Below, piece after piece: positions 1 through 64,000 of a stretch of DNA of 64,000 bases. This DNA is from Cupriavidus sp. U2 (GTDB taxonomy: Bacteria > Pseudomonadota > Gammaproteobacteria > Burkholderiales > Burkholderiaceae). The stretch's first letter is position 1. Each line of letters starts with the position of its first letter. The stretch covers positions 1 to 64,000 of the forward strand of contig NZ_RCOG02000019.1 in assembly GCF_009663685.2 (NCBI RefSeq), given 5' to 3'. A program made the position numbers and the translations under genes. The notes under the pieces are model-generated. The model saw nothing but the letters and a program-made list of their open reading frames with translations, searched no databases and was not told the DNA's origin.

Positions 1-300
1 TACGACCAGGGCAAAGAGATGGCGCATCACGCGGAGTTGACCAGGCGAGTCAGTATCGAAGTGTTCTTTGCCGACCCGCACAGTCCGTGGCAGAGGCCAA
101 GCAACGAGAACATGAACGGACTGGTTCGAGAGTATCTACCGAAGGGCGACGATCTATCGGTCTTCTCGCAGGGGTACTTGAACAGAGTCGCGAAGGCGCT
201 GAACTATCGGCCTCGGGCGGTTCTCGACTTCGCCACTCCCGCCGAAGCCATGGCCGAAGAGATCAACAAATTACGAACTGGTGTTGCATCTCAGACTTGA
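1..300 (+). CDS. IS30-family transposase, C-terminal part
   Basis: This reading frame is open from the window edge (YDQGKEM...) to a TGA at 298-300. It carries the end of the DDE integrase core, including the run FFADPHSPWQRPSNENMNGL, where the glutamate of SNEN is the third catalytic acidic residue of IS30 transposases. It is followed by the usual basic tail with YRPR. The enzyme cuts and rejoins DNA at the element ends. Only about 99 residues are present, because the 5' part lies outside the window, so it cannot be said whether the whole gene is intact. Confidence 0.9.
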   Translation, partial: YDQGKEMAHHAELTRRVSIEVFFADPHSPWQRPSNENMNGLVREYLPKGDDLSVFSQGYLNRVAKALNYRPRAVLDFATPAEAMAEEINKLRTGVASQT

Positions 301-309
301 AACCGCCCT
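1..309 (+). mobile_element. IS30-family insertion element, right end only
   Basis: The first 300 bases encode the C-terminus of an IS30-type transposase, and the element continues off the left edge of the window. The transposase stop codon lies inside a stretch (about 281-309) that looks like the terminal inverted repeat of the element. The exact boundary is an estimate, because the left end and the target-site duplication are not visible. The element appears to have landed in the lipoprotein gene that follows the lipase. Confidence 0.7.
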
Positions 310-489
310 GCTATTAATGGGGCGATCAAATACCATTCTCCCTATACACCATGGGCGAGGGTTGGAAATGACAGGATTTTCTTTCATGATTGACTCCGGA
401 AGACTAGTTTTAACGCAGGCCGACAACGTGCCCACGAACACGAGTAAACTTAGGCGCTGCACATACGGTGAAAGGAGACTTATAGTCAT
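310..489 (-). pseudogene. Truncated lipoprotein gene, probable immunity protein of the lipase effector
   Basis: An ATG at 489 overlaps the lipase stop codon by four bases (ATGA) and has a strong AAGGGAGGG ribosome site, so the gene was translationally coupled to the effector. The N-terminus is a lipoprotein signal peptide ending in a lipobox (LSAC at about residue 25), which predicts a periplasmic lipid-anchored protein. It is followed by PRPWCIGRMVFDRP, which resembles from memory the start of Tli4-type immunity domains. About 60 codons in, the frame runs into the IS30 end and stops at 271. Immunity proteins of Tle lipases are usually several hundred residues long, so this copy is very probably non-functional. 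The immunity role is inferred from position and signal peptide. Confidence 0.65.
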
Positions 490-2384
490 TGGCTGCACCC
501 TCCCTTGATCTTGTGAACGGCCTGCGCCACGCTATAGAGCGTGGCCCATCGCGTCCACGGATGCCTGAAGCTGAATTGGTGTTCGTAACCCTTCTGCCTG
601 AATGCCATTTGCACGCCTTGAGCCGCCTGGCCCGCCACTTCCGGAATAAGCCCCCGCGCTTGCGCTTCTGAAGACCACGCGGGCACAGTGCCATCGCCGG
701 GTATGACACCGCTGTCCTTGACGCCGTCGTTCCGCAGGTCCGCCTGACGCATCTCCTTCCACACGGTCAAGACGACAAGTTGTCCACGCACACGCAGCTT
801 CAGTTTGCCTTTGTGATCGTCTTCCTCTAACTCCGCACGCTTCAGTTCTTCCGGCGAGACATCGTCGGGAATATCGCCTTGCCAGATCACTTTCCCGAAG
901 GTCAATAGCTCGCCCTCCGGCTTGCTAATCTCAACCTTTTGCAGTTCTCTACCGGCATTGACTGGGGAAGGTTCCAGTGCTCCGCTTCCGAACATTGCAT
1001 AAGTATTGGGATGGTAGGTACTCGCCAGGGCTTCCTGCCTGCGCACCACGGCCGCGATAACGTTCTTGTAATAGACGTGAACGGACATATTAATTTCTTC
1101 TCTTTTCAAATACTTCGCCACCACCCCCGCCGGATCCAGCAGCTTCGGATCCGGCAATAACCCATACCACGCATCGCTGACATATAAATCCTCCAACGCG
1201 CTCGTTTCCGGAAACCGCAATCGCTCACGCCCCTTGGCATCCACCACGATCCACCACGGCTCTCCGTTGTTGTAATCGGGCATGGGTGCCAACTCCATCG
1301 GCCCTTGTGCATAGCTGGCCACTGCAATAAATTCGCGGGCATTGGCGCCGAACAGGCTCTGATTGATGAACCGTTCCAACCCACTTCTACCCTCGCCGCC
1401 AGCGCGAAATCGTCTGGCAAACACTGGGGCGCCCGTGGCCGGCTGGGCGCCATGCAGCACGGCAAGCATGTCGTCGGCGCCGCCGCATAGCACGGCAGCC
1501 ATGCGCGCCACCAAGCCACCCATCGAATGGGTAACGATGATGGCCTTGTCCGTGTGGTTCTCTCTGCAAATTTCCCGGACGCCCATGATGCGTGTCTTCT
1601 TCTTTCGCCTCTTGTCCTCGAAGTCGACCCCATCGAGTACGTCCCTGGCCGACAGTTCGTTCGATTGCAGAAAGTTGTAGCCAATCGCATAGACCGGGTA
1701 TCGATAGCTGACAAAGGTCTTGAATACTTCGGAATCCAGTGTCAGGGCTTCACCGGCGCCGTACCCACCGTATTCCGACGGGTGGGTACCCAGTACCGGC
1801 TTCAGGGCCGACTTCTCTCCGTCTTCGCTTCCATTCGCCCACTCGCCAATTGGCTCGCCATACTGCATTGGCTTGTTCAGCGCCCCCTTCAACCATTCCA
1901 GCGTCGGTTGGTAGCTCCAGCGATGCAGGGTGCTCCAGCCACGCCGGCGTGCTTCTGCGGCGTCGATCCCGAGCTTGGCTTCGTCGATGGAAATCAAGGG
2001 ACCACGAGGGTCCACTACCGCGGGCTCTGGATCGAAGCGGGCGGCGCGCGAGGCGGCGCCCCGAAGCCACCCGCGCAACACGGCGAAGAACGCGGCAAAG
2101 CCGGAAGCAACTCCGTCCATGTTGGGTGGGTACCAGACTTCGCGGCCATTCTGACTATTCGCCAACAAACTCCCCATCACCCCCGGCAGAAAAATGACCG
2201 GTATGGGCGTTCGCGGATCGCAGTGAATCTCCTTGACGCACCGATCACTGTCAGGCGTAAGCACGGCGGACGCTATTGGCGTGCCGTCGAAGTCAAGGCC
2301 GGTGGGGAGCCGGACGGTCTGGCTGCCGCCGTCATGTGACACATCGGCTGGAGTTTGCGGATCGGTGCTTTGCGGACTATCCAT
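486..2384 (-). CDS. T6SS-associated phospholipase/lipase effector (Tle-type alpha/beta hydrolase)
   Basis: This 632-residue protein has the layout of type VI secretion lipase effectors. The oxyanion region is PVIFLPGVMGS (62-72). The nucleophile elbow is THSMGG with Ser287. A late acid is Asp564 in PGDGTVP and a late histidine is His602 in GYEH, which together give a plausible Ser-Asp-His triad. It has no signal peptide, as expected for cargo delivered by VgrG. It lies 38 bp downstream of vgrG on the same strand and overlaps the truncated lipoprotein gene by four bases, the classic vgrG-effector-immunity order. It is expected to hydrolyse membrane phospholipids in the periplasm of rival cells. 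The family may be Tle4 (PA1510-like), but the exact Tle class is uncertain. Confidence 0.8.
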   Translation of the reverse strand: MDSPQSTDPQTPADVSHDGGSQTVRLPTGLDFDGTPIASAVLTPDSDRCVKEIHCDPRTPIPVIFLPGVMGSLLANSQNGREVWYPPNMDGVASGFAAFFAVLRGWLRGAASRAARFDPEPAVVDPRGPLISIDEAKLGIDAAEARRRGWSTLHRWSYQPTLEWLKGALNKPMQYGEPIGEWANGSEDGEKSALKPVLGTHPSEYGGYGAGEALTLDSEVFKTFVSYRYPVYAIGYNFLQSNELSARDVLDGVDFEDKRRKKKTRIMGVREICRENHTDKAIIVTHSMGGLVARMAAVLCGGADDMLAVLHGAQPATGAPVFARRFRAGGEGRSGLERFINQSLFGANAREFIAVASYAQGPMELAPMPDYNNGEPWWIVVDAKGRERLRFPETSALEDLYVSDAWYGLLPDPKLLDPAGVVAKYLKREEINMSVHVYYKNVIAAVVRRQEALASTYHPNTYAMFGSGALEPSPVNAGRELQKVEISKPEGELLTFGKVIWQGDIPDDVSPEELKRAELEEDDHKGKLKLRVRGQLVVLTVWKEMRQADLRNDGVKDSGVIPGDGTVPAWSSEAQARGLIPEVAGQAAQGVQMAFRQKGYEHQFSFRHPWTRWATLYSVAQAVHKIKGGCSQ

Positions 2385-2422
2385 CGTTCAAATTGAAGAA
2401 GGGTGACATTCGGGCAGGCGGT

Positions 2423-4918
2423 TCACGCCTTACCCACCTTAGGAAGAATCCGAATCCTGATGCGCTCGACATCCTGGTTCTTCTGGACGGAAGTCCTGCC
2501 GGATGCATCGGTCACGCCCACGATCTTCGACCCGTCGTCGCGCAGGATCTCGTAGGGGTGGTCACTCAACGGGTCCCCGGTGATCTCGTTACGGAGCACG
2601 TAGGCGTCGTTGAAGGCCGTCCTGGACATTTCGTTCATCGACTGCGCCAGCGAAGCCGGCCCCTGCCGCGCCATGCCATTGGATCGGATCGTGCGTTCCC
2701 CGCGCGTTCCGTCTTCAATGCCAGTCGCCGACATGCGCAGATACGAGCCCCCGCACTTGAGCAGCAACTCATCCTTGGCCTCGATCACGACCCGCCCGTT
2801 GGCGCTGGTGACGGTGATGTTCTGGTCTGCCATCAGTCGCATCTCGTCACGCTGCGCCTGTATCTCCACCTTGCCCCGGGCGGCGAACAGCTTGATGCCC
2901 AGGCGTTGGGCGAAGATGGAGATACGCTCTCCCGCCGCCACCGTGAATCGCTTGATCGCACTCACGTCGACATGGTTCGTGGCCGTCGCAATCAGATTTT
3001 CGTTGGCCGAAAGTTGAAGATCGGCTCCCGATGCCAGCGCCATGCCGGCCGGCGCGGTGGCCAGCAGCCCGGCGCGTTTGAGCTGGTCCAGCGTATCGTC
3101 CAGCAGGGCCCTCTGGCGGGCGCAGTCCGCTGCCTCCGCTTGCGCCGTCCTGGCCGCTTCCGCCAGCGCTTCGCTCGACTGCAGCGCCTGCTGCAGCAGG
3201 CTCCGGACGCGCTCCATCTCCAATTGCTGCCCGCTCGCCGCGGGCTGATCGTCCGCCGAGATCAGCACACCCTTGCCGGCACGGATGGCGCCCCACCCTG
3301 ACGTCCTCAGTTCAAAGCCATCCCCGCGTTGCTTGCTGTCCGCATCGACGAGGTACCCAAGGTTGAGCTGGCTCTTGCCGCCGTATTCCGTCGACAGCTT
3401 GATGCCCTCATGGCCCTCCCAATCGTCCATGCGCAGCTTGTTGTTGCGCTGGGTACGGATGACATTGCGCGATGGCCAGCGGCCCTCATGGGTAATGAGG
3501 TCCGGTTGCACGCTGTTGTGCAGGGCGTGCGCGATGTAAGGACGGTTCGGGTTGCCGTCGTGGAAGGCGATGGCGACCTCGGTACCATCGAGCAGGGGAA
3601 AGTGAAAGCCGGTCTTCAGACCGCCTGCGAAAGGCTTGGCCAGTCGCAGCGGCACGCTTTCGCCGCCTTTGCGCCACGCGTCGAAATCGAAGTCGAAGCG
3701 GACAACGTAGCGTCCCTCCCCGGTTAAATAGGCGTACTTGTACCGGTCTGGCGCGCTGATCCTGCCGCTCAGCGTACCGGCGATGCGCGGCCACTTTCTT
3801 TCGTCGATCGGCAGACGATAGCGCCGACCCGACGGAATGGCCTTGTACGTGTTGCGATAAGCCTGGTCTCGCCCACCCTTGTGAATGACCTCGGTAACAA
3901 CCTGTCCGTGCGGCGCATCGGGTAGCACCGCATCCATGCGCAGGATGCGTGCGGGGCAGAGTTCCAGGACGTTGCTCTCCCCCTCGTAGACGATCTGGCC
4001 GGCCAGTGCCGCTTCATGACGGAGCTGCGCCTCCCATCGGGCACCTTTCCAGTCCAGGTGATGGGTGCCGAAGACATAGGGCTGACCGTAGTTTCCCTTG
4101 TCATTGAAGGCGAGATTGGCTTCGTCCCTTAACCGCTCGTAGGCATGGTCCGGGTTGTAGTCGGCGGCCATGAATGACGCCGCCACGGTCCGCGCATGGG
4201 TCTGCAGCGAAAACACGGTCTCCGCGCCAGATTCGAGACCGGCCGTCTCGCGATACGGCACATGCAGCGCCGGCTGGTAGATGTAGTGGTCGATATCATC
4301 GGCGATGGTAAAGACCTCGCCAAGATGGGTACCGAACCGGCTCGGCACGAAGTAGCTGTACAGCCCTTCCTGCTCCATGAGCAGCCGGACGAAATCCCAG
4401 TCCGTCATCTGGTACTGAAGCCGGAATTTGTGCTCGGGATATTCGCGACGCGTCCGGAACGCGAACTGGTGGCCTTCCAGGCCGTGGCGCCGCAGGATGG
4501 ACTCGATGATCTGCAGTGCCGTCTTCTGCTGGTAGATGCGACTGGCCGTGGTCAATTCGAGCAAGGCCACCGTGGGCCTCAGCTCCATTTCGTAGGCACA
4601 GAAATCCCGGGTGGTCCGGGTTCGCGAGAATTGCGAGATCCAGCCGGAGAACAGGCGCGGCACCGATCCGTCCGCTGGCGTCACCCTGAAGGTGGCCGGC
4701 TTGCGCAGGTAATTCTCGCGCGCCAGTTCCAGCGGATGTGTCAGCACCGCCTTGAGGCGATAGGGCTCGCCCAGACGTTCAGTGGCTTCGAATGACACCA
4801 CGGACAATGCCGCGGCATCCGGTGCGGCGGGGACGTCGAGATGATAGGACTGCCGCCCCGTCAACGCGCCTTGCAGCGCCCTGCCAACCGTACTGAGCGT
4901 ATCCACGACACCAGCCAT
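2423..4918 (-). CDS. vgrG: Type VI secretion tip protein VgrG
   Basis: VgrG forms the spike at the tip of the type VI secretion tube and carries effectors into target cells. The 831-residue product has the gp27-like base (YHLDVP..., MTDWDFVRLLMEQEGLYSYF), the gp5 OB-fold segment (FPLLDGTEVAIAFHDGNPNRP), a DUF2345 region and a C-terminal extension (ITGDPLSDHPYEILRDDGS...). Extensions of that type often dock a lipase cargo. The ATG at 4918 was chosen because it has a GGAG/AGGGA ribosome site and starts at MAGVVDTL. Upstream in-frame codons lack these. The only neighbours are the lipase and the broken lipoprotein gene, so this is an orphan vgrG module that depends on a T6SS encoded elsewhere. 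Confidence 0.93.
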   Translation of the reverse strand: MAGVVDTLSTVGRALQGALTGRQSYHLDVPAAPDAAALSVVSFEATERLGEPYRLKAVLTHPLELARENYLRKPATFRVTPADGSVPRLFSGWISQFSRTRTTRDFCAYEMELRPTVALLELTTASRIYQQKTALQIIESILRRHGLEGHQFAFRTRREYPEHKFRLQYQMTDWDFVRLLMEQEGLYSYFVPSRFGTHLGEVFTIADDIDHYIYQPALHVPYRETAGLESGAETVFSLQTHARTVAASFMAADYNPDHAYERLRDEANLAFNDKGNYGQPYVFGTHHLDWKGARWEAQLRHEAALAGQIVYEGESNVLELCPARILRMDAVLPDAPHGQVVTEVIHKGGRDQAYRNTYKAIPSGRRYRLPIDERKWPRIAGTLSGRISAPDRYKYAYLTGEGRYVVRFDFDFDAWRKGGESVPLRLAKPFAGGLKTGFHFPLLDGTEVAIAFHDGNPNRPYIAHALHNSVQPDLITHEGRWPSRNVIRTQRNNKLRMDDWEGHEGIKLSTEYGGKSQLNLGYLVDADSKQRGDGFELRTSGWGAIRAGKGVLISADDQPAASGQQLEMERVRSLLQQALQSSEALAEAARTAQAEAADCARQRALLDDTLDQLKRAGLLATAPAGMALASGADLQLSANENLIATATNHVDVSAIKRFTVAAGERISIFAQRLGIKLFAARGKVEIQAQRDEMRLMADQNITVTSANGRVVIEAKDELLLKCGGSYLRMSATGIEDGTRGERTIRSNGMARQGPASLAQSMNEMSRTAFNDAYVLRNEITGDPLSDHPYEILRDDGSKIVGVTDASGRTSVQKNQDVERIRIRILPKVGKA

Positions 4919-5144
4919 GTTCCCTGCTCCGTGATTTGAGACGAACCCTGCGAACGGGAGGCGGCACACAAGCCACGCACCTCGCGGCGCACGTTATCCG
5001 GTTTCAAACCAGCGGGGAATATCGGTGTTGCGTTCTCTACAACTAACTCAAACGAAATCCTGAAATCAATTTTTGCCGATATACGGAGCCGAAATTCATC
5101 GGTAGCGGCTTGTCTCCGCCATCGCCAGTCGGAACATTCCGATG

Positions 5145-8100
5145 TCAATGAAAATCCCGGCTCCCCACCATCAGCCTGCCCAGCAGCGGGCTCAGGTCCA
5201 CCAGCTCCTGGGCCACCAGGTGCTTCACGTCGCCCTGCCGTTGCCAGGTGCCGATCACGCCCAGCAGCGTGGCGCCCAGTACCTCCTTGCGCTGGCGTTC
5301 GACCAGGTCGGGCCAGATGATCACGTTGATCGATCCGGTTTCGTCCTCGATGGACGTAAAGATCGTGCCGCTCGCAGTGGAGGGGCGCTGGCGCACCGTC
5401 ACGATGCCGCAGGCCCGCACGCGGCGGCCGTTGCCCAGGCGTGACAGCTGCTGTGCGGTGATGTACTTGAGCGCGGTCAGCCGGCGTCGCAGCAGCGTCA
5501 GCGGGTGGCATTTCAGTGACAGGCCCAGGCTCGCATAGTCGGCCGCCACGTCCTCGCCGATCTTCGGTTCGGGCAGTGCCAGCGCCAGTTCCTGGGGCGG
5601 CGCCTCGTGCAGCAGGTCGCGATGCGCGGTCTGCACCGCCGCGCCACGCGCATGCCAGCGTGCCTGGCGCCGATGGCCGGCCAACGACACCAGCGCGTCG
5701 GCCGCGGCCAGCACGTCGATATCGTGGGCATCGAGCCGCGCGCGGCGCGCCAGGTCTTCCACGTTCTCGAAAGGCCGTTCGGCACGCGCGGCCTCGATGC
5801 GCCGCGCGGCGGCCTCGCGCATGCCCTTCACGCGATTCATGCCCAGCCGTACGTCGCGATACGGCCGCCCCGGCCGCTGTGGCTCCAGCGCGCTTTCCCA
5901 ACCGCTGACCGTCACGTCCACGGGCTGCGCTTCCACCTTGTGGCGGCGCGCGTCCTGCACCAGTTGCGATGCCGAATAGAATCCCATCGGCAGGCTGTTG
6001 AGCAGCGCGCACAGGAACGCGTCGGGGTGGTGGCACTTGATCCAGGCGCTCACGTAGACCAGCTTGGCAAAGCTGGCCGCATGGCTTTCCGGGAACCCGT
6101 ATTCGCCAAACCCCTCGATCTGCTTGCAGATGGCCAGCGCGAAGGCATCAGGGTAGCCGCGCGACGTCAGCGCACGCACCAGCGCGTCCTGGTGCTTCTT
6201 CAGGTCGCCCCGGCGGCGCCACGCGGCCATCGAGCGGCGCAGCTGATCGGCCTGGCCCGGCGTGAAGCCGGCCGCCTCGATGGCCAGTTGCATGACCTGT
6301 TCCTGGAAGATCGGAATACCCAGCGTGCGGCCCAGCACACGACGGATCACGTCGTTGAAGTAGGTGGGCAGCTTGCCCGTGCGGCGCAGGTCCTCGCGCC
6401 GCTTCAGGTAGGGATGCACCATGCCGCCCTGGATCGGCCCGGGCCGCACGATCGCCACTTCCACCACCAGGTCGTAGTACTGGCGTGGCTGCAGGCGCGG
6501 CAGCATCGACTGCTGCGCGCGCGATTCGATCTGGAACACGCCGATGGTGTCGGCCTTGCAGATCATCGCGTAGGTGGCATCGTCGGTCTCGGGCAGGTCT
6601 TCCATGCGCGTGGGCAGGCCCGCGCGATCGGGCTCGGGATTCGGGATCATCGCCAGCGCACGCCGGATGGCGGTCAGCATGCCCAGCGCCAGCACATCCA
6701 CCTTGAGCAGGCCCAGCGATTCCAGATCGTCCTTGTCCCACTGGATCACGCTGCGATCCTTCATGGCGGCGTTCTCGATCGGCACCAGCCGCGACAGCTT
6801 GTGCCGGGCGATCACAAAGCCGCCCACGTGCTGCGACAGGTGGCGCGGGAAGCCGCGCAACTGCTCGGTCAGGCTGGCCCATTGCCGCACGGCCGGCGAA
6901 TCGGGATCCAGCCCGTAGCGGGATATCCGCTCGATGAATTCGGTGCCGCCGTCCCACCACGCCTGGCCCTTGACCACCTGCTCCACCACGCTCGGGTCGA
7001 TGCCCAGCGCGCGCCCCACGTCGCGCAACGCGCTGCGCGACCGATAGGTGATCAGCGACGCCGCCAGCGCGGCACGGTGGCGGCCGTACTTGTCGTAGAT
7101 GTACTGGATGACTTCCTCGCGCCGCTGGTGCTCGAAGTCGACGTCGATATCGGGCGGCTCGTCGCGCTCGCGCGACAGGAAGCGCCCGAACAGCAGGTTG
7201 GCCTGCTCGGGGCTGACCTCGGTGATATGCAGGCAGTAGCAGACCAGTGAATTGGCCGCCGAGCCGCGTCCCTGGCACAGGATGCCCAGCTTGCGCGCAT
7301 GGCTGACGATGTCGTAGACGGTCAGGAAGAATGGCTCGTAGCGCTTCTCTTCGATCAGTTCCAGCTCGCCTTCGAGCTGCTTTTTCCATTCGGGCTCCAT
7401 GCCGTGCGGGAATCGTTCGTCGATGCCCTTCCTGACCTCCTGCCGCAGATAGCCGATCGGCGTCAGCCCGTCGGGCACCAGTTCCTCGGGATATTCGTAG
7501 CGCAACGTGTCGAGCGAGAACCGGCACTGGCCGGCGATCTGCAGCGTGCGCGCCAGCGCCTCGCGCGGATAGAGCCGCGACAGCACCTGCCGCATGCGCA
7601 GGTGGGCTTCGGCATTGGGCGCCAGTGCCATGCCGCAGGCCGGCAGCGGCTGGCCAAGGCGGATGGCGGTCAGCACATCGGACAGCGGCTTGCGCGACCG
7701 CACATGCATGTTGACCGCCCCGGTGGCCACCAGCGGCACGCCGGTATCGCGCGACACCTGCTGCAGGCGTTCGCGGTGCAACGCTTCGGCATGGCCCTGC
7801 AGCAGTTCCAGCGCGATCGATACGCGGTCGCCAAACACGTCGCGGCACCATCGCGCCTGTGCGCGCAACACATCGGCATCGGGGCAGTAGTCGGGCAGCA
7901 GGATCGCCAGGCAATCGGGCATGCCGCGCAGGTGATGCGCGTCGGGCTGCGGATCGGCGATATCGGACGGATACAGCACGTAGCTGCCCTTGTCGGCGCG
8001 CCGGCGCCCGAGCGTGATGAACTCGCTGAGATTGCCAAAGCCCTCGCGGTTCTGCGCCAGCAGCACCAGGCGGGGCGGCGGCATGGTGTCGCCCGGGGCC

Positions 8101-8585
8101 GCCGTCAGCGTGAAGCGGCTGCCGATGATCAGATTGAACGCGTCGGCCGCGGCGGCCAGCGTTTCAAGCATCGCGTGCCGGCGTGCCGCGGCATCGGGGT
8201 CTTCGCCGAAGTCGACCGGCGCCCCTTCCTCCTCGCCACCCTCGCCACCCTCGCCACCCTCCTCGTCGTCTTCCTCGACGAAGGCCACGATGTCCTCCAC
8301 ATCGTCCACGTCGCCCGCACCCTGCCCCGCCGCCAGGCGCCGCGCGCTGCGGGCCACGGCTTCCCACATGTCCTCGCGCAATACCTTGATGGCGTGGTGC
8401 GCGCGGGCGGTGCCGGCCACCGAACACTCGTCGGTGAGCGCCAGGCCGCTGTAGCCCAGCTGGAACGCGCGGGTAATCAGTTCCTGCGGATGCGACGCGC
8501 CAGTCAGGAACGTGAAGTTGGAAATGCAGTGCAGCTCGACATAGTCGGGCAACGACGGCAACAGGGAAGACAATCCGGGCAACAT
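5145..8585 (-). CDS. dnaE2: Error-prone DNA polymerase DnaE2 (ImuC)
   Basis: DnaE2 is the catalytic translesion polymerase of the ImuA-ImuB-DnaE2 mutasome, a C-family enzyme without proofreading. Visible features are the N-terminal PHP domain (ELHCISNFTFLTGASHP), the GRGSAANSLVCY segment, and the catalytic PDIDVDF motif at about 478-484. Helix-hairpin-helix and OB regions follow. The ATG at 8585 has a GGAG site eight bases upstream. A GTG at 8603, abutting the imuB stop, would add six residues. At 1146 residues it is longer than the roughly 1030-1080 usual for the family. The excess is an acidic low-complexity insertion inside the PHP domain at about residues 68-150. It is the last gene of a LexA-controlled operon. 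Confidence 0.95.
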   Translation of the reverse strand: MLPGLSSLLPSLPDYVELHCISNFTFLTGASHPQELITRAFQLGYSGLALTDECSVAGTARAHHAIKVLREDMWEAVARSARRLAAGQGAGDVDDVEDIVAFVEEDDEEGGEGGEGGEEEGAPVDFGEDPDAAARRHAMLETLAAAADAFNLIIGSRFTLTAAPGDTMPPPRLVLLAQNREGFGNLSEFITLGRRRADKGSYVLYPSDIADPQPDAHHLRGMPDCLAILLPDYCPDADVLRAQARWCRDVFGDRVSIALELLQGHAEALHRERLQQVSRDTGVPLVATGAVNMHVRSRKPLSDVLTAIRLGQPLPACGMALAPNAEAHLRMRQVLSRLYPREALARTLQIAGQCRFSLDTLRYEYPEELVPDGLTPIGYLRQEVRKGIDERFPHGMEPEWKKQLEGELELIEEKRYEPFFLTVYDIVSHARKLGILCQGRGSAANSLVCYCLHITEVSPEQANLLFGRFLSRERDEPPDIDVDFEHQRREEVIQYIYDKYGRHRAALAASLITYRSRSALRDVGRALGIDPSVVEQVVKGQAWWDGGTEFIERISRYGLDPDSPAVRQWASLTEQLRGFPRHLSQHVGGFVIARHKLSRLVPIENAAMKDRSVIQWDKDDLESLGLLKVDVLALGMLTAIRRALAMIPNPEPDRAGLPTRMEDLPETDDATYAMICKADTIGVFQIESRAQQSMLPRLQPRQYYDLVVEVAIVRPGPIQGGMVHPYLKRREDLRRTGKLPTYFNDVIRRVLGRTLGIPIFQEQVMQLAIEAAGFTPGQADQLRRSMAAWRRRGDLKKHQDALVRALTSRGYPDAFALAICKQIEGFGEYGFPESHAASFAKLVYVSAWIKCHHPDAFLCALLNSLPMGFYSASQLVQDARRHKVEAQPVDVTVSGWESALEPQRPGRPYRDVRLGMNRVKGMREAAARRIEAARAERPFENVEDLARRARLDAHDIDVLAAADALVSLAGHRRQARWHARGAAVQTAHRDLLHEAPPQELALALPEPKIGEDVAADYASLGLSLKCHPLTLLRRRLTALKYITAQQLSRLGNGRRVRACGIVTVRQRPSTASGTIFTSIEDETGSINVIIWPDLVERQRKEVLGATLLGVIGTWQRQGDVKHLVAQELVDLSPLLGRLMVGSRDFH
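8232..8258 (-). repeat. Three tandem 9-bp units inside dnaE2
   Basis: Three exact copies of ctcgccacc (plus strand) encode repeated Glu-Gly-Gly in the acidic insertion of the DnaE2 PHP domain. The flanks are also rich in Glu and Asp codons. A short unit like this can gain or lose copies in frame by replication slippage. Confidence 0.9.
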
Positions 8586-8603
8586 CGCCAAGCTCCGGGG
8601 CAC

Positions 8604-10175
8604 TCAGGCAAACAGGCCGTGCAGGAACCAGCGGTATTCGCCGCCGTCTTCCTGCCCGTCGCGCATGGGGCGGCCGGGGCGTTCGCGATAGACCCAGCAG
8701 CGCAGCCCGTCGGCGCGTTCGGCAATGAAATAGTCGCGCGTGGCCAGGCCGCCATCCCACCAGCCGGCCTCGATGCGCTCGGGGCGCGTCAGCATGACCA
8801 ACGGCCCCTGGTACACGGGACGGTGCTTTTCCACACGCAGCGGCTGCGGCGCTTCCAGCAGCCAAAGCGGCCGCTCGGGCGGCAAGGCGCCCGTGGCCAG
8901 CGCACGCGCGGGCGTCTCGCCCACCGGGCACCACTGGTTGGCGCGCTCGGGACGATGGTCGGCCAGCGGCTGTGGCTGCAGCACGTTGTCGCGGCCCAGC
9001 CGGGCGACCAGCGTATCGATCAGCCGGCCCAGTTCGGCCGGTTCGGCGCCGGGCTCCGGAAACAGCGAATCGCTCTGCGGCACGCAGGTTTCCATCGTCT
9101 CCACGCGCAGCCCCAGGCCTCCTACCGGCGCATGAAAACGCACCTTGTCGAGCTTCTCGCGCAGCAGCTTCGACAGATGCACGGGGTCGCGGCTGGGCTG
9201 CGCCAGCGCCAGCGGCACCGGCGTGCTGTCGGTGTCCTCGCCCAGCCGGTAGCGTTCGTGTTCCAGCACCAGCACGCAGCGCGTCACGCCGGCCTGCTGC
9301 GCCGCCAGCCAGCCCGACAGCGCCAGCAGCAGCCGCTGCGCCCCGGCCAGCACGCCTTCGGCCGATTCGATGCGGCCCGGCAGCTCCATGCGTTGTGCAA
9401 ACGCGGGCGGCGCTTCGAACCATGCAAAGCCCGAAGGAACCTTGCCATAGGCCTGGTCCAGCCGCGCCAGCAGTTCGGTGCCGATACGGCGCGACAAACC
9501 CGCGCGCGGCAACTGCCGCACCTGTCCAAGCGTATGGCAGCCCACGCCTTCGAGCCAGTCCGGATCGGTGTACGCCTGCAGGCAGGTCACGGGCAGGCGG
9601 TCCAGCAGGCGCATCATGCGCGGCGCCTGCACCGCGCGCCGGGCCGGCCGTACGATGCCGCGCGGCGTCTTGCGCAGCGGCTGGCGCGCCAGCCATGCCG
9701 CGCCCTGCGCCGTGGTGCCGCTGCCAATCTGCACGAACGTGCCCAGTTGCCGCACGCGGGTGCGGATCGCCCGGCACAGCGCGCGATGCCCGCCGAACAG
9801 CCGCAGGCTGGCCGTGACGTCGAGCATCACCGTGGCCGATTCGGGTTCCGGGTCGATCGTCACGGCCGGCGTGAAATGCAACAGCGTCAGCGCCACGGAT
9901 GTCACCAGACCGGTCTCGGCGGCCGGATCGCGTTCAAGCTGCACCACATCGGCCGACAACGCCTGCACGCCGCCGCGCCGCATGCCGTAGCACACGCCCA
10001 GCGCCGCGGCCGGGCCATTGGCCAGCACCACGCGCTCGTGCGCCATCACGGCCACCGGCAGTTGCTGCAGCGTACCGTTGCCATGCGCGGCGGGGGTGCC
10101 GGCGGGCTCAGGCCAGCTCGGCTGCAGCGCGTCCAGCGGCAGGCGCGGCAGATGCACCGCGATCCAGTACGTCAT
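8604..10175 (-). CDS. imuB: ImuB, Y-family polymerase-like mutasome scaffold
   Basis: ImuB resembles Y-family polymerases but is non-catalytic. It links DnaE2 and ImuA to the beta sliding clamp during damage-induced mutagenesis. The 523-residue product starts MTYWIAVHLPRLPLDAL, the conserved ImuB N-terminus. It has a polymerase-like core (LDVTASLRLFGG, SGTTAQGAAWLARQ), the sequence QSDSLF, which fits a clamp-binding motif, and the C-terminal YRWFLHGLFA ending typical of the family. The ATG at 10175 was chosen on that N-terminus, although its ribosome site is weak. It overlaps imuA by 68 bp and is followed directly by dnaE2, so the three are almost certainly co-transcribed. Confidence 0.93.
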   Translation of the reverse strand: MTYWIAVHLPRLPLDALQPSWPEPAGTPAAHGNGTLQQLPVAVMAHERVVLANGPAAALGVCYGMRRGGVQALSADVVQLERDPAAETGLVTSVALTLLHFTPAVTIDPEPESATVMLDVTASLRLFGGHRALCRAIRTRVRQLGTFVQIGSGTTAQGAAWLARQPLRKTPRGIVRPARRAVQAPRMMRLLDRLPVTCLQAYTDPDWLEGVGCHTLGQVRQLPRAGLSRRIGTELLARLDQAYGKVPSGFAWFEAPPAFAQRMELPGRIESAEGVLAGAQRLLLALSGWLAAQQAGVTRCVLVLEHERYRLGEDTDSTPVPLALAQPSRDPVHLSKLLREKLDKVRFHAPVGGLGLRVETMETCVPQSDSLFPEPGAEPAELGRLIDTLVARLGRDNVLQPQPLADHRPERANQWCPVGETPARALATGALPPERPLWLLEAPQPLRVEKHRPVYQGPLVMLTRPERIEAGWWDGGLATRDYFIAERADGLRCWVYRERPGRPMRDGQEDGGEYRWFLHGLFA

Positions 10176-10992
10176 GGGCAATCGGATCGAGACCCGCCGC
10201 GACGGCGGGTGTGGGAACGGCAGGCATGCCCGTGCGCCGGGGCACATGGGCCATGCCTTCGAGTGGCAACAGCAACGGCGTGTCGCGCACCGGGCCACGC
10301 CGCTTGTGGAAGGTGATCGACATCAGGTTGCCGGGCTGCGGCGACAGCGCCAGCCGCAGCACCGCCGGCGACGAGTCGTGCAGCACCCGCATGGGCCGCA
10401 GCACCCACACCACGGTATCGCCGCCCTGCGCCAGCACCTGCAGGCGCCGCAGCGCCTCGGGCCGCGCGCCGGCCAGCCACACCAGCACCGCGCCGAACGC
10501 CTGGCTACGCAGCATCTGCTCGGCCGCCCAGAGCATGTCCGTGCGCTGCGAGGCCATCGTGGCGGCCACCGGCGGGCGCACCCAGTAGAGCTGCCGTGCG
10601 GGCAGGCGGTCATCGTCCAATCCGCCCGCCAGTCCGCCAGCATTCGGCAGGTAAGGCGGATTGACCAGCGCGATGCGCCGCCCGCCGGCCGCCAGCGTGC
10701 GCAGCGCCGGCATCAGCAGGCGCAACTCGCCCGCTCCGTCCTGCGTCAGCAGCAGTTCCGTCACCGCACCGGCCGGCCACCCGCCGCCCGGCAACTCGGC
10801 GGTCAGCGCGTCATAGCCGGTCGGACAGACGGGCAGCCGGCCGGCACGGCCCAGCTGGCCCGCGCGCCACAGGCCGGGATACCGCTGTTCGAGTTCGCGC
10901 ACCGATTCGCGGGGCGGCTCGGCCAGCGGGGAGGATGAGGGCGCATGGTCCTCCGCCAGAAGCGAAGGCTGCCCATGCGGGGCGGGGGTCAT
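10108..10992 (-). CDS. imuA: ImuA, RecA-like mutasome accessory protein
   Basis: ImuA is a RecA/SulA-like protein that works with ImuB and DnaE2 in SOS mutagenesis. The 294-residue product has the family segments ELEQRYPGLWRAGQLG, LPGGGWPAGAVTELLL and GRRIALVNPPYLPNAG, where the RecA-like core begins. There is no complete Walker A motif, as is usual for ImuA. The start MTPAPHGQ at 10992 is preferred because a LexA box lies 53 bp upstream of it. Longer readings would run through that operator. The C-terminal tail is Ala-rich and is encoded in the stretch that overlaps imuB. It is the first gene of the operon. Confidence 0.9.
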   Translation of the reverse strand: MTPAPHGQPSLLAEDHAPSSSPLAEPPRESVRELEQRYPGLWRAGQLGRAGRLPVCPTGYDALTAELPGGGWPAGAVTELLLTQDGAGELRLLMPALRTLAAGGRRIALVNPPYLPNAGGLAGGLDDDRLPARQLYWVRPPVAATMASQRTDMLWAAEQMLRSQAFGAVLVWLAGARPEALRRLQVLAQGGDTVVWVLRPMRVLHDSSPAVLRLALSPQPGNLMSITFHKRRGPVRDTPLLLPLEGMAHVPRRTGMPAVPTPAVAAGLDPIAHDVLDRGASAAPAAGRAAAELA

Positions 10993-11044
10993 GATCGGGT
11001 TGTCGGCCCACGCGCAGTCGGCGCGGACATAGGAATTCGTCGAA

Positions 11045-11064
11045 TACTGTATGTTTATACAGTA
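11045..11064 (-). promoter_or_regulatory. LexA (SOS) box of the imuA-imuB-dnaE2 operon
   Basis: The sequence TACTGTATGTTTATACAGTA matches the proteobacterial LexA consensus taCTGT-N8-ACAGta at all eight core positions, with symmetrical flanks. It lies 53 bp upstream of the imuA start, where it would cover the promoter. LexA should repress the operon until RecA activation after DNA damage. Because the next gene is divergent, the box might also affect it. Confidence 0.95.
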
Positions 11065-11093
11065 TCGGGGCCGGCGCAAGGGGTACGCTATCC

Positions 11094-11192
11094 AAGTGTC
11101 TGAATCGGCGCTTGTGAAGTGATTTTTGCGTCCTTGCCACACTTCCGGGCGGACGATTGCAAACAAGTGTCAAGTGTCATTGTGAAGTGTCA
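11094..11192. repeat. Cluster of AAGTGTC-type repeats between imuA and the winged-helix gene
   Basis: The heptamer AAGTGTC occurs at 11094-11100, 11165-11171, 11172-11178 and 11185-11191. There is a near copy (GAAGTGA) at 11115-11121 and an inverted ACACTTC at 11139-11145. Two copies are exactly adjacent, seven bases apart, and the last lies 15 bases before the start of the winged-helix gene. This looks like an iterated protein-binding site, possibly the autoregulatory operator of that gene. No match to a named operator was recognised. Confidence 0.6.
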
Positions 11193-11206
11193 GGCAGTGC
11201 GGAAAA

Positions 11207-11539
11207 ATGCGCGGCATGAAAAGGAATACGCGCGAATGCGTGCATCTGCTGATCGAAGGTTTGCAGCGTCAGGGCCCGGTGCGCCGTGACGGGCTGGCTG
11301 ACGCCTGCGGCCTGTCCGCCGAGGAGACCACGCGCGCATTGAAAGCCGCGCGGCAGATGAGCGTGATCGACCATGTCCCCTACGGCCCCGGCACGCCGCC
11401 CGCCGCCGTCTTCTATCAGCTGACCGGACGCCAGTTGCCGCCGGCGCGCAAGAGCACGCGAATGCCGCCAGCCCCCGATGACCGCTTCCAGCCGCTGCTG
11501 GAAGCCTGGTGGAACAGCAACGAGCTGGACCGGGCCTGA
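11207..11539 (+). CDS. Small winged-helix DNA-binding protein, function unknown
   Basis: This 110-residue protein reads like one winged-helix domain. Helix one is RECVHLLIEGLQRQG and the turn-recognition part is RRDGLADACGLSAEETTRALKAARQM. A wing follows (IDHVPYGPGTPPAAVFYQLT), then a short tail ending EAWWNSNELDRA. It has no membrane segment or signal peptide. The ATG at 11207 has GGA seven bases upstream; an alternative ATG at 11216 would shorten it by three residues. It is divergent from the SOS mutagenesis operon, and its upstream region holds the repeated AAGTGTC motif, which it might bind. The target is unknown. Confidence 0.75.
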   Translation: MRGMKRNTRECVHLLIEGLQRQGPVRRDGLADACGLSAEETTRALKAARQMSVIDHVPYGPGTPPAAVFYQLTGRQLPPARKSTRMPPAPDDRFQPLLEAWWNSNELDRA

Positions 11540-11591
11540 TGCAGGCACGCCGCCTGATGACCGGCGGCGGCGCCACGTTGGGGTGCGTCGG

Positions 11592-12089
11592 CTACCTGTC
11601 CCGCCGGTAGCGGGCCTGCATGATCTGGACCCACTCGCCGTTGTCGGTCTGCATGAATGACGTCAGCGTGCGGTTGTCGTCGTCCTGAAACGCCATCACA
11701 TCGCGATACTTCGCCATCTTGCCCGGCACCACGGTGCCATCCGGGCCGAACGCCGGACCATCGGCGCGCAGGGTCAACGTCTTGCCGTCGGCTTCCAGGT
11801 CGCCCTCGTAGATCCACATGTGGGTCATCATCGAACCGATGAAGGTACCCACGAAGTGCTGGCGGGCGGGGTCGTAGCCCAGCGTCATGACCGTCACGGC
11901 CGGCCCGCAGCCGGGGAATTCGCCTTCGGAGCGGGTCTGCACCCAGGTGTCGCCAATCTTGCTGACCTGCTCGGGAATCTTCCACTTCTCGGCCGGGCCT
12001 TCGGGCCCCATCTGGGCTTCGCCTTCGGCTGTCCAGTTGCCTACCAGCCGATGCAGCCAGCGGTGTTCGTTGGTGATGTCGACTTGCAT
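11592..12089 (-). CDS. DUF1579 family protein
   Basis: This 165-residue soluble protein has the DUF1579 pattern. It begins EHRWLHRLVGNWTAEGEA, then PEQVSKIGDTWVQTRSEGEF, MTLGYDPARQHFVGTFIGSMMTHMW and a C-terminal YRRDR. Family members are lipocalin-like beta-barrels with no established reaction. The ATG at 12089 has GGAG eight bases upstream. Its promoter region contains a perfect 19-bp palindrome at 12132-12150, so a dimeric repressor probably controls it. It converges with the winged-helix gene and appears monocistronic. Confidence 0.85.
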   Translation of the reverse strand: MQVDITNEHRWLHRLVGNWTAEGEAQMGPEGPAEKWKIPEQVSKIGDTWVQTRSEGEFPGCGPAVTVMTLGYDPARQHFVGTFIGSMMTHMWIYEGDLEADGKTLTLRADGPAFGPDGTVVPGKMAKYRDVMAFQDDDNRTLTSFMQTDNGEWVQIMQARYRRDR

Positions 12090-12131
12090 GCTTAAGTCTC
12101 CGGTGGATGAGTTCAGATCGATATCGCCGTC

Positions 12132-12150
12132 TTGTGTACAGCGTACACAA
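12132..12150. promoter_or_regulatory. Perfect palindromic operator upstream of the DUF1579 gene
   Basis: TTGTGTACAGCGTACACAA consists of two perfect 8-base arms around AGC. It lies 43-61 bp upstream of the ATG at 12089, where promoter elements are expected. Such symmetry is typical of TetR or MarR-type repressor sites. No regulator of those families is encoded nearby. Confidence 0.7.
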
Positions 12151-12310
12151 ATCCTAGGAGATGATCGGAACGATGTCCACATCGGTGTGGCAGCATGACA
12201 AAAACTTAATCTTGAGGCGCACACATCACTTGCAGTGATGAAAGGCGCTTGAGACGGCGTTCAGCCTCAGTGTGGCCGCCCGAGACGGGTGACCGGCCGC
12301 TGCCTGTCTA

Positions 12311-12676
12311 TTACTGCGGCAGGCGAACCTTCGGCACGATGAATTGGTTGCCCGGCGCGCGCATCACGTCGCACTGGGCTTCACCCTTGCGCGCCTCGCC
12401 GGCCTGGTTCACGAATTCGATGCTGCCCACCACGCTGTAGACATCCTCCGCCACGCGGCGCGAGGTGCCTTGCACCCACCGGAACTTGTCGGGGTTCGGC
12501 AGCTTGGCCTTGACAGCCTCCATGCAGGCCACTGGCGCCTCGGGCGCTTCCGGCCTGCCGCCACGCTGACCCATTTCGATATTGACCGGTGCATCGGCGG
12601 CGGCTGCCACCATCGGCAGTCCGATGGCCACGCAGGCCAGGGCCGGCACGAGCTTGCGGCGCAGGTGTGTTGTCAC
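12311..12676 (-). CDS. Small secreted protein, function unknown
   Basis: The product is a 121-residue exported protein. The basic start (VTTHLRRKL) and hydrophobic stretch (VPALACVAIGLPMVAAAADA) form a signal peptide that would be cleaved after AAA. The mature part has only two cysteines (VACMEA and AQCDVM), which could form a disulfide. The GTG at 12676 is preferred because of a GGAG 11 bases upstream and because the signal peptide starts there; an ATG at 12736 is possible. It lies 113 bp downstream of the RND pump gene on the same strand and could be the tail of that operon, but no metal-binding motif is evident. Confidence 0.75.
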   Translation of the reverse strand: MTTHLRRKLVPALACVAIGLPMVAAAADAPVNIEMGQRGGRPEAPEAPVACMEAVKAKLPNPDKFRWVQGTSRRVAEDVYSVVGSIEFVNQAGEARKGEAQCDVMRAPGNQFIVPKVRLPQ

Positions 12677-12789
12677 AGGTGTGTACTCCAGAACGAAAAC
12701 GGCCGGCACGCGCGATGCATGCCGGCCGGTTGCCATTGTACTGCGGCGAAAATCCCTTACGTCCCTTACGTGCTTACGCGCTCACGCCA

Positions 12790-15700
12790 TTACACGGACA
12801 TGTCGCGCGGTTCGGGCTTGCGGTCGTCGAACCAGCGATACAGCGTGGGCACCATCACCAGCGTCAGTAGCGTCGACGTAATCAGCCCGCCGATCACCAC
12901 CACGGCCAGCGGCCGCTGCACCTCCGAGCCCGGGCCGTCCGAGAACAGGAACGGCACCAGGCCCAGCATGGCGATGGTGGCGGTCATCATCACCGGCCGG
13001 AATCTCTGGGTGGCGCCGCGCACCACCGCATTGCGCAGCGACATGCCCGACTCGCGCAGCGTGCGGATGTACGACACCAGCACCACCCCGTTGAGCACCG
13101 CCATGCCCCACAGCGCGATGAAGCCCACCGATGCCGGCACCGACAGGTATTCGCCGGTGACGAACAGCCCGATGATGCCGCCGATCGATGCAAACGGCAG
13201 CACCGTGATGATCAGCGTGGCAAAACGCAGCGAGTTGAACAGCAGGAACAGCAGGAAGAAGATCGCGGCGATGGTGATCGGCACGATCAGCTTCAGGTGG
13301 CCCATGGCGCGCTCCATGTTCTGGAACTGGCCGCCCCACTCGTAGTAGTAGCCCTCGGGCAGCTTGACCCTGGTCTCCGTGGCGGACTGCAGTTCGGCCA
13401 CGAAGCCGCCCAGGTCGCGGTCCTTCACGTTGATCATCACCACCACGCGGCGCTTGGCCATTTCGCGGCTGATCTGCGCCGGGCCATCGCTGACCTCGAT
13501 CTTCGCCACGCTTTGCAGCGGCACCTGCACGCCATCGGGCGCCTGCACCAGCAGCTGGCGGATGGCCTGCACGTTGCCGCGGAACTCCTCCGGCAGGCGC
13601 ACCACCGCCGCAAAGCGGCGCTCGCCCTCGAAGATGTCCGTGGCGCGCTTGCCGCCGATGGCGATCTCGATGATGTCGTGGATGTCCGACACGTTCAGCC
13701 CGTAGCGCGCAATCGCCTGGCGATCGATTTCGATCGACAGGTACTGCTGGCCAGAAATCCGCTCGATACGCACATCCTCCGCACCCTTGATGCCGCCCGC
13801 CACGCGCGCGATCTCGCCGGCCAGGGCGCGAAGGCGGTCGAGATCATCGCCAAAGATCTTCACGGCGATGTCGGAACGCACGCCGCTGACCATCTCGTCC
13901 ACGCGGTCCGAGATCGGCTGCGCCATCACGATCTGCACGCCCGGTATGGCCTTGAGCTTTTCGCGGATGGCGCTGGCGATGTCGTCCTGCGTCCAGCCGT
14001 CGGGCCACTCGTCGCGGTCCTTGAGGCTGGCGATCGGCGTCGACTCGTTCTGGCCCTGCGGATCGGCCGGGCTTTCGCCACGGCCCACGCCGGACACCAC
14101 CGACTTCACGCCCGGCACCTCCAGCACCAGCTTGTTAGCCTGCCGTTCCAGCTTGATCGACTCTTCGAGCGAGATGTTCGGCACGCGGTCCAGCGCGGGC
14201 ACGATCGACCCTTCCTTCATTTCCGGAATGAACGACGTCCCGAGCATCGGCACGATCATCACCGTGGCCACGAACAGGCCCACCGCCGACAGCACCGTCT
14301 TCCTGCTGTTGAGCAGCGCCCAGTGCAGCATGCGCAGGTAATGCCGCTTCATGAACGCGATCACGCGCGTGTCATGCTCGGCACCGCCCTTGAGCAGGTA
14401 CGACGACAGCACCGGCGACAGCGTCAGCGACAGGAACAGCGAGATGGCCAGCGCAATCGAGATCGTGATGGCCAGCGGCGCGAACATCTTGCCTTCCATG
14501 CCCTGCAGCGTCATCAGCGGCAGGAACACCAGGATGATGATGCCCACACCGACGATCACCGGCGTGGCTACTTCCTGCACCGCCTTGACCAGGATCTGGT
14601 TGCGGGTCAGCCCCGACTTGTCCGCATGGCCCAGCCGCTCGAACGCGTTCTCGACGACCACCACCGAGCCATCCACCATCAGGCCGATGGCGATGGCCAG
14701 CCCGCCCAGCGACATCAGGTTGGCCGACAGCCCGATCCGGTTCATCACCATGAACGTCAGCAACGGCGTCAGCACCAGCGTGGCCAGCACGATGACCGAC
14801 GAGCGCACGTCCCCCAGGAACAGGAACAGCACGATCACCACCAGCACCACGCCTTCGAGCAGCACCTTGGTGACCGTCCACAGCGCGGCGTCCACCAGCT
14901 CGCTGCGGTCGTAGTACGGCACGATCTGCAGGCCGCCGGGGATCATGCCCTTCTCGTTGATCTCCGCCACACGCGCCTTGACGCGGCTCACCACTTCCTT
15001 GGCGTTGCCGGCGCGCATCATCATCACGATGCCGCCCACGGCCTCGGTCTGGCCGTTCTTGACCACGGCCCCCTGGCGCACCTCGTGGCCGATCGTCACC
15101 TGCGCCACGTCGCGCAGGTAGACCGGCGTGCCGTTGATCTCCTTGAGCACGATGCTGCCGATATCGTCCACGCCCTTGGCCAGACCCACGCCGCGAATCA
15201 GGTACTGCTCCGCGTAGTGCGGCAGCACGCCGCCGCCCGAGTTGGCGTTGTTGCGCGCCAGCGCCTGGTACACCTGCTGCAGGCTGACCTCGTAGTGCCG
15301 CATGCGCTCCGGGTTGACCAGTGCCTGGTATTGCCGCACGTAGCCGCCCTGCGAGTTGATTTCGGCCACGCCCGGGATCGATCGCAGCAGCGGACGCACC
15401 ACCCAGTCCTGCGCGATGCGGCGCTCGGCCAGCTCTTCCTGCGTCAGTTCGCGGTCACCGTCGTCGGGGCGATCCAGCGTGTACTGGTAGACCTCGCCCA
15501 GCCCGGTGGACACCGGCCCCAGCACCGGCGTCACGCCTTCCGGCATGCGGCCGGACACCTCGATCAGCCGCTCCATGACGAGCTGCCGCGCGAAGTAGAC
15601 GTCGGTCTTGTCCGTGAACACGAGCGTGATCAGCGACAGGCCGGCCTTGTTCAGCGAGCGCATCTCCTCGAGTCCGGGCAGCCCCGTCATCGACATTTCG

Positions 15701-15906
15701 ATGGGCACGGTGACAAAACGCTCCACCTCCTCGGGCGAGCGGCCGGTGGCTTCGGTGGCGATCTGCACCTGGACATTGGTCACGTCCGGGAAGGCATCCA
15801 CCGACAGCTTGCCGGCCGCGCGCAGGCCAAAGAAGAACAGCACCACCGCCACCACACACACCACCAGCCGCTGTTTGATCGCGGCCTCTAAAAGCGATGT
15901 CATCAT
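12790..15906 (-). CDS. HME-RND heavy-metal efflux pump (CzcA/CusA family)
   Basis: This 1038-residue inner-membrane transporter is driven by protons and expels metal cations through a tripartite complex. It has the RND layout of 12 transmembrane helices and two large periplasmic loops. The start MMTSLLEAAIKQRLVV is the first helix, and the helix-four motif AIGLMVDGSVVVVENAFERL carries the acidic residues for proton relay. That motif differs from the DFG version I associate with Co/Zn/Cd pumps and from the AIGAMVDAA version of Cu/Ag pumps. It may belong to the HME5 group of unknown substrate, but this is not certain. It is the last pump component of the operon, six bases after the adaptor gene. 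No metal regulator is adjacent. Confidence 0.92.
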   Translation of the reverse strand: MMTSLLEAAIKQRLVVCVVAVVLFFFGLRAAGKLSVDAFPDVTNVQVQIATEATGRSPEEVERFVTVPIEMSMTGLPGLEEMRSLNKAGLSLITLVFTDKTDVYFARQLVMERLIEVSGRMPEGVTPVLGPVSTGLGEVYQYTLDRPDDGDRELTQEELAERRIAQDWVVRPLLRSIPGVAEINSQGGYVRQYQALVNPERMRHYEVSLQQVYQALARNNANSGGGVLPHYAEQYLIRGVGLAKGVDDIGSIVLKEINGTPVYLRDVAQVTIGHEVRQGAVVKNGQTEAVGGIVMMMRAGNAKEVVSRVKARVAEINEKGMIPGGLQIVPYYDRSELVDAALWTVTKVLLEGVVLVVIVLFLFLGDVRSSVIVLATLVLTPLLTFMVMNRIGLSANLMSLGGLAIAIGLMVDGSVVVVENAFERLGHADKSGLTRNQILVKAVQEVATPVIVGVGIIILVFLPLMTLQGMEGKMFAPLAITISIALAISLFLSLTLSPVLSSYLLKGGAEHDTRVIAFMKRHYLRMLHWALLNSRKTVLSAVGLFVATVMIVPMLGTSFIPEMKEGSIVPALDRVPNISLEESIKLERQANKLVLEVPGVKSVVSGVGRGESPADPQGQNESTPIASLKDRDEWPDGWTQDDIASAIREKLKAIPGVQIVMAQPISDRVDEMVSGVRSDIAVKIFGDDLDRLRALAGEIARVAGGIKGAEDVRIERISGQQYLSIEIDRQAIARYGLNVSDIHDIIEIAIGGKRATDIFEGERRFAAVVRLPEEFRGNVQAIRQLLVQAPDGVQVPLQSVAKIEVSDGPAQISREMAKRRVVVMINVKDRDLGGFVAELQSATETRVKLPEGYYYEWGGQFQNMERAMGHLKLIVPITIAAIFFLLFLLFNSLRFATLIITVLPFASIGGIIGLFVTGEYLSVPASVGFIALWGMAVLNGVVLVSYIRTLRESGMSLRNAVVRGATQRFRPVMMTATIAMLGLVPFLFSDGPGSEVQRPLAVVVIGGLITSTLLTLVMVPTLYRWFDDRKPEPRDMSV

Positions 15907-15912
15907 GGCGGC

Positions 15913-17070
15913 TTACCCCTGTTCCAGGCGCTTGCGTTCGTTGTCGAGGTGGAACGCACCCTCCACGACCACGCGATCGCCCGCCTTGATACCGCTCTGT
16001 ACCACGCGCATGCCGTCGCTTTCCGAACCCAGCTTCACCTTGGTCAGGCGATACTGGCCGGGCGCCGTTTCCACGTAGACCTGCTCGTCGTTGCCGTCGC
16101 GCACCACGGCGGAACCGGGCACCACCAGCGTATCCACAGGCTTGCCCGCGATCAGCATGCTGGCCAGCATGGCCGGCTTCAGGCGCCCTTCCTTGTTCTC
16201 CAGCTCGGTACGGACCAGCACCGTGCGCGATTGCGGATTCACGGTACGGCCCACGTAGATCAGCTTGCCCGTGATGCGGCCGTTGGTATTGGCCAGGGAC
16301 GGCACCTCGATGTCGACGGCCTGGCCTTCGGCCACCTGGGCCGCCTGCTGCTCGGGCACCTCGGCCACCACCCAGACCCGCGACAGGTCGGCCACGGTGT
16401 ACAGCGCGTCGGCCGGCTGCACCACCTGGCCCTGGGCCACGTTGCGCTCCACCACGGTGCCGCTGATGCTGGAAAACACCGGCGAATACGACTCTATGCT
16501 GCCGTTCTTCGCCAGCGTGGCGATGGCCTGCGCGGACATGCCCAGCACGCGCAGCTGGTCGCGATAGGCGCGCATCTCCGCGGCGGCAATCGCATATTCG
16601 CTCTGGCGGCGCTGCAGTTCGGCGCGGCCGATCACGTCGGCGTCGAACAGCTGCCGCGCACGCTCGGCATTGCGGGCCTGCAGGTCGTTCTGGGCCTCGG
16701 CCTTCAGGAAGGCCATCTGCGCGGCGCCAAGTTCGCTGCTGTGCAGGCGGGCCAGCACCTGGCCGGCCTTCACTTCATCGCCCAGGATGGCGTAGAGATC
16801 GGTCACACGGCCGGTGACGGTGGCGCCGATGCGCGACACACGCTGTTCGTCGAAGTCGATACGGCCCGCCACGCGCAGCATCTCGCTGAACGGGGACGAT
16901 GCCACGGGTGCCACCTTGAGGGTCTTCTGCAGGTTGTCTTCGGCCTTGACGATGCCGGGCGGCAGCTTGGGCGCCTCGGCAACGGCTTCGGGTTCCTTGG
17001 AGCAGCCGGCCAGCGACATCACCATCACGACGGCGGCGGCAATGGAAAGCAGGGAATGAGAGGGACGCAT
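15913..17070 (-). CDS. RND efflux periplasmic adaptor lipoprotein (CzcB/CusB family)
   Basis: The adaptor joins the inner-membrane pump to the outer-membrane channel. The 385-residue product starts with a lipoprotein signal peptide and a lipobox LAGC at Cys23, so it is anchored in the inner-membrane outer leaflet. It then has a barrel-sandwich domain (GRVTDLYAILGDEVKAGQVLARL), an alpha-hairpin (AQMAFLKAEAQND...), the second lipoyl half (GTVVERNVAQGQVVQPADALY) and a beta-barrel (VPEQQAAQVAEGQAVDIEVPS). There is no histidine-rich or methionine-rich metal-binding extension at either end, so the metal cannot be guessed from it. It starts two bases after the channel gene stop. Confidence 0.92.
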   Translation of the reverse strand: MRPSHSLLSIAAAVVMVMSLAGCSKEPEAVAEAPKLPPGIVKAEDNLQKTLKVAPVASSPFSEMLRVAGRIDFDEQRVSRIGATVTGRVTDLYAILGDEVKAGQVLARLHSSELGAAQMAFLKAEAQNDLQARNAERARQLFDADVIGRAELQRRQSEYAIAAAEMRAYRDQLRVLGMSAQAIATLAKNGSIESYSPVFSSISGTVVERNVAQGQVVQPADALYTVADLSRVWVVAEVPEQQAAQVAEGQAVDIEVPSLANTNGRITGKLIYVGRTVNPQSRTVLVRTELENKEGRLKPAMLASMLIAGKPVDTLVVPGSAVVRDGNDEQVYVETAPGQYRLTKVKLGSESDGMRVVQSGIKAGDRVVVEGAFHLDNERKRLEQG

Positions 17071-17072
17071 GT

Positions 17073-18542
17073 TCAGTTCAGATTCTGGGAGACGGGCCGG
17101 GAGGGCACGACGGCAGCGGCGCCAGGCGTGGCCGACATGAGTTTTTCGATCTGGATGGCGGCGATCTGCAGTTCGTACTGCGCGTTGATCAGTTCGCTGC
17201 GCGCATTGCGCAGCACGCGCTGGGCGTCGAGATAGTCGAGAATGCCGCGCTCGCCAAAGCGGTAGGCGGCTTCCGCCACGCCCAGCGCCGATTCGGCTTC
17301 GCGCACGATGCCCGATTCCAGCGCGGTGACCTGCGCCTGCGTGATCTCGTACTGCTGGTAGGCGGTGTCCAGCTCCTGCGTGAGTTCGAACTCGCGCGCC
17401 TCCAGCGCGGTACGCGCCTGCGTGGCCTGCGCCGTGGCTTCGCCCACCGGGCCGCTGCGGCGGTCCCACAACGGAATCGTCATCACCAGGCCGATCTGCG
17501 AGACGTTGTTGTCCGGCTGGCGATCGGTACTGGCGCGCAGCGACACCTCGGGCCAGCGCAGCGAACGCTGGTAGTCCACGCCCAGGCGGGCGCGTTCCAG
17601 TTCGCTGCGGCGCTGGTTCAGTTCGGCGTTGTTGGCCTGCATGCTGTCGCGCAGCACGGCCAGGTTCGGCACGTCGGGCGTATTGGCCAGGCTGCCTACC
17701 AGCCCGAAGCGCACCGGCATGGCGCCGCCCACTTGCTGGCGCAGCGTGGCCTTGGCCTGATCGACGCGCAGTTCGGCCGTCTGCAGCGTCTTCTGCGCCG
17801 CCAGCAGTTCGGTATCGGCCTTGATCAGCTCATAGCGTGGCGCTTCACCCACATCCACGCGCACCTTGGCGCGCTCCTGGATCTGGCGCATCAGGTTCAG
17901 GTCCTCGCGCGCGGCGGCCAGTTCGGTCTCGCGCCGCAGCACCTGGAAGTACGCCGTCTTGACCCGCGCGGCCAGTTCGGCACGGAAGGTCTGGCGCTGG
18001 GCCTCGGATGCCTCCAGCCCACGGCCGGCCATCTGCTGGCGCAGGTTGCGCTGGTTCGGATAGTCGAACTTCTGGACCACGGCGTACGACGGCGCGTTGC
18101 CGCTGGCCACGCCCGGCTGCTTGCCGGACAGCCGCCCGTACATCACTTCCACCTGCGGGTTCGGATACGCGCGGGCGCTGCTGATGGCGGCAGTCGCGGC
18201 ATCCACATTGGCCTGCGCGGCCTCCGCGCCCTTGTTGGTCGATTGCGCGAGTTCCAGCAACTGCGGCAACCCGAAGGATTCCGCCTCGGGCGTGGTGGCA
18301 CGCGGCATGGCCTTGGCCGCCAGCTTCATGCCAGGCGCCGTGGTGCCCGTGGCGGGTGTCGCAGCCGGCAACTGGCCAGCGCCGGCCTGCGTCCCGGTAT
18401 GGGCCATTTTCGCGGGTGCGTTGGCAGGCGCGTTGGCAGGTGCGTTGGCAGGCGCGGGGGCTGGCACGGGCTGAACGGCCCAGGCCGGCGCCGCCACGAA
18501 CGACAGCGACGCGACCCAGGTCAACGATTTCTTGGTCTTCAT
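17073..18542 (-). CDS. RND efflux outer-membrane factor (CzcC/CusC-like, TolC superfamily)
   Basis: This 489-residue protein forms the trimeric outer-membrane channel of the efflux complex. A signal peptide (MKTKKSLTWVASLSFVAAPAWA) is followed by a low-complexity Pro/Ala/Asn segment and then two OEP repeats made of long amphipathic helices (ELIKADTELLAAQKTLQTAELRV and the C-terminal RFGERGILDYLDAQRVLR). The ATG at 18542 was chosen because the signal peptide begins there. The low-complexity segment is encoded by 12-bp tandem repeats at 18418-18453. It is the first core gene of the efflux operon, two bases before the adaptor gene. Confidence 0.92.
   Translation of the reverse strand: MKTKKSLTWVASLSFVAAPAWAVQPVPAPAPANAPANAPANAPAKMAHTGTQAGAGQLPAATPATGTTAPGMKLAAKAMPRATTPEAESFGLPQLLELAQSTNKGAEAAQANVDAATAAISSARAYPNPQVEVMYGRLSGKQPGVASGNAPSYAVVQKFDYPNQRNLRQQMAGRGLEASEAQRQTFRAELAARVKTAYFQVLRRETELAAAREDLNLMRQIQERAKVRVDVGEAPRYELIKADTELLAAQKTLQTAELRVDQAKATLRQQVGGAMPVRFGLVGSLANTPDVPNLAVLRDSMQANNAELNQRRSELERARLGVDYQRSLRWPEVSLRASTDRQPDNNVSQIGLVMTIPLWDRRSGPVGEATAQATQARTALEAREFELTQELDTAYQQYEITQAQVTALESGIVREAESALGVAEAAYRFGERGILDYLDAQRVLRNARSELINAQYELQIAAIQIEKLMSATPGAAAVVPSRPVSQNLN
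18418..18453 (-). repeat. Three 12-bp tandem repeats in the outer-membrane factor gene
   Basis: Three copies of gcgttggcaggY (plus strand) encode Pro-Ala-Asn-Ala units in the N-terminal linker just after the signal peptide. The unit is a multiple of three, so copy-number change would keep the frame. Confidence 0.9.
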
Positions 18543-18736
18543 GTCGGAATGGTTCAAACGGTACGGCTTGCCCGGCCACCCACGGCAGGCGCGCCGCGTG
18601 CCGGCCGGCATCGGGACACCGGGGGCAAACGGCAAACGCTTTCAGCCGCGACGCAGGGCGGTCGCGGGCATCAGGGGGCGCAAGGGCAAGGACGAGCGCA
18701 CCGTCCGGGCATCAGCCGGAACGGTGGCCGGGAGAC

Positions 18737-19234
18737 TCAGGCGAGGAGATTGGGCGGCCGGAACAGGCCTTCGGATTCGAACGTGGTGCGCGCGGTGGGC
18801 GCCTGGAAGCGGTCGCTCACGGATTCGGCGGGTTCGAAATTGGGGAGGACAAAGAGGGCGCTGGTTTCGTCGACCGCATCGAACAGATCGAGCGGGTCGA
18901 GCAGGTCAGCCGACCAGATATTGCAGTAGCCCGGAGGCGGCCCATCATCGACAACCTCGTCGTCGGCACCGAAGTCGGGGTCGCCCGGCAGCACCAGCTG
19001 GGCCAGGTCGTCACCGGTTGCCAGCGACGCATAGTCTGGCACCTCGGCCTGTGCCGCCTTGACCGCCTGAATCGCTGGCTCGACTTGCGGCACAGCCGCG
19101 CGCACGTTCGCCGCTGCCGAAAAGGACAGCGCGGACAGGCACATGGCAGTCAGCAGGAAGAGAACGAAACGTAACAAGATGGGGGCGCGATTGCAGACAT
19201 TGGGCAGACAATGCCGACGACATTGCTGCGGCAC
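18737..19234 (-). CDS. Small exported protein at the head of the efflux operon (CzcI-like position)
   Basis: The product is up to 165 residues with a signal peptide (RFVLFLLTAMCLSALSFSAAANVRA) and an acidic mature part ending RPPNLLA. Small exported proteins with similar endings, such as CzcI, precede czc-type operons, so a modulatory role is possible. Similarity beyond position is weak, and it lacks the histidine clusters of CzcI. The start is uncertain: a TACAAT box at 19238-19243 on the minus strand, if it is the -10 element, would put the transcript start almost at the ATG at 19234, so translation may begin further in. It lies 194 bp upstream of the outer-membrane factor gene. Confidence 0.6.
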   Translation of the reverse strand: MPQQCRRHCLPNVCNRAPILLRFVLFLLTAMCLSALSFSAAANVRAAVPQVEPAIQAVKAAQAEVPDYASLATGDDLAQLVLPGDPDFGADDEVVDDGPPPGYCNIWSADLLDPLDLFDAVDETSALFVLPNFEPAESVSDRFQAPTARTTFESEGLFRPPNLLA

Positions 19235-19328
19235 AGCATTGTAACCGAACGCAACAATTGACTAGGAAAACGGCTATGAGTTCCTTTGGAGCGCGCCCGG
19301 GCGCCCCCAGCTTGCATGACTGTATATA

Positions 19329-20465
19329 TCAGGCGGCCCTGACGGCCAGCGCGGGATAGTCGGTCAGCCCCTTCGCCCCGCCGCCGAACAGCGTGTTGCG
19401 GTCGTGCGGGTTCAGCGCGGCGCCGGTGCGCAGGCGCTCCGGCAGATCGGGATTGGCCACGAACGGACGGCCGAAGGCGATCAGGTCGGCCCAGCCTTCG
19501 CGCAGCGCGGCATTGGCGCGCTCGGCGGTGTACTTGCCGGCGTAGATCAGCGCGCCCGGGAATACCTCGCGCAGGCGCTGCTTGAACGCCAGCGGCATAT
19601 GCGGGGCATCGTCCCAGTCGGCCTCGGCAATGTGGATATAGCCCACGCCCAGCTCGCCCAGCCGCTTTGCTGCCGCCGTATAGGTGGTTTCCGGGTCCGC
19701 ATCGACGCAGCCGTTCAGCGTGGTCAGCGGCGCCAGGCGGATGCCGACCCGGTCTTTGCTGCCGGTGCCCTCGATCAGCGCCTGGGCCACCTCGCCCAGG
19801 AAGCGCAGGCGGTTGTCCAGCGATCCGCCGTATTCGTCTGTGCGGTGGTTGGCCCCGGAGTCGATGAACTGGTTGACCAGGTATCCATTGGCGGCGTGCA
19901 GCTCCACGCCGTCGAAACCGGCCGCCATCGCATTGCGCGCGGCCTCGCGGTATTCGTCGACGATGGCGTGGATCTCGTCCACTGTCAGCGCACGCGGCTG
20001 CGATGCCTGCACGAAGCCCGGCGTGCCGTCGCGCTCGGCCACGAAGACGTTGACACCCTGTGCCTGGATCGCCGACGACGAGACCGGAGACTGGCCGTCC
20101 AGCAGGCTGATATGGCTGAGCCGGCCCACGTGCCAGAGTTGCGCGAAGATGCGGCCGCCGGCGGCATGCACGGCGCGCGTGACCTTGCGCCAGCCGGCCA
20201 CCTGCTCGGGCGTATGGATGCCGGGCGTCCACGCATAGCCCTTGCCCAGCGGCGAAATCCACGTGCCTTCGCTGACGATCAGGCCGGCGCCGGCGCGCTG
20301 GGCGTAGTACTCGGCCATCAGCGCGTTGGGCACATCGCCGGGCTGGCTGGCGCGCGAACGCGTCATTGGCGGCATGACGATGCGGTTGGGCAGGGTCAGG
20401 TCGCCCAGCGACAGGGGCTGGAACAGCGGTGCTTGCGAAGCGGTATCGATCGAAGGATGGCTCAT
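19329..20465 (-). CDS. nemA: Old Yellow Enzyme family alkene/N-ethylmaleimide reductase
   Basis: This is a flavin (FMN) and NADPH dependent reductase of electrophilic alkenes, nitro compounds and similar substrates. The 378-residue product has the OYE signature residues. Thr35 lies in PPMTRSR. His190 and Asn193 lie in VELHAANGYL, which binds the substrate carbonyl or nitro group. Further conserved segments are SGANHRTDEYGGS and the phosphate-binding FGRPFVANPDLP. The ATG at 20465 has an AGGAG site. It lies 29 bp downstream of the DkgB-like gene on the same strand, and both have nearly identical leaders just before the start codon, so the pair is likely one transcript for detoxifying reactive carbonyls. 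Confidence 0.92.
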   Translation of the reverse strand: MSHPSIDTASQAPLFQPLSLGDLTLPNRIVMPPMTRSRASQPGDVPNALMAEYYAQRAGAGLIVSEGTWISPLGKGYAWTPGIHTPEQVAGWRKVTRAVHAAGGRIFAQLWHVGRLSHISLLDGQSPVSSSAIQAQGVNVFVAERDGTPGFVQASQPRALTVDEIHAIVDEYREAARNAMAAGFDGVELHAANGYLVNQFIDSGANHRTDEYGGSLDNRLRFLGEVAQALIEGTGSKDRVGIRLAPLTTLNGCVDADPETTYTAAAKRLGELGVGYIHIAEADWDDAPHMPLAFKQRLREVFPGALIYAGKYTAERANAALREGWADLIAFGRPFVANPDLPERLRTGAALNPHDRNTLFGGGAKGLTDYPALAVRAA

Positions 20466-20493
20466 CGGGAAACTCCTGTGTGGATCGATCGGA

Positions 20494-21297
20494 TCAGTCC
20501 CACGCCGGCGCCAGGGCCGAGGGGCTGACCTCGCGGCCGTTTCGCTCCAGCGCGGCGATGGCCGCCATGTCGTCGGCATCGAGCTTCAGGTCACGTGCCA
20601 GCAGGTTGCTGGCCAGGTTCTCGCGCTTTGTCGACGACGGAATCACCGCATAGCCAAGCTGCAGCGCCCAGGCCAGCGCCACCTGCGCCACCGTGGCGTT
20701 GTGCTTCGCGGCGATGCGCGCCAGCACCGGGTCCTTCAGCACCTTGCCGTAGGCCAGCGTCATGTACGACGTCACGGCAACGCCCTGTTCCTTCAGGTAT
20801 GCAGTGAGCTTGCGGTTCTGCAGGTACGGGCTCAGTTCGATCTGGTTGGTCGCGATCTCGCCCCGGCCCACCACGTCGATGGCCTGCTGCGTCAGCGCGA
20901 TATTGAAGTTCGACACGCCGATCTGGCGCGTCAGGCCGCGCGCCTTGGCCTCCGCCAGCGCGGCCATGAACTCGGGCAGCGACACGCCATTGCCCGGCGC
21001 CGGCCAGTGGATCAGCGTCAGGTCCACGTAATCGGTGCGCAGCTTGTCCAGGCTCTCGCGCAGGCTCGGCACGAGCTTGTCGGCGGCGTAGTTCTCGGTC
21101 CAGATCTTGGTGGTCACGAACAGCGCGTCGCGCTTGACGCCGCTTTCGCCGATGGCCCGGCCCACGTCAGCCTCGTTGCCATAGATCTGCGCGGTATCGA
21201 CCGCCCGGTAGCCCAGATCCAGCGCGTTACGCACCGAATCCACGGCGGCCTGGCCAGTCAGACGGAACGTGCCAACACCAAAAGACGGGATGCTCAT
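20494..21297 (-). CDS. dkgB: Aldo/keto reductase, DkgB (2,5-diketo-D-gluconate reductase B)
   Basis: This is an NADPH-dependent reductase of the AKR superfamily. The 267-residue product is collinear with E. coli DkgB over its whole length ([51 protein letters not shown]). The catalytic tetrad is visible as Asp34, Tyr39, Lys64 and His97. E. coli DkgB also reduces methylglyoxal, which fits its pairing with an electrophile reductase. The start has an AGGAG site six bases away. It is the first gene of the pair. Confidence 0.92.
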
Positions 21298-21423
21298 CGG
21301 GTAACTCCTGTGAAATTGCGGATTCGGTTCAGCTGGAATGACCGCAGTATGCCGAAGCTACCTTTGCCGATTAAGCCGTGTATTGGCGAATAAATGTTGA
21401 TCTGAAATCAACAATTGGGCGGG

Positions 21424-23118
21424 TCAGTCGTCCATCTCCTGCAGCACGCGCCACTGAATCTTGCCTGTACCGGACTTGGGCAAAGCCTCCACGAAGCGGA
21501 CGATGCGCGGGACCTTGTAGGTCGCCATGTGCTCTCGGCACCACGCGATGATGGACGCCTCGTCGGTGCCGGGCGCCCCATGCTGCCCCGGCTTGAGCAC
21601 CACCACGGCCTTTACCGTTTCGCCGCGGCGGGCATCCCGCGCGGCCACCACGCAGGCCTCGTGGATGGCCGGATGGCCGTACAGCAGGCTCTCCACCTCC
21701 GCGGGCCACACCTTGTAGCCATTGGCGTTGATCATGCGCTTGAGCCGGTCGCGCATGAAGAAGTAGCCCTCGTCGTCCACGTAGCCCAGGTCGCCCGTGC
21801 GCAGGAAGCGCTTGCCGTCGATCTCGATGAAGGTTTCGGCGTCGGCCTCGGCATTGCGCCAGTAGCCGGCCATGATCTGACCGCCGTGCAGCACGATCTC
21901 GCCGGTTTCGCCGGGCGGCAGCTCGGCAAGCGTGGCCGGGTCCACCACGCGGGCGTCCACGCCAAACGTGGCCACGCCCAGGCACTCGCGCTTGGCGCGA
22001 TGGCGCGGATTCGACAGGATGAACGCCGCCGTCTCGGTCATGCCATACGCTTCCACATAGGGCAGGCCGAATCGCGTTTGCAGCGTGGTGGCAACCGCTT
22101 CGGGCATGGCCGCGCCACCGCCGCCCAGGAACGCCAGGCTGGACAGGTCGCGGGCATCGATGCCGGGCTGGGCAAAGAAGTCCACCAGCATCGCCGGGGG
22201 TGCATTCCAGTTGGTGACCCCGAAACGCTCGATCAGTGCCGCCGCCAGCGCCGCATCCCAGCGCGGCATCAGCACGATGGTCGCGCCCAGGTACAGCGGG
22301 CTGTGCATGCCGTTCTGCAGGCCGAGCATGTGGAACAGCGGCGCCACGGCCAGAAACACGCTCTCCGGCCCGTTCGCGCGCCAGACCTGCGAACCGGCCG
22401 CCGCGCACATCAGCGAGCGATGCGTGTGCATGCATCCCTTTGGCCGTCCGGTGGTGCCCGATGTGTAGGCCAGCAGTGCCAGGGTTTCCGGGCCGGCTTG
22501 GTGCGGCAACGGCACGCGCTGCGCCGCCATCGCCGCCAGCCACGTCGTTCCCGGCCCGGCCATGCCGGACGCGGGCGGCGGGTTGCGATCCCGCACCCAC
22601 CCGGGCACCGGCAGGCCGCCGTCGTCGGCAAGCGCATCGGCATAGGCAAAGGTGATCACGCGTTCGATGGCCTGCCCATGCAGCGGCGCCACCTGCGCGT
22701 AGAGGTCTTCGGCGACGATGGCCACGCGTGCGCCGCTGTCGGCCGCCACATGTTCGATCTCGCCCGTCAGCCACATCGGGTTGGCCGGCACCAGCACGGC
22801 CTCGGCCCGCAGAATTGCGTAACTGGCAATGATGTATTGCGGGCAGTTCTGCGCGCACAGCATGACGCGGTCGCCGGGCTGGACGCCGCAGTCCTGCTGC
22901 AGGTAGCCAGCCAGCCGCTCGATCTCCTGCAGCAGCTGCGTGTACGGAATGGCGGTGCCGAAGTACTGGATGGCCGTCTTGCCGGGATAGCGGCGCGCCG
23001 CGTGTTCGACGTTGTAGACCAGGCTGGTGGCCGGTACGTGGATCGTGCGCGGCAGCCCTGACGGCCAGTGCGCAGCGCGGCAGGCGGTCGATGCGGGCAC
23101 CATGGATGCAAGGGTCAT
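21424..23118 (-). CDS. Acyl-CoA synthetase (long-chain fatty acid-CoA ligase type)
   Basis: This enzyme activates a carboxylic acid with ATP and CoA through an acyl-adenylate. The 564-residue product has the ANL motifs in order: phosphate-binding YTSGTTGRPKG, the A5 motif YGMTETAAF, GYWRNAEADAETF, the hinge region RTGDLGYVDDEGYFFMRDRLKRM, and the C-terminal catalytic lysine in KSGTGKIQWR. It has a full ANL architecture and no transmembrane segment. The substrate cannot be read from the sequence. It is divergent from the MalT-type activator, which is the obvious candidate regulator. No clear ribosome site supports the ATG at 23118 or the alternative at 23103. Confidence 0.88.
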   Translation of the reverse strand: MTLASMVPASTACRAAHWPSGLPRTIHVPATSLVYNVEHAARRYPGKTAIQYFGTAIPYTQLLQEIERLAGYLQQDCGVQPGDRVMLCAQNCPQYIIASYAILRAEAVLVPANPMWLTGEIEHVAADSGARVAIVAEDLYAQVAPLHGQAIERVITFAYADALADDGGLPVPGWVRDRNPPPASGMAGPGTTWLAAMAAQRVPLPHQAGPETLALLAYTSGTTGRPKGCMHTHRSLMCAAAGSQVWRANGPESVFLAVAPLFHMLGLQNGMHSPLYLGATIVLMPRWDAALAAALIERFGVTNWNAPPAMLVDFFAQPGIDARDLSSLAFLGGGGAAMPEAVATTLQTRFGLPYVEAYGMTETAAFILSNPRHRAKRECLGVATFGVDARVVDPATLAELPPGETGEIVLHGGQIMAGYWRNAEADAETFIEIDGKRFLRTGDLGYVDDEGYFFMRDRLKRMINANGYKVWPAEVESLLYGHPAIHEACVVAARDARRGETVKAVVVLKPGQHGAPGTDEASIIAWCREHMATYKVPRIVRFVEALPKSGTGKIQWRVLQEMDD

Positions 23119-23305
23119 CGTGAAGTCTGGAAGTCATCGGGGAGGCAGGCCGCCCAACGATAGTACGGGGCGCCGCGTTGCGTATTTGCGATTTGCGAAT
23201 CGGGCCTTCGCCTGCCGCAAACCGGGGCGGCCCCGGGTATCCATGCGCGCAAAACCCATGTAACAATCGCGGCCACAAGAACATCGATCCAGGAGACCCT
23301 CCGCC

Positions 23306-26077
23306 ATGCAGCCCAGCCCGCCGGGTGCGCGGCGGCACGACGCCGACGGCACCGCGAGGCCACAGGCGATGCCGACGATGCCGACGATTGTTGCGTCGAA
23401 ACTGGTGCCACCGGCCTGTGCCGATTCCCATCTGGCACGTCCGCACCTGGTCGACAGCATGCTGGCCGCGCACAGCGCGCGGCTGGTGCTGATCCGTGCG
23501 CCCGCCGGCTTCGGCAAGACCACGCTGATGCAGCAATACGTGGCCGCACGGCAGTCGCTGGGGCACACCACGGCGTGGCTGCGGCTGGATGCCGCCGACA
23601 ACGACCTGCCGCGCTTCCTGGGGCACCTTGGCGCCGGGCTCCGCGCCCTCGCGCCCGACACGCCGCAGGCATCGGCCTCCGCCGAACGGCTGGCGGCCAG
23701 CGTGATTGCCGCCGTAGGTTCGCAGAAGGCACCGTTCGCGATCCTGCTCGACGACTTCGAAACGGTCCAGAGCGAATCCGTGCTGAACTTCGTGCAGCTG
23801 CTGCTGGAATCGCTGCCCCCCGTCGGCACGCTGGTGGTGGCCTCGCGCACCATGCCTGCACTCGGCCTGGGCCGCCTCCGCGCCCGAGGCAACCTGCTGG
23901 AACTCCAGCCTGGCGCACTGCGCTTCACCCTGCCCGAAGCCACGGTGTTCATCCGCGACAAATGCGGCCTTCCGCTCGGCGATGCGGAGGTATCCAGGCT
24001 GCACCGCCATACCGAGGGCTGGGCGACCGCCATCTTCCTCGCCACGTTGTCGCTGCGGCAGCGCACCGACTACGGCCGCTTTGTCTCGTCGTTTTCGGGC
24101 TCGAACACCGAGCTGGCCGAGTATCTCGCCGAGGACATCCTGGGCGGGCAGACCGACGCGGTGCGCAGCTTCCTGCTGGAAACCAGCATCCTGTCGCAAC
24201 TGTCGGCGCCGCTGTGCGATGCCATTCTGGGCCGCACCGATAGCCAGGCCATGCTGGCCACGCTGGAGCGCAACAACCTGTTCCTGTTCCCGCTCAACGG
24301 CGAGCACGACGAGTACCGCTACCACAGCCTGTTCGCCAGCTTCCTGCAGCATCGGCTGCACGCGCTCGACCCGGCACGGGAAACCGCGCTGCACGCGGCG
24401 GCGGCGCGCTGGTATCTGGCGGCCGACCGGCCCGTCCCTGCCATCGACCATCTGCTGCGCGCGGGCCTGCACCACGAAGCCATCGCACTGATGGCACAGC
24501 ACGCCGACGCCCTGCTCAACAACGGGCGCGTCAGGCTGCTGTCCCGCTGGTTCGATCTGGTCCGCGACAAGCTGCGTACCGCCGACCCGCGCGTACGTAT
24601 CAGCGCCGCATGGACCTTGCTGCTGAACCGCCGCTTCGACGAAGCCATGGCCACCGTGCAGCAGATTGCAGACGACACGATCGCCGACGCGGCACGCGAG
24701 GCGGTGCAGCTGCAGGCCGAAACGCTACGCTGCGTGCTGTTCGCGATGACGGACCAGATCGATGCCTGCCGCCGCACCGGTCTGCCGCTGCTCGACCGCC
24801 TGCCACCCGACGACTCGTTCCAGTACTGGATGCTGGCCAATTCGGTGGCGTATGGCCTGGTGTCGGGGCGCCGGCACGACGAAGCGCGCCAGGTGCTGGC
24901 CCATGCCGGTGCCGGCGGGCGGCTCGGGGCCGCGCCCGGGGCCGCATTGCTGCGCAGCGTGGCCGACTGCCTGGAGAGCATCATCGACCTGATCCACGGC
25001 AGGCTGGGACGTTCGATGGCCCGGCTGCGCACGGCACAGCAGGCGTGGCAGGAGCGTCCGGACGCGGTCACCGGCGGCCGCGCCGCGGCGGGCGTGATCC
25101 TGGGGCTGCTGCTCTATGAATCGGACCAGATCGATGAAGCGGCGCGCTTTGTCAACGACACGCTGCCGTTTGCCAAGATGACCGGCCCGGTCGATTCGAT
25201 GACGACCTGCCATATCCTCAGCGCCCGGATTGCGCTGGCGCGCGGCGACCGCGACGTCTGGCACCGCCGCCTGCACGAACTCGATGAACTGGGCCGCCAG
25301 GTGCAATCGCAGCGGGCGATCTGCTCGGCGTGGCTCGAGCGCGCTCGTGTGGCCACGCTCGACGGCGCACTCGATGCCGCCGCGCAGTCGCTCGATGCCG
25401 CGCAGACGCACGGCGCATGGGAAGCCCTCGACGAGGCCGGCTACGGCAATGAGGTGGATACCCCGACGATTGGGCGCTGGCGGCTCGACGTTGCCCGCGG
25501 CGCCAGTCGCGCGGTGTGCGATGCACTGGCTGCCGCCATCGCCACGGCTGCCGCACAGCAGCGCCACTGGCGCCTGCTCAAGCTGCGGTTGCTGCATGCG
25601 ATGGCGCTCGATTCGGTGGGCGAGGAACGGGCCGCCTTCGACGCGCTGACCGCCGCACTGCGCGTGGCCAGCCACGAGGGACTGATCCGCACCTTCGTCG
25701 ACGAAGGCGACCGGCTGGCCGGCCTGCTGCAGCGGTGGAGGACCGCGCAACGCGGCGGCACGATGTCGGGCGTGGCCGCAACGTTCGTGCCGGCGCTGCT
25801 GGCGCGCATGGGCATGTCGGAAAACACTGGCACGGCCGCCCCGTCGCCATTCCAGAGCCCGCCCGCACCGGACGCGGGCCTCGACGCGCTGACGGCCCGC
25901 GAACTCGACGTCGTGCGGATGCTGTCGCTGGGCCACCGCAATCGCGCGATTGCCGAAAAGCTCTTCGTCTCCGAACTGACCGTGAAATCGCACCTGCGCC
26001 GCATCAGCGCCAAGCTTGGCGCGCAAAGCCGTACCGAGGTGGTGGCGATTGCGCGCGCGAGGGGGTTGCTGGATTGA
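23306..26077 (+). CDS. MalT-type LuxR family transcriptional activator (large ATP-binding regulator)
   Basis: This 923-residue regulator has the signal-transduction ATPase layout of MalT/AlkS/AcoK. It has an N-terminal Walker A motif APAGFGKTT (about 65-73) and a Walker B region FAILLDDFETVQ. A winged-helix part (LLETSILSQLSAPLCDAIL) is followed by a long helical repeat domain for inducer sensing. A C-terminal LuxR helix-turn-helix comes last (LTARELDVVRMLSLGHRNRAIAEKL...ELTVKSHLRRI). Binding of ATP and inducer drives oligomerisation and DNA binding in this family. The ATG has an AGGAG site. It is transcribed away from the acyl-CoA synthetase gene, so that ligase or the downstream catabolic operons are likely targets. 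The inducer is unknown. Confidence 0.9.
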   Translation: MQPSPPGARRHDADGTARPQAMPTMPTIVASKLVPPACADSHLARPHLVDSMLAAHSARLVLIRAPAGFGKTTLMQQYVAARQSLGHTTAWLRLDAADNDLPRFLGHLGAGLRALAPDTPQASASAERLAASVIAAVGSQKAPFAILLDDFETVQSESVLNFVQLLLESLPPVGTLVVASRTMPALGLGRLRARGNLLELQPGALRFTLPEATVFIRDKCGLPLGDAEVSRLHRHTEGWATAIFLATLSLRQRTDYGRFVSSFSGSNTELAEYLAEDILGGQTDAVRSFLLETSILSQLSAPLCDAILGRTDSQAMLATLERNNLFLFPLNGEHDEYRYHSLFASFLQHRLHALDPARETALHAAAARWYLAADRPVPAIDHLLRAGLHHEAIALMAQHADALLNNGRVRLLSRWFDLVRDKLRTADPRVRISAAWTLLLNRRFDEAMATVQQIADDTIADAAREAVQLQAETLRCVLFAMTDQIDACRRTGLPLLDRLPPDDSFQYWMLANSVAYGLVSGRRHDEARQVLAHAGAGGRLGAAPGAALLRSVADCLESIIDLIHGRLGRSMARLRTAQQAWQERPDAVTGGRAAAGVILGLLLYESDQIDEAARFVNDTLPFAKMTGPVDSMTTCHILSARIALARGDRDVWHRRLHELDELGRQVQSQRAICSAWLERARVATLDGALDAAAQSLDAAQTHGAWEALDEAGYGNEVDTPTIGRWRLDVARGASRAVCDALAAAIATAAAQQRHWRLLKLRLLHAMALDSVGEERAAFDALTAALRVASHEGLIRTFVDEGDRLAGLLQRWRTAQRGGTMSGVAATFVPALLARMGMSENTGTAAPSPFQSPPAPDAGLDALTARELDVVRMLSLGHRNRAIAEKLFVSELTVKSHLRRISAKLGAQSRTEVVAIARARGLLD

Positions 26078-26090
26078 CTCGCTGAATCGC

Positions 26091-26117
26091 TCCCCTCTCC
26101 GCAGGCGGGAGAGGGGA
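26091..26117. terminator. Intergenic hairpin, likely bidirectional terminator or REP-like repeat
   Basis: TCCCCTCTCC at 26091-26100 pairs perfectly with GGAGAGGGGA at 26108-26117 around a 7-base loop. It lies between the convergent activator and acyl-CoA dehydrogenase genes. There is no T-run. A longer version of the same hairpin occurs at 39011-39043, also between convergent genes. Confidence 0.65.
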
Positions 26118-26133
26118 GGAAAGCCCCGTCCGC

Positions 26134-27282
26134 CTACAACGTCCGCGCGATCAGTTCCTTCATGATCTCGTTCGACCCGCCGTAGATCTTGCCCACGCGC
26201 GCGTTGACGTAGAGCCGCGCGATCGGATACTCGGCCATGTAGCCGTAGCCGCCGTGCAACTGCAGGCATTCGTCGATGATCTCGCAGCTCTTCTGCGTGC
26301 ACCACCACTTCGCCATGGCCGCGGTCTCGGCGGTCAGTTCGCCGCGCAGCACCTTGCCCATGCAGTCATCGACAAAAGCACGCGCCACGGTGGCGTGTGT
26401 CTTGCATTCGGCCAGCTTGAAACGCGTGTTCTGCATCTCCAGCAACGGCGCGCCGAAGACCTGCCGGTCGCGCACGTAGGCCACAGTTGTCTCCAGCGCA
26501 CGCTCCATCGACCCCAGCGCGCCCAGCGCGATCACCATGCGTTCCTGCGGCAACTGCTGCATCAGCTGGTAGAAGCCACGCCCTTCTGCGTCGCCAAGCA
26601 GGTCTTCGCGGGGTACGCGCACGTTGTCGAAGAACAGCTCGGCGGTGTCCTGCCCCTTCTGCCCGATCTTCTCCAGCACGCGGCCGCGCCGGAAGCCCTC
26701 CAGCCCGGCCGTCTCCACTACCACGATCGACACGCCCTTTGCGCCCTTGTCCGGGTCCGTCTTGACCACCACCAGGATCACGTCGGCCAGCAGGCCGTTC
26801 GAGATAAAGGTCTTAGAGCCGTTGATGACATAGTGTGCGCCGTCGTGCAACGCGCGCGTCTTGACGCTCTTCAGGTCCGATCCGGCGCCGGGCTCCGACA
26901 TCGCAATCGCGCCGACCAGCTCGCCGGCGGCCATCTTCGGCAGCCACCGCTGCTTCTGCGCCTCGGAGCCATAGCGCAGGATGTAGTGCGCCACGATGGC
27001 GCTGTGCACGTTGGTACCCAGGCTGGTCGCCATGGCGCGCGCCTGCTCGTAGGCGATGATCGCTTCATGCGCGAACGACCCGCCCCCGCCGCCATAGGCT
27101 TCGGGAATGCTGGCGCAGAGCATGCCGACCTCGCCGGCCTTGCGCCAGGTTTCGCGGTCCACATGCTGCTGTTTCCCCCAGCGTTCCTCGTGCGGCACGA
27201 GTTCGCGCTCGATGAACTTGCGGATCGCGTCCTGGAATATCGACAGATCCTCCGTCATCCACGGGCTCTGGCTTGTCGGCAT
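26134..27282 (-). CDS. Acyl-CoA dehydrogenase
   Basis: This FAD enzyme introduces the alpha-beta double bond into an acyl-CoA. The 382-residue protein has the complete ACAD fold markers: AMSEPGAGSD for FAD and substrate binding, NGSKTFISNG, and GGYGYMAEYPIARLYVNAR, whose glutamate is the usual catalytic base in this subclass. It ends with IYGGSNEIMKELIA. The ATG at 27282 has an AAGGAG site. It is the last gene of a six-gene operon containing a ligase, thiolase, hydratase pair and SDR, so it carries out the first oxidation of that beta-oxidation set. It looks like a homotetrameric type, unlike the pair at 41.8-44.1 kb. Confidence 0.92.
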   Translation of the reverse strand: MPTSQSPWMTEDLSIFQDAIRKFIERELVPHEERWGKQQHVDRETWRKAGEVGMLCASIPEAYGGGGGSFAHEAIIAYEQARAMATSLGTNVHSAIVAHYILRYGSEAQKQRWLPKMAAGELVGAIAMSEPGAGSDLKSVKTRALHDGAHYVINGSKTFISNGLLADVILVVVKTDPDKGAKGVSIVVVETAGLEGFRRGRVLEKIGQKGQDTAELFFDNVRVPREDLLGDAEGRGFYQLMQQLPQERMVIALGALGSMERALETTVAYVRDRQVFGAPLLEMQNTRFKLAECKTHATVARAFVDDCMGKVLRGELTAETAAMAKWWCTQKSCEIIDECLQLHGGYGYMAEYPIARLYVNARVGKIYGGSNEIMKELIARTL

Positions 27283-27310
27283 GGCAGTGCTCCTTTGCGT
27301 TGCGCGCGGT

Positions 27311-28141
27311 TCAGGGACGTCCGCCGCCCACCACCAGCACCTGGCCGCTGATGTAGTTCGACTCCGGAATGCACAGCAGGTAGACCGCCCCGGCGGCCTC
27401 GGCCGGCGTGCCACCGCGCCCCACCGGGATCATCGCCTCGACGTTCTTCATCAACTGCGCATTGACGCCCACCTTGATCTCCTTGCCGGCGATGTCGATG
27501 GTCGAGTTGTTGCCGTCTCCGGCCACGGCTTCGGTCAGGCGCGTCTTGATCAGGCCGAAGGCCACGCTGTTGACGTTGACCTTGTAGCGGCCCCACTCCT
27601 TGGCCAGCGCGCGGGTCAGCCCGTTGATGGCGGCCTTGGCGGCCGAGTAGTTCGCCTGGCCCGCATTGCCCATCACGCCCGACACCGAAGAGATATTGAC
27701 CACCTTGCGGAAGATCTCCTGGCCGGCCTCGGCCTCCGCCTTGGCGGTCTCCTTGAAATGGTCCGCCGCCGCGCGCAGGATGCGAAACGGTGCCGTCACG
27801 TGCACATCCATGATCGACGACCATTGTTCGTCGGTCATCTTCTGGATCACGTTGTCCCACGTATAGCCGGCGTTGTTGACGATGATGTCGAGCGCGCCGA
27901 ACGACTGCAGCGCGGTTTGTACGAAACGCTGGCCGAAGTCTGCCTCGGTGACACTGCCCGTGCAGGCCACGGCCCGCCCGCCTGCCGCCACGATCTCGCG
28001 CACCACGGCATTCGCCGGCTCGGCGTCCAGGTCGTTGACCACCACGGCGGCACCCTCGCCGGCCAGCTTCAGCGCAATCTCGCGGCCAATACCACGGCCC
28101 GAGCCCGATACGATGGCAACCTTGCCATTGAGCTTGCTCAT
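27311..28141 (-). CDS. SDR family 3-hydroxyacyl-CoA dehydrogenase / 3-oxoacyl reductase
   Basis: This 276-residue short-chain dehydrogenase has the cofactor motif SGSGRGIG (12-19), NNAG, a catalytic serine in NISSVSG and YSAAK with the catalytic Tyr and Lys. It is FabG-like, but its position between hydratase and acyl-CoA dehydrogenase genes suggests oxidation of a 3-hydroxyacyl-CoA to the 3-keto form. The aspartate in NDLD after the second strand favours NAD(H) over NADP(H), which fits a degradative role. It has an insertion of about 15 residues (HFKETAKAEAEAGQEIF) seen in multifunctional-enzyme type SDRs. It starts 23 bp after the MaoC-type gene. Confidence 0.87.
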   Translation of the reverse strand: MSKLNGKVAIVSGSGRGIGREIALKLAGEGAAVVVNDLDAEPANAVVREIVAAGGRAVACTGSVTEADFGQRFVQTALQSFGALDIIVNNAGYTWDNVIQKMTDEQWSSIMDVHVTAPFRILRAAADHFKETAKAEAEAGQEIFRKVVNISSVSGVMGNAGQANYSAAKAAINGLTRALAKEWGRYKVNVNSVAFGLIKTRLTEAVAGDGNNSTIDIAGKEIKVGVNAQLMKNVEAMIPVGRGGTPAEAAGAVYLLCIPESNYISGQVLVVGGGRP

Positions 28142-28164
28142 TTGTGTTGTCTCCCTTTTGATGT

Positions 28165-28581
28165 TCAGCGGTCAGGCGCGATCAGCGCCTCGCCCGTCAG
28201 TTTGATGTCGCCTTGCTGATTGCGCGTGGTCAGTGCGATGCGCACCGTCCCCGTCGCCTCGTCCTTCTCCGTGACCACGCCCGTGCACGAGACCGCATCG
28301 CCGACATGGGTGATGGCCGCGAAGCGCACCGAGAACTCGCGGATCGCGTGCTGTGGCGCCCAGTTGGTCAACAGGCGGCCAAGATAGGCCATCGACAGCA
28401 TGCCGTGGGCAAACACATCGGGCATGCCGGCGCGCCTGGCGAAGTCGGTGTCGACGTGGATCGGGTTGTGATCGCCGGATGCCCCGGCGTAGAGCGCCAG
28501 CGTGAGCCGGCTCAGCGGCTCGGCAGTGAACGGCGGTAGCGTGCTGCCCACCTCCAGTGCTTCGAATCGAACCGGATTCAC
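28165..28581 (-). CDS. MaoC-like (R)-specific enoyl-CoA hydratase, catalytic half
   Basis: This 138-residue hotdog-fold protein contains the hydratase-2 motif ASGDHNPIHVD...MPDVFAHGML, with the catalytic Asp and His. It starts with GTG at 28581, supported by a CAGGAGG site, and overlaps the stop of the preceding gene by four bases (GTGA). That preceding gene encodes the companion hotdog domain, and the two probably form a heterodimer equivalent to one double-hotdog hydratase. It would hydrate the enoyl-CoA made by the acyl-CoA dehydrogenase of the same operon. Confidence 0.88.
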   Translation of the reverse strand: MNPVRFEALEVGSTLPPFTAEPLSRLTLALYAGASGDHNPIHVDTDFARRAGMPDVFAHGMLSMAYLGRLLTNWAPQHAIREFSVRFAAITHVGDAVSCTGVVTEKDEATGTVRIALTTRNQQGDIKLTGEALIAPDR

Positions 28582-29033
28582 GCGGCCTCCTGGCTGTTGC
28601 GCACCACGACCACGCTGCGCAGGTCGGCCACGGCGGCGCCGTCGGCATCGGTGACGCGCGTCTCGCGCACCACGAAGCCCAGCGCCCCGCCTTTCTTCTC
28701 GTAGATGTCCGCGATGCGCATCTCGAAGTGCAGCCGCTCGCCGGCGAACGCCATGCGGTGGTAGCGGAATGCCTGTTCGCCATGCAGGACGCGGCCAATA
28801 TCGATGCCCAGCAGGTCCAGCGTGGCACGCGGGTTCGGCGCCTCCATTTCCAGGCAGAAGAGGAATGTCGGGGGCACCGGCAGCCCCGGATACCCTGCGG
28901 CTTTGGCGGCTTCGGCATCGGTGTAGCGGGCGTCCGCCTGACCCGTGGCCTTGGCGAAGAAGCGCAGGCGTCCGGCTTCGACCTCGGCCACGTGGCGCGA
29001 CACCACCGTGCCGATATGTTTCGTGTCCAGCAT
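28578..29033 (-). CDS. MaoC N-terminal / FAS1-like dehydratase domain protein, hydratase partner
   Basis: This 151-residue hotdog-fold protein begins MLDTKHIGTVVSRHVAEVEAG, followed by RFFAKATGQADARYTDAEAAKAAGYPGLPVPPTF. This is the pattern of N-terminal MaoC-like domains that bind the acyl chain but lack the Asp-His catalytic pair. Such proteins pair with a catalytic partner, as ChsH2 does with ChsH1 in steroid degraders. Here the partner is the next gene, joined by a four-base overlap. Unlike ChsH2 it has no DUF35 domain attached. It starts 9 bp after the thiolase stop. Confidence 0.85.
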   Translation of the reverse strand: MLDTKHIGTVVSRHVAEVEAGRLRFFAKATGQADARYTDAEAAKAAGYPGLPVPPTFLFCLEMEAPNPRATLDLLGIDIGRVLHGEQAFRYHRMAFAGERLHFEMRIADIYEKKGGALGFVVRETRVTDADGAAVADLRSVVVVRNSQEAA

Positions 29034-29042
29034 CGGGGGCTC

Positions 29043-30227
29043 CTACTGACGCTCGTACAGCGTCACCACGCAGGCGCCGCCAAGGCCAAGGTTGTGTTGC
29101 AGCGCCAGTCGCGCGCCTGCCACCTGCCGGTCCTGGGCCTGGCCACGCAGTTGCCACACCAGTTCGGCGCATTGCGCCAGGCCCGTAGCGCCAAGCGGAT
29201 GCCCCTTCGACAGCAGGCCGCCGGATGGATTGGTCACCACGCGGCCGCCATACGTGTTGTCGCCGTCGAGGATGAATTTCTCGGCGGTGCCTTCGGGCGT
29301 CAGGCCAAGCCCTTCATACGTGATCAGCTCGTTGGCGGTAAAGCAGTCGTGCAACTCCACCACGTCGATGTCGGTGGGCGCCACGCCCGATGCCTCGTAC
29401 ACGGCCTGCGCGGCGGCCCGCGTCATGTCGTAGCCCACCACCTTGCGCATGTCGCCTTCATCGAACGTGCTGTTGCGGTCGGTGGTCATCGACTGGGCGC
29501 GAATCGCCACGCGCGTATCCAGGCCGTGCCGCTTCGCGAAGTCTTCGGAGCACACGATGGCCGCCGCCGCGCCACAGGTGGGCGGGCAGCATTGCAGGCG
29601 CGTCAGCGGGTCGAACACGGTCGGCGACGCCATCACCTCTTCCAGCGTGACCGTATTGCGGAACACCGCGAACGGATTGCGGGCAGCGTGCTGGCGCGCC
29701 TTGACCGAGATGCGGCCGAACGTATCGGGCCGGATGTCGTATTCCTTGATGTAGTCGCGGCCTGCGCCGCCGAAGAACTGTGCTGCACGCGGCGCGGCTT
29801 CATCAAAACCCTGGATGGCCTGCATGGCATCGACAAAGCGGGCCATCGGCGACGGACGGTCGGTATAGGCGCCCTTCAACGCACCGGGCACCATCTGCTC
29901 GAAGCCCACCGCGATGGCACACTCGATGGCGCCGCTGGCCACCGCCTGGCGCGCCAGGAACAACGCCGTCGATCCGGTGGCGCAGTTGTTGTTGACGTTG
30001 ATGACCGGGATGCCGGTCAGCCCAACGCCGTAGATGGCGGCCTGGCCGGCCGTGGAGTCGCCGTACACATAGCCCACGTAGGCCTGCTCCACCAGCGCGT
30101 AATCGACGCGGGCATCGGCCAGCGCCGCGCGAGCCGCGTTGGCACCCATGATCGGGTAGTCATCGCTGGCACCGGCCTTGGTGAACGGAATCATGCCGAC
30201 GCCTGCAACCAACACTTTCCTGCTCAT
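29043..30227 (-). CDS. Thiolase, SCP2/SCPx-type acetyl-CoA acetyltransferase
   Basis: This enzyme cleaves 3-ketoacyl-CoA with CoA to release acetyl-CoA or propionyl-CoA. The 394-residue protein has the nucleophilic Cys82 in NNNCATGS, the VELHDCF motif of SCP2-type thiolases, and GLLSKGHPLGATG with the C-terminal histidine. The motifs are complete, so it should be active, in contrast to the cysteine-free relative at 44.2 kb. It is the second gene of the operon, 66 bp after the ligase, and supplies the last step of the beta-oxidation turn. Confidence 0.92.
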   Translation of the reverse strand: MSRKVLVAGVGMIPFTKAGASDDYPIMGANAARAALADARVDYALVEQAYVGYVYGDSTAGQAAIYGVGLTGIPVINVNNNCATGSTALFLARQAVASGAIECAIAVGFEQMVPGALKGAYTDRPSPMARFVDAMQAIQGFDEAAPRAAQFFGGAGRDYIKEYDIRPDTFGRISVKARQHAARNPFAVFRNTVTLEEVMASPTVFDPLTRLQCCPPTCGAAAAIVCSEDFAKRHGLDTRVAIRAQSMTTDRNSTFDEGDMRKVVGYDMTRAAAQAVYEASGVAPTDIDVVELHDCFTANELITYEGLGLTPEGTAEKFILDGDNTYGGRVVTNPSGGLLSKGHPLGATGLAQCAELVWQLRGQAQDRQVAGARLALQHNLGLGGACVVTLYERQ

Positions 30228-30293
30228 GTTCGTTTCCTTGAAGATTGGAGATTCGTGAAACCGGGGGAATCGGGGAAATCGGGTAAAAGCGGT

Positions 30294-31853
30294 TCAGCTC
30301 ACCTGACGTGCCTGTCCCTGCCAGTACTGCTCGCGCAGATCGCGCTTGAGGATCTTTCCGGCGGCCGACAGCGGCAGCGCCTGCCGGAACTCGAAACTCT
30401 TGGGGCACTTGTAGCTGGCCAGCGCCGCACGACAGTGCTCGCGCAACGCCACGTCGGTGGGCGACATTCCGGCGCGCGGCACCACCACCGCATGCACGGC
30501 CTCGCCCCAGCGTTCGTCGGGAATGCCGATCACCGCGCAGCTGGCCACCTCCGGATGCAGCGACAGCACGCTCTCCACTTCTGCCGAATAGACGTTCTCG
30601 CCGCCAGTGACGATCATGTCCTTGAGCCGGTCGACGATGAACAGGTAGCCGTCGTCGTCCATGTAGCCGCCATCGCCGGTGTAGAGCCAGCCGTCGCGCA
30701 GCGCCTGCGCGGTCTCCTGCGGGCGGTTCCAGTAGCCGCGCGTGATATTGGCGCCGCGCACGATGAGCTCGCCCACGCGATGACGCGGCAGCTCGTTACC
30801 CTGCGGATCGACGATGCGCATCGTCACCCCGAAGCCGGCACGCCCCGCAGAGCGATACAGGCCGCTGGCGCGGCCCGCCGGGCCATGGTTTTCGGGGGGA
30901 TTGACGCTGATGACCGGCGACGCCTCGGTCATGCCATAGGCGTGATAGAACGCGATGTCCGGCATGGCCGCCAGGGCGCGGTCCAGCACCCCGGCCGCAA
31001 TCGGCGAGGCGCCGTAGTAGATGCGCTGCAGGCTCGACAGGTCGTGGTCGCCAAAGGACGGATCGTCGAGCACGGCCTGCAGCATCGTCGGCACCATCAT
31101 CAGTTCCTCGATGCGCTCTTGCTCGATGGTCTGCAGCACCGCCGCCGGGGCAAAGCCCGGATGGATCACCTGCACGTCGCCGGCCACGATATGCCCGACA
31201 GCCCGCGCCATCGCAGCGGTGTGGAACAGCGGCGCCACATGCAGCGACACGAAGGTGCCGTGCCCGGTGCGAAACTCGGCCATGCGCGAGACCGCCGATG
31301 CCCAGAGATTCAGATGCGACTGCATCACGCCCTTGGGCTTGCCGGTGGTGCCGCCCGTGTACATGATCGTGGCCAGATCCTCGCCGCCACGGAACACATC
31401 GGCCACCGGCCCGGCCCCGGCGATCAGCGCCTCGTAGTCGAGCATGCCGTCGGGCACTTCGCGCTCGCCGGCGTAGATCACACGCGGCGGCCGCCTGGCC
31501 GCGGCCACGATGCCGGCCACCATCGGCACGAACTGGTCGTCGACGATCAGGATGCCGGTATCGCAATCGTCCAGCGAATACACGATCTCCGGCACGCTCC
31601 AACGAATATTGACCGGATTCAGCACGCCGCCGCCCCACCACACCGCCAGCATGTATTCGATATAGCGGTCCGAGTTCAGCGCCAGCATGCCCACGCGATC
31701 ATCGGGCGCCATGCCCAGCGCCCGCAGCGCACCGGCCAGCCGCGCCACGCGGTCATGCAATGCCCGGAACGTACGGGTGCGGCCGCCAAAAACGGTGGCA
31801 CGGCTGTCCGGCGTCTGCTGCATGCAGCGATGCAGCCCCTGCGTCAGATACAT
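30294..31853 (-). CDS. Acyl-CoA synthetase (class I adenylate-forming)
   Basis: This 519-residue ligase is the first gene of the six-gene beta-oxidation operon and so should activate the entering acid. The ANL motifs are MYTGGTTGKPKG, YGMTEASPV, TGDGGYMDDDGYLFIVDRLKDM and the C-terminal lysine in SAAGKILKRDL. It resembles medium/long-chain fatty acyl-CoA ligases of the FadD3/FadD13 style, but the acid is unknown. The intergenic region upstream, shared with the divergent CaiB-type gene, carries two copies of a palindromic operator. Confidence 0.9.
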   Translation of the reverse strand: MYLTQGLHRCMQQTPDSRATVFGGRTRTFRALHDRVARLAGALRALGMAPDDRVGMLALNSDRYIEYMLAVWWGGGVLNPVNIRWSVPEIVYSLDDCDTGILIVDDQFVPMVAGIVAAARRPPRVIYAGEREVPDGMLDYEALIAGAGPVADVFRGGEDLATIMYTGGTTGKPKGVMQSHLNLWASAVSRMAEFRTGHGTFVSLHVAPLFHTAAMARAVGHIVAGDVQVIHPGFAPAAVLQTIEQERIEELMMVPTMLQAVLDDPSFGDHDLSSLQRIYYGASPIAAGVLDRALAAMPDIAFYHAYGMTEASPVISVNPPENHGPAGRASGLYRSAGRAGFGVTMRIVDPQGNELPRHRVGELIVRGANITRGYWNRPQETAQALRDGWLYTGDGGYMDDDGYLFIVDRLKDMIVTGGENVYSAEVESVLSLHPEVASCAVIGIPDERWGEAVHAVVVPRAGMSPTDVALREHCRAALASYKCPKSFEFRQALPLSAAGKILKRDLREQYWQGQARQVS

Positions 31854-31951
31854 GTGTCGCCTCCTTGATGTGATGCGAACGCCAGATGCATGGCCTGGCG
31901 GTGGATGTCATGTCCTGGGCACCGACTGTACGGACGCCCCGGCGCCGTGTC

Positions 31952-32006
31952 GTGCTCCGAACGAACCAATTTGCATGCTGCGGCGCGATTGGTCCGAACG
32001 GACCAA
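31952..32006. promoter_or_regulatory. Two copies of a TetR-like operator in a divergent promoter region
   Basis: The perfect palindrome TTGGTCCGAACGGACCAA lies at 31989-32006. A second copy with 15 of 18 matches (GTGCTCCGAACGAACCAA) lies at 31952-31969, 37 bp away. They sit between the ligase start at 31853 and the CaiB-type start at 32066, so one repressor could control both transcripts. The CCGAACGG core with long symmetrical arms is typical of TetR-family sites, yet no TetR gene is present in the window. Confidence 0.75.
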
Positions 32007-32065
32007 GACAGGCTCTGCCCCCGGTGAAAGAATCGGCCGGACTTCAACACACGGGTGACACGGGC

Positions 32066-33253
32066 ATGAGCGGACCGCTGGCAGGGCTGAGGGTTCTGGA
32101 CTTTTCGACGCTGCTGCCAGGGCCGTTCGCGACCCTGGCGCTGGCAGACCTGGGCGCCGACGTGATCCGGATCGAGGCGCCCACGCGTGCCGATCCCGTG
32201 CGGCGGCTGGCACCGCAACGGCATGGCGTATCGGCCGTCCACGCCTGGCTCAACCGGAACAAGCGTTCGCTGGCACTGGATCTCAAGCAGCCTGAGGCCG
32301 TCGGGATCGTGCAGCGGCTGCTGCGCACGCACGACATCGTGGTCGAGCAGTTCCGGCCCGGCGTCATGACCCGTCTGGGTCTCGGTTACGAGCAGCTGCG
32401 CGCCATCCAGCCGGCGCTGATCTACTGCTCGATCACCGGCTACGGGCAGGACGGTCCCTACCGCGACCGCGCCGGCCACGACATCAACTATCTGGCCATT
32501 GCCGGCGCGGCCAGCTACAACGGCCACGACCATCCCACCCCGCTGGGCATCCAGGTGGCCGATATCGCGGGCGGCAGCCTGCACGCCAGCGTGGCCATCC
32601 TGGCGGCACTGGCGCACCGGCACCGCACCGGCGAGGGCCAGCACGTGGATGTCAGCATGACCGACGCCGCGTTCAGCCTGAACGCCATGTCGGGTGCGGC
32701 CCACCTGGCCGGGGGCCGTGCCCCGCGCCCGGGGTCCGAGCGCCTGAACGGCGGCGCCTTCTATGACTACTACGCCACGGCGGACGGCCGGCATTTCTCC
32801 GTCGGCAGCCTGGAACCGCAGTTTCTCGAACGCTTCTGCCATGCGATGGGGCATCCGGAATGGTTCGCGCTGGCGCAAGCCGACATGCCGCGCCTGAAGC
32901 GCGAGATCGCCCACGTGTTCCGCAGCCAACCCTATGCGCACTGGTGCGCGGTGTTTGCCAAGGTGGACTGCTGCGTGGAACCCGTGCTCACGCTCGAGGA
33001 GTCGGCCTGCCATCCGCAGTTGCGCGCGCGCCGTATGGTGGTCGATGTGCCCGTCACTGACCCGGGCGATGCGGACACGCTGCCGCAGATTGCCCATCCC
33101 GTGCGCTATTCGGCAACGCCGCCGGCCTATCGCCATGCCGGCGAGACGCTTGGGCAACAGAGCCGGGCCATCCTGGCCGAGCTGGGCTATGGCGACGACG
33201 AAGTCACCGTCCTGGCCCGCGCAGGCGTCATCGCGCCGGGCGACGCGACATAA
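32066..33253 (+). CDS. CaiB/BaiF family (type III) CoA-transferase
   Basis: This enzyme moves CoA between carboxylic acids, or epimerises 2-methylacyl-CoA in racemase members. The 395-residue product has the family start GLRVLDFSTLLPGPFATLALADLGADVIRIE, the segment NRNKRSLALDLK, YCSITGYGQDGPY, and GIQVADIAGGS, whose aspartate is the expected nucleophile. The start MSGPLAG at 32066 was chosen because the longer reading would run through the operator region. It is the first gene of a plus-strand unit with two Bug receptors and a ligase. The CoA donor and acceptor are unknown. Confidence 0.9.
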   Translation: MSGPLAGLRVLDFSTLLPGPFATLALADLGADVIRIEAPTRADPVRRLAPQRHGVSAVHAWLNRNKRSLALDLKQPEAVGIVQRLLRTHDIVVEQFRPGVMTRLGLGYEQLRAIQPALIYCSITGYGQDGPYRDRAGHDINYLAIAGAASYNGHDHPTPLGIQVADIAGGSLHASVAILAALAHRHRTGEGQHVDVSMTDAAFSLNAMSGAAHLAGGRAPRPGSERLNGGAFYDYYATADGRHFSVGSLEPQFLERFCHAMGHPEWFALAQADMPRLKREIAHVFRSQPYAHWCAVFAKVDCCVEPVLTLEESACHPQLRARRMVVDVPVTDPGDADTLPQIAHPVRYSATPPAYRHAGETLGQQSRAILAELGYGDDEVTVLARAGVIAPGDAT

Positions 33254-33276
33254 AAGACCAGACCTGGGAGACTGAC

Positions 33277-34263
33277 ATGCAGCACAGCAGGAGACATTGG
33301 ATGGGCCAGGCCGCGGCATTGGGCGGCGCGGCGGCATTGGCAAGCTGGCCCGTCCGGGCCGACAGCACGTATCCAGGCCGGCCGTTACGGCTGGTCGTAC
33401 CGTATCCGGCGGGTGGCGGTGCCGATACCATCGCGCGGCTGATCGGGCAGCAGCTGGCGCAGGCCTGGAAGCAACCGGTGGTGGTCGACAACAAGCCCGG
33501 CGCCAGCGGCATTCTCGGCAACGACATCGTCGCCAAGGCCGCGCCCGACGGGTACACGCTGCTGCTGGCCATCACCGCGATGATCCAGTCGCCCAGCCTG
33601 TACCGGAAGATGCCATATAACGTGGAGCGGGATTTCCTGCCCGTGTCGCTGGTAGCGCGTTCGTCCGACCTGTTCGTGGTGCCGTCGCGCGTGCCGGCGC
33701 GCACGCTTGCCGAATTCATCGCGCTGGCCAAGGCCAGCCCCGGCAAGCTCAGCTACGGCTCGTACGGCAACGGCACGTCGTCGCACCTGCATGGCGAGCA
33801 GTTCAAGATCCAGGCCGGCATCGACATCATCCATATTCCGTACAAGGGCGCGGCGCCGCTGGTCAGCGACATCCTTGGCGGTCAGGTGGATGCCGCGTTT
33901 GTCGATGTCACGTCGGCCAACAGCTACCTGGCCGGCGGCAAGTTTCGCGTGCTGGGCATCACGGGCACGCAGCGGCACGCGGCGCTGCCAGCCGTCCCCA
34001 CGTTCTCGGAGGCCGGCCTGCGCGGATTCGAGCCCAATGGCTGGTTCGGCATCTTCCTGCCCGCCGGTACGCCGCGGCCGATTGCCGACCGGCTGGCGGC
34101 CGACATCGGCCGCATCGTGAAGCAGCCCGAAGTGTCGCAGCGGCTTGCCGCCATGGGCCTGCAGCCGGTGGCCTCCAGCCCGGCCGAACTGGCCGCGGTG
34201 GTCAGCAACGACACCCCGAAATGGGCGGAAATCGTGCGCACGGCACGCATCCAGCTTGACTGA
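33277..34263 (+). CDS. Bug-type tripartite tricarboxylate transporter substrate-binding protein
   Basis: This periplasmic solute receptor binds a carboxylated compound. The 328-residue protein has a signal peptide with a double arginine (SRRHWMGQAAALGGAAALASWPVRA), then the Bug motifs YPGRPLRLVVPYPAGGGADTIAR, VVDNKPGASG, APDGYTLL and HIPYKGAAPLVSDILGGQVD. It starts 23 bp after the CoA-transferase gene. No TctA/TctB membrane subunits are encoded in the window, so it either shares a transporter encoded elsewhere or acts only as a sensor. Confidence 0.92.
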   Translation: MQHSRRHWMGQAAALGGAAALASWPVRADSTYPGRPLRLVVPYPAGGGADTIARLIGQQLAQAWKQPVVVDNKPGASGILGNDIVAKAAPDGYTLLLAITAMIQSPSLYRKMPYNVERDFLPVSLVARSSDLFVVPSRVPARTLAEFIALAKASPGKLSYGSYGNGTSSHLHGEQFKIQAGIDIIHIPYKGAAPLVSDILGGQVDAAFVDVTSANSYLAGGKFRVLGITGTQRHAALPAVPTFSEAGLRGFEPNGWFGIFLPAGTPRPIADRLAADIGRIVKQPEVSQRLAAMGLQPVASSPAELAAVVSNDTPKWAEIVRTARIQLD

Positions 34264-34409
34264 AGCCCTCACGGGCAAGGCGGGAAGCGGGCCGGCGCGC
34301 CCGCTATCGCTTCAACAAAGCCCACCTTCAACAAATGCAAATTGCCTGACCGGCGGGCGTGCCGCAAAGTCTCCCCAACAACAGCCTGATACAGAAACAG
34401 GAGGAGACC

Positions 34410-35372
34410 ATGCTGCGAATCATGCTTGCCGGCGCCGTGCTGGCGCTGGCCCACGGAGCGGCTCTGGCCGACACCTATCCCTCGCGCCCGGTGCGGCTGC
34501 TGGTGGGCTATGCGCCTGGCGGCCCCGTTGACACCGCCGCGCGCATCTATGCGGACTACATGGGCCGCGTGCTCAAGCAGCCGGTCATCGTCGACAACCG
34601 CGCCGGCGCCAGCGGCGCCATCGCGGCCGGCATGACCACCAGCGCCAAGCCCGACGGCTACACGCTCTACTTCGTGGCCAGCCCCACGATGACGATGACG
34701 CCGCTGATCCAGAAATCGGTCAGTTTCAAGCCGGCGCAGGACTTCACCTACGTGGGTCTGATTACCGACTACACCAACGTCCTGCTTATCAACAAGGACT
34801 TCCCGGCGAAGAACGTCGACGAACTTGTGTCGTATGCGCGCAAGCATCCGGGCGATGTGAGCTTTGGCTCGGCCGGCATCGGCGCCTCGAACCACCTGTC
34901 CGCCGAACTGCTGGCGCAGATGACCGGCGTGAAGATGCTGCACGTGCCGTACAAAGGCAACGCACCGGCCATGGCCGACGTCATCAGCGGCAAGGTGACG
35001 TTCATGTTCGACATCACCGGCACCGCCATCGGCCATATCCAGGGCGGCAAGGTGCGCGCGCTGGCCGTGACGTCGAAGACCCGCAACGCCGCGCTGCCAA
35101 CGGTGCCCACGCTGGTCGAGTCCGGGCTCAAGCAATATGACCTGACTGGCTGGTACGGGCTGGTCGGCCCGCTCGGCATGCCTGCCGACGTGACCGACCG
35201 GCTGGTCAAGGCTCAGCAGACCGTGGGCCAGGACCCGGCGTTCCGCGCCCGCATGGCCGACGGCGGCTACGACCTGAACATCACCGGCCCCGCGCCGCTG
35301 CAGGACCGTATCAAGAAGGAACTGGCCCTGTGGGGCAACGTGGTCAAGACAGCCAGGATCGAGGTGGAATAA
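34410..35372 (+). CDS. Bug-type tripartite tricarboxylate transporter substrate-binding protein
   Basis: A second Bug receptor follows the first after 146 bp. The 320-residue product starts at ATG 34410 with a GGAGGAG site and has a short signal peptide (MLRIMLAGAVLALAHGAALA). The motifs are YPSRPVRLLVGYAPGGPVDTAAR, VDNRAGASGAIAAGM, KPDGYTLYFV and HVPYKGNAPAMADVISGKV. The sequence differs clearly from the upstream copy, so it is unlikely to be a recent duplicate and may bind a different ligand. Confidence 0.92.
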   Translation: MLRIMLAGAVLALAHGAALADTYPSRPVRLLVGYAPGGPVDTAARIYADYMGRVLKQPVIVDNRAGASGAIAAGMTTSAKPDGYTLYFVASPTMTMTPLIQKSVSFKPAQDFTYVGLITDYTNVLLINKDFPAKNVDELVSYARKHPGDVSFGSAGIGASNHLSAELLAQMTGVKMLHVPYKGNAPAMADVISGKVTFMFDITGTAIGHIQGGKVRALAVTSKTRNAALPTVPTLVESGLKQYDLTGWYGLVGPLGMPADVTDRLVKAQQTVGQDPAFRARMADGGYDLNITGPAPLQDRIKKELALWGNVVKTARIEVE

Positions 35373-35538
35373 CCTAGCCCGCCCCCCGCGGCGCGCCGTT
35401 CCGCCCCGGCGAAGTACCGCTTTCCCGATGACGAATTGCGCGGCCCCGTGGCTGCCCATACACTGCGACGAGCCGGCATCCGTGTGACTGCGGGGTCGGC
35501 GCCACTCCGAAATCCACTCTGCAAAGGACTTGAGCGAG

Positions 35539-37071
35539 ATGCCGCAGGACCGAGCCATCGCGAATCGCATCAGCGACATTCCCCGCCATTGGGCAGCCCA
35601 TGCGCCCGACCACGTGGCCGTGCATGAAGGCGAGCGCACGGTGAGCTTTGCGCAGCTCTGGGAAGGCGTCGGGCTGGCGCGGCAGTATCTGGAGGACCAG
35701 GGCGTCGGCACCGGAGACCGGGTCATGATCACCGGCGAAAATTGCCTGGCGGTCATCACGCTGGTCTTTGCGTTGTCCGAACTGGGCGCCTGGCCGGTGG
35801 TGACCAACGCCCGGCTGACGGCGCGCGAGATCGAGGAAATCCGTGCACACTGCACACCTCGCTTGATGCTGTTCACGCACGCCGCCTCCCCCGATGCGCT
35901 GCGCCATGGCCTGCGCTACCGCGCCCGCGAGATCGCCCCGCCCGGGCTGGGGCCGCTGATGGCTGCCGATGTGGACGCGCGCAGCGAGCGCGAGCCGCAG
36001 GCGCTGGCGCACGAGGTGGCCGCGCTGATCTACACGTCGGGCACCACGGGCCAGCCCAAGGGCGTGATGGTCACGCATCGTGGCCTGCTGCACTATGCGC
36101 GGGTCACGGCCGACACCCGCAGGATCGGGCCGGGCGACTGCGCCTATGCAGTGATGCCAATGTCCCATATCTTCGGGCTCGCCACGCTGCTGCTGGCTAC
36201 CTTCCAGGGCGGCGGCAGCCTGTACCTGGTGGCCCGGTTCAATGTCACCGACGCCTGCGCCGCGCTGCAACGCGACGCGATCTCCATCCTGCAGGGCGTG
36301 CCGGCCATGTTCAGCCGCATCCTGGTGCACCTGCAGAAGCACGGCATCGCCACGCTGCACCCCAAACGGCTGCGCTATCTCTATACCGGCGGCGGCCCGC
36401 TGGAGCCCACGCTCAAGCGCAACGTCGAAGCCGTCTTCGGTCAGCCGCTGCACCATGGCTATGGCATGACCGAATACGCGGGTTCGTTGTTCATCACCCG
36501 CATGGACCGCCCGCGCAGCGACTGCTCGGCCGGCGAGATTGTCGAAGGGGCCGAACTGCGCATCGTGGATGCCAACGGCGAAACGGTGCCACCGGGCACG
36601 GCTGGCGAGCTATGGGTGAAAGGCCCCGGCGTCATGCGCGGCTACTATCGGGACCCCGTCCAGACGGCGGAGGCCCTGCGCCCCGACGGCTGGCTCAACA
36701 CTGGCGATATCGGCCGGCTGGGGCCCGATGGCGCGCTGTATATCGTCGGGCGCACGCGCGATCTGATCATCCGCTCGGGCTTCAGCGTCTATCCGATCGA
36801 GGTGGAATCGGTCATCAACACACACCCGTCGGTGCGGATGTCCGCCGTGGTTGGCCGGCCCGCCGCCGATGGCAACGAGGAGATCGTGGCGTTCGTGGAG
36901 TTGCGCGAGGGCGAGACCTTCGATGCCGCCGAACTGCACGCCTATCTTGCCGAGCGGCTGTCGCCGTACAAGCGGCCCGCGCAGATCGTGCGCGTACCGG
37001 CCATTCCCACTACTGCCAGCGGCAAGCTGCACAAGCACCAGTTGCGCGGCATCGTCGCCGAGATGGCCTAG
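35539..37071 (+). CDS. Acyl-CoA synthetase (class I adenylate-forming)
   Basis: The 510-residue product has the ANL motifs YTSGTTGQPKGVM, YGMTEYAGS, NTGDIGRLGPDGALYIVGRTRDLIIRSGF and the C-terminal TASGKLHKHQL with the catalytic lysine. The N-terminus is shortened and simple, as in small-acid and aryl-CoA ligases. The ATG at 35539 has AAAGGA ten bases upstream; a TTG at 35530 is the alternative. It ends the CaiB-Bug-Bug unit and is closely similar in style to the ligase at 40056-41585, sharing the motif order GYGxxEYAGS and SGFxVYPxEVE, so the two may act on related acids. Confidence 0.9.
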   Translation: MPQDRAIANRISDIPRHWAAHAPDHVAVHEGERTVSFAQLWEGVGLARQYLEDQGVGTGDRVMITGENCLAVITLVFALSELGAWPVVTNARLTAREIEEIRAHCTPRLMLFTHAASPDALRHGLRYRAREIAPPGLGPLMAADVDARSEREPQALAHEVAALIYTSGTTGQPKGVMVTHRGLLHYARVTADTRRIGPGDCAYAVMPMSHIFGLATLLLATFQGGGSLYLVARFNVTDACAALQRDAISILQGVPAMFSRILVHLQKHGIATLHPKRLRYLYTGGGPLEPTLKRNVEAVFGQPLHHGYGMTEYAGSLFITRMDRPRSDCSAGEIVEGAELRIVDANGETVPPGTAGELWVKGPGVMRGYYRDPVQTAEALRPDGWLNTGDIGRLGPDGALYIVGRTRDLIIRSGFSVYPIEVESVINTHPSVRMSAVVGRPAADGNEEIVAFVELREGETFDAAELHAYLAERLSPYKRPAQIVRVPAIPTTASGKLHKHQLRGIVAEMA

Positions 37072-37113
37072 CGTTCTGCACCCAAGCACCCCGGGCACCC
37101 GGATGCCCGGCTG

Positions 37114-38016
37114 TCACGCGGGGTTGCCGGTGCCGTCTTCCACCAGCAGGTCCACCAGCTTGCGCGCGAAGACCGGCAGCGCGTCCAGGTCCGCCACGCA
37201 GATCTGCAGCTTGCGTTCGGCCCAGTCGTCCTCGATCTGCACGATATTCAGCGCCATGGTCTGCGCATGGCGGCGCGCGGTGCTCTCCGGCAGCACGCCG
37301 ATGCCGACATTGGCCTCGATCATCCGGCCCGCCGTCTCGAAATTGCTGACCTGGATGCGCCAGTGCAACTGGCGCTGCAGGTCGGAGGCGGCGCGTTTCA
37401 GGAAGTTGTGGATCGCGCTTTCCTCGGGCAGGCCGATGAAGTCGTAGTCCAGCGTCTCGACAAACCGCACGCGCTTGCGCTGGGCCAGCGGGTGGCTCAG
37501 CGCCGTGGCCAGCACCAGGCGGTCCAGCCGGTACGGCATCACCTCCAGCCCGTCCATGTTGACGCCGCTGGCGGCGATGCCGATATCGACCATGCCTTCC
37601 TGCACGGCCCGCACGATGTCGGGGCTGAGCCGCTCGCGGATATCGACGGTCACGTCGGGATGATTGACCAGGTACGTACGCAGCACCCCCGGCAGGAACT
37701 CGCTCATGGCCGTGGTGTTGGCGAACACCCGCACATGCCCCTTGATGCCGGACGCGTACTCCTGCAGGTCGCCGCTGAGCTGTTCGATCTGCCGCAGCAC
37801 CCGGCGCGCGTGGGCCAGCAGCGTCTCGCCGGCGGGCGTGACCTTGACGCCCTGGCTGCTGCGGCTCAGCAGCTTGACGCCCACCTGCTCTTCCAGGTTC
37901 TTGATGCGCGTGCTGGCCGCCGGCAGCGACAGGTGGCAACGTTCTGCACCGCGGGTCAGGCTGCTGGCTTCCGCAATATGCGTGAAGAGATTCAGATCGA
38001 CCAGATCGAAGCGCAT
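37114..38016 (-). CDS. LysR family transcriptional regulator
   Basis: The 300-residue regulator has an N-terminal winged helix (DLNLFTHIAEASSLTRGAERCHLSLPAASTRIKNLEEQVGVKLLSR) and a periplasmic-binding-protein-like effector domain from about residue 90. LysR proteins usually activate a divergent gene and repress their own. Here the divergent gene encodes an enoyl-CoA hydratase/isomerase homologue, and a symmetrical TCTCG-N7-CGAGA site lies between them. The effector could be the acid or CoA ester handled by the surrounding catabolic genes, but nothing in the sequence identifies it. Confidence 0.92.
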   Translation of the reverse strand: MRFDLVDLNLFTHIAEASSLTRGAERCHLSLPAASTRIKNLEEQVGVKLLSRSSQGVKVTPAGETLLAHARRVLRQIEQLSGDLQEYASGIKGHVRVFANTTAMSEFLPGVLRTYLVNHPDVTVDIRERLSPDIVRAVQEGMVDIGIAASGVNMDGLEVMPYRLDRLVLATALSHPLAQRKRVRFVETLDYDFIGLPEESAIHNFLKRAASDLQRQLHWRIQVSNFETAGRMIEANVGIGVLPESTARRHAQTMALNIVQIEDDWAERKLQICVADLDALPVFARKLVDLLVEDGTGNPA

Positions 38017-38072
38017 GTCGTTGTCTCCAGGGTAACCAGCGATTATCCCCTGAACGCCGGCACTTTTTCCAT

Positions 38073-38089
38073 TCTCGCAATTACCGAGA
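38073..38089. promoter_or_regulatory. Candidate LysR binding site
   Basis: TCTCGCAATTACCGAGA has two perfect 5-base arms and fits the T-N11-A LysR pattern. It lies 57 bp from the LysR start and 100 bp from the divergent hydratase start, the normal place for an autoregulatory and activating site. Confidence 0.6.
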
Positions 38090-38188
38090 GGCCTTCACTG
38101 CCGGCGAATGCCGGATTCAAAACATGCAAATAGCCGCGCGGCCGCGCATCGGTCAAGCTGTGCCATCGAACCCTCATGGAGACACCCG

Positions 38189-38983
38189 ATGGCAGAAGAA
38201 CAGACCCTGCTGGTGGACATTGCCGACGGCATTGCCACGCTGACGCTGAACCGCCCCCAGAACAAGAACGCACTGAACGGTCCGATGCGCGACGCCCTGC
38301 GCGAAGCCGTGCAGCAGATCCGCGCCGATCGTACGGTGCGTGCCGTGGTGCTGCGCGGCGCCGGCACCGACTTCTGCTCCGGCGGCGATATCCGCGCGAT
38401 GAACGTCACCGCCGCCGACGCCGGGCGCAATCGCATGGACGACCTGCACGGCTGGATCGCCCTGCTGGTCGATCTGGACCGCCCGGTCGTGGCCGCAGTG
38501 GATGGCGTGGCGTACGGCGCCGGCTTCAGCCTGGCATTGCTGGCCGATTTCATCGTGGCCACGCCGCGTGCGCGCTTTTGCATGCCGTTCATGAAGGTCG
38601 GCCTGGTGCCCGATTGCGGCGCACTGTACACGCTGCCGCGCGTGGTGGGCATGGCACGCGCCCGGGACCTGGTCTTCAGCGCGCGCGAAGTCGGCGCTGA
38701 GGAAGCCCGGCAGATTGGCGCCGTGTTCGAGATCGTCGAACAGGACCAGCTTCACGTACGCGCCGGGCAGCTGGCACGCGGACTGGCCGGGGCGTCGCCG
38801 ACGGCGTTCGCGCTGACCAAGCGGGCGCTGAACCAGTCGAACGGCGCAGACGTGCGCGCCATGCTGGAGCTGGAATCGCTCGGCCAGGGCATCGCGTTTA
38901 CCACGGACTACCACCACGAGGCCGTGCGCCGTTTCAAGGAAAAAGAGCCGCCGCTGTTCCAGTGGCCAAGTTCGGCTGCCTGA
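38189..38983 (+). CDS. Enoyl-CoA hydratase/isomerase family protein (PaaG-like active site)
   Basis: The 264-residue crotonase-fold protein has the oxyanion segments GTDFCSGGDIRAM and DGVAYGAGFSLALLADFIVA. In the active-site region MPFMKVGLVPDCGALYTLPRVVG the glutamate of classic hydratases (PEI) is replaced by Phe, and an Asp follows in VPDCG. That pattern matches PaaG-type isomerases, so it may shift a double bond rather than add water. The ATG at 38189 has GGAG about ten bases upstream. It is divergent from the LysR gene and followed by a strong hairpin, so it is probably monocistronic and LysR-controlled. Confidence 0.87.
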   Translation: MAEEQTLLVDIADGIATLTLNRPQNKNALNGPMRDALREAVQQIRADRTVRAVVLRGAGTDFCSGGDIRAMNVTAADAGRNRMDDLHGWIALLVDLDRPVVAAVDGVAYGAGFSLALLADFIVATPRARFCMPFMKVGLVPDCGALYTLPRVVGMARARDLVFSAREVGAEEARQIGAVFEIVEQDQLHVRAGQLARGLAGASPTAFALTKRALNQSNGADVRAMLELESLGQGIAFTTDYHHEAVRRFKEKEPPLFQWPSSAA

Positions 38984-39010
38984 TGTTTTGCTGCCATCTC
39001 CCTCGGATTT

Positions 39011-39043
39011 GCTCCCCTCTCCCACGGCGTGGGAGAGGGGAGC
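39011..39043. terminator. Perfect 15-bp hairpin, terminator or REP-like repeat
   Basis: GCTCCCCTCTCCCAC at 39011-39025 pairs perfectly with 39029-39043 around a 3-base loop. It lies between the convergent hydratase and Bug receptor genes. The central CCCCTCTCC / GGAGAGGGG is shared with the hairpin at 26091-26117, so both belong to one dispersed repeat family that is placed at gene ends. Confidence 0.75.
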
Positions 39044-39075
39044 GCATAACGGCGGATATCGCATTGGCTTGACGC

Positions 39076-40059
39076 TCACCCCGCCGTAATCCCCGCCGTC
39101 TGGATCACCTTGCGCCACTTCTCGATTTCGCTGTGCAGGCGCTGGCGCATCTGGTCCTGCGTGCCGGCGTCCGCTTCGGCGCCAGCCTGCAGCAGTCGCT
39201 GCTTGACGCCGGCGTCCTTCATGGCGACGTTGAAATCGGCATTGATCTTGTCGAGGATCGGCTTCGGCGTCTGGGCCGGCGCGAACAGTGCGGCCCAGGA
39301 ATAGGCTTCGTAGCCGGGCAGCCCCGATTCGGCCACGGTCGGCACGTCGGGCAACATCCCCGAACGCTTGCGGCTGGCCACGCCCAGCACCTTGATACGT
39401 CCCGACTTGATATGTTGCAGCGCGGTAGGCGCGTCACTGAACATCAGCTGCACCTGGCCGCCCAGCAGGTCATTCATGGCTGGCCCACTGCCCTTGTATG
39501 GTACGTGCTGCAGCTTGGTACCCGCTTCCATGTTGAACAGCTCGCCCGCCAGGTGCGTGCCGCCGCCATTGCCCGACGACCCGTAGGCCAGCGTGTGGCC
39601 GCTTTTGGCGTAGGCGATGAGCTCCTTGATGTTGCTGGCCGGCACCGACGGATGCGCGACGACGAACACCGGGAACATCGCGGCAAAGCTGACCGGCGCA
39701 AAGTCCTTCTCGATGTCGTACGGCAGCTTGCCCATCAGCGACGGGTTGACCGCGTGATGGATCGACCCCAGGAACAGCGTGTAGCCATCGGGGGCTTCCT
39801 TGGCGGCGATGGTGGCGCCGATGGTGCCGCCCGCGCCAGCGCGGTTGTCGATGACGATCGGTTGCTTCCAGATCTCGCCCAGCTTCTGGCTGAAGATGCG
39901 CGCGGTGCTGTCCACCGGACCGCCAGGCGGAAATGGCACGATCACGCGCACGGGCTTGGCCGGCCACGTTTCCGTGGCGAACGACGCAAACGGGTACGCC
40001 GCGGCGCCGAACAGGCCGGCGGCCAACAGGCGCCTGCGCATGGCGGACGATGGGTTCAT
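39076..40059 (-). CDS. Bug-type tripartite tricarboxylate transporter substrate-binding protein
   Basis: A third Bug receptor, 327 residues. It has a signal peptide with arginines (MRRRLLAAGLFGAAAYPFASFA) and the motifs WPAKPVRVIVPFPPGGPVDSTAR, IDNRAGAGGTIGA, APDGYTLFLGS and HVPYKGSGPAMNDLLGGQVQ. Its start overlaps the stop of the ligase gene by four bases (ATGA), so uptake receptor and ligase are translationally coupled. This strongly suggests that the bound compound is the substrate of that ligase. Confidence 0.92.
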   Translation of the reverse strand: MNPSSAMRRRLLAAGLFGAAAYPFASFATETWPAKPVRVIVPFPPGGPVDSTARIFSQKLGEIWKQPIVIDNRAGAGGTIGATIAAKEAPDGYTLFLGSIHHAVNPSLMGKLPYDIEKDFAPVSFAAMFPVFVVAHPSVPASNIKELIAYAKSGHTLAYGSSGNGGGTHLAGELFNMEAGTKLQHVPYKGSGPAMNDLLGGQVQLMFSDAPTALQHIKSGRIKVLGVASRKRSGMLPDVPTVAESGLPGYEAYSWAALFAPAQTPKPILDKINADFNVAMKDAGVKQRLLQAGAEADAGTQDQMRQRLHSEIEKWRKVIQTAGITAG

Positions 40060-41585
40060 GCTGGGTCTCCTTGGGTCGACATCGAACCGGCCTGCTCCTG
40101 CAGCACGCGCTTGAGGATCTTGCCGTTGTTATTGGTGGGCAGTTCGGCCAGCGCCACGATGCGCGCGGGCCGCTTGTACGGCGCCAGGCGGCCGCGCAGG
40201 TGGCTGCGCAACGCCTCCGGTTCCAGCGCCGCGCCGGGGCGCAATTCCACGAAGGCGACGATCTCCTCGTTGCCGTCGCCCTCGGCCACGCCCACCACGG
40301 CTGACCGCTGGATGCTCGGATGGGTGTTGAGCGCGGCCTCCACCTCGGCCGGGTAGACGTTGAAACCGGAGCGGATGATCATCTCCTTGAGGCGACCGAC
40401 CACGAACAGCGCGCCATCGGCATGCATCTCGCCGAGGTCGCCGCTGGCGTACCAGCCGCCCTCGCGCATCACCGCTTCGGTGGCCGCCGCATCGCGGAAG
40501 TAGCCTGGCATCAGCCCCCTGCCCCGCAGCCAGAGTTCGCCGCGCTGGCCCAGCGGCAAAGGCTCGCCGGTGGCGGGATCTGTCACCTGCACCTCGGCCT
40601 CGGCCACGGCGTAGCCGGCGCTGGTATCGGCGCGCTGCTCGCCCAGACGCGTCACATGGACCGATCCCGCGTATTCGGACAGGCCATAGCCATGGTGCAG
40701 CGTCAGGCCGAACGTGGCTTCCACGCGCGTCTTCAGCGACAGGTCGAGCGGACCCGCGCCGGTATAGAGATAGCGCAGCGCCGGGGCCACCGGCTGCGCG
40801 ATGCCCTGTTCCTGCAGGTAAGCCAGCAGCCGCGAGAACAGCGTGGGCGGCCCCTGCAACTGCGACACGCCGTGACGGGCCAGCGCGTCGAGCAGATCGG
40901 CGGGATCGAACTGCGGCCGCATTACCAGCTGCGCGCCGGCCAGCAGCGAACTGAGCAGCACCGTGCCCAGGCCGAAGATATGGGTCATCGGCACGAAGGC
41001 ATAGCTGCGGTCGGCAGGCCCTAGCGCGCGGGCATCGCGCGTCACTCGGGCGAAATGGATCAGTGCGTCATGCGTCAGCATCACGCCCTTGGGCTCGCCC
41101 GTGGTGCCCGATGTGAAGATCAGGGCGGCCACGTCGTCGCGCAGCGGCGCCGGCTCCTGCAGCGCATCGGCACGCACCGCCGACCGATGCACGCCCGGCA
41201 GCGCCGACGGTACGGCCCCGAAGCGTTGCGCGTGCGCGGCGGCGGCGCGCGACGCCGCGGCGGTGAAGTACACCAGCCGGGCATCGGCACGGGCGGCGAA
41301 GGCATCGATCTCGCCATCGGCCATGCGGGCATTGACGCCGCACGACCACGCGCCCACGCGGCTGCACCCCAGGATCAGCGCAGCGTGCTCGGGACAGTTC
41401 TCGGCCACCACCATCACGCGGTCACCGGGCCGCACGTCGAGTTCGCGCAGTTCCGCCTCGGCCGCGTCCGTCAGCGCGCCCAGGTCGGCAAAGCTCAGGC
41501 TGCGGCCGTCCGGCAGGTGGAGAAACGGTTGATCGGGGGCCTCGGCCAACCAATGGTCAAGCAACTCATGAATCCGGGTCGTCAC
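40056..41585 (-). CDS. Acyl-CoA synthetase (class I adenylate-forming)
   Basis: The 509-residue ligase has the motifs FTSGTTGEPKGVM, HHGYGLSEYAGS, YASGDLGEMHADGALFVVGRLKEMIIRSGF and NNNGKILKRVL with the catalytic lysine. The start is GTG at 41585 (VTTRIHELLDHWL), supported by an AAGGA site ten bases upstream; longer readings of the frame have no support. It forms a two-gene operon with the Bug receptor and is divergent from the acyl-CoA dehydrogenase operon, with which it shares a 222-bp promoter region. It may activate the acid degraded by that operon. Confidence 0.9.
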   Translation of the reverse strand: MTTRIHELLDHWLAEAPDQPFLHLPDGRSLSFADLGALTDAAEAELRELDVRPGDRVMVVAENCPEHAALILGCSRVGAWSCGVNARMADGEIDAFAARADARLVYFTAAASRAAAAHAQRFGAVPSALPGVHRSAVRADALQEPAPLRDDVAALIFTSGTTGEPKGVMLTHDALIHFARVTRDARALGPADRSYAFVPMTHIFGLGTVLLSSLLAGAQLVMRPQFDPADLLDALARHGVSQLQGPPTLFSRLLAYLQEQGIAQPVAPALRYLYTGAGPLDLSLKTRVEATFGLTLHHGYGLSEYAGSVHVTRLGEQRADTSAGYAVAEAEVQVTDPATGEPLPLGQRGELWLRGRGLMPGYFRDAAATEAVMREGGWYASGDLGEMHADGALFVVGRLKEMIIRSGFNVYPAEVEAALNTHPSIQRSAVVGVAEGDGNEEIVAFVELRPGAALEPEALRSHLRGRLAPYKRPARIVALAELPTNNNGKILKRVLQEQAGSMSTQGDPA

Positions 41586-41807
41586 GCTAGCCGTCCTTGC
41601 TGAATGCGATGAAGAGGTTCGCGCAGCATGGCGCCAAAGCCGGGCAGGCGCCATTCGTAAATCACAAGGGCCGGCTTCGCTGGCCTGAAACCGCGCTGCG
41701 GAATGCGGCGGCCGCGCATTTCGGTATCCGGAAGGCTGGATTCGGCAATCTCGAACCAGCGTGGCGTACACGCCCATAGAATCGTTTTCACTGACCGGAG
41801 ACAGTTC

Positions 41808-43001
41808 ATGGACCTGCGTTTCACAAGAGAAGAAGAAGCCTTTCGCGAGGAAGTCCGCGCCTTTGTGCAGGCCAGCCTGCCCGCCGACATCCGCGACAAG
41901 GTGCTGGGCCATCGCCGCGTGGAGAAGGACGACTATGTGCGCTGGCACCGCATCCTGCACGCCCGGGGCTGGGGGGCGCCGACGTGGCCCACCGAGTGGG
42001 GCGGCACGGGCTGGAACGCGCTGCAGCGCCTGATCTTCGAGATCGAGACCTTTCGCGCCGGCGCGCCGCGCATGCTGCCGTTCGGGCTGACGATGATCGG
42101 CCCCGTGCTGATGAAGTACGCCAGCGCCGAGCACAAGGCCCGCTTCCTGCCCCGCATCCCGACCGTGGAAGACTTCTGGTGTCAGGGCTATTCCGAGCCG
42201 GGCGCCGGCTCCGACCTGGCATCGCTGCGGACCCGCGCGGTGCGCAAGGGCGACAAGTACATCGTCAACGGTCAGAAGACCTGGACGACGATGGCCCACT
42301 TTGCCGACTGGATCTTCTGCCTCGTGCGCACGGACGCCGAGGCCAAGCCGCAGGAAGGCATCTCGATGCTGCTGATCGACATGAAGTCGCCCGGCGTGAC
42401 GGTGCGGCCGATCAAGACGCTGGACGGCGGCCATGACGTGAACGAGACCTGGTTCGAGGACGTCGAGGTGCCGGTGGAAAACCTGCTGGGCGAGGAAAAC
42501 AAGGGCTGGACCTACGCCAAGTACCTGCTGGGACACGAACGTACCGGCATTGCCGGCATCGGCCACTGCTATCGCGAGTTGCGCCAGTTGCGGCACTACG
42601 CGGCCGAGACCACCGACGGCCGGGGCCGCCCGCTGATCGAGGACCTGCGCATGCGCGACAAGATCGCCCGCGTGGAGATGGATCTGCTGGCGCTTGAAAT
42701 GCTGCTGCTGCGCGTTGCCACCCAGGCAGCCGGCACGCCCGGTCCCGAGGCGTCGATCGTCAAGATTCGCGGTTCCGAACTGCAGCAGGACATTGCGATG
42801 CTGCAGATGGAAGTGGCTGGCCCGAATGGCTGGCCGTATTCGCCGGACTGGCTGGAGCCCGGCGTGCCGCAGCCCGTGAGCGGCCCGGACTGGGCCGCGC
42901 CCGCCGCATCCACCTATTACGACATGCGCAAGACCACGATCTACGGCGGCTCGACCGAAGTCCAGAAAAACATCATCTCGAAGATGATCATCGGTTTCTA
43001 A
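41808..43001 (+). CDS. Acyl-CoA dehydrogenase, large subunit-like (FAD-motif bearing)
   Basis: The 397-residue protein starts MDLRFTREEEAFREEVRAFV and carries the FAD/substrate motif QGYSEPGAGSD (127-136), NGQKTWTTMAHFADWIFCLVRTD, and the C-terminal TIYGGSTEVQKNIISK. The GGYGY-x-EYP catalytic-base motif of homotetrameric enzymes is absent. Instead the C-terminal half has long insertions (AGPNGWPYSPDW...). This is the pattern of FadE-type subunits of heterotetrameric dehydrogenases in steroid and side-chain degradation. The next gene, 17 bp away, encodes a second, divergent dehydrogenase and is the likely partner. The start has GGAG ten bases upstream. Confidence 0.9.
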   Translation: MDLRFTREEEAFREEVRAFVQASLPADIRDKVLGHRRVEKDDYVRWHRILHARGWGAPTWPTEWGGTGWNALQRLIFEIETFRAGAPRMLPFGLTMIGPVLMKYASAEHKARFLPRIPTVEDFWCQGYSEPGAGSDLASLRTRAVRKGDKYIVNGQKTWTTMAHFADWIFCLVRTDAEAKPQEGISMLLIDMKSPGVTVRPIKTLDGGHDVNETWFEDVEVPVENLLGEENKGWTYAKYLLGHERTGIAGIGHCYRELRQLRHYAAETTDGRGRPLIEDLRMRDKIARVEMDLLALEMLLLRVATQAAGTPGPEASIVKIRGSELQQDIAMLQMEVAGPNGWPYSPDWLEPGVPQPVSGPDWAAPAASTYYDMRKTTIYGGSTEVQKNIISKMIIGF

Positions 43002-43018
43002 CGCAGGGGACGACAGGC

Positions 43019-44143
43019 ATGGATTTCACTTACAGCGAAGAACAGCAGATGCTGGCCGACAGCCTGCGCCGCTTTGTCGCATCCGAGTATTCGTTCGAAC
43101 ATCGCCGCCGCAATGCGCGCGAGCAGGGCGGCTTCGACCGCGCCACGTGGCGGCAACTGGCCGACATGGGCGTGCTGGGCTTGACCATTCCGGCGGACCA
43201 CGGCGGTTTTGGCGAGGGCCCGGCCAGCCAGGTGGTGGTGCAACGCGAACTGGGCCGCGGGCTGGTGCAGGAGCCTGTGATTCCGGCGGCCATTGCCACG
43301 GCCATCCTGGCGCACCATGCGCCGGCCGCGCAGCAGGCCGAATGGCTGCCCGCCATCGCCGATGGCAGCAAGGTGCTGGCGCTGGCCTATCTGGAACCCG
43401 CCACGCGCTATCGGCTGGACGCGGCGCAGACCGCTGCGCGCCAGCGCGAGCCGAACGGCTACGTGCTGAGCGGCGCGAAGTCGGTGGTGTGGCATGGCGG
43501 TGCGGCCGATACCTACCTGGTCTCGGCAAAGCTCGATGGCACGCTGGCGCTGTTCCTGGTCAGCCGCGACGCGCCGGGGCTGACGGTGACCGCCTACCCG
43601 ACCATCGACCGCCTGACCGGCGCGGACCTGAAGCTGACCGATGTGCCGGCCACGCTGGTCACCGTCAACGGGCTGCAGGGGCTGGAACTCGGCATCGACC
43701 ACGGCATTGCCGCGCAGTGCGCGGCGGCGGCCGGCGCGATGGAGCGGCTGATCGAGATCACCGCCGAATACCTGGGTGCGCGCAAGCAGTTCGGCAAGCC
43801 GCTGGCATCGTTCCAGGCGCTGCAGCACCGCATGGCCGACATGCTGCTGCAGAAGGAACTGGCACTGTCGATGGCCTACGTGGCCGCGCAGGGGCTGGAT
43901 GCCACCGACACCGACGAACGCCGCCGCAAGGTATCGGCCGCCAAGGTGGTCACCGCACGCGCGGCACGCTTTGTCGGCCAGCAGGCCGTGCAGCTGCATG
44001 GCGGCATGGGCATGACCGACGAACTCGAAGTTGGCGACTATTTCAAGGCGCTGGCCATGACCGATGTGCTGCTCGGCGACACCGACCTGCACATGGAACG
44101 CTACAACGCCTCCATGGCCCCTATCGCCCCCATCGCGGCCTGA
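43019..44143 (+). CDS. Acyl-CoA dehydrogenase, partner subunit with degenerate FAD motif
   Basis: The 374-residue protein has the ACAD N-terminal domain (MDFTYSEEQQMLADSLRRFV) and C-terminal helix bundle (LGARKQFGKPLASFQALQHRMADM, VQLHGGMGMTDELEVGDYFKAL). The middle FAD motif SEPGAGSD is reduced to YLEPATRY, so one FAD-binding element is lost. A glutamate is present in the TDELEV segment where the base is expected. The complementary losses in this protein and the one encoded upstream suggest an alpha2-beta2 enzyme with shared active sites, as in the ChsE pairs. It starts 17 bp after the first subunit gene. Confidence 0.88.
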   Translation: MDFTYSEEQQMLADSLRRFVASEYSFEHRRRNAREQGGFDRATWRQLADMGVLGLTIPADHGGFGEGPASQVVVQRELGRGLVQEPVIPAAIATAILAHHAPAAQQAEWLPAIADGSKVLALAYLEPATRYRLDAAQTAARQREPNGYVLSGAKSVVWHGGAADTYLVSAKLDGTLALFLVSRDAPGLTVTAYPTIDRLTGADLKLTDVPATLVTVNGLQGLELGIDHGIAAQCAAAAGAMERLIEITAEYLGARKQFGKPLASFQALQHRMADMLLQKELALSMAYVAAQGLDATDTDERRRKVSAAKVVTARAARFVGQQAVQLHGGMGMTDELEVGDYFKALAMTDVLLGDTDLHMERYNASMAPIAPIAA

Positions 44144-44177
44144 TCCGCACACCAGACATCAGAAGGAAGACACATCC

Positions 44178-45344
44178 ATGAGCATCCATGGCAAGGCATA
44201 CATCGTCGGGGCCTACGAGCACCCGACCCGCAAGGCACCGGACAAGACCGTGCCGCAACTGCACGCCGAGAGCGCCCGCGGCGCGCTGGAAGACGCCGGC
44301 CTGACGCTGGCCGACGTGGACGGCTACTTCTGCGCCGGTGACGCCCCCGGCCTGGGCATGGTCAACATGGTCGACTACCTGGGACTGAACGCGCGCCATG
44401 TGGATTCGAGCGAAATGGGCGGGTCGTCCTATATCGCGCACGTCTCGCACGCGGCGCAGGCGATTGCCGCCGGCAAGTGCAACGTGGCGCTGATCACGCT
44501 GGCCGGGCGTCCACGCTCGGAAGGCTCCAGCGGCACGCAGGCCCGCAACTGGGGCGCGAACCTGCCCGACCAGCCGTTCGAGGCGCCGTTCAGCCCCGTT
44601 ACCGTCAACCTGTACGCGATGGTGGCGCAGCGCCATATGTACGAGTTCGGCACCACGCCCGAACAGCTGGCGTGGATCAAGGTGGCCGCCTCGCATCACG
44701 CACAGCACAACCCCAACGCGATGTTGCGTGAATTGGTGACGGTCGAGGACGTACTGAACTCGCCGATGATCTCCGATCCGCTGCATCGTCTGGACTGCTG
44801 CGTGGTATCCGACGGCGGCGGTGCGCTGGTGGTGGCGCGCCCCGAGATCGCGGCGAAGCTGAACCGGCCGAAGATCAAGGTGCTGGGCGCGGGCGAACAC
44901 GTCAAGGGCCTGCTCGGCGGCCAGGTGGACCTGTCATGGTCGGCCGCACGCGTGTCCGGCGCGGCGGCCTTTGCCGAGGCTGGCGTCACCCCGTCCGATA
45001 TCCAGTACGCATCGATCTACGACAGCTTCACCATCACCGTGCTGATGCAGCTCGAAGACCTGGGCTTCTGCAAGAAAGGCGAAGGCGGCAAGTTCGTGAT
45101 GGACGGCAACCTGATCTCTGGCGTGGGCAAGCTGCCGGTCAACACCGATGGCGGCGGGCTGTGCAACAACCACCCGGCCAACCGCGGCGGCATCACCAAG
45201 GTGATCGAGGCCGTACGCCAGCTGCGCGGCGAGGCCCATCCGGCCGTGCAGGTCAAGAACTGCCAGCTTGCGCTGGCCCAGGGGACCGGCGGCTACATGG
45301 GATCGCGCCATGGCTCGGCCACCCTGATCCTGGAACGCGAATAA
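44178..45344 (+). CDS. Thiolase-like protein lacking the nucleophilic cysteine (possible Ltp2-type aldolase)
   Basis: The 388-residue protein has the SCP2-thiolase fold pattern, but the CATGS nucleophile loop is replaced by SSEMGGSS (77-84). There is no cysteine between residues 52 and 101. The HDCF motif is replaced by IYDSFT (Tyr281), and the C-terminal GHPLGATG by CNNHPANRGG. It therefore cannot be a normal thiolase. Cysteine-free thiolase homologues such as Ltp2 are retro-aldolases that need a DUF35 partner, and the next gene encodes exactly such a protein 14 bp downstream. An alternative is a ketoacyl-synthase-like or structural role. Aldol cleavage of a 3-hydroxyacyl-CoA side chain is the favoured but unproven function. 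Confidence 0.82.
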   Translation: MSIHGKAYIVGAYEHPTRKAPDKTVPQLHAESARGALEDAGLTLADVDGYFCAGDAPGLGMVNMVDYLGLNARHVDSSEMGGSSYIAHVSHAAQAIAAGKCNVALITLAGRPRSEGSSGTQARNWGANLPDQPFEAPFSPVTVNLYAMVAQRHMYEFGTTPEQLAWIKVAASHHAQHNPNAMLRELVTVEDVLNSPMISDPLHRLDCCVVSDGGGALVVARPEIAAKLNRPKIKVLGAGEHVKGLLGGQVDLSWSAARVSGAAAFAEAGVTPSDIQYASIYDSFTITVLMQLEDLGFCKKGEGGKFVMDGNLISGVGKLPVNTDGGGLCNNHPANRGGITKVIEAVRQLRGEAHPAVQVKNCQLALAQGTGGYMGSRHGSATLILERE

Positions 45345-45358
45345 GCGCGAGGCTAACC

Positions 45359-45766
45359 ATGACCACTCCCTACGTTCCCACCGTTCTCAAGTCCCCGGAC
45401 GAACTGCCCGACAACGCGCCGTTCTGGCAAGCCGCCCGCGAAGGCCGCCTGCTGGTGCGCCACTGCAAGTCGTGCGGCAAGCCCCACTGGTATCCGCGTG
45501 CGTTGTGCCCGTTCTGCATGGGCGACACCGACTGGAAGGACGCCAGCGGCCTGGGCGAGATCTACTCGTTCAGCATCACCCGCCGCGCGGGCCCCAATCC
45601 GTTCTGCATCGCCTATGTGAAGCTCGATGAAGGCGTGACCATGCTCACCCATATCGTCGACACGGACCTGGACAGCGTGCGCATCGGGCAGCGTGTGAAG
45701 GTGCGCTTTGCCGAGACCGAAGGCGGCGCACCCGTGCCCGTCTTCGCGCCGGCCGAGGCGTCCTGA
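45359..45766 (+). CDS. DUF35 zinc-ribbon/OB-fold protein
   Basis: The 135-residue protein has an N-terminal helix (DNAPFWQAAREGRLLV), a rubredoxin-like zinc ribbon with Cys36, Cys39, Cys50 and Cys53 (CKSC...CPFC), and a C-terminal OB-fold ending in VKVRFAETEGGAPVPVFAP. DUF35 proteins bind thiolase-like enzymes and channel acyl-CoA. In steroid catabolism the DUF35 domain of ChsH2 is required by the aldolase Ltp2. Here it is a stand-alone gene directly after the cysteine-free thiolase homologue and before a MaoC-type hydratase. Confidence 0.9.
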   Translation: MTTPYVPTVLKSPDELPDNAPFWQAAREGRLLVRHCKSCGKPHWYPRALCPFCMGDTDWKDASGLGEIYSFSITRRAGPNPFCIAYVKLDEGVTMLTHIVDTDLDSVRIGQRVKVRFAETEGGAPVPVFAPAEAS

Positions 45767-45778
45767 GCGGAGCAGCCG

Positions 45779-46672
45779 ATGGCCATCCACTACCAGCACC
45801 TGCGCAAGCGCGCCTTTCCCCCGGTGCGCCAGCACTACACGATGCGCGACACCATGCTGTACGCGCTGAGCCTGGGCCTGGGCAACGACCCGATGAACGC
45901 GTCGGCCCTGCCCTTCGTCTACGAAGGCACGCCGGGCGGGCTGCGCGCGCTGCCGTCTCAGGCCGTGGTACTGGGCTATCCCGGCTTCTGGGCCCGCGAG
46001 CCCGATACCGGCATCGACTGGGTCAAGCTGTTGCACGGCGAGCAGCGGCTGCGGCTGCATCGCCCGCTGCCCGCCAATGCCGAGGTGGTGGGTCATAACC
46101 GCATCACCCACCTGACCGACAAGGGCGCAGGCAAAGGCGCCATCATGGTCACCGAGCGCCGGCTGGAAACCGTGCAAGGCGAGTTGCTGGCCACCATCCA
46201 GCAAGTGTCGTTCCTGCGCGGCGACGGCGGCTACAGCACGCTCGATGGCGGCCAACCCAGCGACGAACCGCTGCCCGCACTGCGCCCGGTGCCCGAAGAC
46301 CGGCCGCCCGATTTCGTCGATACCCAGCCCACGCGCCCCGAGGCGGCGCTGCTGTACCGCCTGATGGGCGACTTCAATCCGCTGCACGCCGATCCTGCCG
46401 TGGCCGGCGCAGCCGGATTCGAGCGGCCGATCCTGCATGGCCTGGCCAGCTACGGGCTGGTGGCCCACGCATTGCTGCGGCAATGTGCGGGCCACGACCC
46501 GGCACGGCTGCGCGCGTTCGATATCCGCTTTGCCGCGCCGGTGTTCCCCGGTGAGACGCTGGTGACGGAGATCTGGCGCGACCCGCAACATGCCGGCCAG
46601 TTCCAGCTGCGCGCCAGGGTGCTGGAGCGCGACAAGGTCGTGCTCAGCCATGGCTGGGCCGAGATCGCCTGA
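45779..46672 (+). CDS. Double-hotdog MaoC family enoyl-CoA hydratase
   Basis: The 297-residue protein fuses two hotdog domains. The N-terminal half (residues 1-150) resembles the acyl-binding half of peroxisomal-type hydratase 2. The C-terminal half carries the catalytic motif MGDFNPLHADPAVAGAAGFERPILHGLASYG. It should hydrate an enoyl-CoA to the (R)-3-hydroxyacyl-CoA. The starting ATG lies 12 bp after the DUF35 gene. Position after the dehydrogenase pair and beside the thiolase-like/DUF35 pair suggests that its product is the substrate for aldol cleavage. Confidence 0.9.
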   Translation: MAIHYQHLRKRAFPPVRQHYTMRDTMLYALSLGLGNDPMNASALPFVYEGTPGGLRALPSQAVVLGYPGFWAREPDTGIDWVKLLHGEQRLRLHRPLPANAEVVGHNRITHLTDKGAGKGAIMVTERRLETVQGELLATIQQVSFLRGDGGYSTLDGGQPSDEPLPALRPVPEDRPPDFVDTQPTRPEAALLYRLMGDFNPLHADPAVAGAAGFERPILHGLASYGLVAHALLRQCAGHDPARLRAFDIRFAAPVFPGETLVTEIWRDPQHAGQFQLRARVLERDKVVLSHGWAEIA

Positions 46673-46708
46673 TTGCCCGCCCCGCCGAATTCGCCTGATT
46701 TCTTCGCT

Positions 46709-48001
46709 ATGACCGCTTCCAACGAACCTACCTCCGGCCTGCCGCCGCCGTCGCGGCAGACCGGCGCCCTCAGCCATCTGCGCGTACTGGACCTCTCGCG
46801 CGTGCTGGCGGGTCCATGGTGTACGCAGAACCTGGCCGACATGGGCGCCGACGTCATCAAGATCGAAAAGCCCGGCGCTGGCGACGACACCCGGCATTGG
46901 GGGCCGCCGTACCTCGATGGCGATGATGGTCCCACGCGCCAGGCCAGCTACTTCGCGGCGTGCAACCGCAACAAACGATCTGTGACCGTGGACATCGCCA
47001 CGGCCGAGGGCCAGAAGCTGGTGCGCGAACTGGCGCAGCAGAGCGACGTGGTCATCGAGAACTACAAGACCGGCAGCCTCAAGCGCTACGGGCTCGACTA
47101 CGAGACGCTCAGCGCGCTGAATCCGCGCCTGGTCTACTGCTCGATTACCGGGTTCGGCCAGACCGGTCCTTATGCCGCACGGCCCGGTTACGACCTGCTG
47201 GTGCAGGCCATGAGCGGGCTGATGAGCATCACGGGCCAGCCCGATGGCGAACCGGGCGGCGGCCCATTGCGCGTGGGCGTGGCGGTGATCGACGTGTTCA
47301 CGGGCATGTATGCCACCACGGCCATCCTTGGCGCGATCGAGGCGCGCCACCACACCGGGCGCGGCCAGCAGATCGACATCGCGCTGCTCGACGTGGCCAT
47401 GGCGGTACTGGCCAACCAGGGCGCCGGCTACCTGAACGCCGGCGTCGTGCCGACGCGGCAGGGCAATGTGCATCCGAGCGTGGTGCCATACCAGGACTTT
47501 CCGACCCGGGACGGCAACATGCTGCTGGCCATCGGCAATGACGGCCAGTTTGCGCGTTTCTGCGAGGTGGCCGATGTCGACTGGGCACGCGACGAGCGTT
47601 ACGCCACCAACAGCGCCCGCGTCGCCCATCGCGACACGCTGATTCCGATGATGTGCGATGTCACGCGCGCCAGGCCTACCCACGAATGGATCGGCCTGCT
47701 CGAGGCGGCGTCGGTGCCCTGCGGTCCGATCAACGACATCGGGCAGGCGTTCGCCGACGCGCATGTGCAGCATCGCGGGCTGCGCGTGGAGCAGTATCGC
47801 TATGCGACGTCCGACCGTCCAGAGGCCGACACCGTGAACCGGATCCGCTCCACCGCCAGTCCGCTACGATTGTCCGATACGCCGCCCACGCTGCGCCACG
47901 CGCCGCCTGCGCTGGGCCAGCACACGGACGAAGTGCTGCGCGAATGCCTGGGGCTTGGGCCGCAGGCCGTGGCGGACCTGCGCGCCAAGGGCGTGCTCTA
48001 G
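46709..48001 (+). CDS. CaiB/BaiF family (type III) CoA-transferase
   Basis: The 430-residue protein has HLRVLDLSRVLAGPWCTQNLADMGADVIKIEKPGAGDDTR, NRNKRSVTVD, YCSITGFGQTGPY and RVGVAVIDVFTGMYATTAILGAIE, in which the aspartate is the expected nucleophile. It is closest in style to formyl-CoA or succinyl-CoA:carboxylate transferases with the long C-terminal domain. The ATG at 46709 has a poor ribosome site; a TTG at 46673 directly after the hydratase stop is an alternative. It may activate the acid substrate at no ATP cost or recycle CoA from the cleavage product. Confidence 0.9.
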   Translation: MTASNEPTSGLPPPSRQTGALSHLRVLDLSRVLAGPWCTQNLADMGADVIKIEKPGAGDDTRHWGPPYLDGDDGPTRQASYFAACNRNKRSVTVDIATAEGQKLVRELAQQSDVVIENYKTGSLKRYGLDYETLSALNPRLVYCSITGFGQTGPYAARPGYDLLVQAMSGLMSITGQPDGEPGGGPLRVGVAVIDVFTGMYATTAILGAIEARHHTGRGQQIDIALLDVAMAVLANQGAGYLNAGVVPTRQGNVHPSVVPYQDFPTRDGNMLLAIGNDGQFARFCEVADVDWARDERYATNSARVAHRDTLIPMMCDVTRARPTHEWIGLLEAASVPCGPINDIGQAFADAHVQHRGLRVEQYRYATSDRPEADTVNRIRSTASPLRLSDTPPTLRHAPPALGQHTDEVLRECLGLGPQAVADLRAKGVL

Positions 48002-48013
48002 CCGGCTGCCGAC

Positions 48014-48661
48014 ATGCGGCTCAGCATCGAGTCGGCGTCGCACCTGCGCCTGGCGCGGCTGGCGCCGGCGTTTCCGGTCACGGTCACGGCCACGCGTGGC
48101 ACGGCCGTTTTACGGCGCGACGGATTCGATCGCATGCTGGTACCGGGCCTGCCGTGCAGGGTCGAACCGTTCCAGGGCTTCGACCTGCTGGTGGACGGCA
48201 CCATGGCGCAGCCAGCCGGCTGTCGGATCGACATCGCGCCGGCGACTGACCATTCCGACCACGCGCTGCTGCATCGCGTGCTGTCGCGGCGCATCTTCCT
48301 GCAACCCGATCTGCCATGGCGTGCCGAATTCGCTGCCGGCTTGCTCGGCCTGCCGCCCGAACATATCCGGCGCGCATTGTTTGCGGAAGGTGCGGCCTTC
48401 GGAGACCTGTGCCGGACGCAGCGGCTGATGCGGCTGCTGTTCGAGGCACCGCACGGGCGCGCCGGCCTGCCGTCGCTGAAACGCCGCGTTGGCTGGCCGC
48501 CGGGCCATGACGTGGAAGCATCATTCCATGACAGATTCGGCATCACGCTCGATCTGCTGCGGCACGCCACGGCCACCCACGATGCGCGACGCCGGGCGGG
48601 CCAGCCCGTAAGGGTTCCGCAGCCTGCCGCGCACTATTGGCCCAGCCTATCCCCCGCATAA
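48014..48661 (+). CDS. Degenerate AraC-like regulatory protein
   Basis: This 215-residue protein has an N-terminal half with a cupin-like strand pattern (PGLPCRVEPFQGFDLLVDG). Its C-terminal half resembles the two AraC helix-turn-helix units: EFAAGLLGLPPEHIRRALFAEGAAFGDLCRTQRLMRLLFE, then RVGWPPGHDVEASFHDRFGIT. It is shorter than typical AraC proteins (about 250-300 residues), and the second unit lacks the canonical GYSSxSxFxRAFK signature. It starts 12 bp after the CoA-transferase gene, so it is probably co-transcribed and may regulate this operon. Assignment rests on the pattern only. Confidence 0.6.
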   Translation: MRLSIESASHLRLARLAPAFPVTVTATRGTAVLRRDGFDRMLVPGLPCRVEPFQGFDLLVDGTMAQPAGCRIDIAPATDHSDHALLHRVLSRRIFLQPDLPWRAEFAAGLLGLPPEHIRRALFAEGAAFGDLCRTQRLMRLLFEAPHGRAGLPSLKRRVGWPPGHDVEASFHDRFGITLDLLRHATATHDARRRAGQPVRVPQPAAHYWPSLSPA

Positions 48662-48737
48662 CAAACCGGTCTTGGACGCTATACCCGGAAAGGCGGATCA
48701 TCGCAGTCAACGGTTTCCCCCACCCCCGGAGTCTTTG

Positions 48738-48983
48738 ATGAAGTCCGCCCTGCTCGCCCTGTGTGGCGCAGCCTCCCTCCTTGCCTCGCTGTCCGCCGTT
48801 GCCGGTCCCGACTTTGCCGTGATCGAGCGCGCGCGCGCCAACGCCCATCAGCGTCAGCAGGTCAGGCCCGCCGCATGCCATTGCGACATCGCGACCGGCC
48901 CAGGTACCGGCGTAGCCACCACCCCCGCCATCCCATCGGCCAGCGCGCCGAAGGCTGCTCTCGCGCCGATCCATACGAGCTGA
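48738..48983 (+). CDS. Small exported protein, function unknown
   Basis: The 81-residue product starts at an ATG with GGAG nine bases upstream and has a clear signal peptide (MKSALLALCGAASLLASLSAVAG). The short mature part contains a Cys-His-Cys triplet (AACHCDIATG), then a low-complexity Ala/Pro tail. The CHC triplet could bind a metal or heme-like group, but there is no recognised domain. It stands alone between the catabolic operon and the beta-barrel genes. Confidence 0.6.
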   Translation: MKSALLALCGAASLLASLSAVAGPDFAVIERARANAHQRQQVRPAACHCDIATGPGTGVATTPAIPSASAPKAALAPIHTS

Positions 48984-49176
48984 CACCGCCGGCAGGCAAG
49001 TTCCCGCGCAGGCTCCCGTCAGCGCCGCGGCACGGCCCGCTTCGGCCACGAAGTCGATGAACCGACGCACACGCTGAATCTCCTAAGTCGCTTTTCGAAA
49101 ACATTCACTTCGGCGCTGGCGGGCAATCGGGGAATATCGGTGCCATCCGCATCGATCCCCAGGAATCCAGCCACCC

Positions 49177-50253
49177 ATGTCCGCCTGCGGCAGCCAGCGC
49201 GGCGCCACCGTCCGACTGTCCCTGCGCCACAGGCTGGCCAGCCTGACGGCGGCGGCGGCGCTCGCCCTGCCGGGCATTGCCCACGCGTGGACGGCGGGCG
49301 GCAGCGGCGGCGCCGCGGCCGCCACGGCGTCGCCCGATACGCATTCGGGTCCGTATCGCGGCATCGTGGGCCCGGTGGGAACACCGGAACCCGCGCCGGC
49401 CGAGCCGCCGCTATGGGACCGCGCGCTGCCCTTCTTCGCCCAGCGCGTGATCGACAAGGGCTACAACCTGCCCAATCCGTACGACATCGGCTATTCGTAC
49501 TTCGACGGCTACCAGCGTTACCAGCTTAGCGACCTGCAGGTATCGGCCGGCAGCAATCCGCTGCGTGCGGCCGATTTCGTCCAGTTCCAGCAATCGCGCA
49601 TCCACAACACCTCGAACCAGGTGCAGGTGGGGGCCTGGCTGTTTCCGTTCATGAATGTGTACGGGATCGTCGGCAACGTGCAGGGCAGCGGATCGATCGA
49701 CATCGGTTTTTCGTCGCTGACCGATCTGGAACGCTTCTTCGGCATCAACGTCGGCTGTGGCGGGCGCCGGCCACAGGCGGCTTGCAGCCAGCCGATCAAG
49801 CTGCCCACCCAGCACGCCAACTACAGCGGGCACACCTATGGCGGCGGATTCACGCTGGTAGGCACTTACAGGCAGCTGTTCTTTTCGCTGCCGGTGACGT
49901 ACACGGTGGCGGACATTACCATGTCCGAGACGCCCATCAAGTCGATCAACATCGGGCCCCGCGTGGGCTGGAATATCCGGCTGGGCCATGGGCTGGGCCT
50001 GCTGACCCCGTATGTCGGCGCCACGTACTTTCGCACGCGCGCCACCATCACCGGGCATTTCGACGTGCCGCTGCCCGACACCGACGGCCAGACCGCACGG
50101 CTGAACTACCAGATCGGCGAGCATGTGACGGGGTACTGGAGCGGCTCTGTCGGCGCCAGCTGGACGATCAACCGCAGCTTTGGCCTGCTGATGGAGGTGG
50201 GCTATGGCTACAACCGCAACAACATCATCGCCACCGGGTTCTTCCGGTTCTGA
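49177..50253 (+). CDS. Outer-membrane beta-barrel protein, function unknown
   Basis: The 358-residue protein has a long N-terminal region with a signal peptide (RLASLTAAAALALPGIAHA). It then shows alternating amphipathic strands ending in aromatic residues (VQVGAWLFPFMNVYGIVGNV, YGGGFTLVGTYRQLFFSLPVTYTVAD, NIGPRVGWNIRLGHGLGLLTPYVGATYF) and terminates in Phe (ATGFFRF). This is the signature of an outer-membrane barrel recognised by BamA. A loop contains GCGGRRPQAAC, a possible disulfide. It is followed after 5 bp by an Omp85-like barrel gene, so the two are co-expressed. The function is not recognised. Confidence 0.8.
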   Translation: MSACGSQRGATVRLSLRHRLASLTAAAALALPGIAHAWTAGGSGGAAAATASPDTHSGPYRGIVGPVGTPEPAPAEPPLWDRALPFFAQRVIDKGYNLPNPYDIGYSYFDGYQRYQLSDLQVSAGSNPLRAADFVQFQQSRIHNTSNQVQVGAWLFPFMNVYGIVGNVQGSGSIDIGFSSLTDLERFFGINVGCGGRRPQAACSQPIKLPTQHANYSGHTYGGGFTLVGTYRQLFFSLPVTYTVADITMSETPIKSINIGPRVGWNIRLGHGLGLLTPYVGATYFRTRATITGHFDVPLPDTDGQTARLNYQIGEHVTGYWSGSVGASWTINRSFGLLMEVGYGYNRNNIIATGFFRF

Positions 50254-50258
50254 CGACC

Positions 50259-51443
50259 ATGCGCGCCGCCCCGCTTCCGGCCTCTCTGTGCACGATGCTG
50301 CTGGCAGTCTGCGCCGGCAGCGCGGGGGCGCAGACGTCCACCGCCGACGTGGCGCCGGAGCCCCGGCCCGAGCCGGAGCACGTGAGCTGGATCGACAAGG
50401 TGCTGAACAAGCTCGGCGCGTCGAAGGAAGTGGACCTGAGCCATGGCATCGACTGGGGCGTGCTGCCCGGACCGTTCTACAACCCCGAGATGGGACTGGG
50501 CGTCGGGGCCGCCGCGGTGGGCCTTTACAAGCCGAAGAACGCCGAGAAGGACACGCAACTGTCGACGCTGAACCTGCACGGCTTTCTGACCACGTCGGGT
50601 GCGGTGGGAATCGGCGTGGACAACAACACGTTCTTTGCCGACGACAGCTATCGCTTTGTCTTCAGCGGCGCCCTGATCAACATGCCGACCTCGTACTGGG
50701 GCATCGGCTACGACAACGCCATCAACGACGCCAACAAGGAAGGCTACACGGGGCGCGGCATCGTGGTGCAGCCCCGCGTCATGGTGCGGGTGCGCCCCAA
50801 TATCTACGTGGGCGGCGGCTACGATTTCGAGTATGACAATGCCGCCCAGCTGGAGCGCGGCGCCAGCAGCGCACTGGCCACCGACCCGCACGGCACGCGG
50901 GTGCTCAGCAGCGGCCTGACCGCGCATTTCTCGTACGACACGCGCGACTTCCTGCCCAACCCCTACAAGGGCCAGGCGCTGCTGGTCAATGGCACGGTCT
51001 ACCGGCGCGCCATCGGCAGCGACAACGATTTCGAATCGCTGGAAATCATCTACGACAACTACTTCCGGATGCGCGATCGCGATGTGCTGGCCTTCGACCT
51101 CTACGGCAAGTTCAACTGGGGCGATGTGCCCTGGAGCATGATGTCCAAGCTCGGCGACAACCGGCGCATGCGCGGCTATTTCATGGGCCAGTATCGCGAC
51201 AAGGCCATGCTGACCGCGCAGGTGGAATACCGCTGGCATATCGCCGGGCGCCAGGGCATGGTGTTCTGGGCCGGCACCGGCGCCATCGCCGGCAACCCCG
51301 GCGCCCTGACGTCGGCCCACTGGCTGCCGAACGCGGGCGTGGGCTACCGCTTCGAGTTCAAGCCACGCGTCAACGTGCGGTTCGACGTCGGCGTCGGCCG
51401 CAGCACCAAGGGCGTCTACTTCCAGATCAACGAGGCGTTCTGA
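50259..51443 (+). CDS. Omp85/BamA-like surface antigen (D15 domain) without POTRA repeats
   Basis: The 394-residue protein has a signal peptide (MRAAPLPASLCTMLLAVCAGSAGA) and then a barrel domain of the Omp85 superfamily. The L6-type motif is NRRMRGYF, and the protein ends VYFQINEAF with terminal Phe. Standard BamA and TamA have 3-5 POTRA domains; here only about 50 residues precede the barrel. Such short forms are common in the DUF3570/metallophos-associated surface antigen group, whose substrates are not known. It is coupled to the preceding barrel gene and followed by a terminator shared with the convergent phosphatase gene. Confidence 0.82.
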   Translation: MRAAPLPASLCTMLLAVCAGSAGAQTSTADVAPEPRPEPEHVSWIDKVLNKLGASKEVDLSHGIDWGVLPGPFYNPEMGLGVGAAAVGLYKPKNAEKDTQLSTLNLHGFLTTSGAVGIGVDNNTFFADDSYRFVFSGALINMPTSYWGIGYDNAINDANKEGYTGRGIVVQPRVMVRVRPNIYVGGGYDFEYDNAAQLERGASSALATDPHGTRVLSSGLTAHFSYDTRDFLPNPYKGQALLVNGTVYRRAIGSDNDFESLEIIYDNYFRMRDRDVLAFDLYGKFNWGDVPWSMMSKLGDNRRMRGYFMGQYRDKAMLTAQVEYRWHIAGRQGMVFWAGTGAIAGNPGALTSAHWLPNAGVGYRFEFKPRVNVRFDVGVGRSTKGVYFQINEAF

Positions 51444-51468
51444 ACACCCGGGATCTTCGAGGCACAGG

Positions 51469-51498
51469 AAAACGCCGCGGACCCTTCGGCCCGCGGCG
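51469..51498 (-). terminator. Rho-independent terminator of the phosphatase gene
   Basis: CGCCGCGG at 51473-51480 pairs perfectly with CCGCGGCG at 51491-51498. On the minus strand the hairpin is followed by TTTT (51472-51469). It lies 26 bp beyond the phosphatase stop and may also slow plus-strand transcription from the Omp85-like gene. Confidence 0.8.
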
Positions 51499-51523
51499 CC
51501 GTGAGGCCTGACGGCAGCCGGAA

Positions 51524-53512
51524 TTACTTGCCCAGCTTCATGCTCGTGGGGTCGGCCGTCAGGTAACCGACCGAGGCGCCCAGGCCGTTCTTGTAGTTGG
51601 CGAACACCAGCGGCTCCACCTGCGCCTTGACCTGCGCCTTGATGCCGTCGCCAGCATGCTGGAAGTTGCTCATGATGTACGTCCAGCCGTTGATCTCGTC
51701 CACGGCGTGCAGGCCCGTCGATTCCGCACCGGCCGGCACCGACATCAGGCGCGACAGCTTCTTCGTGTCGACGTTGTACGCCCACAGGAAGTTGTTGGTG
51801 TGGCGGCTGCTGTCCTCGCCGATGAACAGCGTGCGCAGCTTTTCCGAGAACTTCAGGTTGTCCGGGTTGCCGATGGTTTCCGGGTCCGCCGTATTGCCCA
51901 GCGCGTCAGCCGTGATGTCCTTGCCGACGATCAGCGCCTGGGTATGCACCGGCATCCATTCGCTGTTGATGGGGGCGCCGCCCGTGTCCTTCTGGCCGCC
52001 GGCCAGCTTGTGCTGCAGTACGCCGCCCGAGTTGATGGCAGCCGGCACGCTGATGCCGCTCTCGGCGTACCAGCCCTTGGCCGTGTTGTTGACCACCATC
52101 GAATCGACGATGTTCTGCAGCGCAGAGTAGGCGATCTTGTCCTTGATGTTGACCGTGGTGCCTTCCATCTTGGTGAAGCCCATGCTGCCGCCCTTCAGCG
52201 CTGCGTAGCGGTGGGTTTCCAGGAATGCGGCGACCAGCTCCTTGCCCGGCTTGACGCGCACCCACTGCGCCGCACCGCTGAGCATGATCTTCGTGTACGT
52301 GCTGTCCGACGGATCGGTAGCCGAGTAGTCCATGATGTCGGCGAACGTGTGCGACTTGGCCCAGGCTTCCACCTGCGCGCTCGTGGCATGGCCCAGCTTG
52401 ATCCAGGTAAGGTCGGCACCGGGTGCGGCGGGGTCCACCGAGAAGCCCGAACCCACCTTGGCCACGTAGAGCGTACCGGCGGACAGGTCCTTTTCCTGGT
52501 CGGCGACGAACACGAACAGGCCGCTGTTGGTGGCGTCGTCGCCCATCAGCACGGTGCGGTTGTCAGGCATCACCTGCACCAACTCGTGCGAGATACGGCC
52601 CACGCAGTAGTGCTTCTTGATCGAGCCCGTGCCGTCGGGGTTGACCGTGACTTCCGGCAGATGGCCGTACAGGTAGGGGTTGAACTTGATCGTCGAGGTG
52701 CCGTACAGGTTCAGCGCATAGTCGATGCACTGCTGGTTCGTGTCGGCAGTGCGCGCGTCCGGCTCGTACTCTTCGCTCGACAGGTGGGTGTTCCACGGCG
52801 ACAGGCTGGCGCCGCAGGTGATCCACAGGCCGTTGGCGCCCGACGTGTCCACGTTGTGGTATTTCACCAGCGTCAGCTTGCCGGTGGCGGGGTCCTGGTC
52901 CAGCGTCAGCACGGCGATCGGGGACGGCAGGCGGCCGTACATGTCCTTGGCCTTGGCCTGGTCCCATGTCGTGTATTCGAACTGCACCACGGCGAAGACC
53001 GTGTTGCCCTTCACGCCGGCGACCTTGGCGCCGTCGATCTTCAGCAGGGACGTGCCGTCCGGCGAGTCGGAGAAAAACTGCCTGTTGCCGCTCACCGACG
53101 GATCGATGATCGGGCTGTTATTGATGTTGAAGTAGCCGCCGGCCAGGATCTGGCCACCATTGCCATCCGGCACCATGTCGCCGGTCATGAAGAACGGCTG
53201 GTACGCCAGCTTGTAGGTCTGCGTGCTGCCGTCGCTGAGCTTCACCGACAGGCTGGAGCCGACCGTGGTCGTGGCCATCGCGGCCGGGTTGCTCAGCGAA
53301 GGCGCGGCCATGCCCGTGAACTCGGCCGAAACGAAGCTCGGCGTGACGGTGCCCGGGGGCGTGGTAGCGCCCGGGGTCACGGCTGCAGGCGCATCGTCGC
53401 CGCCGCCGCAACCCGCCAGCAGCGAGGTGGAAGCCAGGCCCAGCGGCAGCATCGGCGCGCCGGCCAGGAGTTTCAGGGCCTTGCGGCGCGAAGCGTCAGG
53501 TTTTTCGAACAT
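51524..53512 (-). CDS. phoX: PhoX-type alkaline phosphatase (DUF839)
   Basis: This is an exported phosphomonoesterase of the PhoX family, calcium/iron dependent in characterised members. The 662-residue product starts with a Tat-type signal (ASRRKALKLLAG) that ends in a lipobox (LLAGC), so it is probably a Tat-exported lipoprotein. The DUF839 body contains LSPWNTHLSSEEYEPD, GRISHELVQVMPDNRTVLMGDD and TLFIGEDSSRHTNNFLWAYNV, the conserved metal-site segments of PhoX. The ATG at 53512 was chosen because the Tat signal begins there. A candidate Pho box lies about 100 bp upstream and a leader terminator about 200 bp upstream, which points to phosphate control. Confidence 0.87.
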   Translation of the reverse strand: MFEKPDASRRKALKLLAGAPMLPLGLASTSLLAGCGGGDDAPAAVTPGATTPPGTVTPSFVSAEFTGMAAPSLSNPAAMATTTVGSSLSVKLSDGSTQTYKLAYQPFFMTGDMVPDGNGGQILAGGYFNINNSPIIDPSVSGNRQFFSDSPDGTSLLKIDGAKVAGVKGNTVFAVVQFEYTTWDQAKAKDMYGRLPSPIAVLTLDQDPATGKLTLVKYHNVDTSGANGLWITCGASLSPWNTHLSSEEYEPDARTADTNQQCIDYALNLYGTSTIKFNPYLYGHLPEVTVNPDGTGSIKKHYCVGRISHELVQVMPDNRTVLMGDDATNSGLFVFVADQEKDLSAGTLYVAKVGSGFSVDPAAPGADLTWIKLGHATSAQVEAWAKSHTFADIMDYSATDPSDSTYTKIMLSGAAQWVRVKPGKELVAAFLETHRYAALKGGSMGFTKMEGTTVNIKDKIAYSALQNIVDSMVVNNTAKGWYAESGISVPAAINSGGVLQHKLAGGQKDTGGAPINSEWMPVHTQALIVGKDITADALGNTADPETIGNPDNLKFSEKLRTLFIGEDSSRHTNNFLWAYNVDTKKLSRLMSVPAGAESTGLHAVDEINGWTYIMSNFQHAGDGIKAQVKAQVEPLVFANYKNGLGASVGYLTADPTSMKLGK

Positions 53513-53613
53513 CTGTATGGTTCCCGTCTGGTTGTTATCGAACGCGCCATGCCCATGGCCGGCCATTCGCGCTTGTGAGGTCGGCGGCACAAGACCGCGC
53601 CGGAACGCATCCT

Positions 53614-53631
53614 ATGGACGGTTTATGACAA
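53614..53631 (-). promoter_or_regulatory. Candidate Pho box upstream of phoX
   Basis: Read on the minus strand, TTGTCATAAACCGTCCAT matches the PhoB direct-repeat consensus CTGTCAT-N4-CTGTCAT at 6 of 7 and 4 of 7 positions with the correct 11-base period. It lies 102-119 bp upstream of the phoX start. The second half is weak, so this is a candidate only. Confidence 0.5.
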
Positions 53632-53712
53632 CAAGTTGAACCCGACGTGAATGACTCATACATCCAACACCCGGTTGCATGTCCCGCCGAGGGGGCGGTA
53701 CAAATCGCAGGC

Positions 53713-53749
53713 AAAAAAAAAACGCCGCAGCCAGGGTCTGGCCGCAGCG
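53713..53749 (-). terminator. Strong intrinsic terminator with ten T residues, minus strand, upstream of phoX
   Basis: Minus-strand RNA can form a 12-bp stem (53749-53738 with 53734-53723) around a 3-base loop, followed by ten U residues (53722-53713). Two of the pairs are G-U on the minus strand and would be A-C mismatches on the plus strand, so the structure belongs to a minus-strand transcript. No coding gene ends here. It therefore terminates an unannotated RNA or acts as an attenuator in a long phoX leader. Confidence 0.8.
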
Positions 53750-54470
53750 TGTCAATTCGCCGGTCCGCACGACACCCACTATGTCGCCCGTTGCACCCCA
53801 TTTCTGGTTCGACCGGCTTGTCCTTTCATGGCAGAGGAAAACCGCCACCGGGACGGATCGTAGTGGCCAACCATGTCGGCCGCATGACAACGTGTCTTGA
53901 CATATGACCAGGCCAATCCATGGCTGATGTTTTGCCCGGCAAAGGGGTAAGCGGGGCCGTCGAATGGCTGCCAGAGTGTTGTGAAAATCAAACGGATACA
54001 GGAAACCTCTGCGGATTTTTTCTCATGAGCACCAGAAATTCAGGTATTTGCGGAATATGTCATCTTTAGCCTATTGAAGTGATCAATCCGGGGGGATATG
54101 GTTCTGCGCATAATATTTTCCACGGCAATATATGCAACTCCGTGCATATATTGTTCGCCCCAGCCGGAAAAACAATGATCCATGCCATGACGGAACGCAG
54201 GCTGCGTCTCCAGCCGCCCTCATTCCCGGCCCCTTCAGGCCATGCCGGCGCGCGTTCGCGTGCCCGGTTCCGTTTATCCGTTTGTAGCAACCCGTAGCAA
54301 CCGTCGCCATTTCCGGGCCAAAACGTCTCTGAAAGCCCGGCATGGCGACAACCTCTGGAGGTCATCCGCACCGAGGGTGTGACGGGGTCAACCGACGGGC
54401 CAGCCAGACCCGGCGGACGCGCCAGACTGCACGGACGGATTACCGAGGATCCACGACTGGAGAACATCCA
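53750..54470. other. Long non-coding interval between the phoX leader and the MFS transporter
   Basis: No convincing coding sequence is found in these 721 bases. The stretch is less GC-rich than its neighbours, particularly 53960-54190. It contains a 26-bp AT-rich palindrome at 54127-54152. Any minus-strand RNA that ends at the terminator at 53713-53749 must start within or beyond it. The transporter promoter and leader must also lie here, since the transporter start at 54471 has only a ribosome site close by. Short open frames in the stretch lack plausible starts and protein features. Confidence 0.6.
54127..54152. promoter_or_regulatory. AT-rich palindromic operator upstream of the MFS transporter
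   Basis: AATATATGCA (54127-54136) and TGCATATATT (54143-54152) form perfect 10-base arms around ACTCCG. Such a site stands out in this GC-rich DNA and suggests the binding site of a dimeric regulator. It lies about 320 bp upstream of the transporter start. Confidence 0.6.
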
Positions 54471-55898
54471 ATGAGCAGTGTTATGAATGAAGGCGGCATG
54501 GCGTCCCAAGGGCCGGCGCCGTTCTTCTCGAAGGAAGCGACCTACGCCAAGCCGGGATTTTCCCGCTGGATGGTCCCGCCTGCCGCGCTGGCGGTCCATC
54601 TCTGTATCGGTCAGGCCTATGCATTCTCGGTATTCAATGCCCCGCTTTCCAAGGTGATCGGCATTACCGAATCCGCGGCTGACGACTGGAAGCTGACCAC
54701 GCTGGGCTGGATTTTCTCGCTGGCGATTTTCTTCCTGGGCATTTCGGCCGCATTTGCCGGCAAATGGCTGGAGCGCGTCGGCCCCCGGCGCACGATGTTC
54801 ACGGCGGCCTGCTGCTTTGGCGGCGGCTTCCTGATTTCGGCGCTGGGCGTCTATACCCACCAGATCGTCCTGCTTTACCTGGGCTACGGCGTGCTGGGCG
54901 GCATCGGGCTGGGCCTGGGCTATGTGTCGCCGGTGTCGACGCTGATCCGCTGGTTCCCGGACCGCCGCGGCATGGCAACCGGCATGGCCATCATGGGCTT
55001 TGGCGGCGGCGCGATGATTGCCGCGCCGCTGTCCGTGGCGCTGATGAACTACTTCAAGAGCGCCACCTCGGTGGGCGTGACCCAGACCTTCCTGGTCATG
55101 GGCGTGGGCTACTTCATCTCGATGACCATCGGCTCGCTGGCGATCCGCGTCCCGCCGCCGGGCTGGAAGCCGGAAGGCTGGACCCCGCCCGTGGTCGAGA
55201 ACAAGATGATCACGCGTAACCACGTGCATATCGACGAGGCACTGAAGACGCCGCAGTTCTATCTGCTGTGGCTGGTGCTGTTCCTGAACGTGACGGCCGG
55301 TATCGGCGTGCTCGGCCAGGCGTCGCTTCTGATCCAGGAAAGCTTCAAGGGCAGCGTGACCGCCGCGGCCGCCGCCGGCTTCGTGGGCCTGCTGTCGCTG
55401 TTCAACATGGGTGGCCGCTTCTTCTGGGCCTCGTCGTCGGACTGGATCGGCCGCAAGAACACCTACTTCGTGTTCTTCGCGCTGGGCGCCGTGCTGTACT
55501 GGCTGGTGCCGCAACTGGGCGCCAGCGGCAATATCGCGCTGTTCGTGCTGGGCTACTGCGTGATCATGTCGATGTACGGCGGCGGTTTCGCCACCATCCC
55601 GGCCTACCTGGCCGACATGTTCGGTACCGCCTTCGTGGGCGGCATCCACGGCCGTCTGCTGACCGCCTGGGCCGCCGCAGGCATCGCCGGCCCGGTGCTG
55701 GTGAACTACATCCGCGAATACCAGGTGGCGCACGGCGTGACCGGCGCCCAGGCCTATGCCATGACGCTGCACATCATGGCCGGCCTGCTGGTGGTGGGTT
55801 TCATCTGCAACCTGCTGGTGTCGCGCGTCAACGCGAAGCACCACATGAGCGATGCCGACGTGGCCGGGCTGGGTGCCAGTGCCGGCGCGGCCCACTGA
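54471..55898 (+). CDS. MFS transporter, oxalate/formate antiporter (OFA/OxlT) family
   Basis: The 475-residue inner-membrane protein has about 12 hydrophobic helices and the OFA hallmarks: an N-terminal WMVPPAALAVHLCIGQAYAFSVF, then AGKWLERVGPRRTM (the MFS loop 2-3 motif), GLGLGYVSPVSTLIRWFPDRRGMATGMAIMGFGGGAMI, and RFFWASSSDWIGRKNTY. Members exchange oxalate for formate or carry other small carboxylates. The substrate here is not defined by sequence. The ATG at 54471 has GGAG ten bases upstream. A 43-codon membrane microprotein gene follows 15 bp later and is then closed by a terminator, so the two form a small operon. Confidence 0.9.
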   Translation: MSSVMNEGGMASQGPAPFFSKEATYAKPGFSRWMVPPAALAVHLCIGQAYAFSVFNAPLSKVIGITESAADDWKLTTLGWIFSLAIFFLGISAAFAGKWLERVGPRRTMFTAACCFGGGFLISALGVYTHQIVLLYLGYGVLGGIGLGLGYVSPVSTLIRWFPDRRGMATGMAIMGFGGGAMIAAPLSVALMNYFKSATSVGVTQTFLVMGVGYFISMTIGSLAIRVPPPGWKPEGWTPPVVENKMITRNHVHIDEALKTPQFYLLWLVLFLNVTAGIGVLGQASLLIQESFKGSVTAAAAAGFVGLLSLFNMGGRFFWASSSDWIGRKNTYFVFFALGAVLYWLVPQLGASGNIALFVLGYCVIMSMYGGGFATIPAYLADMFGTAFVGGIHGRLLTAWAAAGIAGPVLVNYIREYQVAHGVTGAQAYAMTLHIMAGLLVVGFICNLLVSRVNAKHHMSDADVAGLGASAGAAH

Positions 55899-55913
55899 TC
55901 AGGAGTCATGCAA

Positions 55914-56045
55914 ATGGAAAACCAGAACCTCAGCGCACAACCGACCAACAAGGCACTGCTGGCCGCCTTCTGGCTCTACGTGCTGGTCCCGCTGGTGTGG
56001 GGTGTGTCGAACACCATCACCCAGGCGATGAAGCTGTTCCAGTAA
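55914..56045 (+). CDS. Small membrane protein associated with the OFA-family transporter (MFS small subunit)
   Basis: This 43-residue protein (start MENQNLSAQPTNKALLAA) has one transmembrane helix (LAAFWLYVLVPLVWGVSNTI) and a short amphipathic end (TQAMKLFQ). The ATG at 55914 is preferred over 55908 because the AGGAG site is eight bases away rather than two. It lies 15 bp after the OFA-family transporter and directly before a terminator. Microproteins of this kind are regularly found next to OFA transporters and are annotated as MFS small subunits, presumably stabilising or modulating the carrier. The conserved position and spacing support a real gene. Confidence 0.82.
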   Translation: MENQNLSAQPTNKALLAAFWLYVLVPLVWGVSNTITQAMKLFQ

Positions 56046-56072
56046 GCGTCTGCCCGCCCTGGGCAAGCAACG

Positions 56073-56100
56073 AAGGCCGCAAGCGATTGCGGCCTTTTTT
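56073..56100 (+). terminator. Rho-independent terminator of the MFS transporter operon
   Basis: AAGGCCGCAA (56073-56082) pairs perfectly with TTGCGGCCTT (56087-56096) around GCGA. It is followed by an extended T-run (56095-56100), a G and six more T residues. It lies 27 bp beyond the small membrane protein stop. Confidence 0.93.
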
Positions 56101-56205
56101 GTTTTTTGCGGCATCGCACGGCGGGAATGCTGCATTCCGCACGCGAGCCTTGCACATTGCCGCCGGCTTCATACACTTGACGGGCCTACCTACCCTGGAG
56201 TTCAC

Positions 56206-57000
56206 ATGAAGATCGACCTGTCGGGCAAGACCGCCCTGGTAACCGGATCCACCGCCGGCATCGGCTTTGCCACGGCGCGCGGCCTGGCCGGCTCGGGCGC
56301 ACGCGTGATTCTCAACGGCCGCAGCCAGGCCAGTGTCGACAAGGCCATCGCGGCGCTGAACGCCGCCGTGCCCGGTGCCGACGTGGCTGGCTTTGCGGGC
56401 GACCTGGTCGATGCCGCCGTCTGCGACACGCTCGTCAGGACCCATCCCGACATCGACATCCTGGTGAACAATCTTGGCATCTTCCAGCCGCAGGACTTCT
56501 TCGAGATCCCGGACAGCGAATGGTCGCGCTTCTTCGAAGTCAACGTGCTGACCGGGGTGCGGCTGTCGCGTGCCTATGCGCCGGGCATGGTCCAGCGCAA
56601 GTGGGGCCGCATCGTGTTCGTGGCCTCGGAGTCGGGCGTCAATATCCCGGTGGAGATGATCCACTACGGGTTCACCAAGACCGCCCAGCTGGCGGTGTCG
56701 CGCGGGCTGGCCAAGCGGCTGGCCGGCACCGGCGTGACGGTCAATTCGGTGCTGCCCGGCCCCACGCTGTCCGAGGGCGTCGAAGCCATGCTCAAGGATG
56801 ACATCGCAAGGACCGGCAAATCGGCCGAAGAGGTGGCCGCCGATTTCGTCAAGGCGCACCGCAGCACCTCGCTGATCCAGCGTGCGGCCACGGTCGACGA
56901 GGTGGCCAACATGATCGTCTACGCGTGCTCCACGCAGGCGTCGGCCACTACGGGCGCCGCGCTGCGCGTGGATGGCGGCGTGGTCGATACGATCCTCTGA
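56206..57000 (+). CDS. SDR family oxidoreductase
   Basis: The 264-residue short-chain dehydrogenase has the cofactor motif TGSTAGIG (14-21), NNLG in place of NNAG, a catalytic serine in VFVASESGVNIP, and YGFTK with the catalytic Tyr and Lys. Arg and Ser after the second strand (NGRSQAS) favour NADPH. It ends LRVDGGVVDTIL. The loop LPGPTLSEGVEAMLKDD is typical of the FabG-like oxidoreductases with broad alcohol or ketone substrates. It stands alone, convergent with the next SDR gene. Confidence 0.88.
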   Translation: MKIDLSGKTALVTGSTAGIGFATARGLAGSGARVILNGRSQASVDKAIAALNAAVPGADVAGFAGDLVDAAVCDTLVRTHPDIDILVNNLGIFQPQDFFEIPDSEWSRFFEVNVLTGVRLSRAYAPGMVQRKWGRIVFVASESGVNIPVEMIHYGFTKTAQLAVSRGLAKRLAGTGVTVNSVLPGPTLSEGVEAMLKDDIARTGKSAEEVAADFVKAHRSTSLIQRAATVDEVANMIVYACSTQASATTGAALRVDGGVVDTIL

Positions 57001-57022
57001 ACGGCAGACCTGGCCTGGACGC

Positions 57023-58024
57023 CTACCCCCTTCGGTGGCGTACCAGCGCGGCCATGGCGGCCGATGCGCCCACCACCAGCGCCGTCGTCAGGATCGGATG
57101 GCGGGTGGAGGCCGTATAGGGACACGATTTCATGGTCCGGCGGTCTCCGGTCCGCTCTATCAGACTGTTGCCGGCGGCGTGCAGCGCGTTGTCGTCGCGC
57201 GGCCCCGCCGGCATGTCGGTCTGCTGGGCGCGGCCCATGAAGCGCCGCATGAAGCGGTCGAACGCGTGCGGCGCGTAGTACGCCGCTGCCGAGTATGCCT
57301 TGGCCGATGCCCCCACGAACAAGTCGCGGCGCGGGTGTTCCGCGGCAAACAGGATCGCCTCGGCGGCCATCGATGGATCGTAGAGCGGCGACGCCTGCCT
57401 CGGCTCCACGTGGAGGAAGTTTTTCGCGTGGGTGACGATGGGCGTATCCATGCCCGCTGCCTTGATCAGCGTGACCGACACCGGCGCCTTTTCCTGCTCG
57501 AGTTCCAGCCGCAGCGTGTCGGTAAAGCCCTTGATCGCATGCTGCGACGCCACATACGCGCTTTGCAGCGGCAGCGGACAGTCGCACGACTCGCTACCCA
57601 TGTTGATGATGGCGCCGCCGTTCTGGCGCAGGTGCGCCACGGCGGCCAGCGATCCGTGCACGACGCCCCAGTAGTTCGTTTCGAAAAGCCGCCGGTGATC
57701 TTCGAGCGGCACATCGTCGTGGCGGCCGAAGATCGTCACGCCCGCGTTGTTGATCCAGGTATCGAAGCCGCCGAAACGGTCAATGGCCGCCTGCGCGACC
57801 GCGGCCACGTCCTCGTGCTTGCCGACATCGGCCGCGACGGTGATGACTTCGGTGCCGTGTTCGCGAAGTTCCTCGGCCAGTTTCTGCAAGGCATCCTCGC
57901 CGCGCGCCACCAGCACCAGCCGGGCGCCCAGGGCGGCAGCCTTGCGCGCGGTGATAAGTCCCACGCCGCTCGTGGCGCCCGTCAGCACGATGACCTGCGA
58001 GCCAATCTTCTTCAGCGTCTTCAT
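57023..58024 (-). CDS. SDR family oxidoreductase with C-terminal membrane anchor
   Basis: The 333-residue protein has the classical SDR core: TGATSGVG (15-22), NNAG, the catalytic serine region INMGSESCDCPLP, and YVASQ in place of YxxxK, so the usual active-site lysine is a glutamine. An extended C-terminus ends with a hydrophobic helix (ILTTALVVGASAAMAALV) and basic residues (RHRRG), a likely membrane tail. This long-SDR form with HDDVPLEDHRRLFETNYWG is widespread in Proteobacteria and is of unknown function. The Lys-to-Gln change may reduce or alter activity. Confidence 0.87.
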   Translation of the reverse strand: MKTLKKIGSQVIVLTGATSGVGLITARKAAALGARLVLVARGEDALQKLAEELREHGTEVITVAADVGKHEDVAAVAQAAIDRFGGFDTWINNAGVTIFGRHDDVPLEDHRRLFETNYWGVVHGSLAAVAHLRQNGGAIINMGSESCDCPLPLQSAYVASQHAIKGFTDTLRLELEQEKAPVSVTLIKAAGMDTPIVTHAKNFLHVEPRQASPLYDPSMAAEAILFAAEHPRRDLFVGASAKAYSAAAYYAPHAFDRFMRRFMGRAQQTDMPAGPRDDNALHAAGNSLIERTGDRRTMKSCPYTASTRHPILTTALVVGASAAMAALVRHRRG

Positions 58025-58265
58025 GTTGCCTCTCTAGCTGGGGTGGAATGGATCGGGCCCGAGCCCGTTGCTGCCAATCGCACATCCCGTGCCCGCACGG
58101 ATGAGCCGCGTGCGCCGATGTGCACCGCAGCAAGTCCGGTCAGGAATTACAAACCCGGAAACAAACCCGGGAAAAATCCGCCCCCCGTTGTAGGACGGCT
58201 CCCGCTTTCGCACGCGGGGTGCGCTGCATAAGCTGAAATGACTCCACCGCCTCAGATCCAGTCCC

Positions 58266-60971
58266 ATGGCCAAGTCCGCTGCAGCCTCCGCCTCAACAGA
58301 CGCCCCGCTGGGCAAGTACCAGCGCAAGCGCGACTTCGCGGCCACGCCGGAACCGAGCGGCAAACAGGCCCCTCGGACCGCGAAGGCCAGCAAGGGCAAG
58401 GCCGCCGCCGGCAACGGCGCCCACGCGTTCGTCATCCAGAAGCACGCGGCGCGCAGGCTGCACTACGACTTCCGGCTGGAACTGGACGGCACGCTCAAGA
58501 GCTGGGCCGTGCCGAAGGGGCCCAGCTACGATCCGGCAGACAAGCGCATGGCCGTGCACGTGGAAGACCATCCGCTCGATTACGCCGATTTCGAGGGGGT
58601 CATCCCCGCCGGCCACTACGGTGCGGGAACGGTGATCGTCTGGGATCGCGGCGAATGGATTCCCGATACGGACCCGGAGGCCGGCTATCGTGACGGCAAG
58701 CTCAAGTTCGAACTGCGCGGTGAAAAGCTGCAGGGCCACTGGACGCTGGTGCGCATGGGCGGCAAGAAGGCGCGCGACGACAACGCCTGGCTGCTGATCA
58801 AGGAGCGCGACGAGTACGCGCGGCCCGCGTCGGAGTTCGATGTGGTGGAGGCCATGCCCGACAGCGTGCTGGCCGGCACGGCCAAGGCGCCGACGAAAAA
58901 GGCCGCTCGCGGGAAGGACAAGCCCGCCTCGAACAAGACGTCGAAGACGGGCAGCCAAGGCGGCAAGGCCGAGAGCAAGATGCCCGCGCTGCCAGCCGGC
59001 GCCAAAAAGGCCGCCCTGCCCCTGGCACTGGCGCCGCAGCTGGCCACGCTGGTCGACAAGCCGCCCGCCGACCCCAGCCAATGGCAATACGAGATCAAGT
59101 TCGACGGCTACCGCATCGTGGCGCGCATCGACGGCGCCGATGTACGGCTGTTCACGCGCAATGGCAACGACTGGACCTCGAAGCTGCGCGCGCTCGCGGC
59201 CGAGATCGCCGCACTGGGCTGGCCCGACGGCTGGCTCGACGGCGAAATCGTCGTGGTGGACAAGGACGGTATCACCGACTTCCAGGCGCTGCAGAATGCC
59301 TTCGAAACTGCGCATGCCGAATCGATCCAGTTCTACGTGTTCGACCTGCCCTGGTTTGCCGGGCATGATCTGCGCGCGGTGCCGCTGGCCGAGCGACGGG
59401 CCCTGCTCCGCGAGCTGCTGGCCAGTCACACGCCGGGCCGTGTGCGCTTCAGCGACAACTTCGAAGGCGCGCCGGCCGACATGCTCGATGCAGCGTGCCG
59501 CATGAAACTCGAAGGCATCATCGGCAAGCGCGTGGATGCGCCCTACGTAAGTTCGCGCGCGCCCTCATGGATCAAGCTCAAGTGCCAGAACCGGCAGGAA
59601 TTCGTGATCGGCGGCTACACCGACCCCAAGGGCAGCCGCAGCGGGCTGGGATCGCTGCTGCTGGGCGTGCATGATGCCGACGGCAAACTGCGCTATGTCG
59701 GCAATGTCGGCACCGGCTTCGACACGGCCATGCTCGATGCGCTGCGCAAGCAGCTCGAACCGCTGCGCACCGACGACACGCCGTTCGACCCGCTGCCGCG
59801 CGGCATCAAGGGCCATTGGATCAAGCCCCGGCTGGTGGCCGAGGTGACCTTCGGCGCCTGGACCCGCGAAGGCCGCATCCGCCATTCCGTGTTCCACGCC
59901 CTGCGCACCGACAAGCCGGCGGCCTCGGTCACGCTGGAGGTGCCCGCCAAGGCGGACGCGCCGGGCCGCACGCCCTCGGGAAAGACCGCCATGAAAGTCG
60001 CCACGAAGACTGCCGCCAAGGCCGCCGTCAGCGCCGCCACCAAGACCACCACGAGTGCGCCCTCCCGAAAGGGAACCAAGGCCGCCATCGGCAATGTCGT
60101 GGTCAGCCATGCCGACCGCGTGATCGACAAATCCACCGGACTGACCAAGGGCGACCTGGTCGGCTACTACGCCCAGGCCTCCGATCTGATGCTGCCGTTC
60201 CTGCGCGGGCGCCCGCTGGCGCTGGTTCGCGCGCCCTCCGGCATCGACGGCGAGCAGTTCTTCCAGCGCCATGGCGACACGCTGCACCTGAAGGGCGTCA
60301 ACGCCCTGGACCCCGAACTCTGGCCCGGCCATCCGCCCCTGCTGGAGATCACCTCGGCCGCCGCCATCGTCGAAGCGGCGCAGCTGAACGTCGTGGAATT
60401 CCACACCTGGAATGCCAGGGCACGCAACATCGACAAGCCCGACCAGATCGTCTTCGACATCGACCCGGGCGAAGGCGTCAGCTGGCGCGAGATCCAGGAG
60501 GCGGCCAGCCTGGTCAAGGCGCTGCTCGACGCACTGTCGCTGCAGAGCTTCCTGAAAACCAGCGGCGGCAAGGGGCTGCATGTGGTGGTGCCGCTGGCCG
60601 CGCGCGCGGGCTGGGATGCCGTGCGCGACTTCGCGCAGGACGCGGTGACGCACATGGCACGGACGATCCCCGAACGCTTCGTATCAAAGAGCGGTCCGCG
60701 CAACCGGGTTGGCAAGATTTTCATCGATTACCTGCGCAACGGTGTCGGCGCTACCACGGCGGCCGCCTTCTCGGCGCGGGCGCGTCCCGGCCTCGGCGTG
60801 TCGATTCCAGTCAGCTGGGATGAACTGGATGACCTGACGGGCGCCGCGCAATGGACGATCGCCAACGTGGCGAGCCGCCTGGACGAACTGGCGCGCCACG
60901 ACCCCTGGGCTGGCCACGACAAGGTTCGCCAGACGCTGACCCAGGCCCGCAGGCAGCTCGACGCCGCCTGA
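58266..60971 (+). CDS. ligD: Multifunctional DNA ligase D (NHEJ)
   Basis: LigD repairs double-strand breaks together with Ku. The 901-residue product has three enzyme domains. The first is the 3'-phosphoesterase (about 52-175, HAARRLHYDFRLELDG, with metal-binding His and Asp). The second is an ATP-dependent ligase (about 255-560) with the adenylated Lys278 in EIKFDGYR. The third is a primase-type polymerase (about 620-890, with the metal-binding DIDPGEG and SGGKGLH). Lys/Ala-rich linkers join them: 200-250, and about 570-615, which reads like histone H1. The start is at MAKSAAASAS. Ku is encoded about 2.8 kb downstream on the same strand. Confidence 0.95.
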   Translation: MAKSAAASASTDAPLGKYQRKRDFAATPEPSGKQAPRTAKASKGKAAAGNGAHAFVIQKHAARRLHYDFRLELDGTLKSWAVPKGPSYDPADKRMAVHVEDHPLDYADFEGVIPAGHYGAGTVIVWDRGEWIPDTDPEAGYRDGKLKFELRGEKLQGHWTLVRMGGKKARDDNAWLLIKERDEYARPASEFDVVEAMPDSVLAGTAKAPTKKAARGKDKPASNKTSKTGSQGGKAESKMPALPAGAKKAALPLALAPQLATLVDKPPADPSQWQYEIKFDGYRIVARIDGADVRLFTRNGNDWTSKLRALAAEIAALGWPDGWLDGEIVVVDKDGITDFQALQNAFETAHAESIQFYVFDLPWFAGHDLRAVPLAERRALLRELLASHTPGRVRFSDNFEGAPADMLDAACRMKLEGIIGKRVDAPYVSSRAPSWIKLKCQNRQEFVIGGYTDPKGSRSGLGSLLLGVHDADGKLRYVGNVGTGFDTAMLDALRKQLEPLRTDDTPFDPLPRGIKGHWIKPRLVAEVTFGAWTREGRIRHSVFHALRTDKPAASVTLEVPAKADAPGRTPSGKTAMKVATKTAAKAAVSAATKTTTSAPSRKGTKAAIGNVVVSHADRVIDKSTGLTKGDLVGYYAQASDLMLPFLRGRPLALVRAPSGIDGEQFFQRHGDTLHLKGVNALDPELWPGHPPLLEITSAAAIVEAAQLNVVEFHTWNARARNIDKPDQIVFDIDPGEGVSWREIQEAASLVKALLDALSLQSFLKTSGGKGLHVVVPLAARAGWDAVRDFAQDAVTHMARTIPERFVSKSGPRNRVGKIFIDYLRNGVGATTAAAFSARARPGLGVSIPVSWDELDDLTGAAQWTIANVASRLDELARHDPWAGHDKVRQTLTQARRQLDAA

Positions 60972-61114
60972 AGCGCGGCACACGCATCCCCCACGCCACA
61001 ACGCCCCTCCCCTGTCGGCGTCCGTCTGTCAGCCATCGCGCCATGCGCGGCACGGTTCTTGCCACACTGCACCCAGAAGCTGGGCCCGTCGCCGCCCCGG
61101 TTGGACTGGAAACG

Positions 61115-61267
61115 ATGAAACAAGACCCCGATCCCTGGTACTCGAGCGAATTCTGGCAGCGCGCCCTGATCGGCGTGCTGATGCTCGCACTGGCTTATCT
61201 GCTGGCTTCCCCGGCGGACGCACGCGCCGCAGGTATGCGGCTGCACGTCTACGCGCCGGGCGGCTGA
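61115..61267 (+). CDS. Small single-pass membrane protein, function unknown
   Basis: The 50-residue product (MKQDPDPWYSSEFWQRAL...) has one hydrophobic helix (ALIGVLMLALAYLLASPADA) after a polar N-terminus. A GGA eight bases upstream supports the ATG. It lies in the gap between ligD and the histidine kinase gene. The short length and lack of a known family leave some doubt that it is expressed. Confidence 0.45.
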   Translation: MKQDPDPWYSSEFWQRALIGVLMLALAYLLASPADARAAGMRLHVYAPGG

Positions 61268-61464
61268 CATCTGCCGGCCGCGCAACGCATAAATGTCATA
61301 AATACAATCGATATGGGCGGAATGAAGGTAAAAACTACAATTCAGGATAGGTCTGCGCCACCTCGGGACGCCGGCCGGGGCCGCGCTGTGCCGGTGCGGA
61401 CCCTGTGCCCACCCGTCTTTGCCAATATCAAAGCCAAAGCGGCGTTGTCTGCCGCCCGTCAGCC

Positions 61465-63528
61465 ATGAATGCCACGCCTGCCCACCACCCGACGCGTCGA
61501 CCGCTCGTCCTCAATGTCGAGGGCCGCGAGGGGCCGCGCTACGTCAAGAGCCGTATCCTGAACCGTGCGGACTTCGCCGTGCTGGAGGCATCCGACGGCC
61601 AGGCCGCGCTGTCACTGGTTCGCCAGCACGCGCCAGACCTGGTGCTGCTGGCGGGCCCGCTTTCCGACATCGACGGCCTGGACGTATGCCGCCTGATCAA
61701 GAGCGATCCGCAGACGGCCCGGACCATGGTGCTGCTGACCTCGCCCGGCGTGACGGACTCGCATCGCCGCGTGCAGGCGCTGGACGGGGGCGCGGACAGC
61801 TTTCTGGTGGAGCCGGTGGAGCCCGAGGAACTGGTGTCGAACATCAACGCGCTGCTGCGCATGCGCGGCGCCGAGGACGCCTACCGGCGCACCTCGCAGG
61901 CGCTGCACGAGAACGAAGACCTGTTCCGCCAACTGGCCGAGGCCTTCGCCGATGTGGTCTGGATCATCGATCCCGCGGCCAACCGCTTCCTGTTCATGAG
62001 CCCGTCCTTCGAGGCCTTGTGGGGCCGCCCGGCCGATTCGGTCAAGCATGATCCCACCTGCTGGCTGAAGTGGGTGACATCCGACGATCGCGCGCGCCTG
62101 GAAGCCGAATGGCAGAGCATGCTGCGCGACGGCCGCCTCGATTCGGAATTCCAGCTCGAACGCCCGAACGGCGAAATCCGCGAAGTGCATATGCGGGCGT
62201 TCCCGGTACGCGGCGCCGACGGGCGATGCCTGCGCGTCGCCGGTATCTGCCAGGACGTTACGCGCCACAATCGCGCCGAGCGCACCCTGCATAACGAAGA
62301 GCGCCGCAAGGACGAATTCCTGGCCATGCTGGCGCACGAACTGCGCAATCCGCTGGCGCCGATGCGCAGCGCCGTAGACCTGCTTCAGCAGTTTTCGCCA
62401 AGCCGCGAAGACATGTTCCGGGCGCGCGACATCATCAGCCGCCAGTTGCATCATCTCACCCGCCTGGTGGACGAACTGCTCGATGTGTCGCGCTTCAACC
62501 AGGGCAAGATCACCCTGCGCCGCGACCTGGTGGAACTGCGCGGCGCCCTGAACACGGCGGTGGAAACCGTGCGTCCGCTGCTGGAATCGCGCCGCCACAC
62601 GCTGCGCCTGGCGCTGCCGGAGCAACCGCTGCCGGTGCGGGGCGATATGGTGCGGCTCACGCAGATCTTTGCCAACCTGCTGCACAACGCGGCCAAGTTC
62701 ACGCCAGAAGGCGGCCAGATCGCCGTCGAGGCCACTGCCTCCGATGGCAAGGTCGTGGTGCGCGTGCGCGACAACGGCAACGGCCTGTCGACAGATATGC
62801 AGCGGCAACTCTTCGACCCGCTGGCGCCTGCAGCGGGCGGCGGCGACGCGGACGCACACGGCGCCGCCGAACACGATGACCGGCCGGCTACCGAACGCGA
62901 GGCGCCGCAAACCGCTCAGCCATCGCGGCAGGCCCAGGCCGAAGACCCGCAGGCGGGCATCACGGACCCCGATGCCTTTGCCGCGCGCGAAGGCGCCGGC
63001 ATCGGCCTGACGCTGGTCCAGAAGCTGGTGACCCTGCACGGCGGACGCATCAGCGCCGAAAGCCCGGGCCGGAACCTTGGCAGTACCTTCATCGTCGAAC
63101 TGCCAGTGGAGCCCTGGCAGACCTGGCATCCGACAAGCGGCAAGACCCGCGTGGCCTCCACGGCCGCGCACACGATCATGCTCGTGGATGACAACATCGA
63201 CGCCCTCGAGGCCATGACGATGACACTGGAGACGCTGGGCCACACCGTGGTGACCGCGCCCGATGGCCAGAGCGCCATCGCGTGCGCCGCCAGCGTGCGA
63301 CCGGACGTCGTCCTGCTGGATCTGGGCATGCCGACCATGGACGGCTTCGAAACCGCCCGGCGGCTGCGCGAGATTCCCGAACTGCGCAATGCCCGGCTGG
63401 TGGCGTTGACCGGATTCGGCCAGCCCGACGACCGGCGCCGTACCCGCGCCGCCGGCTTCGACATGCATCTGGTGAAGCCAGCGGATCTCAACGCACTGAC
63501 GCGCCTGCTCGAGGAACTCGATGCCTGA
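61465..63528 (+). CDS. Hybrid sensor histidine kinase with N-terminal pseudo-receiver and C-terminal receiver
   Basis: The 687-residue cytoplasmic kinase has, in order, a receiver-like domain (12-135), a PAS domain (about 150-270), HisKA with His291 in MLAHELRNPLAPM, a HATPase domain (N box NLLHNAAKFT, G1 DNGNGL) and a complete C-terminal receiver with phospho-acceptor Asp619 (LLDLGMPTMDG). The first receiver lacks all three key residues. Asp is Ala63, the DD pair is EG (19-20) and the conserved Lys is Glu116. About 45 residues rich in Ala, Gln and Glu are inserted between the G1 and G2 boxes. There is no transmembrane helix. It lies between the two NHEJ genes, but a functional link is not shown. 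Confidence 0.88.
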   Translation: MNATPAHHPTRRPLVLNVEGREGPRYVKSRILNRADFAVLEASDGQAALSLVRQHAPDLVLLAGPLSDIDGLDVCRLIKSDPQTARTMVLLTSPGVTDSHRRVQALDGGADSFLVEPVEPEELVSNINALLRMRGAEDAYRRTSQALHENEDLFRQLAEAFADVVWIIDPAANRFLFMSPSFEALWGRPADSVKHDPTCWLKWVTSDDRARLEAEWQSMLRDGRLDSEFQLERPNGEIREVHMRAFPVRGADGRCLRVAGICQDVTRHNRAERTLHNEERRKDEFLAMLAHELRNPLAPMRSAVDLLQQFSPSREDMFRARDIISRQLHHLTRLVDELLDVSRFNQGKITLRRDLVELRGALNTAVETVRPLLESRRHTLRLALPEQPLPVRGDMVRLTQIFANLLHNAAKFTPEGGQIAVEATASDGKVVVRVRDNGNGLSTDMQRQLFDPLAPAAGGGDADAHGAAEHDDRPATEREAPQTAQPSRQAQAEDPQAGITDPDAFAAREGAGIGLTLVQKLVTLHGGRISAESPGRNLGSTFIVELPVEPWQTWHPTSGKTRVASTAAHTIMLVDDNIDALEAMTMTLETLGHTVVTAPDGQSAIACAASVRPDVVLLDLGMPTMDGFETARRLREIPELRNARLVALTGFGQPDDRRRTRAAGFDMHLVKPADLNALTRLLEELDA

Positions 63529-63555
63529 GTGGCAAGCGCCCGCACAAGGAACGCA

Positions 63556-63723
63556 ATGCATATCACACCCGAACCGGATATCACGCCACCGAAGCCAGAA
63601 ACGCCGCCGCCGGAGCCGCCTGACACGACGCCGGAACCGGTCAACGATCCGCCTCCCGGCGACCTGCCCCCACCACCGCCGCATCGCGCGGGCCTGGCAG
63701 CCCCGTGCGGCCTGGTCGGCTGA
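63556..63723 (+). CDS. Proline-rich microprotein upstream of ku
   Basis: The 55-residue product (MHITPEPDITPPKPETPPPE...) is more than one third proline, with repeated PPP and PEP units, and has no hydrophobic segment. The AAGGA ribosome site is six bases before the ATG. It lies 6 bp upstream of ku and 27 bp after the kinase stop, so it is translated in the same transcript. The composition suggests an extended, possibly interaction-mediating peptide. It may be real, but coding of such biased composition is hard to verify. Confidence 0.6.
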   Translation: MHITPEPDITPPKPETPPPEPPDTTPEPVNDPPPGDLPPPPPHRAGLAAPCGLVG

Positions 63724-63729
63724 CCGGCC

Positions 63730-64000
63730 ATGTCGCGCGCAATCTGGAAAGGCGCCATCAGCTTCGGGCTGGTGAACATCCCCATATCGGTCAAGCCTGC
63801 GTCACGCACGCAGTCGCTCGATCTCGACTTGCTGGACAAGCGCGACATGGCGCCGGTGGGCTATCAGCGCATCAACAAGCACACCGGCAAGCCGGTGGAG
63901 CGCGACGATATCGTCAAGGGATACGAGTACGAAAAGGACGAGTACGTCGTCCTGACTGACGAGGACTTCCGGCAGGCCAACGTCGAAGCCACCCAGACGG
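63730..64000 (+). CDS. ku: Ku protein, N-terminal part (runs off the window)
   Basis: Ku binds DNA ends in bacterial non-homologous end joining and recruits LigD. The first 90 residues are visible and start MSRAIWKGAISFGLVNIPI, the invariant start of bacterial Ku proteins. They are followed by RINKHTGKPVERDDIVKGYEYEKDEYVVLTDEDF, the conserved strand region of the beta-barrel core. The remainder lies beyond the window. Its location on the same strand as ligD fits their usual co-occurrence in Burkholderiales. Confidence 0.95.
   Translation, partial: MSRAIWKGAISFGLVNIPISVKPASRTQSLDLDLLDKRDMAPVGYQRINKHTGKPVERDDIVKGYEYEKDEYVVLTDEDFRQANVEATQT

Follow-up and report, generated by a model that had tools for sequence, protein, structure and literature searches.

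Several described systems resemble the genes reported here. The role of DUF35 proteins alongside thiolase-fold enzymes has been described (PMC12329534), and in the igr operon Ltp2-ChsH2(DUF35) (6ok1) pairs a thiolase fold without the nucleophilic Cys with a DUF35 partner, a step preceded by a heteromeric acyl-CoA dehydrogenase and a MaoC hydratase (PMC12502768). The Sal-Shy system of Comamonas testosteroni (9myr) likewise has a Cys-less fold, a catalytic Tyr and a DUF35 partner, in that system fused to MaoC. Tyr302 is essential in CtSal (Y302F is inactive), as is Cys304 (C304S is inactive), Tyr294 is catalytic in TcLtp2, and the authors of the CtSal study conclude that this enzyme, which has Gly instead of the Cys, is incapable of thiolysis (PMC12329534). 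An earlier example of a retro-aldolase that has a DUF35 partner and a non-steroid substrate is ibuprofen IpfDE (pIBU218), for which PMC9195938 also describes a dioxygenase acting before cleavage; its DUF35 is encoded alone and adjacent, and CaiB and ECH genes adjoin it. Additionally, PMC10398937 assigns sterol C22-C23 cleavage to the atf1-chsH4-chsE6 operon of Mycolicibacterium neoaurum, which by that description likewise combines aldolase, stand-alone DUF35 and acyl-CoA dehydrogenase genes. The nearest solved structure is 4u4e, a putative thiolase of Sphaerobacter thermophilus that has no Cys and keeps YDSF and HP, and for which our searches found no function.

Gene content of the locus

We analysed a window of 64,000 nucleotides from Cupriavidus sp. 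U2, in which five genes at 41808-46672 lie on a single strand (+) with successive gaps of 17, 34, 14 and 12 bases (Table 1). These are not chance open reading frames, as each of the five proteins carries at least one Pfam domain well over the cut-off. Upstream of the five genes we observe a block of ligase, Bug, ECH, LysR and ligase genes, which the preliminary description had omitted together with the CoA-transferase gene. The product of the latter scores 490.4 bits against the succinate-glutarate CoA-transferase model (under the cut-off of 750) and probably serves in substrate activation; a CaiB CoA-transferase gene also adjoins the core in loci L013-L017, L019 and L066.

Table 1. Genes of the Cupriavidus locus and its surroundings
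Feature	Position	Strand	Remarks
ACADa, acyl-CoA dehydrogenase alpha-type subunit	41808..43001	+	catalytic-type Glu244, FAD motifs lost; 4x28_A 208.2 bits
ACADb, acyl-CoA dehydrogenase beta-type subunit	43019..44143	+	FAD motifs kept, catalytic-type Glu lost; 6wy8_A 127.3 bits
Cys-less thiolase-fold protein, predicted CoA-thioester retro-aldolase	44178..45344	+	G82, Y281-D-S-F, H332-P
DUF35 protein encoded alone (zinc ribbon + OB fold), predicted partner of the aldolase	45359..45766	+	6ok1_B 62.8 bits
MFE-2-type enoyl-CoA hydratase 2, double-hotdog	45779..46672	+	catalytic motif intact, C-terminal half; 1s9c_A 169.5 bits
Type III (CaiB) CoA-transferase	46709..48001	+	start set at an ATG; directly 3' of hydratase gene
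LIG2, divergent AMP-forming acyl-CoA ligase	40056..41600	-	start not fixed
Bug/TctC-type periplasmic carboxylate-binding protein	39076..40059	-	assigned by eye
ECH, crotonase-type enoyl-CoA hydratase/isomerase	38183..38983	+	start not fixed
LysR-type regulator	37114..38016	-	assigned by eye
LIG1, AMP-forming acyl-CoA ligase	35530..37071	+	

A thiolase-fold protein outside the steroid aldolases

The preliminary description had noted that the thiolase-like protein lost its nucleophilic Cys, and we indeed find Gly82 at that position, which places the protein outside the Cys thiolases. Residues Y281-D-S-F284 stand where Cys thiolases carry HDCF or HDAF, His332-Pro is retained, and the protein matches NCBIfam NF006010 (PRK08142) with 767 bits against a cut-off of 462. 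Among the rows of our tree, all 54 Cys-less proteins have Gly at the Cys position and the Tyr of YDxF, whereas all five Cys thiolases have His in place of that Tyr; both features, common to Cys-less thiolase-fold aldolases, are present in the Cupriavidus protein. Ltp2 has YDHF and Tyr344, whereas the Cupriavidus protein has YDSF and, in the Tyr344 region, the His of HP, although the exact column of His332 relative to Tyr344 is unsure because of a gap in the alignment. Sal differs in having YDCY with its essential Cys304, at whose position Ser283 is found here, and a C3H1 zinc finger rather than the C4 finger of the Cupriavidus DUF35 protein.

In a quick tree, Sal, Ltp2 and IpfD form a group of six rows (support 83), and the clade of the Cys-less protein lies inside its 42-row sister group (support 97). 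IpfD itself is 59% identical to TcLtp2 and shares YDHF. Motifs and tree together rule out Ltp2 or Sal membership, and the idea of an Ltp2-kind aldolase was abandoned because the protein sits on a separate branch and IpfD finds nothing above 34% in the genome, that best match being the Cys-less protein itself. The clade signature is YDSF (122/122 places), usually followed by HP-x-NRGG (118/122), with members in bacteria and one haloarchaeon; 4u4e, 44% identical to the Cupriavidus protein, has HPGMY in place of HPxNRGG. Upon structural comparison, Foldseek E-values among the matches listed rank 4u4e (no known function) first, followed by Sal, the best match of known function, Ltp2 and then the Cys thiolases. 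The proposed resemblance to Ltp2 holds by E-value order and not by TM-score, which does not split aldolases (0.79-0.82) from thiolases (7yvy, 0.81). In the structure model, the loop 325-335 bearing His332 has a pLDDT below 50, too weak for placing active-site residues.

The Cys-less clade is separate from the steroid aldolases and widespread. Of 398 genomes sampled from the phylum, with the Cupriavidus genome itself and its kin counted, 24 carry a clade copy of at least 66% identity. A search of 72,556 plasmid records gave 496 matches at 1e-15, of which 459 fall under 60% identity. We found no published test of a PRK08142 protein, and the term PRK08142 is absent from the literature searched, which left most subscription papers outside.

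Dehydrogenases, DUF35 protein and hydratase

As previously suggested, the two dissimilar dehydrogenases (18% identity) show complementary motif loss of the ChsE type. In ACADa, the helix-G Glu is E244, in the same column as the Glu that serves as the base in isovaleryl-CoA dehydrogenase, while RxQFG and QxxGGxG are absent; ACADb keeps both motifs and has no Glu. This division of the catalytic Glu and the FAD motifs between subunits (PMC8399759) was seen on comparison with the printed stretches of 4x28 A/D and 6wy9/6wy8. Glu and FAD motifs are likewise divided over two genes in ChsE4-ChsE5, Tcur3481-Tcur3483 and PimC-PimD, the likeness to PimC-PimD being one of model score only. The solved chains of ChsE4-ChsE5 and Tcur3481-Tcur3483 are 30-37% identical to our pair (35-37% for ACADa and 30-32% for ACADb, over the printed stretches). 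The best-fitting NCBIfam models for both proteins are those of pimeloyl-CoA dehydrogenase, with 493.7 bits for ACADa against pimC_large (under the cut-off of 623.85) and 299.3 bits for ACADb against pimD_small (under 652.7).

The DUF35 protein, noted before as encoded by a stand-alone gene after the thiolase-like gene, has zf-ChsH2 and OB_ChsH2_C domains and four Cys (C-x2-C-x10-C-x2-C). The gene is a near-constant neighbour: in 53 of 54 sequence clusters it comes immediately after the aldolase gene once the gene-overlap limit is lifted (51/54 with the limit), and it is no more than 3 kb away in 41 of 44 clusters, compared with 3/44 at 3-6 kb. The double-hotdog hydratase was also correctly recognised, combining an MFE-2 hydratase-2 N-terminal domain with a MaoC domain and an intact GDFNPLH in one of its halves, as in MFE-2 type enoyl-CoA hydratases 2. 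In the igr operon, DUF35 is instead a domain of the hydratase, which is heteromeric, whereas the Cupriavidus DUF35 has its own gene and the hydratase is one chain with two hotdogs.

Conservation of the gene neighbourhood

The conserved core consists of the Cys-less protein and DUF35 only. The neighbourhoods of other copies rule out the five genes as a conserved module, and they form a local assembly around the two-gene core because the dehydrogenase pair and the hydratase are not fixed partners. A dehydrogenase pair lies beside the aldolase gene in a minority of loci, with complementary pairs about 4 kb or less away in L109, L118, L119, L129, L137, L099 and L104. Across 44 clusters, acyl-CoA dehydrogenase labels occur within 3 kb in 9 and at 3-6 kb in 8 (p = 1), MaoC2 labels in 3 and 2, and SDR genes in 15 and 8, the last being only weakly commoner near the aldolase gene (p = 0.14). 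The aldolase gene is immediately preceded by CoA-transferase genes in L112 and has such genes at a distance of up to about 3 kb in L113 and L132; genes labelled CoAT or annotated as such are also near it in L100, L108 and L123. Neighbouring genes (tricarballylate, protocatechuate, CoA-transferases, citryl-CoA lyase) proved too mixed to name one substrate.

Within the genus, 10 of the 14 genomes listed have both ACADa and aldolase orthologs, 3 have neither and 1 has ACADa alone (Fisher 0.011, with kinship ignored and match-free genomes only partly included in the list), and in 5 of those 10 the two genes are on different contigs. Near relatives have 92-97% identical aldolases without an adjoining MaoC2 or without both ACAD genes; C. 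plantarum (L019) carries an aldolase gene and no ACADa ortholog (best match 58%). The hydratase match is absent from the L016 and L019 genomes, and in the L015 genome the copy is unlinked to the aldolase gene. Furthermore, the aldolase gene occurs without an ACADa match in five small genomes of the family, and the three of these searched for the hydratase have none, with CoA-transferase genes nearby. In an Alcaligenaceae group, the pair stands beside genes that by eye look like housekeeping genes.

Discussion

Starting from the observed gene order, motif state, clade and DUF35 linkage, a route can be proposed whose reactions, complexes and substrate class are all predicted. We lean towards a two-gene CoA-thioester retro-aldolase, formed by the Cys-less protein and DUF35, which in this Cupriavidus clade would belong to an operon for the breakdown of a non-steroid carboxylic acid that is branched or bears a ring. 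The acid would be taken up via a Bug-type system, activated to its CoA ester by a ligase or the CaiB transferase, and dehydrogenated at the alpha,beta position by an ACADa-ACADb heteromer, with the Glu from one subunit and the FAD motifs from the other. The MFE-2-type hydratase would then form a 3-hydroxyacyl-CoA, and retro-aldol cleavage would release acetyl- or propionyl-CoA and an aldehyde or ketone, with Tyr281 deprotonating the beta-hydroxyl and His332, retained from thiolases, acting as acid or oxyanion-hole partner. The removal of a propionyl unit, as first proposed, is not readable from sequence. A broader claim, that the YDSF/HP-x-NRGG clade is a third CoA-thioester retro-aldolase family, with a Tyr-His pair as opposed to Tyr-Tyr or Tyr-Cys, acting in bacteria and haloarchaea on ordinary non-steroid branched or polycarboxylic acids, is a tentative one that falls somewhat short of an even call.

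A module for steroid side chains of C3 or C5, of the kind seen in the igr operon or sal-shy, would use the same enzyme classes, and the identity of the dehydrogenases to steroid subunit stretches would suit it, but the aldolase falls outside the Sal/Ltp2 branch, the dehydrogenases fit pimeloyl-CoA dehydrogenase models best, and a true steroid module is extremely unlikely. The substrate is probably non-steroid, an option that the preliminary description had allowed for, because queries with IpfD, HsaC and KstD found no steroid cluster: the best own-genome match to HsaC (37%) lies beside naphthalene/gentisate-looking genes, and around that to KstD (also 37%) no steroid genes were recognised by eye. 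What stands of the steroid parallel is the order of dehydrogenation, hydration and retro-aldol cleavage, which still fits the locus best, with the corrections that the aldolase branch is a separate one and that conservation is limited to aldolase and DUF35. It is rather unlikely that the five genes do not form one pathway, with the aldolase-DUF35 pair as a general unit placed by chance between the dehydrogenases and hydratase of another beta-oxidation. The lack of MaoC2 or of both ACAD genes beside a nearly identical aldolase, the unlinked genes in other genomes of the genus, the Alcaligenaceae neighbourhood and the lack of enrichment of dehydrogenase labels point that way, but the short gaps between genes, the correlated presence of ACADa and aldolase in the genus, and the recurrence of this pair type near the aldolase where ACADa is just 30-53% identical argue against it.

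Alternatively, the Cys-less protein could use 3-oxoacyl-CoA, supplied by the SDR or 3-oxoacid CoA-transferases found near other copies, and work as a retro-Claisen enzyme or as a thiolase that needs no covalent intermediate, consistent with its retained His332-Pro of the thiolase GHP motif. We consider this unlikely, given that the nucleophilic Cys is missing, Ser283 takes the position of the second Cys of HDCF thiolases, the HDCF/HDAF His is Tyr in every Cys-less row, SDR genes are only slightly commoner nearby, and CtSal with the same Gly is judged by its authors to be unable to thiolyse (PMC12329534). Operation in the forward direction, with the enzyme condensing or decarboxylating substrates in a synthetic pathway, is very unlikely: thiolase-fold relatives linked to DUF35 do include acyltransferases such as PhlABC (5m3k), but the neighbours examined are mostly catabolic in type (ligases, dehydrogenases, Bug proteins).

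Retro-aldol cleavage as a reaction type is already known from bile-acid and cholesterol breakdown, and the new part, judged from motifs and phylogeny, would be the separate aldolase branch. Numerous such proteins probably carry the name thiolase or acetyl-CoA acetyltransferase despite having no thiolase nucleophile. If the clade members are aldolases, many catabolic maps change, and they would provide new biocatalysts that break or form carbon-carbon bonds in non-steroid CoA esters. Should the third-family reading be true, retro-aldol cleavage of side chains would be in general use in catabolism, and the steroid enzymes would represent one specialised branch of this strategy.

The cluster and its surroundings

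Reading frames and family searches confirmed the five genes of the preliminary description, which were present as claimed: two dehydrogenases (ACADa and ACADb), a Cys-less thiolase-like protein (the predicted aldolase), DUF35 and the hydratase MaoC2. All lie on the same strand, with intergenic gaps of 17, 34, 14 and 12 bases, and a CaiB-type CoA-transferase gene follows 36 bases downstream, given a start ATG at 46709. Upstream, we find a divergent ligase, a Bug protein, an enoyl-CoA hydratase, a LysR regulator and a second ligase. Records named Ralstonia sp. 25mfcol4.1, Cupriavidus sp. D384 and C. pauculus UM1 carry each gene of the block at 93-100% identity. MaoC2 resembles the human MFE-2 hydratase 2 (1s9c), a type that acts on branched and on bulky chains.

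Features of the window (first four rows) and of other loci
Location	Strand	Content
Window 41808-46672	+	ACADa, ACADb, predicted aldolase, DUF35, MaoC2
Window 27311-31853	-	Second, conventional cluster, 14 kb from the Cys-less thiolase-like gene
Window 29043-30227		SCP2-type thiolase, Cys intact, 485 bits to 6hsj; adjoined by short MaoC-like, SDR and ligase-like genes (all three assigned by eye)
Window 58266-63999		Ligase D- and Ku-like genes (non-homologous end joining; assigned by eye)
L141 (genome G000, contig C33) 724-14019		Ring-hydroxylating dioxygenase genes, extradiol dioxygenase, gentisate-type genes; naphthalene degradation-like (by eye)
L142 (G000, C8) 2875-9679		Distant paralog (33%; YDSF, GHSG), then directly a DUF35-like gene and NDP-forming acyl-CoA synthetase; preceded by ABC binding protein and IclR-like regulator (partly by eye)
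L143 (G000, C35, near contig end) 2878-12078		KstD-like flavoprotein (37%) with flavin monooxygenase, ALDH, TetR and MFS-like genes
L098 (haloarchaeal plasmid) 4352-9580		Aldolase-DUF35 pair in two copies, divergent and near each other

The predicted aldolase and DUF35 genes form the fixed unit

We surveyed the 80 best of 576 matches confirmed in a contig scan, 30 loci hand-chosen among genome matches and 12 from annotated plasmids. The label search covered all 122 loci, some places twice, and 122 places of at least 60% identity fell into 54 clusters at 90%. The pairing of the thiolase-like protein with a stand-alone DUF35 gene, as earlier proposed, was borne out: DUF35 lies directly downstream in 51 of 54 clusters with the first script and in 53 of 54 without an overlap limit, the sole exception (L104) having it ~5 kb away. 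Of 53 DUF35 partners, 52 keep the four-Cys finger; its Cys pairs are ten residues apart in 51 and nine in one.

We compared labels within 3 kb and at 3-6 kb, using the 44 clusters whose sequence reaches 6 kb to either side; the gene types covered are those labelled in the window and in 12 annotated loci. Neither ACAD nor hydratase labels were enriched near the pair in this comparison. At least two ACAD genes occur within 6 kb in 9/44 clusters, six of them as adjacent pairs (by eye), and two loci read separately (L137, L093) have ACAD pairs as well.

Label counts in 44 clusters
Label	≤3 kb	3-6 kb	Fisher p
DUF35	41/44	3/44	1e-17
SDR	15/44	8/44	0.14
TctC	13/44	5/44	0.06
Ligase	12/44	3/44	0.02
CaiB	10/44	3/44	0.07
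ACAD	9/44	8/44	1
ECH	7/44	11/44	0.43
MaoC2	3/44	2/44	1

The fixed unit is the aldolase with DUF35, and the partners for activation, dehydrogenation and hydration are variable. Among near relatives, L015 and L016 have no hydratase between DUF35 and CaiB, and in L019 (C. plantarum) the two ACAD genes are missing and an SDR gene stands where the hydratase would be. Whole-genome searches found no ACADa ortholog in the L019 genome (best match 58%), no MaoC2 match at 1e-20 in the L016 and L019 genomes, and a 73% MaoC2 copy elsewhere in the L015 genome. Orthologs, taken at identities of at least 87% (aldolase) and 80% (ACADa), were counted in the 14 genomes of the genus that appear in a listing of 150 from the family: 10 have both genes, 3 have neither, 1 has ACADa alone and 0 the aldolase alone. 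This is a small count from listed genomes that ignores kinship and leaves C. plantarum (aldolase only) outside the 14. Of the ten with both genes, five (G026, G045, G123, G138, G145) have them on separate contigs, and in all three of these five that were read a ligase and a Bug gene accompany the ACAD pair. Five genomes of ~2 Mb (genus g12) carry the aldolase gene, with no ACADa match at 1e-80 in the five and no MaoC2 in the three searched.

Residues and relatives of the predicted enzymes

Alignment upheld the proposed complementary motif loss in the dehydrogenases, which are 18% identical. ACADa E244 (LGHERTGI) occupies the column where isovaleryl-CoA dehydrogenase (LDYERVVL) has its helix-G Glu, and ACADa lacks RxQFG and QxxGGxG, whereas ACADb keeps both motifs (RKQFGKPLASFQ, QLHGGMG) and misses the Glu. 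The same split between Glu and FAD motifs is shared by the steroid dehydrogenases 4x28 and 6wy9/6wy8, in their printed stretches within this alignment. Excerpts of PMC8399759 place the glutamate in one subunit only, with FAD bound at the interface. We infer that ACADa and ACADb form a heteromer. Their best NCBIfam matches, each scoring below cut-off, are to the models for the large and the small subunit of pimeloyl-CoA dehydrogenase.

The thiolase-like protein scores 767 bits against the PRK08142 model, above its cut-off of 462; the family is named "thiolase domain-containing protein" and nothing more. As the preliminary description held, the nucleophilic Cys is lost: the alignment has Gly82 in its place, with Y281-D-S-F instead of HDCF/HDAF and H332-P retained. 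A quick tree was built by maximum likelihood from 59 rows, with several PDB rows as printed stretches and several long-branch rows making finer placement unsure. In it, five Cys thiolases separate from 54 Cys-less rows (support 99); each of the 54 has the Tyr of YDxF and carries Gly where the Cys would be, and each of the five has HD. The 29 rows of the PRK08142 clade (support 100) join 4u4e and mostly-YDAF paralogs in a group of 42 (support 97). Sal, two Ltp2 proteins, IpfD and two relatives form a separate group of six (support 83), so that the likening to the Ltp2 kind does not hold in this tree. A second, uncharacterised Cys-less group, mostly YDAF and HPGMY, was seen in several genomes of the phylum (L144-L149, L152-L155, L159).

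The suggested structural comparison with Ltp2 gave a divided answer. In Foldseek searches with an AlphaFold2 model (21 sequences, mean pLDDT 77.6, pTM 0.84, active-site loop unreliable), 4u4e, Sal and Ltp2 ranked highest by E-value with thiolases next, but the model's TM-scores were similar for aldolases and thiolases. Excerpts of PMC12329534 give Tyr302 and Cys304 as the catalytic residues of Sal, and Tyr294 and Tyr344 as those of Ltp2; in contrast, the window protein has Tyr with Ser283 and His332, a third combination as judged from sequence.

Reaction and substrate

Activation, dehydrogenation and hydration would yield a 3-hydroxyacyl-CoA, which the aldolase with DUF35 would cleave. Because the partners in the window make up a full route to such a compound, retro-aldol cleavage is, with moderate confidence, the likeliest reaction of the window aldolase; against it we count that we know of no assayed member of the PRK08142 clade. 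A 3-oxoacyl-CoA substrate would also fit the genes for SDR and 3-oxoacid CoA-transferase that some copies have nearby. As to a steroid, the two ring-degradation queries were HsaC and KstD, recognised by eye in a Nocardia farcinica record; each gave a best match of 37% in the organism's own genome. The HsaC match sits among ring dioxygenase and gentisate-type genes (names by eye), and the KstD match, near a contig end, adjoins flavin monooxygenase, aldehyde dehydrogenase, TetR, MFS and hydrolase-like genes (by eye); the L143 genes possibly degrade another ring ketone. Aldolases of such type also serve non-steroids, as excerpts of PMC9195938 describe for the ibuprofen enzyme IpfD. IpfD is an Ltp2 relative, 59% identical to TcLtp2, and falls outside the PRK08142 clade.

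Overall, the cluster is real, well-formed and catabolic, and it is built around the PRK08142 clade, an uncharacterised and widespread aldolase-like lineage.
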